This document shows, one piece after another, positions 1 through 64,000 of a stretch of DNA of 64,000 nucleotides; within the stretch, counting starts at the first letter, position 1, and the number at the start of each line of letters is the position of its first letter. The DNA comes from Panopea generosa (Eukaryota; Mollusca; Bivalvia; Adapedonta; Hiatellidae). Made by a program: the position numbers and the translations under genes. Under the pieces are notes generated by a model that did not search any database, was not told where the DNA came from, and saw only the letters and a list, made by a program, of their open reading frames with translations. The stretch is taken from assembly GCA_029582155.1 (NCBI GenBank), contig CM055908.1:18763406-18827405 (forward strand), in the 5' to 3' direction.

Positions 1-302
1 TTTTTTAACCAGTATTTTAAGACAAGACCCCGGCACACTCATCTGACAGCAGTTTTAAATTTCCATATTAAGTGGTAAACTCAAAGACAAAAACACAAAA
101 CATATAATTAAAATAGTTTATTTGCATTAAAATCAATACATAATCATACAAGTGAATATCAAAATAATACAACCATTATATTTCTTCAACATGAATTAAA
201 ACATCACATTAATCCAAAATTTCATTCTTTGTAATATGCTAATCAGTTTTTTTTATTAAACAGATGTCATGCTTGTTGGATGTGATATTTAAAATTTAGT
301 CC

Positions 303-492
303 ACCTGGTTCCTGTTTCACCAACATATACATAAATACTTAAAAACTTAAATCTAAGAAAAGCAACCAGGTGATCATGCTTATCCAATGGTTCCAGTCGA
401 ACTGCATATGGGTTCATTGATATTGATGACTGAATATATAAAATGCCAGTCAAAACTTAGTTAAGTTTTAAAGTATTTAAGTAAGCCAGACT
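303..492. mobile_element. Foldback MITE copy (CCTGTTTCACCAACAT family)
   Basis: The left side has GTTCCTGTTTCACCAACATA followed by ACTTAAAAACTTA. The right side has TAAGTTTTAAAGTATTTAAG in inverted relation. Related copies lie at 5283-5510 and 48066-48247. Confidence 0.55.
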
Positions 493-639
493 GTAATCTA
501 AAGTGTTATATATACGTTGTTCAGTTGCTTTAAAGGGTCACATGGCAATTTCATATATTTTCACTTGCCGGTAAAATTATTTCTGAAATTACATGTCTAT
601 AATATGTACATGATACCATTATGATATTAAAATGCATCA

Positions 640-880
640 AGGAATCATAGAGAGAAGGAAAGGCAATTGATTGAGATTTTGTGAATGCTCGTGTATTCAC
701 CCAAAATCTCGCAATATCTCGTTTTTTATTATCTTCACTACCATTCATCTCAAAAACACAGATCAAAATTCTTGCACTGCAGAATGAAATTGTCATTAAA
801 ACAATACTATTTCCAGAAATTTGTGTTTAAAATTGTTGAATTAGTTGTGATTACAAAATGTGTATACCCGGTACTACATC
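640..880 (+). mobile_element. Dispersed repeat, copy 1
   Basis: Shares GAGATTTTGTGAATGCTC, CTCGCAATATCTCGTTTT and TTTGTGTTTAAAATTGTTGA with the inverted copy at 7840-8090 and the internally deleted copy at 38165-38290. Type unknown. Confidence 0.55.
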
Positions 881-1699
881 TGAAATAACAACAAATTATG
901 ACAATTTTTTTCTTCAAACCTCAATATCTTTGATTCAAGATCATTTTGCGTGATCAAAACATGTTTAAACATCTAAGATGACCAAAAAATGTATGCGAAA
1001 CTTGAGTTTTGTTACCACTGTGGAAAGTAGCATAATCCTCGCTAACTATTTGTTACTGCTGTGGAAACTTTGATCATATATGAGAAGATTTTCATTCATA
1101 TTTTAATACATTTGTGTGAAACCAATAATCGTATAAACAACTGTTAATAATTTCTTATATATGAGGTTACAGATAAACAAGAATTGGAGGTCGAAAATTC
1201 CAATTTGATAATTTTTTACAGGCGAAAAGACATATTAAATTTGTGAAAATTATTTCCATTTTGCCGTTTGTATCTTTAAGCCAAATACAACTTGATAACT
1301 ATATTTTTATTTCAGCACATACGAAATAAGGAAACATAAATAATAAATAAAATGACATTATTTATAGGTTATCATGCTACATATTAAACGCAATTATATT
1401 ATCTATAGTAATAAAAGGCTATATTAGACCAAATGTTAAAGAGTATAAATGCAATACTAGTATATATGGACGGATGAGTTTGAAACCAAGATCTTTTAAA
1501 TATCAAATAGAAATAACTGCTGCTATACACAGAAGTGTCTCTTATTTTACATAATATTTTTATAAAACCCAAAAAAGAACATTAATAAAATAACAATCTT
1601 AGTTTCCTTTAATACTTGTAAATCATGATAGTATCATATCATACAGCTGACTGGCTGTAACTTTCCTGGAAAATGTGTTCCCTGCGCACTACACTTCAC

Positions 1700-2775
1700 A
1701 TATATTATATGGTATTTTCTGGACATATATTTTGCACATGCTTTATACTGGTATGTTCTAGACCTATATTTTACATATAGTATATATGGTATGTTCTAGA
1801 CCTACATTTTACATATACTATAATGGTGTTCTAAGACCTACATTTTACATATACTATATATGGTATGTTCTGGACCTACATTTTACATATACTATATATG
1901 GTATGTTCTGGACCTACATTTCACATATACTATATATGTTATAATCTAGACTTATATTTTGCTTATACTACATATGGTATGTTCTAGACCTATATTTTGC
2001 TTATACTATATCTGGTATGTTCTAGACCTATATTTTGCTTATACTTTAGACTGCTATGTTCTAGATCTACATTTTACATATACTATATATGGTATATTCT
2101 AGACCTATATTTTGCTTATACTATATATGGTATGTTCTAGATCTACATTTTACATATACTATATATGGTATATTCTAGACCTATATTTTGCTTATACTGT
2201 ATATGGTATGTTCTGGATCTACATTTTACATATATTATATACACGGTATGTTCTAGATCTACATTTTGCATATACTATATAATCGTATGTTCTAGACCTA
2301 CATTTTGCATATGCTATATACTGGTATGTTCTAGACCTATATTTTGCTTATACTATATATGGTATGTTCTAGATCTACATTTTACATGTACTTTATATGA
2401 TATGTTCTAGATCTACATTTTACATATACTGTATATGATATGTTCTAGATCTACATTTTACATATACTATATATGGTATATTCTAGACCTATATTTTGCT
2501 TATACTATATATGGTATATTCTAGACCTTTATTTTGCATATACTATATATGGTATGTTCTAGCCCTACATTTTGCATATACTATATATTGGTATGTTCTA
2601 GCCCTACATTTAGCATATACTATATATGGTATGTTCTAGACCGATACATACTTCACGTATACTATATATGGTATATTCTAGACCTATAATTTGCTTATAC
2701 TATATATGGTATGTTCTAAATTGTATTATCTATACCTACATTTTGCATATACTATATTTGATATGTTCTGGACCG
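1700..2775. repeat. 38-bp minisatellite
   Basis: About 27 units of GGTATGTTCTAGACCTACAT plus TTTGCATATACTATATAT with many substitutions. It is palindrome-poor and AT-rich. It produces a spurious cysteine/tyrosine-rich open frame. Confidence 0.9.
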
Positions 2776-3504
2776 TTCAAATTCAAAATCTAAAGATAGT
2801 CCCTTGAAGTTGATGGTTTACTTTGGAAGAACATTTTTAGAATTATATAAAATGTAGTTATTAAATAGAATAAAAGCATATCAACTTGAATATGATATGC
2901 ACTCAAGCCAGTTTTTCTAAAAATAATTATTGAAAAAACTTATGATTATTGTTTTCATTTACATTGTTCTAAAGACAAAGATTTTTTTAAAAAAACACTT
3001 AAATTACAATGATTGTAAAACACATTTTTACAAATTAAACAAATCACTCTCAATGTCTTCCTGGACAGAACCAGTACTAAGCACGTGTCTTGCACAGAGA
3101 GCACTACAAGTAGCCATGGCGGGGGACAAAACCAGGACTCTGATCTCGTGTCCGATGTTCTACCGCTGGACGACAAGCTTCAGAGTTTTTATGTATAGAA
3201 GTGATTGACAAATGATATTCATTGTTCAGAAAAAAAGTAATATAAAGCGAAAATAAAATTTGATTTGGAGTGTATACCAGTACTGAAGCTGCTATATTTT
3301 TGTGAATACAAATCCTGATCGCTAAATAAATTGTTAAATATCATTTTATCATTTATATTTAAAATGGTATTAAAAAATATGTAAAGAAGTACATATTTTA
3401 AACATATTATGTTAAAATACCATTATAGTTCTACTTTCCTGTATAGGAAGTATTTACTTGCATGTCAAAATTGTTTTATTTGGATTTGTAAAACCATTAA
3501 ATAA

Positions 3505-3668
3505 TATCAAACTAGTACATGCATGATACAACTCAATACAAAATAATATCAAACTGGTACATGCATGATACAACTCAATACAAAATAATATCAAACTGGT
3601 ACATGCATGATACAACTCAATACAAAATAATATCAAACTGGTACATGCATGATACAACTCAATACACA
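3505..3668. repeat. 41-bp tandem repeat, four copies
   Basis: Four almost identical units containing AAACTGGTACATGCATGATA. They create short repeated open frames on both strands that are not genes. Confidence 0.9.
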
Positions 3669-4598
3669 GAGTTCAAAAATTTGAATCTAAAACCTTTTAT
3701 GTGGGAGTCTCATTAAAGCTCTTGTTTAGAAAGATAACCATATATTTTCTTGTCAAAATCATTTTATTTAAATTTAAAAAATCTCAAAATTATACACCAC
3801 CTGCAAATGTAAGAGTTGCTAACCTATAAGTACTGAAATGTGAATTTTGAAGATTTTCTATTAAGATACTTTACAAATTTCTTCTGTGTGGTAAACAGTT
3901 AATTAACTTGTCAAAATAACATTTTCAGTTTTCAATTTTATACGAAGACTTAATCATTTGATGAATTCAGAGCCAGTTCATACAATGCAGTTTCTGTTTT
4001 TATTTTAACTTGTTATGCAGGATGTGAATGGCAAGTGCATTAAAACAAAATGAGATAAAATAGATAGAGTGATCATACATGGATTTGGTTGGGATAAAAA
4101 GTTCACGAGAAAACATTTATTTTAAGGGATGAAGTTTTCTAACTGAAACCGAAAAAGCCATGAATGATTCTTTGTCTTGCATACCAGACAAACAGTTAAA
4201 CCTGTCATCCAAGCATCCTCTCAAAGAAAAGAGCTAAAATGAACCCTAAAGGCAAGTGGCTGTTTAATACAGGGTCATTAAAACTAAAATTATAAAAACG
4301 GTAAATAGAAAATGTGACTGTTTCTGACAAATGGTTGCTTAGCCACAACACAAGTTTGACTGTACTGAATAATTATTCCAATTTAATTCACCATCATTTG
4401 TTTACCACAATCCTGTTTTGACATCAAATCATATACTTTAAATTGCAATGTTTGTATGTGACATCACAGTGAGAGGGAGTACCATATTTTGATTGTTTAA
4501 GCATTTCAGGCAAATTGTTATTACATGTTAAGACAAGTTTATCGTTTCTGGCACACCTACATAATCGCTTTCTCGCAGCAACGGAAATGGCCATGACC
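3669..4598. other. Gene-free AT-rich spacer
   Basis: I see no exon, RNA gene or clear element here. Confidence 0.5.
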
Positions 4599-5275
4599 TG
4601 GTATACTCTCAATAGAATTAACAGAGATACTGATCTCACACGTCTTCGTGAGTTTGGGCTGAGATTTACCAAACCTACATCAGTTTGCCATTGTTTGATA
4701 ATGCATGCCATTAGCAGAGATAATGATCTAAGATGGGCTGAGAGTTTACCAAACCTACGTCAGTTTGCCATTGCTTGATTATACATGCCATTAGCAGAGA
4801 TACTGATCTAAGATGGGCTGAGAGTATACCAAACCTACGTCAGTTTGCCATTGCTTGATTATACATGCCATTAGCAGAGATAATGATCTAAGATGGGCTG
4901 AGAGTATACCAAACCTACGTCAGTTTGCCATTGCTTGATCATACATGCCATTAGCAGAGATATTGATCTAAGATGGGCTGAGAGTATACCAAACCTACGT
5001 CAGTTTGCCATTGCTTGATCATACATGCCATTAGCAGAGATATTGATCTAAGATGGGCTGAGAGTAGATCAAACCTACGTCAGTTTGCCATTGCTTGATC
5101 ATACATGCCATTAGCAGAGATACTGATCTAAGATGGGCTGAGAGTATACCAAACCTACGTCAGTTTGCCATTGCTTGATTATACATGCCATTAGCAGAGA
5201 TACTGATCTAAGATGGGCTGAGAGTATACCAAACCTACGTCAGTTTGCCATTGCTTGATTATACATGCCATTCCA
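4599..5275. repeat. 80-bp tandem array
   Basis: About eight units with AGATGGGCTGAGAGTATACC and CTACGTCAGTTTGCCATTGC. The period equals that of the exon array at 58-64 kb, but the sequences are unrelated and no in-frame exon is evident. Confidence 0.9.
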
Positions 5276-5282
5276 CTGAGTA

Positions 5283-5510
5283 TGACCAGGCTTCTGTTTC
5301 ACAAACATTTATCTCAAACATTACTTAAATGCTTAAAAACTTACCATAATTTTGACTGGTTACATATATATTCTTTAACCAATGTCAGTGAATCCATATT
5401 CACTTTTCATGAGTCAGTCTTAAATCATAATCACCTGGATGCTTTGATTTAAGTATGTAAGTATTTAAATATATACATGTCCTTGCATATGTAGGTGAAA
5501 CAGGAGCCTG
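5283..5510. mobile_element. Foldback MITE copy (CCTGTTTCACCAACAT family)
   Basis: Left GGCTTCTGTTTCACAAACAT and right TATGTAGGTGAAACAGGAGC are inverted copies. It sits just past the 80-bp array. Confidence 0.65.
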
Positions 5511-5699
5511 CCTGTGATCTGTTAGTGTGCATTATTATACCACATAAATCCATCGGTTACGATTCAGACACCAAGGTTTATATAACATCTCCTTTATCAC
5601 AGTTTTCAATAACTTAAAATGTTAAAAATGATTGATGTGGTTAATAAATAATCCCACCAAAAGCTATCATTTGGACAAGATTTACAATCCAATTCTTTA

Positions 5700-5894
5700 T
5701 CAAGATGTTTCTACTGGTTTGAAGATTTGCTTAAGTGCTGGAGGTATTGTTTCATCCTCAACAATTCTCAGCCCAAGTTCATCAATATTCATGTCATTGA
5801 TGCCACGCTGTCGATGTTGTATGTATTTCTTTCTCCACTGTATTGCCAATAGAACAGCACTCTCCGAGTCATCTGACGAGGTTGAAGATAAACC
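5700..5894 (-). CDS. Terminal coding exon of vinculin-like gene
   Basis: The acceptor is TTTATTTGCAG; reading is in phase 0 to TGA at 5702-5700. The 64 residues begin [20 protein letters not shown], then [11 protein letters not shown] and an acidic/aliphatic end with [15 protein letters not shown] lies where vinculin has its basic C-terminal motif, but this protein continues about 45 residues longer. I saw no AATAAA close downstream. The intron side is a 45-bp minisatellite that reaches to within about 15 bases of the acceptor. Confidence 0.72.
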   Translation of the reverse strand, partial: GLSSTSSDDSESAVLLAIQWRKKYIQHRQRGINDMNIDELGLRIVEDETIPPALKQIFKPVETS

Positions 5895-8800
5895 CTGCAA
5901 ATAAATAAACCAGACATAACTTAACATGATTCAGTTGTAATGACACTAAATAAACCAGACATGACTTAACATGATTCAGTTGTAATGACACTAAATAAAC
6001 CAGACATAACATAACATGATTCAGTTGTAACGACACTAAATAAACCAGACATAACATAACATGATTCAGTTGTAACGACACTAAATAAACCAGACATGAC
6101 TTAACATGATTCAGTTGTAACGACACTAAATAAACTAGACATGACTTAACATGATTCAGATGTAACGACACTAAATAAACCAGATAATACTTAACATGCT
6201 TCAGTTGAAATGACACTAAATAAACCAGATAATACTTAACATACTTCAGTTGAAATGACCCTAAATAAACCAGACATAACTTAACATGCTTCAGTTTAAA
6301 TGACACTAAATAAACCAGACATAACTTAACATGCTTCAGTTGAAATGACACTCAATAAACCAGATAATACTTAACATGCTTCAGTTGAAATGACACTAAA
6401 TAAACCAGACATAACTTAACATGCTTCAGTTGAAATGACACTCAATAAACCAGATAATACTTAACATGCTTCAGTTGAAATGACACTAAATAAACCAGAC
6501 ATAACTTAACATGCTTCAGTTGTTATAACACTAAATAAACCAGACATAATTTATCATGATTCAGTTGTAACTACAGTTGAAATAACACTAAACAAACAAC
6601 ATCTTAAGTATAACATATGTTGCTATAGTTGTTAACATAACTCATAGCTTAAATGCCTCAATTAAGTTGTATAGAAGTTAACTATTAAATATAACTTAAG
6701 ACATTTTAAGAAACTACAATTATTACAACGAAACAAAATTAACTACTCATTATAACTTAAGAAACTTAATCAACCACAATTGCAATGAAATTTATTCAAC
6801 CTCTTTTTATAACTTAGTATTATAACAAAGTGTATTTTATTTTGATTGTTATCATAGAATGGATGACAGTGAGTATTTTGTGAGGTTAAGCAGAATTTAT
6901 CCATACACTCTATCAAAATATAAAAAAAAGTACTATGTTTTTAAAAAGAAAAACATGATTTTAAAAACTCATAACAGTCAAATTCAAGCTTATGATTGCC
7001 ATTTCCATGACAATTATTATTATATGAATGTGTTTTAACTAAATACTAGATGTAAACAATTTTCTTTTTTCTTCTGCATCGCTTGTAAAAAATTTGCAGC
7101 CAAAATTCAAGGATGGGTATGTTTTTGAGGAGGTAGTAACAAAAAAATTTGTACGGTAACATGGCATTGTGTTTATTATTTCTGATAATGCATGAACATA
7201 CATTAAACTTAAATACTGGGAAGTTTTATAAAATTCTCTACATAGGAAAAAAATGACAAAAACTATAGAAATCATTTTTAACAAAGAGCTACAACAATAA
7301 ACTATACACACTATAATAACATAGGATTTTAGTTTTAGTTAATGGCCAGTAAAACAAGAGTAACTTAATTGCTTCAAACGATTAGCTAGGTTAAGTCAAT
7401 AGTCGTTGAATAATATATATCTGTGCACAATAGAAGCCCAATCTATCAAGAAGCCATTAAGTATATGAATTGGTATGATGCAGTTTTATATAAGAAATTA
7501 AGCCGACACAGCATTAAAATCCTTTCAAAATAGGTAAACTGTCTAACATGAACACTTTCATATTGAATATTTGAATATTTCAAACTAAATATTGTGCTTT
7601 AGCAAGGACTTAAATAGAAGGATAGGAAACTTTCATCTCCTGACTAAATGTTGATAAAATAGCACACTATTCCATTAATTATTTTGTAAATAACCATTCA
7701 TAATTTACAGGGAACTGATTTCTTGTACATAAAATGTAAATTGTATGTAATTTTAGATGATTTAAAATGTTTCGATCTCAAAAAATGAACTTAATTTCAA
7801 AATATTGAGGTGCGATGTAAAATTCATCATAATCTATTGTTATTTTAGCAGCAGCATTGAGATTTTGAAATCAGAAGTACTTCAACAATTTTAAACAGAA
7901 ATTGCTGGGAATAGTATTGTTTTGATGAGAATTTCATTTCGCAATGAAATAATTTTTATTTGTGTTCCTGAGATGAGTGGACGGTGAGATAATTGAAAAC
8001 GAGATATTGCGATATTTTGCATGAATACGCGAGTGTTCACAAAATATCAATCAGTTGCCTTTCTTTCTCTATATAATTCCTTGGCTTCAGCTGTGATGAG
8101 TTTTTATAAATTGAGCAACTGTAAGTTTGTTATATTAGTTGATCTTCTAGAGAACATATACATGTAAATTAATTTTTAATGCTAACTTGCATTATTCATT
8201 CAATGTGAAATATCCCTGTCACTTCTCTACTATCTGGACAGATTCATCTGGTTTCATTAATGCGAAATTGATTAAAGCAATTTCTGTAGGATAACAAAAT
8301 CAATATATTTTTGCACAGCTCAGTGCAACAATTTTACATCTTAAACTTGCTTTAAATTGATTTCAACATCGACATTTTCTTTTCTTGAAAAAAGGTTTGC
8401 CATTACCCAATTCTTTTAATTTACGTTTTAAATTTGCCGTAAATGAATTTAAATGTCAAATTATTTTAGAGAGATTTCTTAAAAGAAGGCAAACAAAATC
8501 TTAAAAAACAGTTGAATAGTCTGTTGTATTTTGTGAGCAATAGTGCAGGGAGATGGATTCAGTATATACTGAAGACAGGGTGGTGGGGTAGGGGTGGGTA
8601 AGTGGGGTGTAATTTTTTGGCAATGAGGAGCAATATAATGTTTGAAATTCAACTGTTCGGCTTGAAAGCAGCCAAACTACATGACTACATAAATGGACTG
8701 ATGAAATGAAAAACAAAATCTTCACTGCATCAAAGCATGTTAGCACTTCAACGGATTTCCAATATCATTCTCAAATAATAATCATTCTGAAACCTCTGAT

Positions 8801-11800
8801 TTGAAACCTAGACAACAGCTGTTGATTAGACAGTGCACTCGACTATTCAAATATTTGTCACAAAAGAACAAATTTGATTGAGACTGATGACAAATTTAAC
8901 TTACTAAATTCAGTAGGTCTTATAACTGCAATACCTTGTATGAAATTCAATCCAATATTTGCATTGGTTGCTGAGTTGTAGAATTTCTATTTCAAACAAA
9001 AGCCATATTTTGCAAAAATATCTGGCAAGAGTTCTCCAACCTAAATGTAGTTGGTTTTATGACTACAAAGCCATACGTAAAGTTTCAATCAAATACATTG
9101 AGTGGTTGGTGTGATATGGACTTGACGGTACTTGCACGCAAAACTTTAACCAAAATGTCTAAGTCAAAGAAGGATTGTAATTTCATAATATTCATGCAAG
9201 AGTTATCTCACTTAGTTATTGTAGTAGGTTTTGTGTGAATTTTTAATCAAATACATTGAGTGTTTGTTGAGATGGACTTGATGGTACTTGCATGCAAAAT
9301 TTTAACCAGAATTTCTAAGTCAAACCAGGGCAATAATTTTGCACTATGGACATCCAAGTGTTATCTAACTTAGTTATTGTAGTAAGTTTGATGACTGGGA
9401 AATCTTGTGTAAAGTTTCAAGTAAACACATGTAATGGTTACTGGGATAGAGACTTGCATGCAAAACTTAAACCAAGGAGTGATGCCAACACCAATCCCAG
9501 TGAGAAGAATAGCTCTCTTTATTCTTCAAATAGTTGACCTAATAAAGAGCCACACAATTCTTATATGAGACCCATATAAAGATATTAATATATGTAAATA
9601 TTGTAATCATATGCTAATATTTTTTCATATGAATTGTATATGAAACCTAGCATATGAGAATGACAATAAAAGCAGATGAATTCATATGACTCTGAAAACA
9701 TCCTATGTAAATCTAGATAATTTCATATGAGAATCATATGTGAGTTGACTGCCTAGATACAGAGTTCTTTTTTCAACACATATATATGCAGTATTTAAGC
9801 TATTTTGTCTGAAAAACTCATTGATATAAAGATATTAATAAATCTTACAATAATACCTCAATATGTTATTTACTATTCCACGCAATAAAATTGTTGATCA
9901 TTGAAGAGGTCTTCATAAAGTGTTTGACTGTTAGGCATGGGAATTTAGACTGTGTTTAGTTTTGGATCATACCTTGTGCAGTAAATTACAGAAACACAGT
10001 CTAAGAGGTGCTGCTGGACATGCTTAGTAAAGAATCCAAAACTCAGCTACATTTCAGCTAACTCTTTACTTCATATAGACGCCTTTGGACACCTCTAATA
10101 CAGACATCTTTGAACACCTTTTATAGAAAGCTTTTGAACTATTGGGTGAATTATGTTTATATTAACTGACAGAGTGGAAAACTGTGCAGGAAGTGTTCAG
10201 ATTGCTCATTACGAGCAATCTGAACTCTTCCTGCACTGTTTTCAAAGGCCTCCTGTGATTGGTGTAGGAAAACGCACATCTATGGAGTAAAGGGCTTAAC
10301 TAGCCGCACCATAATCGTTGATGGTTTATTTACTAATGCAACATTATGGGCATATATTTTTCATGTAAATGGATTTATATTGTATTCATTAATTTAATTA
10401 TTAATTTAAGCATAATATGTGCATTAAACTCAAATTATTTATTGAAGAAAAAAAGTTTATTTTATTCCAATTTGTTTATGTGAACATGCACTGACCATCA
10501 ATTTGATTTTACCAAATTGAATCAAATTGACATAACCCAGTGACCCTTCACCTATTTTACTAACATAACTAATATAAATTTGGAATGTCTCCTAAGTTAA
10601 TAATAATGATAGAAACCCATTTCCAGTCAAAACAACACTTACGATTGAAATCTGGCAAACATCATCTTTTTCTGCATCAATAACTGTTTATATGCTTACA
10701 TAAAAACATGCATCGTAATATGCATTCATCATCTCAGCGAATTGTTTACATAGCAGTGGTGCATAATTTGTTTTTGGTCCTGTAGTTCTGCCAAGCATAT
10801 TATATCATGAGACTTAAAAAATTTATGTAGTCTGTTGAAAGACACAAGAGATTTGATTTGAAATAAAGATGCAATTTTCCACAAAACATTTAGACTCAAA
10901 ACAATTCATATGTTTTTAAAGTTTTCAAGAGTATTCATATTGTGATATAACAAATGTATTCATATTGTGATATAAAAAATGTATTGATATTGTGATATAA
11001 TAAATGTATTCATATTGTGATATAACAATATATTTATATTGTGATATAAAAATGTATTCATATTGTGATATAATAAATGTATTCATATTGTGATATAACA
11101 ATGTATTCATATTTGGATAAAAAAAAATGTATTCATATTGTGATATAACAATGTATTCATATTTGGATATAAAAAAATGTATTCATATTGTGATATAATA
11201 AATGTATTCATATTGTGATATAACAATGTATTCATATTGTGATATAACAATGTAGTCATATTGTGATATAATAAATGTATTCATATTGTGATATAACAAT
11301 GTATTCATATTGTGATATAATAAATGTATTCATATTGTGATATAACAATGTATTCATATTGTGATATAACAATGTAGTCATATTGTGATATAATAAATGA
11401 TTCTTATTAAGGATCATCATCAGATTCCCCCAGGTGATAATTCCGATATTCTCCATTCATCCTTGATAAATGGCGAGTATCGTAATGGATTAGCCGTGGG
11501 TATTGGACGATGATTTAGGATCAGACAGGCCCAGTTTTCTTAAAGATTCACCATCAAGACTAAAAGTTCATAAACACTGTATTTTGATTTACATTAACTA
11601 TATAATTATTATCAAGCTATAACTGCATTTATTAAGGTGAAAAACTATCCCTTCAATCAAGATTTTTAATTCTGAAAATGCAAAGGGCAATAACTCAGTC
11701 AAAAATTATTGAACAGGAACACAAAAGGAATATCCACAGCTAGACCTCACACTGATCCTTCCAAACAAGTTTCAGCTAAATCTGACCACAGATATGGTAT

Positions 11801-13695
11801 AAGAGGAGCTCTCCGGACAAGTGTTATAGTTACAAAAATGCAAAGAGCCGTAACACAGTCCTTAGTCAAAATTATTGAACAGAAGTTCAAAAGGAATATG
11901 TGCAATCAGACCTCACACTGATCCTTCACAGCAAAATTTGGCTAAATCTGACCCAAAATGCTGGAAGAATTATCTTGACACGATTTTGTAACCAGACAGA
12001 CAGCACAAAAATAATATGTCTCCATGAGAGAGGGGAGACTGAGCTCAGGAGACATAATTATCTCTAATGAATCTACCAGTATTTGTATATATATATATAT
12101 GTTCCAGTGTTTAATGTCACAGGACTCTGAGGCACTGGCAAGATCCATTATTTGCATTGTAAAATATTCAGAGTCCTTTCTACCACTAGAAATAGTATAA
12201 AAGTTCCCACTCCAAACAGTATTAAATAGTTTTTAATTGAATAATTAATATGCTAACCTAACAAGTAGCAATATACCATCACCGAGCCAAGTAGTCCTTC
12301 AACTATTTACTAAATCTTGATCATTAATCTTAAGTTTCCCAGTCACCTTAAAATAAAACTAGACTGGACTGGACAGCCTGTCACTACCCTTTAAAATCAG
12401 CCAGTGTTTTTTTACTATTAACATTGGTATGAAGTGGCCGGGGAAACAATCTTCCAGCCCTCTTGCACTTAAATAATATACCTGTGAGACATTGATGTTA
12501 TATTGGTTACATTTAAATTCGTTACAATTAAACGGAATTATAATACTTTACATATACACACTTTTATGCAGACAGCCTCACAGGCAGACATCATCTGTAG
12601 GATTTTCTTCATGAGGTTCTGTGCATTCTGGACCAGAATACGGTCAGCCTAGATGGAGATAAATAGTAAATAATGTCAGCCTAGATGAATATAAATAGTG
12701 AATACTGTCAGCCTAGATGGAGATAAATAGTAAACAATGTCAGCTTAGATGGAGATAAATAGTAAAATAATGTCAGCCTAGATGGAGATAAATAGTAAAG
12801 AATGTCAGCCTAGATGGAGATAAATAGTAAATAATGTCAGCCTAGATTGAGATAAACAGTAAATACTGTCAGCCTAGATGGAGATAAATAGTAAATAATG
12901 TCAGCCTAGATGAAGATTATTATCAAATAACGTCAGCCTAGTTGGAGATATATATTAAATAATGTCAGCCTAGATGAATATAAATGGTAAATAATGTCAG
13001 CCTAGATGGATATAAAAGGTAAATAACGTTAGCCTAGAAGGAGATAAATATTAAATAATGTCAGCCTAGATGGAGATAAATATTAAATAATGTCAGCCTA
13101 GATGGATATAAAAGGTAAATAACGTCAGCCTAGAAGGAGATAAATATTAAATAATGTCAGCCTAGAAGGAGATAAATATTAAATAATGTCAGCCCAGATT
13201 GAGATGAATAGTCAATAATGTCAGCCTAGATGGGGATAAAGAGTCAATACTGTCAGCCTAGATGGAGATAAATAGTCAATAATGTCAGCCTAGATGGGGA
13301 TAAATAGTCAATACTGTCAGCTTAGATGGAGATAAATAGTCAATACTGTCAGCCTAGATGGAGATAAATAGTAAATACTGTCAGCCTAGATGGAGATCAA
13401 TCATAAATAATGTCAGTCTAGAAGGAGATGAATAGTAAATAATACAAGCCTAGATATAATTAGTAAATAATATAAGCCTATATGGATAGAAATAGTCAAC
13501 ATTGTCATCCCATATGGAGATGTAACCAGACTGGGTCTCTAAGGAAGAAACAAGGATACCAGTAATGATCAGCATCATATAGCACATATACTGCAGTGAA
13601 ATATGTTATCTTGTCTTCTCTTAGCTGTTTGAAATACTGTACATAATGATGACTAGTGCTAGCACACAATCACATAAAGTTTTAAGTGCACAATG

Positions 13696-13756
<61 letters not shown>

Positions 13757-16700
13757 AAATAAGATATTTAATTAAATTAGTTATTATACATTCTTTTCCT
13801 GATTTCTACTCAATATGCATTCAATTTGTCATTAAGATAAGACCTGAATTAGTTCATCCCACACCAGTTATTTAAAACACTTTTATTTTATGCTTTTTGA
13901 TTAATTATAGATATTTTTTCAGTTGATTAATTATAGTAATCCACTGTTTCAAACAGTGAAACTGTGAAAAAAAAATTTGTTTTTATTTCTTTTGACTTGC
14001 ATATTTAGATCTATTTAAAAACAAATAATTTTTTTTATTATTCCAATATTATCTAATGGCAAATTGAGGTCAAAATAAAGAAACATGTATGTAAAAGCAT
14101 AAAATAAAAAGAAAATTGTTTGTTTTGGTGAAAGACCAAAATGATATTTCAGCTTGTGATCACCAAAAATGATATTCTAACTCATGGCAAGCTGCTCGCG
14201 AGAATATGACTTTTGGTGATCACTTGATGAAATATAATTTGATCTTACACCAAAAACAAACAAATATCCTCAATTTAATTCACAACAACAGTTCTACTGG
14301 ATGAATCATGTCTTGTCTAATGATTGCTTTGAAAGAAAATTTTGCTAATCATAACAAAAACAGCCTTTCACTTAAATTATCAATGTTGTTGGGTTTTTTA
14401 AAGTATAACAAGGGCATAAACCCAATACGCTATTTTGAAACTACGTCATTCTATTTTTAGATGGAACCTACCATATTAGGGATGACAGCACATTCATCTG
14501 TTACATACATTATACAATACAATAGATTCAATATTAATGTGCCACCTCTATTGGACGAGTCCAATTATAAATAGAATTACGTAGGTTCACAATAGCGTAT
14601 TCGGTTTATACAAGAAGTCAATATAATTCCATCCGTGAAAAGCTAGATCTAAATACCATGCTGTATGTTTTCTAGAAATATCTACAAAATAAATTAAATA
14701 TTATTATACATAAGAATGTTTGTCAGATATAAGCTAAAATAGGTTTCTTGTATTCAAATTCATGGATATCCATCTGAGGTATTCCTCCACCAATTTAACA
14801 GAATGACACATAATCTCCATGTATATATGTATGTGTTTAACCCTTTACTTCATATAGACACCTTTGAACACCTCTAATATAGACACCTTTGGACACCTCT
14901 AATATAGAAAGCTTTTGAATTATTGGGTGAATTATGTTTATATTAACTGACAGAGTGGAAAACAGTGCGGGAAGTGTTCAGATTGCTCCTTATGAGCAAT
15001 TTGAACTCTTTCTGCACTGTTTTCAAACACCTTCTGTGATTGGTGCGGGAAAATCCGTATCTTTGGAGTAAAGGGTTAAAAAGAGTTAACACCATTCTAT
15101 ATCATTTATTTGAATATATTAATTACAATTGTTATTCTTTCAACTGACAAAGAACTATGACAAGGAAAACACTATATAAACATATGTAACCACAAATGAT
15201 ACAATGTTTACATGCTGTTTTTACTGTATATTACAATACCCCTATCAGTTCAGGTTGGTGAACCAGCATGACTTTAGGTATCAAATAACACTATTCCACA
15301 AGTAGGTTGCATTTCAGGAAAAATTTTACTAAATCAATTTTTTATACCCAGTGGATTTTAACAAAGCAAAATACAGATACCCCTACAAAATGAGTGCCAA
15401 CCATAGCATAACAGTTGTCTGAAAAAATAATCTGGGTTGTATGCAAGAGAAAGTATCTTTCATGGGGTTTCAGGTGCGGGTGGAAATTTCAGTCCCTCAG
15501 GATAACTAATTTAGTTAAAAAAGTTACCTTTCAAAATGTGATTTTCTATCCGCACCTTAAACCCATGAAAGATACTTATATGATCAAAGTGTTTGGGTAA
15601 GGTACTGAATACATCTGAATGGCTGCCAGTGCTGGCAGGACAACACTTATTCTCCAGGAGTATCTGCACATTGCTTTGTCAAAATTTGGTGAACAGAAAA
15701 GAAGTTAAATAGAAATAATAACCTGAAGCTGTGTACAAAACCAAAATTTCATATATGAAGGTTTGCCACACTGTAGTTATTAAAGACAGTTTCTAGCTGT
15801 CAGAGTGTGATACATACATGTAATTACTGTGAGATACAATGGTACATGTATATATTTGCTAGATCTGTGATATGTGCATGTGGAATCTATCTAGTATAAT
15901 ATCATGGTGAATGATGTACATAGTATATAACCTCATATTAATCTACTACACCAGCATTACTCCTTATTTATAGGATCTATCACAGTCCTTAAAATTCAAA
16001 TGTGATTTAATCACAGTCCCTTATATTCAAATGTGATTTAATCAAAGTCCCTAATATTCAAATGTGATTAATCAAAGTCCCTTATATTCAAATGTGATTA
16101 ATCAAAGTCCCTAATATTCAAATATGATATAATCAAAGTCCCTAATATTCAAATATGATTTAATCATAGTCCATAATATTCAAATGTGATTTTAATCAAA
16201 GTCCCTAATATTCAAATGTGATATTATCACAGTCCCTAATATTTAAATGTGATTTAATCACAGTCCCTAATATTTAAATGTGATACATGTATATTGCAGT
16301 CCCTTTGACTTGTTACTAAGGATTTAATCACAATCCCTAATGCTTATAGAATCTATCACAGTCCCTGATATTTATAGGACATATCATAGTCCCTGATATT
16401 GATTAGTTCTAATCACAGTCCCTAATACTTATAAGAATCCTATATATCTATATTGATGTACCATAGCTTCAATGTTTATTGGGATCCAATCAGATAATAA
16501 ATAAATATCACAATCCCTTACACTTATAGGGGTATCTCACCATCACTAATGGCCATAAGATCTTTATTCACATTTTCTGATATTTATAGGATCTGATACC
16601 CTTATATTTATAGGATATATTATATCTATCCCCAATCTCAATCTTTATACATATTATTCAGTCTAATATTTATAAGAATCTAGTATTTTATAGGGTGTAT

Positions 16701-19700
16701 TATTATATTAGTCTGTCAGTTTTTAGTAGTTATAGATCTCCCTTAAGAATTACCTCCCTAACATGACCGTAGCAAGATTCTTACGCCCAAGAAATTAAGT
16801 TGTGTAAAGGAGTCTGGCATTATTTTTGTTGAAAATGCATAAAATTGTCATATTTCTTCGTGCATATGGGAAAAATGGAAAAAAAATCATGGTTAGTGCC
16901 AAGTTTGGATGACATTGCGTACTATTTGATGAAGCTATAACAGTTTGAAGATGCGAAGTGAGACACTTCAACAAATGGGCAGAATTGTCAAAAATAAAGG
17001 GATGACATCCAACCAACAAAATTATGAAAAAGCAACCTGGTTAAACCCACATTTTTTTTTGCATAAGGACTATCTATAGGGACAAGGGACTTTTAAAACC
17101 ATTGGTAAAGTATCCAGTGTTCCAGAAGTGCATTTCTCTATATGTAGAACATTACAAAATTAATTGTTATGTGAGACTTTATAGGGGCATGTATCACAGT
17201 CCCTGATATTTATAGTGATATATCATTGGTCCTTGTATCAAGCAGTACATTTAATTTAGTACATTTGTGTATTCAGTTTTTATAGGAATAGTTTGAGCAT
17301 CCCATGTTTAAGACTTTAGTTATACTTAACAATACACACTATATATATAGGCTAATGTTTGCATAGGTCAAACCATCAAACCAACATGTTGTGTTAAACA
17401 TTTGAGTTCTGAAAAATGACATGTTGTTACTGTTTTTTACAGATATGAAAAATCTTCTCAAGAAAGTTAGAGTGGGGTTTATTAAAAAAATGTTTCTTTA
17501 AACCAGCAAAATCAACAATATCACCACATGTGTTCTATGAATGTCAGGTGACAGCAACGTAAATCCTGTGTTACACAACGCCACTATAGACTAGTTATCA
17601 CTACACTACAGGAACAAAATCCAGCACAAAGTTTATGCAAAATTAATTCCAACAAATTACATACAAAGCATATTAAAATGTCACTTCACTCTCAGTATGA
17701 GTCCATGAATCATTTATTTGGACTCCAATTTTGCCAAAGTCTCTTCATTGAAAGAGATAAAATACATGATAATTAGTTGATGAGTAGAGGCTACAACGAA
17801 TGAGTAAATTTAAACTGGTCTTACCTCTAAATTCTCATACACTCGGAAAGACTAGACAAAATCATCAAATCATATGACAGGTAAAACTAGCTTATCATAT
17901 AACAGGTGGGTTGAGACAGTGATCTTATTACAGGTAAGATTAGCTTATCATATAACAGGTGGGTTTAGACAGTGATCATATTACAGGTACGACTAGCTTA
18001 TCATATAACAGGCCGGTTTAGACAGTGATCATATTACAGGTAAGACTAGCTTATCATATAACAGGCGGGTTTAGACAGTGAGTCTTATTACATATAAGAC
18101 TAGCTTATCATATAACAGGTAGGTTCAGACAGTGATCATATTACAGGTTAAACCAGCTTATCATATAACAGGTGGGTTTAGACAGTGATCATATTACAGG
18201 TTAAACCAGCTTATCATATAACAGGTGGGTTTAGACAGTGATCTTATTAAAGATAAGACTAGCAAGTGGGTTTAGACAGTGATCATATTACAGGTAAGAC
18301 TAGTTTATCATATAACAGGTGGGTTTAGACAGTGATCATATTACAGGTAAGACTAGTTTATCATATAACAGGTGGGTTTAGACATTGATCTTATTACAGA
18401 TAAGACTAGCAAGTGGGTTTAGACAGTGATCATATTACAGGTAAGACTAGTTTATCATATAACAGGTGGGTTTAGACAGTGATCATATTACAGGTTAAAC
18501 CAGCTTAACATATAACAGGTGGGTTTAGACAGTGATCTTATTAAAGATAAGACTAGCAAGTGGGTTTAGACAGTGATCATATTACAGGTAAGACTAGTTT
18601 ATCATATAGCAGGTGGGTTTAGACAGTGATCATATTACAGGTAAGACTAGTTTATCATATAACAGGTGGGTTTAGACATTGATCTTATTACAGATAAGAC
18701 TAGCTTATCATATAACAGGTGGGTTTAGACAGTGATCATATTACAGGTAAAACCTGCTGATTGTGCCACACATTTTCTCGAAGCGGTAATCATGTAACAG
18801 GTGGGTTTAGACAGTGATCATATTACAGGTAAAACCAGCTGATTGTAAAACACATTTTTTGGAAGTTGTGCACCAGAATAGGTAATCATACAACAGGGTG
18901 GTTTAGACAGTGATCATTTATCAAATAAGAATTGGTAATCGTATATCAGGTAATTCAAGATATTCAAGCAACATGTAAGATTAGATATTTACAGGTACAG
19001 GTATGGTGGTATGAAAATAATAACCATAACAGGTAATAATATGTTATCATAATACTCACACCTATAAAGGTAAGTCTATATAACCATATAACATATATGA
19101 CTATATATAATCATATAACAAGTATGACTATGAATAGCTATATAACAGGTAAATCTAAATAATCATATAACAGGTAATTCTAGACAATCATATAATAGGT
19201 GTAAGTCTAGACAATCATATAACAGGTATAAGTTTAGACAATCATATAATAGGTATAAGTCTAGATAATCGTATAACAGGTATAAGTCTAGACAATCATA
19301 TAACAGGTAAGTCTAGACAATCATATAATAGGTGTAAGTCTAGACAATCATATAACAGGTATAAGTCTAGACAATCATATAACAGGTTATTCTAGACAAT
19401 CATATAATAGGTGTAAGTCTAGACAATCATATAACAGGTAAGTATAGACAATCATATAACAGGTATAAGTATAGATAATCATATAACAGGTATAAGTATA
19501 GATAATCATATAACAGGCCAGTCTAGACAATCATATAACAGGTGTAAGTCTAGACAATCATATAACAGGTAAGTCTAGACAATCATATAACAGCTATAAG
19601 TGTAGACAAATATATAACATGTATATTAGTCATGACAATCATATAACAGGTGTAAGTCTAGACAATCATATAACATATATAAATATAGATAATCATATAA

Positions 19701-22700
19701 CAGGTGTAAGTCTAGACAATCATACAACAGGTAAGTCTAGACAATCATATAGCAGGTGTAAGTCTAGACAATCATATAACAAGTATATGTATAGATAATC
19801 ATATAACAGGTGTAAGTCTAGACAATCATACAACAGGTAAGTCTAGACAATCATATAGCAGGTCTAAGTCTAGACAATCATATAACAGGTAAGTATAGAC
19901 AATCATATCACAGGTATAATAATGTACCATGTATAACAATAAAAGATTCACAAACACACTTATTAACAAGAAAAATATCGGTGGAACAGATGAATGCTCC
20001 CCAAAGTGAGTGTTTGACTCTGTACCATACGGTAATGATATTGAACGGGAAACAGTAACTGTGAGAGTTCTAAAAAGTCAATACATTATTTTTTTATTCT
20101 GTGATATAATACATTGTACAACATACCTTGAATAGGTCATTATGATGCATCCTAGTAAGATTCATAAAATTCCAACCTGAGGTTGTAGAGAAATAGCACG
20201 GACAAGAATTTGGTCACAGACTCAATGAAAGGGCCATAACTCCATGAAAAACCATCGAACCTGAACACAAAGACAATATGCGCATCTTCACTTGGTAATG
20301 ATGCATTCAAGCAAGTTCGTTAAAATTCCAACCTGAGGTTATAAAGAAATAGCCCGGACAAGAACTTGGGGACTGACGGACGGATGAAGCGGCGACTATA
20401 TGCTTCCCCCCTTTGGGAGAGCATAAAAGCCATTTGATATTGTTTGAAGTGCAAGAAATGTACATGGGAAACACACCACAGTATGAAATAAGAAATTAAA
20501 CTTGAAGGCATACAGAAACTGTACTAACCAGAACATTAAAACAGTGACAATTACAGTAGCTTAAAACAGTGGATATTAAATCAAGTTCAAAAGAATATAC
20601 ATGTTTTGTAGTTGACAACATCAGATAAGGTAAAAATTGTGAAATTAGTTTACAGTTCACCTATTCCTTGGTTTGTGTAATGAAGATACATGTAAAACAA
20701 TATTTCAGTGTAAAGAAGTGAATTGAATAAGCACCACAAGTGGGCGCAGACCCTCATCTTTAAGTTCATTATGTAAGTCAAGGCCAGTTTTTTTTTAACA
20801 AGATAACAATTAGTTTACAGAATCGATACTATTGCTGAAAATCAAAACAGATAAAAAGCAAAAGTCATTCAAACCAAAGCTGAACAAACCTACGTTTTTA
20901 GACCAAACTATGGAAACTTTGGTAATTTAGGTGTATACATCGTTCAGACTACTGTATAAAGTTTAATCATCCCTTTAACATATTAAGTGTATTGTTGAGA
21001 GATAGACCGACTGATTGATTGAATATTTAGCATCATTTTTATGCCATCCAGGGCTAACAGACGATCATTTAACCTAACCACTTTTTCCTGGGATCCTGAA
21101 AGGTTAACCAGTACTCGATCACACCCCATCTCCACAAGTAACTGATAACTTTTATACTTGAATCAGCGGTGCGAGACAAATGATAATGAGACACAATGTC
21201 AAATATCAATCATCATGGAGACTGCTGCCAGGCAGGGATTCGAACTCTCGACTCCTGGATTGATAGTAAGACAACAACAATGATACCAGGGTCAAGTTTT
21301 TTGTAAGGCGAGCTAAATATTCTATAATATGCATGGTAAAGTAGTGAAATAAGTAAATATATAACATCACAAAAAGATGTAACAGTGAGTTACAATGTAA
21401 ATAGAACATTTATCTAATACCAGAAGAGAAAGTTCATACAAAATGCACAAAATGTTACACGATGTAGATCATTTTATTCCATTGAGAGCATCATAAACTT
21501 TTCATATACCATATCCCCCAAAATAAACACCCCTGGCAGCAATGCATTTTTCAAAAGGGGGGCATTTATTTGAATTTAAGATTTTTTTATATTTTTATGT
21601 GTGTAACAAACAATTTTGTTTTATAATTGTTTCTCAAACATATACATGACAGTTTCTATTTTTTTATTATTTCTCATATCCAAATTTGTAGAAGCATTTA
21701 TTAGGGCAGGGGGGGGGGGGGGGGCTGGGGGGGGGGGGACATTTATTCAGAGGGATACGGTATATATGTATATACATCTTTGAGATCATTAAACTATTTC
21801 AAGTATTTACTAATATTCTAGGTTAAGAAAGTTTGAGGTAGAATCACTGACCGTGTCATTTTGTGCTGTTCCCAATTGCACATTGGCCAGAATCAACAAC
21901 TGTTTTGTCACCAAGGGAACCTGATTGCAGTAGGAACGCAAATCTGCACAGAAACTGAAATACATTTTTATACATAAGATACATAATATGACTGTCTGAG
22001 AGTTGTACACAAGACTCTTTATGTAACTGACTCTTAGTAATTGCCTGATCATCTGTACACAGCAACTAAAATAAGTCAACAATTACTGTGAGTCTTCAGC
22101 ACAGGTTGGCTAAATGCTGGATTTTTATGTAATTAATTCCAGTTTTGACAGAACAGGGCATTTGCCAATCTCTGTAGAGTGGTAGTAATCCAAAAAATAA
22201 GTATCATGTTCACTGAAGTTCATTTTTATGGTTTAATTATAAGTACAGAGTCAGTACCTTCCAGAAAGTGTGACCACATGCTGGTAAACAACTTTCGGAA
22301 AATGTGACCACATGCTGGAACACAATTTCTGGAAGGTGTGACCACATACTGATACATAATTTCCAGAATGTCTGACCACACACTGGTACACAACTTCCAG
22401 AAGGTGTGATGACTTCCTGGTACACAACTTCCAGAAAGAATGACCACATGCTGGTACAAAACTACCAGAAAGGGTGACCAAACACTTGTTCACTACTACC
22501 GGAAAGTATGACCATACACTGGTACACAACTTTGGGAAAGTGTGACCACACACAGGTACACAACTTCCAGAAAGTGTGACCATACGCTGATACACAACTT
22601 GCAGAAAGTGCAACCACACACTGGTACACAACTTCCATAAAATTGTGACCACAAGCTGGTACACAACTTCCAGAAAGTGTGACCATATATTGGTACACAA

Positions 22701-25700
22701 CTTCCGGAAAGTGTGACCACACTCTGGTACACAATTTCCACAAAGTGTGACCACACTCTGGTATACAACTTCCGGAAAGTGTGACCACACACTGGTACAC
22801 AACTTTAGGAAAGTGTGACTACACACTGGTACACAACTTCCGGAAAGTTTGACCACACACTGGTACACAATTTCCAGAAAGTGTGACCACACACTGGTAC
22901 AAAACTTCTTGAAAGTGTGATCAAACACTGGTACACAACTTCCAGAAAGTGTGACCACCTGCTGGTAAATGTATTATACACTATTACTCTATGATAAAAC
23001 AATTACAAGTTGAATGTTTCTATTTCAGTTAAAGGTGTCCAGTTGATAGTAGTGTGACTAAATAAAAAAAAATTGTTGCTAATGGTTTACACAGTTAGGT
23101 ATTTTCTGAATTAAATTTCAAATCCTAAACCCTAAGACAATTAAATATCCATTTACATGCCTGAACATATGGATGGAATGAGTAGAGACACAATGTCTCC
23201 CACCCACTGATGATCTGTACTTAGAGGAGAACACAATACACAATAACTGTATATACCTTTCATCCACACAGTGCTCCATAATGATGTGTGCAAACTTGAG
23301 TACTTTCTGACTGTTCTCCGCCATGGCCTTCCCAGTCTGTACAAGTCCCAGATGGCTCTAATGTAGTAAAATAGATATGTAATGTAAAATATATAATGTT
23401 ATATGTCATCAAGGGCATTGGTAGGACTGTTGGATGCTCCCCAAACAAGTACTTCATTGGGTAATTAACCTTCCTTTCTGATTGCTCCCCAAACAAGTAC
23501 TTGATTGGGTAATTAACCTTCCTTTTTGTATGCTCCCCAAACAAGTACTTATTTGGGTAATTAACCTTCCTTTTTGGATGCTCTCCAAACAAGTGCTTGA
23601 TAGGGTAATTAACCTCCCTTTCTGGATGCTCCCCAAACAAGTACTTGATTGGGTAATTAACCTTCCTTTCTGGATGCTCCCCAAACAAGTGATAAATAGG
23701 GTAACTGGATGCTCCCCAAACAAGTGCTTGATAGGGTAATTAACCTTCCTTTCTGGATGCTCTCCAAACAAGTACTTGATTGGGTAATTAACCTTCCTTT
23801 CTGGATGCTCCCCAAACAAGTACTTGATAGGGTAACTAACCTTCCTTTCTGAATGTGCCCCCAAACAAGTGCTTGATAGGGTAATTAACCTTCCTTTCTG
23901 GATGCTCCCCAAACAAGTGCTTGATAGGATAACTAACCTTCCTTTCTGGATGCTCCCCAAACAAGTGCTTGATAGGATAACTAACCTTCCTTTCTGGATG
24001 CGCCCCCAAACAAGTACTTGATTGGGTAATTAACCTTCCTTTCTGGATGCTCCCCAAACAAGTGCTTGATAGGATAACTAACCTTCCTTTCTGGATGCTC
24101 CCAAAACAAGTACTTGATTAGGTAATTAACCTTCCTTTCTGGATGCTCTCCAAACAAGTACTTGATTGGGTAATTAACCTTCCTTTCTGGATGCTCCCCA
24201 AACAAATGTTTGATTGGCTATTAACCTTCCTTTCTGGATGCTCCCCAAACAAGTACTTGATAGGGTAATTAACCTTCCTTTCTGGATGCTTCCCAAACAA
24301 GTACTTGATAGGGTAATTAACCTCCCTTTTATACTTGTCCTGAAAAATTCTCCAATTAATAAAATAAACAAGAGCTGTCAGAGGGACAGCGCGCTCGACT
24401 ATTCAAATATTTATCACAAAAGTACAAATTTGATTGAGACTAATGACAAATCCAAGCAAACAATAGTTATCTTACTTATTAAATTGAGTAGGGCTTATAA
24501 CTGCAATACTGTGTATGAAGATTCAATCTAATACATGCAAGGGTGTTGAGTTTTAATCAAATACATTGAGTGTTTGTTGTGATATGGACTTGATGGTACT
24601 TGCACACAGAACTTTAACCAGATTTTCTAAGTCAAACAAGGGCAATAATTTTGCGTTATAGTCATCCAAGAGTTAACTCACTTATCATTGTAGTAGGTTT
24701 TATAGACAAAGCAACAGTTATATGCTCAATTTGGTGAGCATAAAAAGCATACCAGTACACCATTATAGAAAACACATTGAAGAGCCATATGCTTGTAGTT
24801 AATCACATGACTTACAGTGAAATGGAGTGACAATGCTGCAGTAGTTAATGTTCATTCAGTTGCTGAGTGCTGGCCTTTATAAATACATTTATCATGTTTA
24901 AGGTGAATGAACGCAGTCCTGTTGTTATGACATAATACTGTTATTGCATGTTACAAGCCAAAAAGAAAAAGATTCTCAGTTACAAGCAAACAAAAAAAGA
25001 CAAAGATTCTCAGTTTCTGAAAGCTGCCATACAAAACAACACTAATGCAGAGATTCATTTTTGTTGAATTAGGATTACATCTAAATGTAATCCTTGAGAC
25101 TGTTATTCACCACTTATAATGATTCCACATTACATTCTGGTTTTTGTTTAATGGGGTTGAATCTCCTTTGTAACTCATTTCAGGTTATATATGGCATATC
25201 CAGATTTAATGGTGGAGACTGAATCTGAGAAGAACCACGGTCCTCCTTCACGTCCTGGAAAACCTTCTCACATAAAGTTGTTGGAGTCAGTGGGACTTGA
25301 ACAATTGACCTCAGTGGTGAGAGATAAGTGATAAGTGAGATGGTGTCTCAGACCACTACACCATTGAGGACTTAAAAAACAACAACAATTACAGTTTAAG
25401 ATGGGGATACTGTGGACCAGGAGCGCATACTCAAGTTGCAATATTTTCTGATTACAGGATCAGGAGTGCATACTCAAGTTGAGATGTTTTCTGATTACAG
25501 GGCCAGGAGCGCATACTCAATTTGAGGTGTTTTCTGATTACATTTCCAGGAGTGCGTACTCAAGTTGAGATGTTTTCTGATTACAGGGCCAGGAGTGCAT
25601 TCTCAAGTTGAGATGTTTTCTGATAACAGGACCAGGAATGCATACTCAAGTTGAAATGTTTTCTGATTACAGGGCCAGGAGTGCCTACTCAAGTTGAGAT

Positions 25701-28700
25701 GTTTTCTAATAACAGGACCAGGAGTGCCTACTCAAGTTGAGATGTTTTCTGATTACAGGACCAGGAGTGCATACTCAAGATGAGATTTTTCTGATTACAT
25801 TTCCAGGAGTGCATACTCAAGTTGAGATGTTTTCCGATTACTGGGCCAGGAGCCCATACTCAAGTTAAGATGTTTTCTGATTACATGGCCAGGAGCGCAT
25901 ACTCAATTTGAGGTGTTTTCTGATTACATTTCCAGGAGTGCGTACTCAAGTTGAGATGTTTTCTGATTACAGGGCCAGGAGTGCATTCTCAAGTTGAGAT
26001 GTTTTCTGATAACAGGACCAGGAGTGCCTACTCAAGTTGAGATGTTTTCTGATTACAGGACCAGGAGTGCATACTCAAGATGAGATGTTTTCTGATTACA
26101 TTTCCAGGAGTGCCTACTCAAGTTGAGATGTTTTCTGATTACAGGACCAGGAGTGCATACTCAAGATGAGATATTTTCTGATTACATTTCCAGGAGTGCA
26201 TACTCAAGTTGAGATGTTTTATGATTACAGGGCCAGGAGCCCATACTCAAGTTAAGATGTTTTCTGATTACAGGGCCAGGAGTGCATACTCAAGTTGATA
26301 TGTTTTCTGATTACAGGACCAGGAGGGCATACTCAAGATGAGATGTTTTCTAATTACAGGACCTGAGACTGGTTTCATTTAACTTCTCAAGCTGATATTT
26401 TCTTCAACTCCAAAATCTTAATCTCTCTTAATGATTACTTGAACTCATTATACATTAAAATGACCACACATAGTTAAAGTCATAACACATCTGTATTTAT
26501 TGGTATATGATAGAAACATGCAACATAATCAGCATGGATGAGGTTACAGCATTTCAAAAATTTGAGTTGAGAAAAATCTCAAGCTGAGATGTGTAGTGAG
26601 ACTAGGTGCAGGACTATTACCGTGATGGGAGGTTTCTGCCTGATGTATTGAGTCATATGTTGTATATGGGTAGACATAGTCTGGGCCACCTTCACTATAG
26701 GGTTATTGTCATCTTCCCACTTGTCCGTCTGTCTCTGGATGTACTCAGCCTCTTTCTGCAAGAGAACAATAACACCTGTATTATAGGTAACCTCCATTAC
26801 ACAGATACCTGACTTAAACATGACATGTTGCTCTATACATTATTTGACTGTTTAAGTATTTAAGTACAACGTAAAATGCAGTTGTTGTAGTTTAGGTTCT
26901 TTAGTAGATCTGTGGTATATGGTACCAACTTGTCTCCAACACGAACCTGGCAGACTGGAAGATTGCGGTTCTAGTTGTATTTCTGAGAGTTAAATTTTCA
27001 TCCATAATGTTTAAAGTAGACCTTTTGGCATGTATACAATCAAATTGGTGAATTTCAATTTATATTAATTTATTTGAGCTCAATTGCAAAGAAAGCTTAA
27101 AGCTTATTTATACCGCTCGAGTCTGCTTCCTGGGTAAAAGCAGAGGGAGTGTTGATTTTTAAGAGGCAACGGGTTGAGCTGGTGTGAGCAGCCAACATTC
27201 TATCCACTACACTACCACTCCGCTTTGGTGAATTTTCCCACAACTTCATCAATATGACTCTTTATAATACTGAAAGTTTTTCATCTATTCAGCTAGGTTC
27301 ATTTATTTGCAACTGTACAATAATTTTAAAGGGACACAGTACAATGTTGAAATCACTTTTTACTCCTGTCCATGCATCAAATCAATCAATTTATACCTAG
27401 GGCATACAACCATATGAAAACATTTATCTCCACCTTTTTTATTCTTTTTTTTATTTTGAATGGGGTTTAACACCATTTTCAACACATTTCAGGTTATATA
27501 TGGCATATCCAGTTTTTACTGGTGGGGGAAGACCTCAGACTGAGTCAGACTGAGTCAGACTGAGTAGAACCACCGTCCTTCTCAAGTAACTGGCAAACTT
27601 TCTTACATAAAGTTTTTGGAGTGAGTGGGACTCGAACCTATGACCTTAGTGGTGAGAGGTACCGATAAGTGATCTTGAGACGGCATATTAGACATCTTCA
27701 TTTTTTGCTTTCTGACTATTCATACTTAAAAAATTACTTACCTTTTTTATTTAAGAAACTAGTTTTGAAAATTATAAGAAAAAATCCTCTAAACATTTTG
27801 TTATACTGCTTGTTATATATGACCATGAATATGTGAAATATGATGCATTTAAACCATTTACAAGAGTTATACCCCTTTGTGAACAGAATGATATCTCCAC
27901 ACAACTTGGTTATTCTAATTCCATATTTGCATCATATGGATCTATAATATTCAGAAATAGGTGCAAATTTATCAAAATTTCCCTTTAAAATGTTTGATAA
28001 AACAATATATCTATTTTATTCTAATAAAAACATGCAAACCTTACCACAATCCAACAGCTGGTCGACACCATTTTCACCATAATGACAAGTTATATACCAG
28101 ACATATCCAATTCAATAGGTGGAGGAACACTCAAGAATGAATCTGAGTAGAACCACTGTTCTTCCACAAGTACAGTCAAACATGTGAAAGTGGCCACCTC
28201 TATTAAGCAGCCACTTGTCTTAAGCAGCCACATTTTCTATTTCCCATTTTTATGTTTTCAGAGCAAATTAACCTGTATTAAGCAACCACCTGTCTTAAAA
28301 GGTCACTTTTGCTCCTTCTCTTAACTGGCTGTTTAAGACAGGTTTGACTGTAACTGGCAAAACAAGCTAAGATAAATGAGATTACTCAAGCTCAAACTCA
28401 GAAGACCGACAGCGTCCATCACGTGGAAAAACGAAATACAAGTAATCCTGTATGTCAATCACATCAACTATTCTGTCATGCAATTATAACAGTAGAAACA
28501 TCTTACACAAAGTGCCAAGAATGACTTTGCAGAATTCTTTGATGGAGATTCTGTTGGAGGGCTTGCTGAAAGGCTTGCTGGAGATTTAGCTGGAGATATG
28601 TTGCTGTTGTTGTAGTTGATTGTCGATTGATCAGCCATTGTCAACTCTGCTACTTTACTGAAAAAAAATATAATGTTAAATAATGTTGTAATCCAGTTCT

Positions 28701-31700
28701 AGTACACAATGTCAAACATCGTTCAGTCATACTGGTATCATACTGCCGTCTTGGATCTGTATTACAGTGCTGTCTCATCGAAACATATTTACTTAACCCC
28801 ATTGATTTATCATTCAAACACAACCTCAACAAATCTGCATGATATATTCTGAATGTTGAGCATCAAGTAAAAACATATAGTCACTATAGTAACATAATTT
28901 GACAGTTGTTGATATGACCCACTTGATTCAGCAGTGAGAGACGAATAACAATGAGACGCAAGGTTAATCAATTATCACTGAAACTTTGGTATTGCAGAAA
29001 TTTATTCTACATGCTACTGACTCAATTCACCAGGCTAGGTTGTAGCTTGACCTCCACCTTTTAGACTGATGCTCCCCTCAGTCCTACATCTGCCAACAAA
29101 GTAAGCACAGATAATTCAGTCTGCTAACATCTCCCATTCTTGCCATGGTATGCATTGTTTGGCCATAAGTTAGATAATTCTAATGTGTCATATTCTTTCT
29201 ACAAATGGCTGTATTTCTGTAGTTTCAAAAAAAATAAAAAATCAATGTTTGCAATTTTTACAATTTGCTTACCATTCGAACATGAACTAGAAACATTAAA
29301 TTAAACAAAATTTCAAACCACATGAACATCAATTAAGGTTTTGTAGTAACATTAAGTAAAATTTGTACACTTCAAACATTATTTTCTCTCATGAAATGTT
29401 TATTTTTCTAGATAGTGTTATTATATATGTGTGTTTCCTAATGTAATGTGAGCAAGTGTAATATCATTTTTGTATTATTATTTTAGGCCATTATAAATTA
29501 ATTGCTAGATTACCATCCAAATTTTTCTTAAAAACGGGGTGATAATCTAGCAATTAATTTATTATAACCTTGCTCAAATAATATAATTGAACCACTTAAT
29601 TTCAATAGTTTCTAAAATGTTTAAAGCTTTGATTTGATTTTAGTAAGATTAAGACAGTAGCATCCTTCTATCTAATCTCTCACACATTCATTTTATGATA
29701 TTACAGGTTAGGGTTACTATTGTTGTTACTACTATTGTTAAGTAAAGTTGTAGATAAACACATATAAAAATGAATGAATGAATGAATGAATGGGGTTTTA
29801 CGGCGTACCAACACATTATAGGTTATTCAACGCCAACAGGAAGGAAGATTCCAGGTTCACTCTACATGTACAAAAACAACAAATTAACATACAGATTAAA
29901 AAAAATACATCAACAAAAGAATATACAGAATGAACCTTGAAACCTGCAGAACTGCAGAGTGTCAGCAAATTCTATTGTATTACTCAATTTGTCACTTCTT
30001 ATGACATACATAAGCCACAGTGATCCTATTCTTGCTATCACTCATGGCTCCCTGGAACCACACAGGGGTTGATAATTTAACCACAATAGTGAACATGACA
30101 AAAAATGATAAAATGAACATGACACCCATTCGGAGAATTTCTACCCCTCTGCGGAGATCGACAGTGATTCTATTCTTAGCCGGAACCACACATGCTCATA
30201 TAAAAATGAAAACAAATGAAAACAACAGTTAGACTTTCCAAAATAATGTCTATAACAATATACCTAATGCGTTAGAAGGGTCTCAAACACACATGTATCT
30301 GAACTCAAACACAAATTGAACACATTTTGTAGCATAAGGTTCATAATATATGATTTAAGTGAAATGAATCCTGGTTATTCCCTTGCAACTTGTATTAGAT
30401 TTATTAACTGTATCATGAACAACTAAAAACAAACATTTTAACAAACTGTTACAGTCTTTCTTTAAACTATTTTGTCTGGATTTAATTCATGGTGAACTTA
30501 GAAATGTAAGTTACCATTGCCAGATAAAGTCAAAACTCATTGATTAATTTATAGCATTACTGATTGATGGATTGAATATTTGGCATCATTTTTATGCCAT
30601 TGAGGGCTAACAGACAATCAATTAACCTAACAGCTGTTTGCTGGGATCCTGAAAGGTTAAACAGTACTCGAGCACTACCCATCTCCGCAAGTAACTGATA
30701 ACTTTCCCACTTGAATCAGCAAAGACAAATGATAATAAGACACAATGTCGTATATCAATCATCACGGAGACTGTTGCTGGGTGAGAATTCAAACTCACGA
30801 CCCCTGGATTGATAGTCAAACGCACTAAAGACTGAGCAAATCAGGCCTGGCTTAGCATTACTGAACATAAATAGGATATTCTGTTAGCATTGTATATTAT
30901 GAGTTACACTCTCTGACTGGAGACAGTAACAATATGTCTTAATTATTATATGGAAGTGATAAGTGAATATTTCAGCATACATGTGAAGCTTAAATCTTCC
31001 TCAATCCCTGGATTTCATCACGGTGTAATTTAATACTAATTCAATGCGCAACCTCTGGTGTGAGCGGTCAACACCTTATCCACTACCCTACTGCTCCGCT
31101 TAATCAGGTTTTATTATAAACATTGTTTTCTATTTGCCTGATGACTCCAGAGGCATGACTATACTGAGAATATCTGGCCAAGAAATAAATTTATGTTTTA
31201 GTCCAAACAATAGTTTATCTTCCAAAATTTTACTTCCTATGTATCTAGTAAGTACTCAACTTTGATTTTATCAAGCCTACGCTGTAAGCTGTTTATGGAA
31301 ATTCTCTAATTTGTGACACTGATTGTATACCATTTTTGTTATTATAAATTATTGAATGAGTAACAAACAAGTAACCAATTATGAAAATTGGCTATTAATA
31401 AAAAAAAACATGTGATTAGGAAAGATAATAAATAAGAATGATTAAAATATCCTTGTTTTTGTACAGTACCTTGGATCCATTGATTCAGAAGAATAATCAT
31501 CTTAAAGTCAACATGGAAATTCCACATTGTGGTGTTTTTAATCTTCTTTCTTTAACCATGCCATCAAGAGTGACTTGTGAAGACTTATCGTAATTACAGC
31601 TAATTATGCAACCAATTTAATTGATTGAATTTAATTAACACTATATTTGATTCATATTCCTATGTCTATAAGTTCTATGTGTGGAGTGCGTGGTCCAGTG

Positions 31701-34700
31701 GTAGAGCACCGAACCCATGATCAGAGGGTCGTGGGGGTCGTGGGTTCGATTCTCCACCACGGCTATGTGTGGTGTCCTTGAGCAAGACACTTTTCAGCAT
31801 ATGCTTAGTATTGGTTCTACCAAAGAAGGGCTAGAGCGTGATTTGCCTAAGTTGTAAGAACTTGTTTCACAATCGAAGTAAAATAAATAAATTTAAACTA
31901 AACTACAAGTTCTACATCCATATGATTCCGTGTATTTAATGTTAAAATACGTAAAATTCCATCCAACCTTCAATGCTATAAGTGACCTAATAAAAAACGT
32001 TGATATTTTATATCTGTCTGGACATTCCAGTATAGCCCTGTGCACTGGTGAAATAACACCATTTACATAGCAACGTATCTATTATTAATGTCATATCTAT
32101 TATTAATGTCGTAACACATGGCAGCTAGGCAATTTCTCTTACATAATTTTGGTGTTGAAAGGTTATTTACTTACAGATCAGTGGAAAAATCACTTCTATC
32201 TCGTTACTTACTCATCAGAAGAAAAGTTAAATGGAAATACAATAGAAATCTATTTCCATCCTTTGTTGTAGACAGAATTTATTAGTCATAACAATGTTAC
32301 ACCAGGCTGTGCTTTTATTGAAAATCTTTACTGATTTTCTTATTTAAATAGCCGACATATCTAACAGCAATGCCAGGGTGTATAATTTTTATTGATGTCT
32401 TTTTTTTTTTAATTAAAAATAAATATTGAGGTTTTATAAATAATGGTGTTTTTTTTTTAAAAATATATATATTAAAAACAATTTGGATTAACACAAACAT
32501 TTCAATTGGTAATTTGACTCGAATAAATATATATAAAAACATTACAACTATCAAATTGATTCCAAAATACTTGTATTTTGGTTCAATGAATTTTTCGTGA
32601 AATTTGTTATAAAGTAGTGTTGTCTTTTTTAATGTTTCCCAATGAATTTGATCTTAGATGGGATTTATCATTGATAATATTTTTTGTCTAGCAATACTTT
32701 AAAATACATTAAATGGTATAACCTCCATTTTTAAATGTAAAAGTGTATAAATGTTGATGAACAAAATTTGTTTAACCAAATATTGTCCTTGAGAGCGGTT
32801 CATTTAAGCTTATTCTAAGTCTTCAATTTTTCTAAACTTTTAGGGGTATAATATACTTGTCAAAATCGCAAATAAATAAGCTGTCAGTTACTTTTAGTTT
32901 CGGGTTTTGTCCATTTGTATTTCTTTTGGACTATTGGGTGCCAAAAAACAACCTTTATGTGGTTGTTAGAGGTGACCAATTGTGTATTAGATAATTGTTA
33001 GTAAAGGTATCAATGTTCTAGGTACATTTTGCATATTCATTTCTGATGGGTTTTTGTTCTTCTCAATCTGTCTGTTAAACTGTTGTGTGTGTGTACATGG
33101 TGGGTGAACCTGCAGTTTTCCTTCCTGAAGTGTTATATTTCATATAATGTGTTGGTACATGGTAAAACCCAAATTCATTCATGTTTAGATTATTATTGTT
33201 ATTTTAAAAAAAATTAAAAAAAAAAAGGTCATAAAGCTACCTTTAATTAACACATGTATTGAAAAAATATAAATAATTTCTCAATTTTAGTAGTAAAGTT
33301 GAGAAGAAGCGAGTTTTCCATTATGCTGTTGTATGGTGTTGTTGTATAGTGTCACTTTCAACAGTTTTTCATTTATATCACGACGGAGTCTACTTGAGAC
33401 AGTATTCCAAGCACTGCCATACTGGAGTATCATACCGCAGACAGATGGTATGATATCCCACCTAGTCACATTATACTGGCAACAGGCAGACTAGACTATC
33501 CTTTAAATGCTGAGCGCAAAGTGACAAAGCTGTAGTACCATATTCCAAGTCTTTGGTATGACCTGGCCAGTGATTGAACCCATGACCTTCAAAATTCAAT
33601 GCGTATACTCTACCCCTTAACCACCACTGTGGTTTTGAGTAATATATTATGATCATGCAAGTTAATATATAAAAGAAGCCAAGACATGTTTTTATAACAT
33701 TTTTAGAATATTGTCCATATCCTTTTTTATTTTCAAATTTACACATTTATATTTCACATCATCATATACTGGTAACATCATCTAAAATAACTGTTATAAC
33801 AATAACTTATCAAAATGAACTGACCATGATAATATTTCTATTTAATGTGCTTACATCTATGATAATATATAATGTGCTTATGTCCATGATAATATATAAT
33901 GTGCATGAAAACATATAATGTGCTTATGTGCTTGAAAATATAATATGCTTATGTGACATAGGAAAATTTGGATTTCATATTTATATTCTAAGCATTCAGG
34001 TCCATGACATATAGATACGGACATTACTACAAACATATATATTTTAAAAAAAATGTGTTTTTAATTATTAAAATCTAAAATAACCTTACGGATAATTTAT
34101 ATTTACATATGAAAAGGCACCAAGGTTACTATACAATCATGAAATCCTTGAATTTACAGAAATATCTTACAAATTTAAAATTATAAATAGTACTATTAAG
34201 TAAAACATTTTATTTACAATTAATGAAACAAATAGCAATTAAAAACAAATGGTCATTTTACAATAAAACTGCATGCACGATTAAAAGAACAATTATCAAC
34301 AACAATTAAGATGTTCCTTGACACAATGTATTAGTTTTTACATATTAAAATACATACAAATTCATTAGTCAATACATAAATTATCAATTAATCATGTATT
34401 TAACAAAATGTAATTATCAATAAATTTAGATATCATAGTACCTGTTACATACATGTAGCATATAGTATAAAATTAATGTTTCTATAGTACATGTATTCAC
34501 ATGTTTTCGTATTTTTCGAAAATCAAATTGAACACATGTATTTAAAGATGTGGTAGTGCATAGCTGTTTATAAAAATAATCAATACACATTTGAGGTTTT
34601 CCTACCAACACGGAAACTTCAACTAATGACAGTTGTGTCATTTGATATGATCCTGACAGCTTAACTGCACATCATTCACCACAATCAACAGTGGCCAAGT

Positions 34701-37700
34701 TGTCCCTGAGATTCTCGAGTATTTCACTACACAATGTATATTATACGAAAACAAATATATTAACTGATAAAATTAACTGTTCTCTGGTCCTTTGCACAGT
34801 ATCTTTGCATAGTAACTAGCAACCCTAGCTATTAATATCACAATTATTTAAATTTAAAATCTATCACAAAATTGTCTAGTAATATATTTACAGATAAATA
34901 AGACACCTTTACATATTGAAGTTTAACGAAAAGCTTGTTTACAATTTATTTATAGTTCCCACTATATATAGCACTGGTTCTCGTTCAATATATTTCGCAA
35001 CTGTTTCTATTCTCTACTTATAAACTGTAGCTGGTTCCTACTTTCCAATTTTGTCGCTCTTTTTCATGCTAGGGTCCATAGTCCTAAGCATCTCGTTTAG
35101 ATATGTCTGCACTGCTGTGAGGGAGGCAACCACTGCTGGGGATCCGAATCCGTGTGTTATGAGACTGAAGTGAGATAGGTGGCGCTGTATGTTTGGTTCC
35201 AGTATCATCTGGGGTCGAGTGTTGCCAAGGGGAGATCGGTCCTGGTTCAATAAGTCCATCAGCTCCTTCAAGATTTGTCTGCAATTGAAAAGAAAGATGT
35301 TAACTCTACTGACAGACTATGATAGAAAAACATAGAAACAAAAAATATGATTACCAATTTACTAAAAATAAAGTCTTATACCGTTTGTTTTCATTTTCAA
35401 GCTCATTTGTGAAGTAAGCTCAGAGATTACTGGTATATGAATCGCTCTCAAACTGGCTTCCTGAGGTTGAACCAGTGATGAGTGTTGTTTGTCAAAGACA
35501 AATGGGTCAGGCTAGGGGTCAAACCTACAACCTCTAGAGTGAGCGGCTATTACTCTGTCCATTGCACAACTGCCCCACTTACCTGTTACACTGATCTTTC
35601 TAAACAAATATCATACAGTCAGTAATGAAAATAGTTCATTTCATTGATATCCAACTTTTGTGAGAAATAGGTTATGAGAATGTATTTGACTTGAAACAAA
35701 GTGATAAAACATACACAGCAAACTTCAATCAAAATTGTCTTTTCTTCAAGCACATAGAACAGTAAAATTAGAATAGAAATGTCAGACTTACTTTGTAGCT
35801 AGCAGCATGTTCTTTCTAGTCATCTGGTCAGCTGGGTCTGTGTACTGCCGTGTGTTGTACTCCGCACATCCCTTGGCTGGAAACTCTGTTTCACACAGGT
35901 AACCGTAGTCACGTGCCATTCTGATGGCTTCCCCTTCCACAAGGGAGGTAAACAATGTGACATTGGCAGCCTTCCTCCTACCAGATGGCAGGTTCATACC
36001 CATCTTATCCAATTTTTCTCTCAAAGATCGACCGCCATTTTTAGATTTGGCTCTTCGCAGAATTCCACCGAGTAGAGAAGCGTTGATGCACTCTGGGGGA
36101 TTTAATCTCCGCTGAACTTCAGCCAATGTCACCTTGTACTTAGATGTAGAACTTAGGAGGGCTAGACGTCCTGGCACGGAACAGAACACGTCCATGGGGG
36201 TATTGTTGTGGCCATGGTTGGATACCATCATGTGTTTGTTGACCTCTATTTTGGGTGCATTGACCTTCCTAATAACAGACTGTTTGTTATTGACACTAAT
36301 GTCCGAATGTTCGGAACTACCCTCACTGTCTCCATTCATCATGTGACTGTCCCCCACATGGTTCATGTTCATGATGGAAGGTTCATGGTCACCAAAACCA
36401 ATATGGTGCATACCACCTTGGATAGAATAGTCGGTTTTCCCCATTCCATTATAGTTGTTGTTGTTGTTGTGATGAGACTGCACTCCATCTATATTATGTA
36501 TCTCGTCCCGGGATGATGGTGGCATTGCTCTATCTGCATGGATCTGCGGGTAGTGCTGCTGGGGCTGGAAGTTGCTGATCTGGCCATACGGGTCCGGATT
36601 GAATGGAAGAGCATGAAACTGGGGTGGCTGGTGCGGTATGGGGTTGAACGGTGGTGGAAAGTAAGCTGGCGTCTGAAAGTCCGCCATATTTGGTGCCACG
36701 TATGGTGACACTTGCACAGGGGCAGATGATATAGCAAAGTTGGAGTGATCGGTAAACATGTTCCGTCTATCGTCACTTCCAACATGACCACCTTCTACAC
36801 GCTCAAAAGCAGACGCCATGCTTTCATGTTTAAAGTAAAGAGGTGATGCTCTTCCCATTTCAGTGTAATGTCCATTTGGTTTACCAATGTCATGCTGCAG
36901 TCCAACATTGTCACTGGCACCATTACCAAGGGAACTTAACTCTGTGGCCATGTTTATATTTATAGCACCTGCTACAAGCACAACTCAAAATATTAACTAA
37001 TAAGTCACAAGACTAGAAAATAATTTTCCTCAAATATTCCACTCAAATAAATCCACATAGGTCAGAGTATATACACTGTTACTTCACTGAACAAATTAAC
37101 TTTTTTTGTTTAAAAACAAAACTGTTCACTAAATAAACTTCATAAAAATCCAATCAAATTCAACACTGCAGGGTATAAAATCTCATTACACAAGGTTTGA
37201 ACCACATGAGACAGTTTTCAAAACTGATATGAAATTGCCAGAAGGGAATTATTATATATACTGGGGATGGACAATTACTACACCTGTCCAAATCATGCCC
37301 CATAATTATAAATATGACACAGAGTTAGTCTCAACTCCAACAGGATGCTCTGTTGAGAATTTTTAACAAAGTATACTCAATCAGTAACTTGGTAATTAGC
37401 AACTAACACATTAAGTGATAAGAAAACTCCAATTAACAATAGCAATAATTACACCTTAAAATATGGATGGTAATTAAATTAATTATTGTCTGATTTAGTT
37501 TGAAGAAATAACACTTAGCAAAATAATAAGACTGTGGAATTATAGAAGGTGTTTAATAATTACTAGATTTTATTGCAATAATTGAGTTTTGTTTTAAAGG
37601 TGGTAGACAACCAGGAAATGGTAATGTTTAATTATCAGACATCAATATTAAATGAGGAAATGGGAGGACTTTAACTTAATAACATTTAGGTTAATTGCAT

Positions 37701-40700
37701 AAAGTATTCATTCAGTTATGTACTGTTGTTTTTTTGTTAAAATATACAAAATTGCAAAATTCATTTTTTGTTCAATATGGATACATGTGTTTTGATTATT
37801 AGTTGAATATAGACATTTTTCTTAATTCTGTTTTAATTGTCACTGATGGTTGATATGCCTGGTGGATAATGCAGCAATTTATAAATCAAGTAGGTGAACA
37901 AATCATCTTATTTCTCAGTATGGTGTTTAAATGTTGTTAATAAACAAGTAGTAAAGGCCATTTAAATCCAATAATTAATTTTAATTAATCTGACTATATA
38001 ATCTGGTAGTAATATGTCAATGAAAACCCATTTCAAAGTAACTGGATTCTTATTTCTTTAAAAATTCTATAAATATTTTTTTTAAAATAAAGTTACTTTG
38101 AACATTCACAGCCATGAAATAAAATGTTATTTTAACATACCTGACAAAACTATCTACTTGGTATTTGCAAGGAATTATATAGAGAAGGAATAACTAATTG
38201 AGATTTTGTGAATGCTCATCAAAACCATACCATTCCCAGAAATTTGTGTTTAAAATTGTTGAATTACTTTTGATTTCAAAATTTGTATAATTTGTATAAT
38301 AAAATAAATGTTCAATTATATATAAGTAAGATACATAGTTCCAGCAATTGTTTTCACCAGAATCATATTCAAAGTGTAAACTATTATACATATATTATAT
38401 ATATAATATATTATACATATAAATATATTGACCGATTGATTGATTGAATATTAAGCTAATCAGGCCCAACGAATATACTGACAATATAAATGTAATATTA
38501 AATTCACAAACTCAGACATATACATTTTTAATATCATAATAGTAACTTTGTGTTAATTTGCCAAATCATGATTCAAATCCTTAAAAAGCCTGATAAATAT
38601 TTCTGTAATCAATTCGGTACTTCTTTTCTCCATTGTGTTAACTGTCATTTTAATATAACTTATAGTTGGGTTCGTTCTTTTCATCTTTAAAAATGATTGA
38701 CCACAGTTCAAAGGTATGACTTTAATAGAATAATGATATGATCTGTAACAATATAAATCTGTTTTTAATTGTTTTTCTACAAAAAATACTTTTTGGGCAC
38801 TCATGCCAGAGGTTGTGGTTTTGATCCAAGGCTCAATGAAATGACAATAAAAAAACAAGCGGTTACAGAGAAAATGTTGTTTAAAAAAATTGTTGACAGA
38901 AGGACAGACAGATGGACATACATCTGGATGCTGGATGACTGACTGATAGGCTCAGGTGAGCTAACAATAAAGGATTTGCCCAGATAATGGTCTCAAGGGC
39001 AGTTCACATTTATAAGCTCTGAGCTTATCTTACAGTTGAGCCAAAATACATAAGTTTATCCCTTTACTTCATATAGACGCCTTTGGACACCTCTAATATA
39101 GACATCTTTGGCCACCTCTAATATAGACACCTTTGGACACCTCTAATATAGACGCCTTTGGACACCTCTAATATAGACATCTTTGGACACCTCTAATATA
39201 GACACCTTTGGACACCTCTAATATAGACGCCTTTGGAAACCTCTAATATAGACACCTTTGGACACCTCTAATATAGAAGGCTTTGGACACCTCTAATATA
39301 GACACCTTTGGACACCTCTAATATAGAAGGCTTTGGACACATTTAATATAGACGCCTTTGGACATCTGTAATATAGATGCCTTTGGACACCTCTAATATA
39401 GACGCCTTTGGACACCTCTATTATAGACGCCTTTGGACACCTCTAATATAGACGCCTTTGGACACTTCTGATATAGACGCCTTTGGACACGTTTTATATA
39501 GAAGGCTTTTGAATTATTGGATGAATTATGTTTATATTAACTGAGTGGAAACAGTGCAGGAAGTGTTCAGATTGCTGATTATGAGCAATCTGAACACTTC
39601 CTGCACTGTTTTCAAAGGCCTTCTGTGATTGGTATGAGAAAACGTGTATCTATAGAGTAAAGGGATAAACTAAACCTCTCACAATACTATATTTTTATTG
39701 CTGTTTCAAATTTCATAAAGAAATAATTCCTTACAAAGACATGCGTGTATATCGATTCTGCTGTGTTTTTTTTCCTTACTTTATTTAATAACAATTACAA
39801 AATTTATTTTTTTATATAAATGTTTAATATTTAAATTCTGGTTTCATTAAAGATCTTATATATATTTTTTTTAAATCAACTACAAACATGGCAATTTTAA
39901 TGGACACATAATCTAATCTAGATAAAAAACCATGTACCATTAGTAAAACTATTTCAGTTTACTCTGAATGAATGAATGAATGAATGAATGAATGAACACA
40001 CACACAAATACATACAGAGAGCACATGTGACTGAACAAATAAAAGAATGAAATTTTTATTTTGATATAGAGAATGACCCAACTAGTACAAATATTAGTCT
40101 TCCTCAGGGCCCGCAGTTTACTCTGTGCAAATGAACAATCATTAAACACAAATATCTTTTTAATTACAGTTGTAAAAGTATCTCATCATTGACCACTTCT
40201 CATTGAAAAGATTAACTTTCGTCATCTACCAGCATACATATAGTTTTAAGTTTATGCACAACTTAGAGTCCACATAGATTGTACAAGCATTTCATTTATT
40301 TAAGTACAGTTGTGTCCCTGATTTTGTGCTTGAAGTCAGGGAGTAAGGTCAGTCTGGGCAGCTGACTTTTACCAAGGCTCTCCTAATCAGACCACAGAAA
40401 TGCTTCCATCTGTGGAGTGCGTGGTCAAGTAGTGACACATCGAATTTCAGATTAGAGAATCATGGGTTCAATCCCTAACTATGGCCAGTTTAACTGAAGT
40501 AAATGTCTAGTACACACCTGGCATTCCTTGTTTTTTAAAAATACATGCCTAGGTATGAGATCAACAAAGTTAGACTCAATACAGTTTAACTGAAGTAAAT
40601 ATTTAGTACACACCTGGCATTCCTTGATTGAAAATACATGCCTAGATATGAGATCAACAAAGTTAGACTCAATACAGTTTATCTGTAATAAATATTTAGT

Positions 40701-43700
40701 ACACACCTGACACTTCTTCTTTAAAATTACATGCATAAGTATGATACCAACACAGTTAAACTGAAGTAAATATTTAGTACACACCTGGCATTCTTGTAAA
40801 TCTGCTCTTCTATTGCTTCAAGATCAACCACCACTGGTTCAAAGTTGGCCCATTTTGGATTTCCATCTGTGTTTGTATTTCTTACTGAGGTAATGCCTTG
40901 TGATCCAGGATGAGACAGAGACACATTTTTCTCTAAATGTCTAGAATCATTGTTATTAATTGATTCAACAGTGTTATGTGACTTGTTACGTCCGGAAACA
41001 TTCGCAGTATCATGTGACTTGGAATGGACATGTGATCCGGAATAATTGGCCTTTGGTTGCGATGCTGTGGAAGTTAAAGTGTGAAGTTTCGATGACTGCC
41101 AAGGCATGTCTTCTGATGTTTGTACTGTTCCTGAGAATAAACAATCTCCCTCCAGTTTCTCCGAGATAGAATCATAACTTGGACCAGGCTCAGATGGTTC
41201 CAGAAGTTTTAGTATATCTGCAAAAATTGAAACAACAGCTGTCAGAGTACATTGTATGATTATTATAGTTTAGGCCATAATAAATTCATTGCTAGATTAT
41301 CATCCTCCTTATTTCCATGCCGCCCCTGACCCGTTTTATTTTTATAAAAAAAATTAAAAAAAATAAAAAAATTTAGAAATAAAAATAAAAAATAGAATCC
41401 TCCCACCCTCCCGGTTTTTAAGAAAAAAAATTTGGATGATAATCTAGCAATTAATTTATAATGGTCTTATACTAATAAAGTAAGATCAGAGCATATTGTT
41501 TGGCATATCATTTGTCATTGTGGTCTTTACATATTTTGAATCAAGGGCTAACAGAATTGGTGATAACTTAACCCAGCCACTCTTTACTGGGATCCTGGAA
41601 GGTTAAACAGAACTCAAGCACATCCATCTCAGCAAAACTGATAACCCACTTGAATCAGCAGTGAGAGAAAAATGACAATGAGAAGCAACGCTTGTATCAA
41701 TCATCACGGAGACTGTGGCCAGACAGGGATTCGAACTCACCACCCCTGGATTGATAGCAGACATGCTACCAACTGAGCTAACCAGGCCCGGCTACCTGGA
41801 GCTTTAAAGGTAGGGATTGGATTGGGGAGATGTCACTAAAACAGAGTTTATGAAATGAAAAATTTTGTTTCTCCTTTTTACAAAAGGGTTACATGGTCCT
41901 TCCCGGTCAAGTGGTCTAAGATGCTATCTCAAGACCACTTATCTCTCATCCAGGTTCGAGTCTGGCTTGGTCCAAAAACTCTATATGAGAAGTTTGCCTC
42001 AGTTACTTGGAGGATGGTGGTTCTACTGTGATGATTCTGTCTGAGGTTTTCTTCCACCAATGAAACTTGATTCGCCACATGTATGTATGGTATGTAACAT
42101 GAAATGTGTTGAAAATGGCATATAAAACCTCTTCAAAAAAGGGAATTTACAACAGGTCTTGGGTTAAATGTGACTAAAATGTGTTCCAATTAAATTAGCA
42201 ATTTGCTTAAAAAAAATTAAACACAATTTAGTCAGAATCAATTTAATTTTTTCAAATCATGTGCCTGAAAGTGAAAGTAAAAAGTCATGAAGATATCAAT
42301 TTATATTTTCTGACAATTTCCACTTTTTTTTCATAACTAGCACTACACAAGATGATTTCTAAAATATTAAGGTTCAGGAAAAAGAAATAGGGTTTTGCAT
42401 CATCTAATTATTATATTTTCATACAGTCAAAAGATGTGAATTCATGCATGCACATTTTTAAACAGCAAACTGAAATTCAGTTAAATTAGATAACAACATT
42501 CTATTATTTTCTAAATCAAATATTTGGTGACATATCCATCACAAGAAGATGTAAATATTCAAGATGGGGTTACTGATTAAATTCATTCAATCCTTTGTTG
42601 AACTTAAATTTGTTTCACCAATAATTAAACTGTCACAGAAGGATTTGGAATGTCTTATCATATCCATCTAAAGGTTCTGCACACACTGTCACATATTCAT
42701 CAAAGCAATGGTAAACATTGTCATAATTGTCACAGTTGATCTGCCAGGTCAGAATGAGCGGAACTGTTAATCCAGTCAGAATTGTTCTCAATCTGGGCAG
42801 AATTGGTGTTGAACTGGGCAGAACTGGTGTTAAACTTAACAGAATTGGCATTAAACCAGGCAGAATAGGTGTTAAAACAGGCAGAATTGGTGTTAAACTG
42901 GGCAGATAGGCAGAATTGGTGTTAAACCAGGCAGAATTGGTGTTTAGCCAGGCAGAATTGGTGTTTAACTAGGCAGAATTGGCATTATACCAGACAGAAT
43001 TAGTCTTAAACCAGGCAGATTTGATGTTAAACTAGGCAGAATTGATGTTTAACTAGACAATAGTAAAAAAATATGATGTTAAAACTGGGTCATGTAGTGC
43101 TTAACTGGACAGTATGTTGTTTAATCGAACATATGGGTATTTAATGGGCTGGTGTAATGTTAAACTGGGCAGTGAAGTGTTAAACTGGGCCATATGTTGT
43201 TAAAATGGGCAGTGTAATGGTCAACAGGACATAGACAATAAAATATAAGTAGATATGGTTTCAACTTTTATGGTGTTCACATGAACAATCTTTCAAACAT
43301 ATTTTTTTAAAGACATTTCACACAAAGTTTATCACATTAAAAATCGATATATCTCATAATACGATGGCTAATTTTATTGCGGGAAGAAAACAAATGATGC
43401 AAATCATTCAATTTCAATGTACATGATTTAGGGTACAGACAGATAAAAAGCACAAAATGTTTCAATGTTCATGATTTTGGTACAGACAGATAAAAAACAC
43501 AAAATATTTCAATGTTCATGATTTTGGGTACAGAGAGATAAAAAACACAAAATGTTTCAATGTTCATGATTTCGGGTACAGAGAGATTAAAAACACAAAA
43601 TGTTTTACAATAGTACCAAACCTAATTCCTCACTATAACCATAATATTAAGACAACATTAGAGAGGCTGGTTGACCTTAGTTTATACTAATTTCTTTCAG

Positions 43701-46700
43701 CTGGATTGCGATGAAAGCTCAGAGCTTATATGAACCCCTCTCGAGTCTGCTTCCTGGGTAGAACCAGTACTGAGTGTTGATTTATGAGAGACATCGGGTC
43801 AAGCTGGGGACGAACCCGCGACCTCTGGCATGAGCGGCCAACACTCTATCCATTAGACTTGACCTTGAGACAGTACATTGTATTACTAAGCCATATAGGT
43901 GACCAAGTCAGTCAGTGTGACAGTCAAAACTGTTCTCCATCTAAAATGAAATAACATACAGGCATACTAGGTGTAACCCCATCATTGATTTTTGTTCTTT
44001 ATTCTATAGTAAATAAAAGTTTGAAGGCTTGTCATTCATAGAGAATCCCAAATGAAAGAAGTGAAACCTACATTTTACTGTTTGTCAACCTCTGCACTAT
44101 CAAAATATGATGAGAAAAGTAGGGGTCATGTGTCATAAAAGAGATTTTTTTTCTGCTCAGTGTGTACACTGGTGACAAAGTGAAAGTAGACTTCCGAAAT
44201 CATGTATTCATACCCCAATTTCCAAGCATCAATTTTTTTTTTCTAAATTCACAATTCAAACATGACAAAGCTATCAAAATGTTCAAAATACATCAATAAT
44301 GCCATCCAAATAAAAAAATGAGCATTAAAATAATGCATTTTTAAAGAAAAAAAAATGAGGATTATTTATAACCGCCATCATGCGACTACCCCACCGAAGC
44401 AATTCCTTTTTGCAATGGTGGTACTATGCCTATAAGGAAACTTTTTTTTAAATTTCATAATTACCTCTTTTTTACTAAGTACTATCAATTTGAAGTAATA
44501 CTGCCAAGTTGCAGGCATTAAATACTGAAACTTTTGTCAAAATACCAGTTTTTACATGATCATTATATACAGGCGCGAGATGTTGACCGACATGCAATTT
44601 TTATGTGTTCGACTAATTTTACCAAAAAAAATTTTTTTTTACCTAATTCCATTATAATTTTTACACCAAAATAGTCTCATGATACACTGAAGATATTATC
44701 TTATCAAAATATATATTTATACTAATTTCTTTCAGCTCGATTGCGATGAAAGCTCAGAGCTTATATGAACCCCTCTCGAGTCTGCTTCCTGGGTAGAACC
44801 AGTACTGAGTGTTGTTTTATGAGAGACATCGGGTCAAGCTGGGGAAGAACCCGCGACCTCTGGCATGAGCGGCCAACACTCTATCCATTCGACTTCTGCC
44901 CAACTTTTAGTTGACCTTGAGACAGTACATTGTATAACTAAGCCATATAGGTGACCAAGTCAGTCAGTGTGACAGTCAAAACTGTTCTCCATCTGATAAT
45001 GAAATAACATACAGGCATATCAAACCTGAAGAGTCGGAATTCTTCTATGTCATATATTGAAATAACATACAGGCATATCAAACCCGACGAGTCGGAATTC
45101 TTCTATGTCATATATTGAAATAACATACAGGTATATCAAACCTGAAGAGTCGGAATTCTTCTATGTCATATATTGAAATAACATACAGGTATATCAAACC
45201 TGAAGAGTCGGAATTTTTCTATGTCATATACTGAAATCATACAGGCATATCAAACCCTGAGACAGTCTTTTATTGAAATAACATGTAGGTCTATCAAAAT
45301 GGGCATACAACCTGTCTAGTGATTGAAAAGAAAATCAACTAACTCTTAGCTCTCTGTTCATATTAATGATTTAATGATACTATATGCATACAATCATGAC
45401 CAAGATCAGTGTATACATAATTCAAGGTCAGATCAGGATCCACAATGTTTGCAAGCAGAATCTTACAAACTATCCTTATTAATGATAATGGAACAATCCA
45501 AAATTAAAGATGGAGAAGCCCATTTTAGAAATTCAACACTTTTTTGTGTTATTTAATTCGATTTAACGCCATTTTCAATACATTTCATGTTATATATGGC
45601 ATATTCAGTTTTATTGGTGGAGGCAGACCTCAGAATAAATCTGAGTAGAACCATCATTCTTCCACAAGTTTTTTTATAAAGTTTTTTGAGTAAGCAGGAC
45701 TCGAACCTATGACCTTAGTGGTTCAAGGTAAGTGATCTTGAGACAGCGCCTTAGATCACTGAACTGTAATAAGTCATTTTTCTACAAATACTTTTTACAA
45801 TCTGATAAAACACGAATAAACTAAGGTTCATGAAAGATCTATATTCCTTCATGTTACAGTGAATACAGGAGCGAATGACTGTAGAAAAATATTAATGACA
45901 TCCTATCAGATAAAACCGACCAGGTGGCGCCCTCAGGTAAAATAACACTGTAATAACTCTACAAACATTGAGTGTTACTTATCTTATCTTATCTACATCT
46001 GAAATGGTCTGTGTGTTGGAAAAATACCAGTAATATAACATTTAATGGACATTGGACTGAATATCAAGCTATGTTACTTTTATTTTTAATTGTCTTAATG
46101 TCTATTGTTGAATGAAGATCCTGCATGATTGTATATGGGAAAGCATTGTTAAAAAGAACCTTGATTTACAAAAATATGTCAATACAAAATTAGAAATTCC
46201 AACTGTGGATCATTGGGTTAGTAACAAATTAGGGGTCACATTGGAATCCAAAACTGCCACCAATTTCATCACATGAAAATATTGTAATAACCAACCAAGG
46301 ACTCCAAGAAACATGAAAAATTTAGTGTTACATGCATGTTTTAATACAAACTTATAAAAAAGCAATATAATTCCATGGAATTGAATAATGTCTCATTTAA
46401 CCCTTTACTCCATAGATACGCGTTTTCCCGCACCAATCACAGAAGGTCTTTGAAAACAGTGCAGGAAGAGTTCAGATTGCTCGTAACGAGCAATCTGAAC
46501 ACTTCCTGCACTGCTTTCCACTCAGTCAGTTAATATAAACATAATTCACCAAATAATTCAAAAGCCTTCTATATAAGGTGTCCAAAGGTGTTTATATGAA
46601 GTAAAGGGCTATATCACTTTATCACAAGCTACACAAGTAGCATCCTATAGAGATGTAATTCCATGTTATTATAGTTTTCTATGATGTTTACACTGGGAAA

Positions 46701-49700
46701 GCAATGAGTGACTTAGAACTTCAAATCTGAATACAGACAATTTTCTGCAGTCAGATTGATATTTGAGTTTCTGCGCACTTTCTGTTATTCTATATAAGGA
46801 TTGTCTCAATATTTTGGTCCTTGTTTCTCTCGGCTTCAAGCAGACAATCTGCTTCTAGCATCAATAAATTATTTCAAATAAATGATAATGCATCTAAGAT
46901 TGGAATATTGCATGCAGTCTGCTCGTCTCCGTTTATTTAATGGGTTTGAAATGATGTGGAAAAAACCTGCTAATAACGAATCCCGTTATCAAGATTGGGT
47001 GATAACTTCAATGTCAATAACGGAAATATTTTTAACTAAAAATAATTAAAAATTCGAATTATCATGCTAGTTACAAATAAGCCAAACGCATATTGCCTAT
47101 TTGAACGGCATCCTAATGTAAATAAGTTCAAGCGAGTACCAAAAAGAACTCCCAAGGGTACGATGTAGTCGGTATTCACTCATAGCAAGTTACAAGCATA
47201 TGGGTGTGTTCTCAACATGGAGTCAAACCTGGTGTCATATTAAATAAACCATTCTTATATATATTCTTAGACTTGAGCTTGAAAATCCAAATTTCAACCT
47301 TAGATATCTAGTTTACCATGACCGATAGAATAATTGTGAGAGTTGTTTTTACTATATATTAGATGTCTCAACATGCTTGGAAGTTTTGGTCTGAAAAACA
47401 TGTCTCTAAATGTGTTTTTCGAAATCCATTCTTGAGTTCAATTCTAATAATATTCTTAAGAATGGTTGGTGAATACGACCCTTGGGATCAGAGAGTTGTG
47501 GGTTCAATTCAAAGTCATGGCTGTGTGGTGTCCACACATGCTTAGCGCTGATTCTACCTATGAACACCTTGAACATGATTAGTCTTAGTTATAACAACTT
47601 GTTTCTCAATCGAGGTAAAATAAATAAGTTTAACCCTTTACTTCATAATATAGAAGCCTTTGGACACTTCTAATATAGACACCTTTAGACACCTCTAATA
47701 AAGACTCCTTTGGACACCTAATATAGACGCCTTTGGACACCTCTAATATAGACGCCTTTGGACACCTTTATTATAGACGCCTTTGGACACCTCTTATATA
47801 GATGCCTTTGGACATCTCTATTATAGACGCCTTTGGACACCTCTAATATAGACGCCTTTGGACACCTCGTTACGAGCAATCTGAACTCTTCCTGCACTGT
47901 TTTCAAAGGCCTTCTCTGATTGGTGCGGGAAAACGCATATCTTTGGAGTAAAGGGTTAAAGTAACAACCATATATCAATTCCGTCTCTGTGTTTCGAGAG
48001 TCAGACCTAATAAATTCTGTTAACAACAGACAATATAAAACCTAAATTTAGCCTTCTAGAACTAACTTACAGGCTTCCGTTTCACCAACATTTTACTTAA
48101 AGACCTGAAAACTGAGCTAAGTTTTGACTGGTTATTTATCTATGATATAATCAATATCGATGAAACTATTAGCAGTTTCACTGGAACCAGTCTAAAATCA
48201 CCTGGCTGCTTCTTTTACATAAGTTTTTATGTATTTAAGTGAATGTTAGTTAATGATTTTTTTATGAAGTAATATATAATTATTATTATTATAGTTGCTC
48301 TTTCATTCAACCATTCAATCTTAGTATGTATATAGTATTTCTTCTATAATGTGACATTATTGAAAAAAAACTTGAAATATTTTTTTCTGTCTATTTTAGA
48401 CAATATACCAATAATTTAAATGACAGGGTGTAGAAAAAAATGAGGGGGTGGGGAGGGGATTTTGCCATGTGAGGTAACACATTTGTTTTAACATAGATTA
48501 TATACATTTCAAACTATTTGTGCAGATACATCTGTACAAAATTTAAATTATGATGAAATCAGTGTTTGTGTAATACCCCAATCTTCACTATATTTATCAA
48601 ACCTATCATTCTTAATGTTAATCCACGTGTTTACCTCACACAATGCTCTCATATTTCCTATTAGCCCATGAAATGAAATTTTGTTATTCAGACATCTGCT
48701 TGAGTAAATTTATCTCTTAATGGCAAGAAGTAGGATATTTTCTGCTAATGCATTTAGGCTGTTTGGTTTATTTCCAAAAATTAATTGGATTTCATTAAAG
48801 AAAAATTGGACATGTCTTTGCTTGAGATATTTACTTATATATAAACAAATAAATATATACTTAAATAATGCTCGTATATGATTATATTGCCAAAACAAAT
48901 GTTGCAGTGTTTCTGTGTGTATATGACAGAAAGTACATTTTTCATCAGATTTGATATTGATTAAAGTTAAGTATCTATTTGTTGGGAGGATCCTGTGTAG
49001 AAGTCTATATTGCATCCATTGAAGCTGAGTATCTTTAGTTATTTGGAAAGGAATATTGTAGTATATTTTCCAGTCATTGTCATTTATATTATATATTTAA
49101 TTCCATCGACTTTGACCAGTTGGTTTGTCATTGTTTTTATTCAGAATGTTGTAAATTGGTTTAGTTCCCGACTTATTCTGTAACACTGGGTAGATAGAGA
49201 TGGGATAAAAAGAGCTGGTTCTTTTGTAATATCATGTTCCAATCCATTTAAATTTTTTAATTTTTTTAACTGATTGCAATATGTCATGAAAATGCAAATA
49301 GTTAATTTTAAGGTTTGTATTTTTTTCAAACTCTTCCTTAGTCAATAAGTGTCCATTTTCATTAATAATATCATTTCTATATCAGACTCCTTTGTTATAC
49401 CAACTTTTAAGGAAAAAACTTTGCTTTCCAATTAAAATATTTCTGATTGTAAAAAATTGGCATCTTGAGAAATATTTCATATGTATCAACTTTGTTAGAA
49501 TCTAATAAATTCATATATGCCTGCATGACATTTTTCCAGAATTCATTTTTAATGGAATTAAATATCTTTTCAGGGTAATGTTTACCACAGATAATATTTT
49601 ATCTATATCAAGAAAAGATTTGTTAAATATTGCCACATTCCATCTGAATTTATAAGTCGTCTTATCCAAGTATGTTTTAGGCTTGCTATGAAAGCTTTTA

Positions 49701-52700
49701 AACTAATCATTTTTAGCCCTCCTTCTGAATAATATTTTGTCTTTATATCTTTGCAGATCCTTTCCAGATGAAGGTTGGTTATTAATGAACAAATACCTGA
49801 CACAATGGAAGACTTGATGTCTGACATTTGCTGCAGAACCGTGAGGAGATGTCGTAGTTTGGCACACCAGACAAGTCTGTACCATGATACATCTCCAAGG
49901 TTACTGGCACTGGACACCTCTGTAATATACAAAATAGGAATAAATGCAAGATATGTACATGTATATATATATAAAGGGAGATAATTAAATTCACAACAAC
50001 GGAATTTACGATTTTTGGGATCTTTTCAGATACTCATTCACAATGCATGATATATATATGGATGGAGATTATTATTTGTGAATAACCAAGACATAAATGT
50101 ACAGACCAGACTACGGCGAGTGCGTCTAGCTACAATGCAAACCATAGATACAATACCAATATACAGTAGAGAGAATTACCATTTTACAGTGCTAAAACTT
50201 ATCATTTATATATCCTTCGCGAATACAGTGCTCCTGAAATGTATTTTGTTAGGATATTTCGTTATAAGTTCTAGCACTGTAAAATGGTAATTTTCTCTAC
50301 TGTATTTACTATTTCTACCATTTATGTATCCTTTACCATTTCATTGCTCCTGAAATACATCCTGTCTAGTAAAATAGAGGGGATTAAAAAATACGAATTC
50401 TGTTTTAGATAGTTATGTTTTACAAGCTCTAAAGTGTGTGTAATTATAACTTGGCAATTACAAGTTTGATGTGAGGGAATTAACAGATAACAAATCTGTT
50501 GTAGTCAGGAAAGCAATATGTACTTTTGCCTGCAGTCATTGACTGGTATAGAGATGTGCATCTCCAGACTAAATGTTGATAAAGTAGCATGTGAATGATG
50601 AATAAGTGCATGTGAATGATGAATAAGTAATTATTTGGCAAATTATGTATGTATTCCAAATCTACAGGCAACTACTTTCTTGTACATAAAATGTTAGATA
50701 TATGTTACCTTAATTGTTTAATTGTTAACAATATAAAAATTGTTGACATATGTAAAAAATCAGTCATGAGTATATGGTGAAGGTCATAAGATTCCATTCC
50801 TTGCTTGGTGATACTATTTTCAAAGAACTGTCACAAACCTAGATTCCAGTAAGAACAGTTAACCTTGGGTTGGAATATCCTCATCTCTACGTACAACCAA
50901 TGAAATATTTTTATATTCAAACTCTTACTGTAACGAGATCACAATATTCTAGAAACCAGATATGGTTTAACAACCATATAAGCAACACATTGCTTCTTTA
51001 GGTCTTTTTGGAATTTTTTTGTTGTTGATTTGATTCGATCTGTTTAGTGCTATTTGCACTCAAGTGTATTTCATTTCAATCTACTGTCTATAACTACACT
51101 GTCATGACGATGCTAATGTAACTAGTTTTACACTAGTATAGATTGTTGTTATATATTTTTAAAAAACACTATATTTGTCATTATATACACAGGGTTAAAA
51201 ACACAAGACCACAGCATTTTATTGGCTATTAAAACACATCTTTTACTGCACTTCACTGTTTATAACTATCACTGGTTTCTATTTTCTCTCATGTTTTATA
51301 TGTTCTTCTTACTATTGTGTGTAAAATACTGGTTTGAACTTGTCAGACCCCACTACCCATTGTTGACTTTGCATTATTAAAACTTAGTAAGATGTTGATA
51401 AAATTAACAAAAGACACATTACTTTATTTCAGTATTTTATTATAGATACAAGGTAATATGTACAATTTTTCTTTTAAAATTGAGTAAAAAAACCCAAATA
51501 AGTATTAGATGCATAATCTATTTAATAAGACAAATGATGATTTTTTTTATCACATTTTTACCTACCAGCTAACGTTTTGAGAACAGTGATGACTTGTAGC
51601 GCCACCTGGTTTACAGAATCAAGACACTGCCTAACAATGGAGCGTTTGTCCAACTCTGCAGACAGTTGTATAGCCTGTAACACTTTCTTCTTTACCGTGC
51701 CAACTTTACCACTGAACGCATTCAACATGGCCTCAAACTCTCCTTCAAGTGTAGAACTATCTGAATATAAATATTATAAAGTAAATAATATAACATAAAT
51801 AATATCAAATATAACTGTGATGTTATTTTTTACATAATTATGTGGTAGTGTAACTTCTACAAGATGACTGGTCATAAGCTTTGTTCTAGTGTCACAATTC
51901 TCACAACTCTGATAATGAAGGGAAGCAGTCAGTGATTTGTAGAGATAAGGTGTGTCTAGTACAAGAGGATCCAAGGAAAAATTATTAAGCCCACTGACAA
52001 CCATTAAATAACTGAAATACTGTTGAAAAAAGTTGCAAAACCCAATACCAACAAAATTACAAAATCTCCCCTGGACTAAGTCCCTTTGTAAAATAAGCCC
52101 AGTAAAGTAATATTAAGGCTAGAAATGTAACCATAGGACAGAGAGTGTGTTTTTTTTTAAGAATTGCGATTACTGATGTTTGTAGTGAATGCTGTTACTA
52201 CTGGTGTTGCTTATATTACTTTTTGCAAACCGTAACACCAAAGAACTTGTTTTCTGTTCAGGCATTGAGCCACCATTGGAAACAAGAAATGCTTCTGTGG
52301 GGTAATCGCCTCCCACTATAAATTTTACCAAAGATTATGTTGAAAAAGGGGCCATAACTGCTGTACACTTTGTCCAATTATTACAAAATAACCAACTTGA
52401 CCTGCATAAATATTTATAACTATACAGCTACACAGTTGGCAGTTATTAAATAAACAGACTCTTTCAGAAGTTATCATCGTAGACCAATTTGACAGACAGA
52501 TGCATGGCCAGTATTACAGACAGACTGTAGGATGAACAAACTGACAGCCAGGATTAACACTTAATGCCCCTTTGTGGCATTAAACCCCATTAAAATAGTA
52601 AATATGGTATTGTAGTTTCTACAGAATCTGCTTTAAGTTTAGAAATAATTCCGAAATATCTTGCCTTTCCAAGCTAATCAACAATCAGTCTAAATCTTTT

Positions 52701-55700
52701 ATAAAGGTTTAACAACCCACAAAGATATGTCTTTTTTCTTTTTCTTTCTTATCTTCACAATTTATAAACCATTTATTTTCTTCCAATCACATGATGAGAT
52801 ACGACTATATCTGTTTTGTTTTAATTTCATCAATCAAATTTTTCTATTTTCAAGAGTATTTTTCGCAGATGTAGAAACATGTTTTGTGTTTGTTTGCTGG
52901 ACTAAAATCAGTTGTTGATTTTTAAATAGAAATAAATAAAACACACAAATAATGATAAATAAATAGACACAACGCTCGCGCTTATTTTTTCTCTCTACTT
53001 CACCTGATAAATTTTAGAATCAGGCACAAACATGGTATTCTCTCTTTTGCTATTTTACTCTCCTTTGATAAAGATATACAAAGGGAGCCAAACAATGTGA
53101 AATAAATGTGTGCAAGCAAAGGCTGGCCCTTGTACATGACCATAGTCACCGTTGTAATACCATCAACCCAAAATTCTCTGAATAACCAAGAAAATAAATT
53201 GAAACTAAACTGAAGATATATTTAACATTTAGCATTTAAATCAAAATTGTTTCCAAGTTCAAGCGACACTTATCATTTAGCCACTGTATAGAGCTAAAAT
53301 GTTGCAAATTACTTTTTAATCACAAAATCTGTGTATATTTACCAGTTGTATATTTCACACAAAATGCTTTCTCTATAAGAACATCGATACAACCACTGTA
53401 AGTTGATGTCTGTTGTCTGGCCAGGTCCAAACACTGCACAGCCTATACAAAAATATAGTAACGAGTTTAGTTTTAACTTGTTTCTTGTACAACCCTTCAA
53501 ACACCTTAAACCTATCACGCGTAATGTCTTCCTGGGCAGAACCAGAACTAGTAAATAGGAAAACATCCCTAGGTTCAGGATACAACACTTGGTCATGTTG
53601 TGTGAACAAATCAAACGTTCCAGCAAAACTTGGTCAAAGGTTATAACATTAACCCTTTACTCCATAGATACGCATTTTCCCACACCAATCACAGAAGTCC
53701 TTTGAAAACAGTGCAGGAAGAGTTCAGATTGCTCGTAACGAGCAATCTGAACACTTCCTGCACTGTTTTCCACTCTGTCAGTTAATATAAACATAATTCA
53801 CCCAATAATTCAAAAGCCTTCTATATTAGAGGTGACCAAAAACGTCTATATAAGGTGTCCAAAGCGTCTATATGAAGTAAAGGGTTAAATCTGAACATGT
53901 GAAGTAAAACATTTCAAATGTTGCATAATATTACTTCTGGATAAAATTTACTGAACTTACTAAATGTATCTAGAAAATTAAAAAAAGAAACAGAAACGTT
54001 AAGATTTCATACTAATACTTCCTACAAAGTTTAATAAAAATTTGATGAATAGTTAACAAGATGAAGAGTAGATTTCTGATGGATAAACAAACAAGACAGA
54101 TGGACAGACAGTCAGGACAAAAAAATGTGTCCCCTCCCTAGAAACAAGGATATAATAATTATTATACACTGGGCAATGTAAGTCTTGAAAGCTCTATAAT
54201 TCACATTGTCACACCACTACATTTAATGAACAAAAAACACATTAAAGATAGGACAGGTTCCTGAATACATATACATATTAAGGGTTGGAGCCACAACTGA
54301 TGTATTTAAGTATTTGCTATATGTATATATACAGCAGTATCGCATTTGACCCTCAACATGTTTGAAGGCTTTGAGGTAGTGAACTACTGTAGGGAAAATA
54401 AAGAGATGAAATAAATGATTACAATAAAGCAACATCAATCCAGGCTTTGAAAATTCGACTTGTCCGCTCGCCATGACGAGTGCTCATTAGGTCAAGATGA
54501 GTGATATTTAAGAAACTGATCATAATATTTCTTTGATTGTAAGCATTCAATAAAAATGTTGGAAAGGGAGGATGAGTAGCTTTAATAAGAAATAACAAAC
54601 ACTGCAATCAATACAAACTACTATTTCTGACAAAAAAGTTTTGGTGCATCTCGAAAAAAATATAATGTGTCAGGAAGCCAATAATCAATTCTATTATATT
54701 AGATATAATATTTAAAGTATTAAACTACATGTATTCAAAACAAGAGGTAAGGGTTGACACAGTCTAATGGTATATTTACATGTATACCTTGAGGATCCAC
54801 ATTCCCCTGTGCAGCCCTAGTCTCAGGTTGCTATAGGTGGCGGTTGCTATGGTTACACTAATGCTGGAAACTTTCTTTCTCATGAATGCAGACTTGAGCT
54901 CATCCAGACAATCTGTCATGTCAGCCAGGAAGGCCCTGTACAACTCCTTTTTCTCATCATCACTGAATGGTAAAAATCAAAATCATGTTTTGTTTACATG
55001 AAAACTCTAGTTGTTTCCGTAGATATGTTAAATCAGGAGACAAAAATGGCAATAGGACAGGATTAAGAACCAAGACATTAGCTCTAAGAAAAGAAAGGCC
55101 TGACAGAGTGCTTTAATATTTCGAACACCCTCAGAAATTTTCTGTGATTTCATTGGTTAGTGCACTTAAATATGCGGGTATTAAAAACTGCATATACCGT
55201 CAAATAAAATCACCACATTTTCATGTTCTATGTATTACTAGACCCTTTGTATTCTGTTTACAAAGGAATGTCACCGCTTACAGTGTAAATTATAGTTTAA
55301 ATAGATAACAAAATTTGTATGTTTTAAATTTACTACTTAACCAAATCTGTATGTTTTAAATTTTCTACTTAACCAAGTTTGTATGTTTTAAATTTTCTAC
55401 TTAACCAAGTTTGTATGTTTTAAATTTACTACTTAACCAAGTTTGTATGTTTTAAATTTACTACTTAACCAAATTTGTATGTTTTAAATTTACTACTTAA
55501 CCAAGTTTGTATGTTTTTAATTCACTACTTAACCAAGTTTGTATGTTTTAAATTTACTTCTTAACCAAATTTGTATGTTTTAAATTTACTACTTAACCAA
55601 ATTTGTATGTTTTAAATTTTCTACTTAACCAAGTTTGTATGTTTTAAATTTTCTACTTAACCAAGTTTGTATGTTTTAAATTTACTACTTGTAGGTTAAA

Positions 55701-57674
55701 TTTACTACTTAACCAAGTTTGTATGTTTTAAATTTACTACTTAACCAAATTTGTATGTTTTAAATTTTCTACTTATTTGTCAGAAACATAAAGGTGTATT
55801 AAGTACTTTGAGCAGTTTTACAATTTAGTTTGATTTTTACCAGAACTACTTTTATAGCACATCGATCTCTGATATGCGTCATTCGGCCAAACTGTATGTT
55901 CAGTTTGAACACAAGTTGCTCAAATAACTTGGTTCAGTTAGTGAATTTTAAGGATAAAATGTATAAGTGTATTTGAATAGGGTAAAGTATACTGTAATTT
56001 GACATTTGTGACCATAAATGAAGTTTTTAATGGTCACAAATTTGTTTTATTGGGGACACTGAAGTAGGAAACCACCTAGTCAATAATGGAAACAAGGCAA
56101 GTAACTGTGTGGTAGATAAATACCACAGATATGACCTTTATCTAGGCCAGTTTATATATTCATCACTAGAAATAATTCCTATCTGTCACTTTTATCTGTG
56201 AACACCATTCTGAGAACATAGATATTGCCTGAAGCCATCTCGTTATACACAAAAGCTGCAGTTCTGTAGCCAGGTTCACTAAACATTACAAGTTGAGATT
56301 TTCCTCAACTGAAAAATATCATTTTGCCTTAAATTCAAACATAAACTTATGACACATAAAGTGGTCACACGGGACTGATGCCGGAACAAATCTTTACTCA
56401 TTAGTGTAGGATTACATGCAAAAAAATGGTTAATGTAAATAAAGTTATGACATTATGAAAAATTAAGTTAAGTACAATCTCAAGTTGAAACATTTGTGGA
56501 GCGCGTGGTCCAGTGGTAGCGCACCAAACCCATGATCGGAGGGTCGTGGGTTCAATCTTCCGCCACGGTTATGTGTGGTGTCTTTGAGCAAGACACTTTT
56601 CCACATATGCTTAGTACTGATTCTTACCTGGAAGACTTCAAGCGTGATTTGCCTAAGTCGTAAGAACTTGTTTCGAAAACGAAGTAAAATAAATAAGTTT
56701 AAACAAAGTTGAAACTGGGGGCTGAACTTATAACTCCCTCCATCATCAGGAAAATAAGCTTTTTAATGTTGATAATCAATACAGGCCATTTCTTAATGTT
56801 GATACACTAAATGAATGTTTACACTTCTGAACATATATCCTATGTAGTCTTTATCATCTGTTTGATCGTCTGTTAGCCCTCAATTGCATAAAAAAATACA
56901 CTATTCATATTCATCTGTTTGCTTTATTAAAAGACAAATGTCTTGACAAGTTGCGCAGAACAAACATTTGAATCGGAAGTAAGATTTGATTGGCTGAAAC
57001 AAACACCTCTGCAATGGTTATGCTATAATAAAATTTAAAAATATTTATTACACAAGATCTTTGTCATTGAACATATCTAATAATATAATAATAATGAATA
57101 TAGAAATAAACATCCAAACCAATCTTCTTCACAGAGTTATCATTCGTTACACTCATTTCAGTGAAGGTAATGAGTCTAAAGTGTTAGAGAGTGCATCAAA
57201 ATGACACTCTTTTGAAAAACTATGAAATGAAAATCTTTGAGGTAGACCAATTGTTTAAATCAACAAATCAAAAATTTTATCAGTTTACCGTTACAATTTT
57301 ATTTTCAGTTGAACTTGTCAAGATATTTGTCTTTTAGAAAAGCAAGCTTCGCAGGTGATCAAGAACAATATTATAATATAACAATACCGTCTGGAACCTC
57401 ATTCAAAATGATTAACAGTTTTCATAGTTCAGTCGTGTCAGGTTATATACCTACCCATAACAGGCACTCTTCAGTAGATCTTTCAGTCGTGAATTTTCTT
57501 CTTTTAGATATTCAGCAAGATTCTCTTGTACATCTATACGTGGCCATATTTTCCGCTCCACACCAAGATTAAGAAGTTCATCGGTCAAGATCTCCAGACT
57601 GATCATCATGCTATTGACCTTTACTGACCACTCCCGGCCAAGTTGCTCCAACTGCACCAACTCTTCTTTCACAC
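5700..57674 (-). CDS. Vinculin/alpha-catenin superfamily-like gene (spliced, 5' end outside window)
   Basis: Eleven single-copy exons plus one exon from the upstream repeat array join without any phase conflict and end at TGA (5702-5700), giving about 649 residues in this window. The C-terminal part resembles the vinculin/alpha-catenin tail in order and spacing: [17 protein letters not shown], then [20 protein letters not shown], then [20 protein letters not shown], then LVQNAQNLM and a basic QWRKK segment. Vinculin, as I remember it, has matching KW..GNDII, NAQNLM and RWVRK motifs. The middle holds a Ser/Asn-rich linker of over 100 residues and a Ser/Pro-rich linker like vinculin's neck. The family links cadherin or integrin adhesions to actin in the cytoplasm; that role is inferred from family only. 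The protein also extends roughly 45 residues past the vinculin end point. It could be a divergent vinculin, an alpha-catulin relative or a lineage-specific paralogue. The N-terminal exons lie beyond 64000. Confidence 0.72.
5895..6560. repeat. 45-bp tandem array abutting the terminal exon acceptor
   Basis: About 15 units of AAATAAACCAGACATAACTT plus AACATGCTTCAGTTGAAATG-type sequence. Two variants (GACATAAC and GATAATAC) alternate in the distal half. The unit is a multiple of three, so it leaves a long spurious open frame on the minus strand. Confidence 0.9.
6561..8812. other. Intron sequence without recognised genes
   Basis: AT-rich. Holds the inverted copy of the dispersed element (7840-8090) and a fragment at 7610-7750 that resembles 50540-50705. 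Confidence 0.5.
7840..8090 (-). mobile_element. Dispersed repeat, copy 2 (inverted)
   Basis: The reverse complement shares AGGCAACTGATTGATATTTTGTG-type sequence and the AAACGAGATATTGCGATATT block with 640-880. Confidence 0.55.
8813..9540 (+). mobile_element. Dispersed mollusc-type repeat with internal triplication
   Basis: Starts CAGCTGTTGATTAGACAGTG then CACTCGACTATTCAAATATT, as at 24368-24740. Between 9010 and 9480 a block of about 160 bp (TTTCAATCAAATACATTGAG, TGATATGGACTTGA, CTTTAACCA) is repeated three times. Confidence 0.65.
10058..10300. mobile_element. TTAA-type MITE, degenerate copy
   Basis: Has the CTTTACTTCATATAGAC start, three 25-bp units (GACGCCTTTGGACACCTC type), a large palindrome around GAGCAATCTGAAC, and an end GGAGTAAAGGGC. 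The flanking TTAA is mutated. Confidence 0.75.
10924..11400. repeat. 24-bp minisatellite
   Basis: About 20 units of ATGTATTCATATTGTGATAT plus AACA/AATAA variants. Confidence 0.9.
11640..12055 (+). mobile_element. Dispersed repeat with internal tandem duplication
   Basis: Two successive blocks share ATGCAAAGRGCMRTAACWCAG, AAAATTATTGAACAG and CCTCACACTGATCCTTC. It ends with CAGACAGACAGC and GGAGACATAATTA. I do not recognise its class. Confidence 0.5.
12562..12648 (-). CDS. Tail exon 4 of vinculin-like gene
   Basis: The acceptor is CTCCATCTAG and the donor is ATA AAA before GTGTGT. The 29 codons are phase 0 at both ends and read [20 protein letters not shown] then [18 protein letters not shown] is nearly identical to the last tail helix of vinculin as I know it. 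The acceptor and the first six exon bases are the first unit of the 32-bp tandem array at 12643-13450. Confidence 0.82.
12643..13500. repeat. 32-bp tandem array built from a 3' splice site
   Basis: More than 20 units contain GTCAGCCTAGATGGAGATAA. On the minus strand each unit reads CTCCATCTAG/GCTGAC, exactly the acceptor and first six bases of the exon at 12648. The first unit is the real splice site. Later units vary mainly in the AAATAGTAAAT part, and the copies past 13400 are decayed. Confidence 0.85.
13695..13753. repeat. (TA)n microsatellite
   Basis: Uninterrupted TA dinucleotides of nearly 60 bases. Confidence 0.98.
14117..14263. mobile_element. Foldback MITE
   Basis: Arms of about 60 bases: left starts TTGTTTGTTTTGGTGAAAGA and the right end is its inverted copy, with TGATCACCAAAA near the loop. 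Only a short spacer separates the arms. Confidence 0.75.
14415..14610. mobile_element. Second foldback MITE, different family
   Basis: Left ATAAACCCAATACGCTATTT and right AATAGCGTATTCGGTTTAT are inverted copies over about 45 bases. CTACGT and TTCTATTT are also mirrored. Confidence 0.75.
14841..15075. mobile_element. TTAA-flanked MITE copy
   Basis: Terminal CCCTTTACTTCATATAGAC and GGAGTAAAGGG, TTAA on both sides (14837-14840 and 15076-15079), and the internal palindrome centred near 14990. It carries two or three 25-bp units. Termini and TTAA recall piggyBac-type ends. Confidence 0.8.
15451..15577. mobile_element. Short foldback element
   Basis: AAGTATCTTTCATGGGGTTT followed by CAGGTGCGGG is inverted at the right end (CCGCACCTTAAACCCATGAA). 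It forms an overlapping spurious open frame. Confidence 0.65.
15985..16310. repeat. 31-bp minisatellite
   Basis: About 10 units of CAAAGTCCCTAATATTCAAA plus TGTGATTTAAT. It decays toward 16700 into scattered TCACAGTCCCTGATATTTAT fragments, with another at 17190. Confidence 0.85.
16311..17864. other. Intron sequence without recognised genes
   Basis: Decayed minisatellite fragments up to about 16700, then AT-rich unique-looking sequence. No exon was supportable. Confidence 0.5.
17865..18960. repeat. 53-bp minisatellite with shortened variants
   Basis: About 20 units of GTAAGACTAGCTTATCATAT, AACAGGTGGGTTTAGACAGT and GATCATATTACAG. Some units lack the TTATCATATAACA part (AGACTAGCAAGTGGG), giving a mixed array. 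Confidence 0.9.
19080..19925. repeat. 27-bp minisatellite related to the preceding array
   Basis: About 28 units of GTCTAGACAATCATATAACA plus GGTATAA. It shares ATCATATAACAGGT and TAGACA with the 53-bp array just before it. Confidence 0.9.
21000..21290 (-). mobile_element. SINE-B copy
   Basis: Contains CTGGGATCCTGAAAGGTTAA, ACTTGAATCAGC and a minus-strand B box (GAGTTCGAATCCCTG type; here GGATTCGAACTC on plus). It matches copies at 30545, 41535 and 57712. Confidence 0.75.
21506..21768. mobile_element. Foldback element with poly(G) tract
   Basis: Left ACCATATCCCCCAAAATAAA and right ATTTATTCAGAGGGATACGG are inverted. Two G runs sit at about 21709-21740. Confidence 0.55.
21852..21954 (-). CDS. 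Tail exon 3 of vinculin-like gene
   Basis: The acceptor is ATTTCAG and the donor is GAC ACG before GTCAGT (phase 0). A second acceptor 10 nt downstream (CTGTGCAG) would break the frame. After the Ser codon made across the junction it reads [20 protein letters not shown] then [14 protein letters not shown]. This matches the helix of the vinculin tail with the pattern L..C..IP..T.QL.IL. Confidence 0.82.
22240..22975. repeat. 34-bp minisatellite
   Basis: About 21 units of GACCACACACTGGTACACAA plus CTTCCAGAAAGTGT. All minus-strand frames stay open (up to 235 codons), which is a repeat artefact. Confidence 0.92.
23257..23357 (-). CDS. Tail exon 2 of vinculin-like gene
   Basis: The acceptor is TTTTACTACATTAG and the donor is GAA AG before GTATAT (phase 2). 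It reads [20 protein letters not shown] then [13 protein letters not shown]. The spacing to the previous and next exons equals that of the vinculin tail helices. Confidence 0.8.
23425..24335. repeat. 48-bp minisatellite
   Basis: About 19 units of TGGATGCTCCCCAAACAAGT, ACTTGATTGGGTAATTAACC and TTCCTTTC, starting roughly 70 bases upstream of the exon at 23357. The unit is a multiple of three, so it yields long false open frames. Confidence 0.92.
24368..24740 (+). mobile_element. Dispersed mollusc-type repeat, shorter copy
   Basis: Starts AAGAGCTGTCAGAGGGACAG then CGCGCTCGACTATTCAAATA; matches 8813-9540 and ends near TTTGGTGAGCATAAAA. Confidence 0.65.
25143..25375 (-). mobile_element. SINE-C copy
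   Basis: Shares AGGTTATATATGGCATATCC, GAATCTGAGAAGAACCACGG and a tRNA-like end (B box on minus within AGTGGGACTTGAACAATTGA) with 27440, 41885 and 45553. Confidence 0.7.
25410..26360. repeat. 43-bp minisatellite
   Basis: About 22 units of CAGGAGTGCATACTCAAGTT plus GAGATGTTTTCTGATTACAG with GGACC or TTTCC variants. A five- or six-unit block appears to be duplicated within the array. Confidence 0.92.
26621..26755 (-). CDS. Tail exon 1 of vinculin-like gene
   Basis: The acceptor is TTCTCTTGCAG and the donor is ATC ACG before GTAATA. The 45 codons are phase 0 at both ends and read [20 protein letters not shown], then [25 protein letters not shown]. The KW-acidic-N-P-I pattern followed by a Met-rich helix corresponds to the start of the vinculin/alpha-catenin tail bundle. 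This exon is one of the strongest family signals in the gene. Confidence 0.82.
27070..27228 (-). mobile_element. SINE-D copy
   Basis: Shares CTCGAGTCTGCTTCCTGGGT and the TGAGCAGCCAACATTCTATC block with 43690 and 44720. The tRNA-like head is at the right end on the minus strand. Confidence 0.7.
27440..27690 (-). mobile_element. SINE-C copy
   Basis: Contains AGGTTATATATGGCATATCC, a local duplication of GACTGAGTCA, and GGGACTCGAACCTATGACCT (minus-strand B box). Confidence 0.72.
28075..28380 (-). mobile_element. SINE-C fragment interrupted by a MITE
   Basis: The left part ends AACCACTGTTCTTCCACAAG and the right part resumes ACTGGCAAAACAAGC. Other SINE-C copies run CAAGTAACTGGCAAAC without a break, so the two halves were once contiguous. 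Confidence 0.75.
28173..28350. mobile_element. MITE with CAGTCAAAC ends and TA duplication
   Basis: Starts CAGTCAAACATGTG and ends CAGGTTTGACTG, flanked by TA (28171-28172 and 28351-28352). AAGCAGCCAC and AAGCAACCAC motifs repeat inside. Tc1/mariner-like by its TA site. Confidence 0.8.
28507..28657 (-). CDS. Ser/Pro-rich neck exon of vinculin-like gene
   Basis: The acceptor is a run of T then CAG. The donor is CTT TGT before GTAAGA; an overlapping GTGTAAG would break the frame into the next exon. After the Ser codon formed across the junction it reads [20 protein letters not shown] then [14 protein letters not shown] and [14 protein letters not shown]. The position, between the bundle region and the tail, matches the proline-rich neck of vinculin (family knowledge). 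The preceding intron is about 12 kb and contains the TFAP2 gene. Confidence 0.75.
29484..29571. mobile_element. Short foldback MITE (AATTGCTAGATTA family)
   Basis: AGGCCATTATAAATTAATTG and AGATTACCATCC are inverted at the right end. The larger relative is at 41270-41467. Confidence 0.75.
30545..30845 (-). mobile_element. SINE-B copy
   Basis: Runs from TTGAATATTTGGCATCATTT through GGGATCCTGAAAGGTTAAAC to CCCCTGGATTGATAGTC and GAGCAAATCAGGCC. The B box is mutated (AATTCAAACTCAC on plus). Confidence 0.75.
31030..31105 (-). mobile_element. SINE-D head fragment
   Basis: Only the tRNA-like end is present: CAACCTCTGGTGTGAGCGGT and TATCCACTACCCTACTGCTC. Confidence 0.55.
31683..31893 (+). mobile_element. 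SINE-A copy with target-site duplication
   Basis: The head GGAGTGCGTGGTCCAGTGGT then AGAGCACC supplies an A box, and GTGGGTTCGATTCTCC a B box. The tRNA-like part is followed by CCTTGAGCAAGACACTTTTC and an AAATAAATAA tail. AAGTTCTA flanks both sides (31670-31677 and 31907-31914). A GTCGTGGG duplication has enlarged the variable region. Confidence 0.85.
33545..33645 (-). mobile_element. tRNA-like SINE fragment
   Basis: The minus strand has GTGGTTAAGGGGTAGAGTAT (A-box-like) and CATGGGTTCAATCACTGGCC (B-box-like). Only the head is recognisable. Confidence 0.55.
33838..33960. repeat. Short tandem repeat, about 27 bp, four to five copies
   Basis: Units of ATAATATATAATGTGCTTAT with CATGAT/CTTGAA variants. 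Confidence 0.75.
34945..34950 (-). terminator. Candidate poly(A) signal of TFAP2
   Basis: AATAAA on the minus strand, about 90 nt after the TFAP2 stop. It is a single hexamer in AT-rich DNA, so the support is limited. Confidence 0.4.
35038..36951 (-). CDS. TFAP2: TFAP2 (AP-2) transcription factor, two exons, nested in an intron
   Basis: Exon 1 is 36951-35792 and exon 2 is 35278-35038, with donor ACAAA/GTAAGT and acceptor CAATTGCAG. The split Lys codon rejoins as AAA and the product is about 466 residues. The N-terminal part has a proline/aromatic activation region ([17 protein letters not shown]). From about residue 260 comes the AP-2 DNA-binding and helix-span-helix dimerisation domain: [70 protein letters not shown], then across the junction [25 protein letters not shown] and [19 protein letters not shown]. 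The family binds GC-rich palindromes as dimers in the nucleus and directs ectoderm and neural-type development. The ATG at 36951 has AAAC before it and G after, and an in-frame TGA lies about 36 nt upstream. A 5' acceptor (TTGTGCTTGTAG near 36970) may allow an upstream exon. All but the last intron known from vertebrate genes is absent. Confidence 0.93.
35395..35582 (-). mobile_element. SINE-D copy in the TFAP2 intron
   Basis: The copy shares GCTCAGAG, GCTTCCTGAGGTTGAACCAG and the GAGCGGC block with the copies at 43690 and 44720. On the minus strand a tRNA-like head starts GTGGGGCAGTTGTGCAATGG, with GGTTTGACCCC as B box. It fills much of the 513-bp intron. Confidence 0.7.
36952..39057. other. 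Upstream flank of TFAP2, no gene seen
   Basis: AT-rich. No promoter element could be identified with confidence. A shortened copy of the dispersed element lies at 38165-38290 and a mutated repeat with CAGACAGATGGACATACATC at 38880-38990. Confidence 0.5.
39060..39664. mobile_element. MITE with expanded internal 25-bp satellite
   Basis: Termini CCCTTTACTTCATATAGACG and GAGTAAAGGG. Between 39075 and 39510 there are about 17 units of GACGCCTTTGGACACCTCTA plus ATATA, where sister copies carry two to nine. The palindrome GTGCAGGAAGTGTTCAGATT / inverted lies at 39555-39610. Confidence 0.85.
39965..39996. repeat. (TGAA)n microsatellite
   Basis: Seven to eight uninterrupted GAAT/TGAA units; a shorter one is at 29770. 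Confidence 0.9.
40413..40490 (+). mobile_element. SINE-A head fragment
   Basis: GGAGTGCGTGGTCAAGTAGT and CATGGGTTCAATCCCTAACT keep the A and B boxes. The body is missing. Confidence 0.65.
40495..40785. repeat. 80- to 97-bp tandem array duplicating a 5' splice site
   Basis: Four donor-like sites CAG/GTGTGTACTA lie on the minus strand near 40514, 40611, 40705 and the true exon end at 40784. Three are preceded by GAATGC and the 40705 unit by AAGTGT. Each unit also holds ATTTAYTWCAG, an acceptor-like string, after the donor, so each contains a mini-exon-like interval. Confidence 0.75.
40785..41217 (-). CDS. Large linker exon of vinculin-like gene
   Basis: The acceptor is AATTTTTGCAG and the donor is GCC AG before GTGTGT (phase 2). 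The 143 codons start [20 protein letters not shown], continue through a low-complexity Ser/Asn/His-rich stretch and finish with [22 protein letters not shown]. The last part returns to a structured, acidic helix. Most of the exon therefore looks like a disordered linker. The donor lies at the edge of a tandem array in which the donor itself is repeated (40495-40785). Confidence 0.75.
41270..41467. mobile_element. Foldback MITE (AATTGCTAGATTA family), longer copy
   Basis: GGCCATAATAAATTCATTGC and AGATTATCATCC are inverted at GGATGATAATCTAGCAATTA. The loop is A-rich with CCCTCCC. It lies 50 bases upstream of the exon at 41217. Confidence 0.8.
41535..41798 (-). mobile_element. SINE-B copy, best preserved
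   Basis: The minus strand starts near GCCGGGCCTGGTTAGCTCAG then TTGGTAGCATG (A box), followed by GTGAGTTCGAATCCCTGTC (B box), and continues with the shared body to CCCTTGATTCAA. Confidence 0.8.
41885..42135 (+). mobile_element. SINE-C copy
   Basis: The head CCCGGTCAAGTGGTCTAAGA and CAGGTTCGAGTCTGGC resembles a Ser/Leu-type tRNA. The body has GGATGGTGGTTCTACTGTGA and ends in AAATGGCATATAAAACC. Confidence 0.8.
42770..43215. repeat. About 22-bp minisatellite
   Basis: Roughly 20 units of GGCAGAATTGGTGTTAAACC with progressive decay to the right (GGGCAGTGTAATG). Confidence 0.88.
43415..43610. repeat. 48-bp tandem repeat, four copies
   Basis: Units contain TTTCAATGTTCATGATTTTG and GGTACAGACAGATAAAAAAC. 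Confidence 0.88.
43683..43978. repeat. Direct duplication of about 0.3 kb, copy 1 (includes SINE-D)
   Basis: Runs from TTATACTAATTTCTTTCAGC through the SINE-D copy (about 43690-43865) to AAATAACATACAGGCATA. The same stretch recurs at 44715-45020 with few changes. Confidence 0.85.
44715..45020. repeat. Direct duplication of about 0.3 kb, copy 2
   Basis: Near-identical to 43683-43978 but keeps an additional TCTGCCCAACTTTTAG after the SINE head. It leads straight into the 58-bp array at 45000. Confidence 0.85.
45000..45270. repeat. 58-bp tandem repeat, about four copies
   Basis: Units with GAAATAACATACAGGCATAT, CAAACCTGAAGAGTCGGAAT and TCTTCTATGTCATATA. Confidence 0.9.
45553..45775 (-). mobile_element. 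SINE-C copy
   Basis: GTTATATATGGCATATTCAG, AATAAATCTGAGTAGAACCA and the minus-strand head at AGGACTCGAACCTATGACCT and GTGATCTTGAGACAGCGCCT. Confidence 0.75.
45776..46396. other. Intron sequence without recognised features
   Basis: AT-rich. No exon, RNA gene or repeat was recognised. Confidence 0.5.
46401..46608. mobile_element. TTAA-type MITE copy, inverted orientation
   Basis: Starts CCCTTTACTCCATAGATACG after TTAA (46397-46400) and ends GAAGTAAAGGG; the right TTAA is mutated. The internal palindrome is centred near 46482. Confidence 0.8.
46609..47465. other. Intron sequence without recognised features
   Basis: AT-rich unique-looking DNA; no coding support. Confidence 0.5.
47466..47632 (+). 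mobile_element. SINE-A copy, 5' truncated or diverged
   Basis: From ATCAGAGAGTTGTGGGTTCA through TGTGTGGTGTCC to ATCGAGGTAAAATAAATAAG. The A box is lost. Confidence 0.65.
47634..47955. mobile_element. TTAA-flanked MITE inserted in a SINE tail
   Basis: CCCTTTACTTCAT...GGAGTAAAGGG with TTAA on both sides (47630-47633 and 47956-47959). It has about nine 25-bp units but only half of the palindrome (TACGAGCAATCTGAACTCTT). It sits exactly in the 3' tail of SINE-A. Confidence 0.8.
48066..48247. mobile_element. Foldback MITE copy (CCTGTTTCACCAACAT family)
   Basis: GGCTTCCGTTTCACCAACAT, AAGTTTTGACTGGTTATTTA and an inverted ACATAAGTTTTTATGTATTT at the right. Confidence 0.6.
48706..49932 (-). pseudogene. 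Decayed LINE reverse-transcriptase C-terminus
   Basis: Three frames broken by shifts read, in minus-strand order, [20 protein letters not shown] (49720 region), a short middle piece at 49141-49329, and [16 protein letters not shown] with [17 protein letters not shown] (48900 region). GGLKMI...LK..W..R and W.YR.LH.ILPTN...C.FC...ET..HLFW are typical of the region after the RT domain in animal non-LTR elements, including the zf-RVT cysteine motif. There is no intact RT or endonuclease, so the copy is dead. Confidence 0.82.
50164..50302. mobile_element. Short TIR element with TA duplication
   Basis: CAGTAGAGAGAATTACCATT and the following TTACAGTGCTA are inverted at the right end with about three mismatches over 38 bases. 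TA flanks both ends (50162-50163 and 50303-50304). Tc1/mariner-like MITE. Confidence 0.85.
50540..50705. repeat. Dispersed fragment shared with 7610-7750
   Basis: Both have GACTAAATGTTGATAAARTA and CTTGTACATAAAATGT. Class unknown. Confidence 0.45.
51566..51760 (-). CDS. Exon of vinculin-like gene
   Basis: The acceptor is TTTATATTCAG and the donor is GCT G before GTAGGT (phase 1; a second GT four bases later would break the frame). It encodes [20 protein letters not shown] through [13 protein letters not shown], a long amphipathic helical stretch typical of vinculin/alpha-catenin bundles. Confidence 0.77.
51761..53342. other. Intron sequence without recognised genes
   Basis: AT-rich. I found no exon or clear element. 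Confidence 0.5.
53343..53442 (-). CDS. Exon of vinculin-like gene
   Basis: The acceptor is TTTTTGTATAG and the donor is ACT G before GTAAAT (phase 1). It encodes 33 residues beginning [20 protein letters not shown] and ending FCVKYTT. Start phase 0 matches the preceding exon and end phase 1 matches the next exon (AT...). Confidence 0.72.
53653..53884. mobile_element. TTAA-flanked MITE copy, inverted orientation
   Basis: Starts CCCTTTACTCCATAGATACG and ends TGAAGTAAAGGG, with perfect TTAA at 53649-53652 and 53885-53888. The palindrome around CTCGTAACGAG is intact (about 25-base arms). It carries two short 25-bp-type units and lies 0.2 kb upstream of the exon at 53442. Confidence 0.88.
54788..54962 (-). 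CDS. Exon of vinculin-like gene
   Basis: The acceptor is TTTTTACCATTCAG and the donor is AAG followed by GTATAC. The exon starts with the T that completes a Gly codon and reads [20 protein letters not shown] and on to LHRGMWILK, ending in phase 0. The sequence is helical and charged. About 0.4 kb upstream (higher coordinates) lies a 32-bp AT-rich tandem array at 55320-55775. Confidence 0.75.
55320..55775. repeat. 32-bp minisatellite
   Basis: About 14 units of AACCAAGTTTGTATGTTTTA plus AATTTACTACTT. Confidence 0.92.
55776..56480. other. Intron sequence without recognised features
   Basis: AT-rich; no coding or repeat signal recognised. Confidence 0.5.
56492..56705 (+). mobile_element. SINE-A copy with perfect 10-bp target duplication
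   Basis: GGAGCGCGTGGTCCAGTGGT and GGTCGTGGGTTCAATCTTCC carry the A and B boxes. The body is as at 31683 and the tail is AAATAAGTTTAAACA. AAGTTGAAAC flanks both sides (56482-56491 and 56706-56715). Confidence 0.88.
57455..57674 (-). CDS. Exon (first single-copy exon in window) of vinculin-like gene
   Basis: The acceptor is TTTATTTAAG before GTGTGAAAG. The exon completes a Gly codon from the upstream array exon (CAA G / GT) and reads [19 protein letters not shown] onward to LLKSACY. It ends GG before GTAGGT (phase 2). The 72 full codons are amphipathic and charged, as expected for a helical-bundle segment. The upstream neighbour is the 56-nt exon array that begins about 0.6 kb away. Confidence 0.75.
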
Positions 57675-57711
57675 CTTAAATAAAATTAAATTGTTTTGTT
57701 TCTTTGTTTTA

Positions 57712-57990
57712 ATATATAGCATCATTTTGATGTCAACGAGGGCTAACAGATGATCAGTTAACCTAACCATCTTTCCTGGGATCCTGGAAGGTAAACCAAT
57801 ACTCGAGCATAACCATCTCTGCAAGTAGCTGATAACTTTCCCACTTGAATCAGTGGTGAGAGATGAATGACGATGTGACGCAATGTCATATATCAATCAT
57901 CACAGATACTGTGGCTGGCATGGATTCGAACTCAAGCCCCTAGATTGATAGTCAGACATGCTACCGACTGAGCTAACCAGACCAGGCTGT
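57712..57990 (-). mobile_element. SINE-B copy just upstream of an exon
   Basis: From ATATAGCATCATTTTGATGT through GGGATCCTGGAAGGTAAACC to GATTCGAACTC and CTGAGCTAACCAGACCAGGC. It lies between the 80-bp exon array and the exon at 57674, about 40 bases from the acceptor. Confidence 0.78.
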
Positions 57991-58229
57991 AAGGATAAGA
58001 CGCAGTTAAGAGTGAAAATTGGTTAGTGGCCAAAAATTAAACGATTGAAATTTCTTAACAATCAGTAGAATTACCTAATAAAAGTACAGTTTATAGCAAT
58101 TCCTTTGTAAATTTGTTTATTAAGTTTGAAAACTGGATGTGAAAGTCCACATTTCCTTGAATAATCTTTTTAATGGAATATTTTACACCATAAAAAGTGA
58201 TTTGATGAGCCTAAGCAATGCATAATATT

Positions 58230-59097
58230 GTCCTAAATACTACCCAGCTATATTTCTGTCACCTGAGATTAACATTAATTATGTACCTTGATCAGTTATC
58301 ATCTCAGCTGTCCTATTTACTGCCCAGCTGTATTTCTGATACCTGAGATTAACATTAATTCTTTATATACCTTGATCAGTTATCATCTCAGCTGTCCTAT
58401 ATACTGCCAAACTATATTTCTGATACCTGAGATTAACATTAACTCTTTATGTACCTTGATCAGTTATCATCTCAGCTGTCCTATATACTGCCCAGATATA
58501 TTTCTGATACCTGAGATTAACATTAATTATGTACCTTGATCAGTTATCATCTCAGCTGTCCTATATACTGCCCAGCTATATTTCTGATACCTGAGATTAA
58601 CATTAATTATGTACCTTGATCAGTTATCATCTCAGCTGTCCTATATACTGCCCAGCTATATTTCTGATACCTGAGATTAACATTAATTATGAACCTTGAT
58701 CAGTTATCATCTCAGCTGTCCTATAGACTGCCAAACTATATTTCTGATACCTGAGATTAACATTAACTATGTACATGTACCTTGATCAGTTATCATCTCA
58801 GCTGTCCTATATACTGCCCAGCTATATTTCTGATACCTGAGATTAACATTAATTATGTACCTTGATCAGTTATCATCTCAGCTGTCCTATAGACTGCCAA
58901 ACTATATTTCTGATACCTGAGATTAACATTAATTATGTACCTTGATCAGTTATCATCTAAGCTGTCCTATATACTGCCCAGCTATATTTCTGATACCTAA
59001 GATTAACATTTATTCTTTATGTACCTTGATCAGTTATCATCTCAGCTGTCCTATATACTGCCCAGATATATTTCTGATACCTGAGATTAACATTAAT
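58230..59097 (-). repeat. 80-bp tandem array carrying a 56-nt exon, array part 1
   Basis: Ten full copies of a 56-nt candidate exon start at 58287, 58371, 58455, 58535, 58615, 58695, 58781, 58861, 58941 and 59025, with a decayed partial copy at about 58232. Each is flanked on the minus strand by CTCAG (one CTTAG) and a GT donor (GTACAT in most). Each copy reads YQKYSWAVYRTAEMITDQ with one base left over on each side. The last base plus GT of the exon at 57674 makes Gly, so any one copy splices in frame. Variants include Trp to Leu (58371, 58695, 58861) and Ser to Ile (58455, 59025). The copy at 58941 has an in-frame TAG. Length changes between copies fall only in the intron-like part. Confidence 0.75.
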
Positions 59098-61225
59098 TAC
59101 AGACCCTAAACTGCTCAAGTACCCCATAATTGCACACCATTTGTGCTCAGTTAGCACTCCGTTCGCGCTTAGTTCGCGCTCCATTTGCGTGCACTCGATT
59201 AAACGCGGTTAATTTAATGCGCTCACAAACCCAAGTATTCGCTCACGAGAGCTGTATATCTGAGTGCTCTCTTTAATACTCCTCTTAGCATTTGCTTCGT
59301 TCAGCGTTCACTCAACGTTCAGTTCGCTCAGTTCGGTTTCCGGCCCATAACCAATCGCAACATCTCAACTCTTACAATGATTCTATATATTGCCTTTTTA
59401 ATTCAATCTGTTCCAATGGAGTAATAAAATGTATCCATGGGATTTAGTCAAGGTAAACTAATTCATAATCCGATTGTTTGTCTACATATTATGTCACCCG
59501 CTGGGTGAAAGGTTGTAAATTTCCGATAAACTAGTATCGATAGTAGGCATGTTTAACGGAAGTGTCTATGTTTTGATATGTGATCAGTGGTCTGGGTGAT
59601 CAAAAAATATTGCACGTTATACCAGCTTCTGTTATCCAGACCGACGTGTATTTGCGTCAGTATCTTCTTTGATATACCGTAAGCCGTTTGTTACAGGAAA
59701 GCAATAAAGTTTGTCCACAAAATTTACAGATACATCATCAACATAAACTAAATATATTGTTATCAATAATTAAATTTAATTAATAATTCCATACTGTTGA
59801 TACCTCGTTGACCTTATAGTAATCCATAAATCTGCTCAGTGTAAGCAGTGACTTAACAACATGTGGATATATCACTGGTTTTGTTAATGTTCAAACTAAA
59901 ATAAGCTTTATAATCAATAATATGCACTGCATGGGTGATGAAAAATTTATTATAATCCGTGACATGCAATTCGACATATGATAAAAGATTTTTGAAAAAT
60001 AATAATTTTGTAATGTTTTTCTCGATTTGGGTCCAAATGTGGTTTCACTAAACTTAAAAAAGATATTCTGATATTTTAAGTTTTTATAACTATTTTCGTT
60101 ATCATTATGTATATAAATATACTTGCAATGAACTTTTTTCAGTGGGTTTCTCAAATTATTCTTTTACTGATAGTATGCTTTATGTTAATATATTTTTTGA
60201 AATGACAAACTATATTAAACTTGTTTGAAACTACACCCACTGTGCTATACCACTAATTATGACACGCAGCAACACACCCGTGGTGTTAATTACGTTATGT
60301 CACATGCCAGTGAGAGCCGTGTCAATTAAGTTATACACTAAAGCGGTGACTTATCGGTCTATTGACCACGGAAGATATGTATGATTTCATTTTGATTGAA
60401 ATTAGTGCCAGATGGATGAATCTTCAAGGAGCCGACATTATGTGATTGAAAAGAAAAGATAACAAACTGCCAGCCAATTAACAACAAATAAAAAGATCAT
60501 TTAAGATATTGGTTATTCGAAGTTTCAGAATGCTTTAGTATGTAAATATTATGATGTTAATATCATTAAATTAACGAACCGAAAACCCCACACCAGATCT
60601 GAGTGAATGGTAGAAAGTGTGACATACATGTATTAAGGGATGTGCATTCAGGGCTGTCATTTTGCCACAGCTGCCATAGCAATTTCGTATAAAAAAAAAA
60701 TACAACTAAAAATCAGAATTGTTAATTTACAAAATAAAAAAAATCCTACAATTTTAAAACTAATAAAAATCAAAGACTTGTCTCTAAAAAGCTCCTTGTA
60801 AAAATGTAGTATTTTATTCGTATTATTTTTTTACTTTCATTATTTGTTTTATTTTTTTTTAAATATTATAATCATTGGAGCTATTATTATAATATACATA
60901 TTGACTTATTGATTTGTCACAGCTTTTATATTGGATACGTGCGTACGTGCATCTGGTCAGTCGTTCACAATTAATATTACAATTTAATTACTATTATGAA
61001 GGCAGAGTTGCATGGCAATCATAAAAACAGATATCCATGGTGAGAACCACATGTGTGTCAATAAATAGTTTATTGGTGATTTATCAGTCCATTGATCACG
61101 AAGAACCCTGTCGGTGTGTAATTTTTTCATTTTGATTATAATTTGTGCCAGATGAATGAATCTTAATTTAACCCGCGGCATATGATTGGATAAGAAATAT
61201 ATAGTCAAATCAATACAAAAATATG

Positions 61226-61465
61226 CAGATTTTTTATAATATTATTATTATCATCATTATTATTAATATCAATTATTAATATTATTATCATTATCGTAGC
61301 ATTTTATTTTATTATTAATTATTACTATTATTACTAATATTATTTTCATTAGTATTAATTTTATTGTTATTATTGCAATATTATTGCAATATTATTATAT
61401 TATTATTATATGAGTATTTTTTCTTCTTTATAATTCTTCTTATTATTATTATTATTGTTGTCATT
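61226..61465. repeat. Degenerate ATT/TTA microsatellite inside the transposon
   Basis: Imperfect trinucleotide runs of ATT, interrupted by ATC and GTT triplets, lie near the middle of the 3.86-kb element. Confidence 0.8.
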
Positions 61466-61767
61466 TCTTACTTGTTGCTCCTTTCACAGCTTAATTGTTA
61501 CGTGCATATGTGCACGTGATCATGCGTATCGATTTTGTAGGAAAGCGGGAAAACAATATATTAACTATTTTATAGGCAGTGAATACATGTTCTTTTTTGT
61601 TTATTTAAACCGTCTTCATGATCAAAAGCTGTTCTTTATTCAATATAAAATCTCCACCTAGGTCACCTAGAAATTTACGTTTACTAGTTTTTATTTCCTG
61701 TGTCTAATGTGTTATTTCGGTCTGTCGTGTTAATTTGGCATACATACATTTATTTTACATTAATTTG

Positions 61768-61943
61768 ATTTAGCTTGATTGTGAAGTAAGCTCGGAGCTT
61801 ATGCATATCATTCTCCAGTGCATTCCCTTATTAGATCTGGTACTGAATTGTGTTTCGAAAGGTCGGGTAGAGCCTGTGTCAAACTCGCGACCTCTGCCGT
61901 TTGAAGCCAGCACCCTATCCGCTGTACTACTGACCCACTTTAT
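61768..61943 (-). mobile_element. SINE-D copy inserted in the DNA transposon
   Basis: On the minus strand this begins GGGTCAGTAGTACAGCGGAT (A-box-like) and has GAGTTTGACAC (B-box-like). It ends in the sequence shared with 43690, 44720, 27070 and 35395. It lies within the larger element, so it inserted after, or was carried by, that element. Confidence 0.65.
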
Positions 61944-62957
61944 ATTTTAGAATACAATTAATTTATTACTATTGTTTGCATATTTTAATGAGATGTGCAT
62001 GAGTATAATGTTTCCACTTTAATTGCATCAGTGTAACTATGTTTGGGGAAAATATAAAACTAAAGTTCAAATTAAATTGAAATTGGTAATTTTTATTTTG
62101 CCAAAATACCCAAAACAAATAGAATCATAATCATATAATTTTCCGCATATCTATGTTTTGTTTGATTCACGCATGCTTTGATATTTTTGTATTTGGAGCA
62201 GTATATGCTTAAATCGAAATAAAGTATATGTTTTGTATGTTCTATAACTAATCTATATCGAAATAACACGGCAAATAGTGAATTCATATTACATCTTTTC
62301 GAATTGGTATTTACACAATATATATAATTATTTATAATTTTGTTGCGCAAACCAAACCATATTTAAACATGCAACTATATGAGCCTTGAAACCGTAGATA
62401 ACCATTGATGTGTTGTCTATTGTATAATAGGTATTTTAAACATTATTGTATTGATCAGCTAAATATTGATATTTATGCTATAATTGATAAATTGTTGACC
62501 AAAATAAGTTTTATCATGCCTTTTACAATAAAACATTTATATTAACTACATTTTTTAAATTTATGTGAAAGAACATTTCTTTTTTATCTCAATTTTAAGT
62601 ATCGACTTTACGATCAAATAATGAAAAAAGAGTGTATCCGAATGAACGAGTGCACTCAGTAGCGCACGAATAGTTATGTTATCAGTTATCTTACTGTTTC
62701 TAGCGTATACTGCATATACTGCGCATCTGAGTGTACTCAGCGTATCTGAGTGCATTCAGCATGTCTGAGTGCACTCAATCTATTTCATGCGTTCAGGAGT
62801 GTGTTAATTATTCAAAATCCAGCGTTCGCGAACAGTCCACGTCCGCTCCGTCAGCGCTCAATCTGCGCTCCGTTCGCGCTCCGTCTGCCCTCGGCTTACA
62901 CTCTGAGTGCACTCCGTTTGCGTGCAATTGTGGTACTTGAGCGGTTTAGGGTCTGTA

Positions 62958-64000
62958 TGTACCTTGATCAGTTTGCATCTCTGCTGTCCTATTTACTGCC
63001 CAGCTATATTTCTGATACCTGAGATTAACATTAATTATGTACCTTGATCAGTTATCATCTCAGCTGTCCTATATACTGCCCAGCTATATTTCTGATACCT
63101 GAGATTAACATTAATTATGTACCTTGATCAGTTATCATCTCAGCTGTCCTATATACTGCCCAGCTATATTTCTGATACCTGAGATTAACATTAATTATGT
63201 ACCTTGATCAGTTATCATCTCAGCTGTCCTATATACTACCCAGCTATATTTCTGACACCTGAGATTAACATCAATTATGTACCTTGATCATTTATCATCT
63301 CAGCTGTCCTATATACTGCCCAGCTATATTTCTGATACCTGAGATTAACATTAATTATGTACCTTGATCAGTTATCATCTCAGCTGTCCTATATACTGCC
63401 CAGCTATATTTCTGACACCTGAGATTAACATTAATTATGTACCTTGATCATTTATCATCTCAGCTGTCCTATATACTGCCCAGCTATATTTCTGATACCT
63501 GAGATTAACATTAATTATGTACCTTGATCAGTTATCATCTCAGCTGTCCTATATACTGCCCAGCTATATTTCTGACACCTGAGATTAACATTAATTATGT
63601 ACCTTGATCATTTATCATCTCAGCTGTCCTATATACTGCCCAGCTATATTTCTGATACCTGAGATTAACATTATTTATGTACCTTGATCAGTTATCATCT
63701 TAGCTGTCCTATATACTACCCAGCTATATTTCTGATACTTGAGATTAACATTAATTATGAACCTTAATCAATTATCATCTCAGCTGTCCTATATACTACC
63801 CAGCTATATTTCTGATACCTGAGATTAACATTAATTATGTACCTTGATCAGTTATCATCTCAGCTGTCCTATATACTGCCCAGCTATATTTCTGATACCT
63901 GAGATTAACATTAATTATGTACCTTGATCAGTTATCATCTCAGCTGTCCTATATACTACCCAGCTATATTTCTGACACCTGAGATTAACATCAATTATGT
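62958..64000 (-). repeat. 80-bp tandem array carrying a 56-nt exon, array part 2 (continues past window)
   Basis: Thirteen full copies follow at an exact 80-bp period, from 62963 to 63923, with the same splice borders and peptide as part 1. Variants include Tyr to Cys (63203, 63363, 63523, 63923), Thr to Asn (63283, 63443, 63603), Ala to Val (63203, 63683, 63763, 63923) and Glu to Lys (63683). The copy at 63763 ends in an in-frame TAA. The Tyr/Cys and Thr/Asn variants alternate, giving a 160-bp higher-order repeat between about 63200 and 63660. This and part 1 were one array before the insertion at 59098-62957. Confidence 0.75.

Follow-up and report, generated by a model that had tools for sequence, protein, structure and literature searches.

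Introduction

Exon-like copies that stand in a row, with their own splice sites, are known from tandem exon duplications that are spliced in a mutually exclusive manner (PMC9013439; for Dscam, PMC1397879), where they were identified from annotation and expression. Minisatellites, too, have been described within or beside transcribed genes. In human segmental duplications, tandem units of minisatellite size lie in genes, where cryptic splice sites are used, and the arrays either make exons longer or are spliced out as novel introns in recent human paralogs (PMC2812944). The MSY2 array at human DDX3Y, with units of ∼100 nt, lies beside the gene and enters transcripts, supplying a start site and an untranslated exon, and its copies are conserved among primates (PMC3039753). 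In C. elegans, the intronic minisatellites CeRep25B, with a possible influence on splicing, consist of 24-base units enriched next to alternative exons (PMC4039745). In oyster, the units of satellite-like arrays span 100-500 bp (140-180 bp in most), and Helentron elements contain the 13 largest groups (PMC7492417). In titles and abstract openings of the literature on tandem exons, minisatellite exonisation, bivalve repeats and satellite exons, no coding exon amplified as a satellite was found.

Here, we analyze a stretch of 64,000 nucleotides (hereafter the window) from the bivalve Panopea generosa (contig CM055908.1), in which an 80-bp tandem repeat carries a segment resembling a whole exon with both splice sites. 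Unlike the tandem exons of PMC9013439, these copies are near-identical, vary neutrally, are separated by tiny spacers (24-30 nt) and are known from sequence alone. They also differ from the repeats excerpted in PMC2812944, whose unit is not a whole exon with both splice sites, from CeRep25B, whose units are not exon copies, and from MSY2, whose repeats contribute a start site. As in oyster, many short tandem arrays are dispersed through a bivalve-type genome, although the unit is 80 bp here and the far end of the array lies outside the window.

Results

Tandem Repeats Finder reports two arrays with an 80-bp period, comprising 10.7 and 13.1 copies with 91% and 96% matches, respectively (Table 1). 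A motif search recovers 23 full copies of the unit on the minus strand (10 + 13), bearing out the claim of an earlier note on this DNA that at least 23 are present. The array exceeds chance: a 26-base motif, with at most 3 mismatches allowed, occurs 23 times in the window and 0 times in 100 shuffles. The array repeats a unit of tens of bases head to tail at high identity and turns over in blocks, as a minisatellite does.

On the minus strand, the unit reads ctcag, GTATCAGAAATATAGCTGGGCAGTATATAGGACAGCTGAGATGATAACTGATCAAG, gtacataattaatgttaatctcag (56 + 24 nt), and the exon-like open segment of 56 nt reads YQKYSWAVYRTAEMITDQ. According to the earlier note, every copy has an acceptor, an open segment and a GT donor. 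This holds for the donor, which is retained in 23/23 copies; the acceptor AG is found in 22/23, and stop codons interrupt 2/23, the number of stops given before. Since copy 63738-63683 has lost its acceptor AG, the count of fully intact copies is corrected from 21 to 20/23. The spacer measures 24 nt in 17 of 21 cases, 28 nt in three and 30 nt in one, and it does hold every length change of the unit, as previously observed; this is weak evidence, as the four longer spacers may go back to as few as two events (chance ∼0.09, by hand arithmetic).

Table 1. Positions in the window of the repeat array, its variant copies, the insert and the neighboring exons
Feature	Position	Strand	Basis
Sub-array 1; 10 full copies and a truncated copy at the end closest to the next exon	58229..59099	-	
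Sub-array 2; 13 full copies, runs into the window end	62956..64000	-	
Exon-like 56-nt segment, consensus copy; preceded by acceptor ctcag, followed by donor gtacat	63843..63898	-	
Copy without acceptor AG (ctcaa instead)	63683..63738	-	
Copy whose last codon is a stop	63763..63818	-	
Copy interrupted by an internal stop in place of E	58941..58996	-	
160-bp higher-order repeat; T>N and Y>C variant copies alternate for three rounds	63203..63658	-	
Insert dividing a single array; 3,856 bp, 29-nt inverted ends 93% complementary, TA on both flanks	59100..62955	.	
Inferred next exon downstream of the array; acceptor ttatttaag, donor TGG/gtaggt	57455..57674	-	Frame and splice sites
Later inferred exon; linker and further residues; donor CAG/gtgtgtacta	40785..41217	-	
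Inferred exons 26755-26621, 23357-23257 and ∼21943-21850; joined, they match the C-terminal vinculin/alpha-catenin domain	21850..26755	-	
Probable last exon	5701..5894	-	
Further TFAP2 exon	35316-35038		Seen by eye

The 10 + 13 copies are one array divided by an inverted-repeat insert with TA duplication. Inside the insert, there is no stop-to-stop open reading frame longer than 90 aa, and it is most likely a transposon-like element. Most variants are private to one sub-array, the position-26 change being common to both, and the mean difference is 0.040 and 0.042 within the sub-arrays versus 0.048 between them, a small gap. The mostly private variants and the 160-bp alternation in 63203-63658 show that each part continued to turn over.

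The earlier note had named a comparison of synonymous and non-synonymous variation among the copies as a check. Across the 23 copies there are 16 distinct variants, of which 4 are silent, 10 missense and 2 stop, close to the neutral expectation of ∼3.2, ∼11.6 and ∼1.2 (fractions ∼0.20, 0.73 and 0.07; P = 0.54 for silent variants and 0.33 for stops); this count treats singly the two base changes that, within one codon, give Q for I in copy 63018-62963. Codon positions 1, 2 and 3 hold 5, 7 and 4 variants. Variable sites number 14/56 in the exon-like part and 4/24 in the spacer (Fisher P = 0.56), the latter counted over the 17 ungapped spacers and excluding the four longer ones, which carry further substitutions. 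The mean pairwise difference is 0.0445 and 0.0239, respectively. The residue differences listed before (W/L, S/I, Y/C, Y/N, T/N, A/V and E/K) are all present, and are joined by Q for I and by a T>I change in a copy that also bears a stop. The copies thus show no sign of constraint or diversification, in a test of only 16 variants that is blind to selection on a single working copy among idle ones. A protein-level selection signature, such as would mark a Dscam-like cluster, is not seen in these small numbers.

As claimed, splicing a single consensus copy to the exon at 57674-57455 keeps the frame and two copies break it: with 2, 3 or 4 copies joined, a stop follows after 32 residues, as the second copy falls in another frame. 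Scored with approximate matrices, the acceptor of the unit (5.35) ranks at the 89th percentile of all AG dinucleotides, and the donor (5.73) at the 95th percentile of all GT dinucleotides, of the strand that carries the host gene, and both fall inside the range of the host gene's other inferred sites. Among dinucleotide shuffles of the unit, 77-83% contain an open AG...GT segment with the required exit phase, and 4.3-5.7% contain such a segment with equal or better splice scores. Additionally, 36 other unit-strands were scored, namely both strands of the consensus for 18 array intervals out of the 22 others; two of these score higher with a 30-nt minimum and three with a 24-nt minimum. Two of the three are antisense to the host gene, and the third is the 93-bp array 40486-40762. 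Because 24 array intervals (a list merged by hand from Tandem Repeats Finder rows, short rows omitted) take up 20% of the window sequence, one exon-like unit is no great surprise, and the exon-like look of the 80-bp unit is not clearly beyond chance. A frequency of 4.3-5.7% is rarish for a single unit, and the chance argument leans on the number of arrays.

The gene hosting the array is apparently a member of the vinculin/alpha-catenin superfamily. Its predicted exons, which were placed by eye on the basis of frame and splice sites, lie on the minus strand between 57674 and 5701. When joined, the downstream exons contain the Pfam Vinculin domain that marks the superfamily (PF01044; 61.7 bits, cut-off 38.1) and also match catenin alpha and vinculin chains in PDB. 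Pfam returns no Vinculin match for joined exons 57674 to 51566 alone, and none at E up to 1 for 57674 to 40785. We infer that the upstream and downstream sets form one gene; a weak link between them is that the catenin match in the joined sequence already takes in the last 9 residues of the 41217-40785 exon, and, likewise weakly, including this exon extends the Pfam match at its start by 9 profile positions. The donor of this exon is repeated three times downstream, in and beside the 93-bp array. A 45-bp array (5902-6570) stops 8 nt short of the probable last exon, within its acceptor tract. The inferred donor of the exon ending at 53394 scores poorly (-2.1). The exon at 57674 requires an upstream partner in matching phase, either within the array or past the window edge.

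The joined exons gave no protein-search match at E 0.01 and 0.001, in searches whose candidates were limited by length, shared words and a ceiling of about 8000 and which are therefore weak. The same database does hold animal proteins, as a TFAP2 exon of the window (PF03299, profile positions 1-133 of 197) retrieved 1923 relatives; the best named ones among 120 of these 1923 matches are from bivalves (Ruditapes, Mactra, Potamilus, Solemya and Pecten). If the upstream and downstream exons form one gene, the TFAP2 exons sit within an intron of it. An assignment of the host gene to alpha-catulin was not adopted: against an approximate human alpha-catulin sequence, BLASTP found only the C-terminal exons significant (30.0 bits, E 3e-4), two other pieces reaching no better than E 1.5 and 3.0. 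No Rfam match was found in the window at gathering scores.

The peptide of the 56-nt segment left the Pfam Vinculin score nearly unchanged (69.6 bits with it, 69.8 without). In local alignments to three PDB segments the peptide was unused and the score was not clearly above that of shuffled sequence, and when the alignment was anchored, 1026/2000 shuffled peptides scored equally well. A likeness by eye to the helix near the conserved tryptophan of alpha-catenin/vinculin received no support from the alignments. Protein, Pfam and alignment searches, which are weak for a gene this diverged, recovered no relative of the peptide. With the family so diverged here, the lack of a family signal does not amount to a negative result.

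Discussion

In our view, the array is probably a neutrally evolving intronic minisatellite that is mostly or wholly spliced out. The 80-bp unit would have multiplied through ordinary tandem duplication; an inverted-repeat, transposon-like element divided the array, duplicating TA, and both parts kept turning over in 80- and 160-bp blocks. The exon-like look, i.e., an AG, 56 open nt, a GT and the right phase, may be a by-product of the sequence of the unit. The copies would normally leave the RNA within one long intron, so that transcripts are presumed to skip the array, single copies being used rarely and cryptically, if at all. Adjacent copies are unlikely to be joined, because the 24-nt gap is well under the hard limit of 44-47 nt from donor to branch point given in a human beta-globin study (PMC11291888). 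More distant copies might be joined, and double inclusion would introduce a premature stop. The earlier note had considered a mostly silent satellite; the satellite is supported, and its silence is suggested by the neutral variation. The 20/23 intact copies and the good splice scores of the unit form a counterweight to the neutral-satellite reading.

Alternatively, a real exon may have been duplicated together with its splice sites and so have turned satellite, one copy being used, possibly the first one outside the window, and the rest being silent passengers. The open frame, exit phase and splice sites of the unit are all consistent with such an origin, and the thrice-repeated donor of the 41217-40785 exon provides an example, in the host gene, of an array carrying an exon edge. 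However, shuffling readily gives such segments at the frequency reported above, with 24 array intervals to draw from, and the searches, weak as they are for this gene, found no relative of the peptide. Of 18 inferred junctions, 2 lie at most 30 nt from an array edge, where 0.26 are expected (P = 0.023), but this nearness is lost at 100 nt and 300 nt, where it is not significant (P = 0.065 and 0.32); as only one of three distances passes, it was set aside as evidence of exon origin. We consider an exon turned satellite unlikely. More doubtful still is a specific form of it, in which a constitutive vinculin-family exon has been multiplied more than 23-fold and the cell picks one near-identical copy, with decay removing double use and close neighbors being unspliceable. 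The evidence tips neither for nor against capture of an exon by the array.

Two further explanations were considered. If inclusion of two or more copies led to a stop and decay, the array could tune the level of the gene as a poison-exon switch. The early stop on joining 2, 3 or 4 copies fits this, but many out-of-frame cassettes would act alike and the copies are without sign of constraint, and we hold such a switch to be highly improbable. The other is the Dscam-like choice put forward in the earlier note, in which many working copies are used mutually exclusively to make slightly different proteins. Most copies are intact, missense differences exist and gaps of 24-30 nt are likely too short for adjacent copies to be joined. 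Nevertheless, copies two apart are separated by at least 104 nt and are joinable, so spacing alone does not force single use, and introns of ∼25 bp occur in some ciliates (PMC5014332). Moreover, the neutral-like variation among copies, the stops, the one lost acceptor and the homogenization in blocks all speak against this proposal, to which we attach almost no credence.

As a probable intronic minisatellite, the array illustrates how an exon-like reading can emerge from a satellite in a repeat-rich genome, and its analysis supplies a null test for such claims, consisting of shuffled units, antisense arrays and neutral change among copies. If RNA showed one copy in use, the locus would clearly exemplify an exon that resides within a satellite, and would offer a natural test of splicing choice among many near-identical sites.

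Repeat arrays and other features in and around the vinculin-family gene

Features in the window
Feature	Position	Strand
45-bp array up to the probable last exon	5894-6570	
Dispersed element	14840-15101, 39071-39669, 47646-47960	
Arrays repeating CAGGTAAG	17858-19919	+
Sole array listed within 27-39 kb	33839-33955	
TFAP2 exons	35038-36984	as vinculin-family gene
93-bp array region	40486-40803	
tRNA-like SINE	41640-41800, 57760-58000	

The dispersed element, whose window copies were compared at their flanks solely by eye, contains internal 25-bp repeats (ATATAGACGCCTTTGGACACCTCTA). Both tRNA-like SINE copies (GGTTAGCTCAGT...GAGTTCGAAT) were assigned by eye only.

The TFAP2 exons are apparently nested in an intron of the vinculin-family gene. 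Antisense to this gene, the repeated CAGGTAAG constitutes a consensus-like donor motif.

The 45-bp array stops 8 nt short of the probable last exon of the gene, and the acceptor tract of this exon is part of the array. At the 93-bp array, an inferred exon ends in the donor CCAG|gtgtgtacta, and three further copies of this donor come after it, within and adjoining the array. This region is a case of an exon edge carried by an array.
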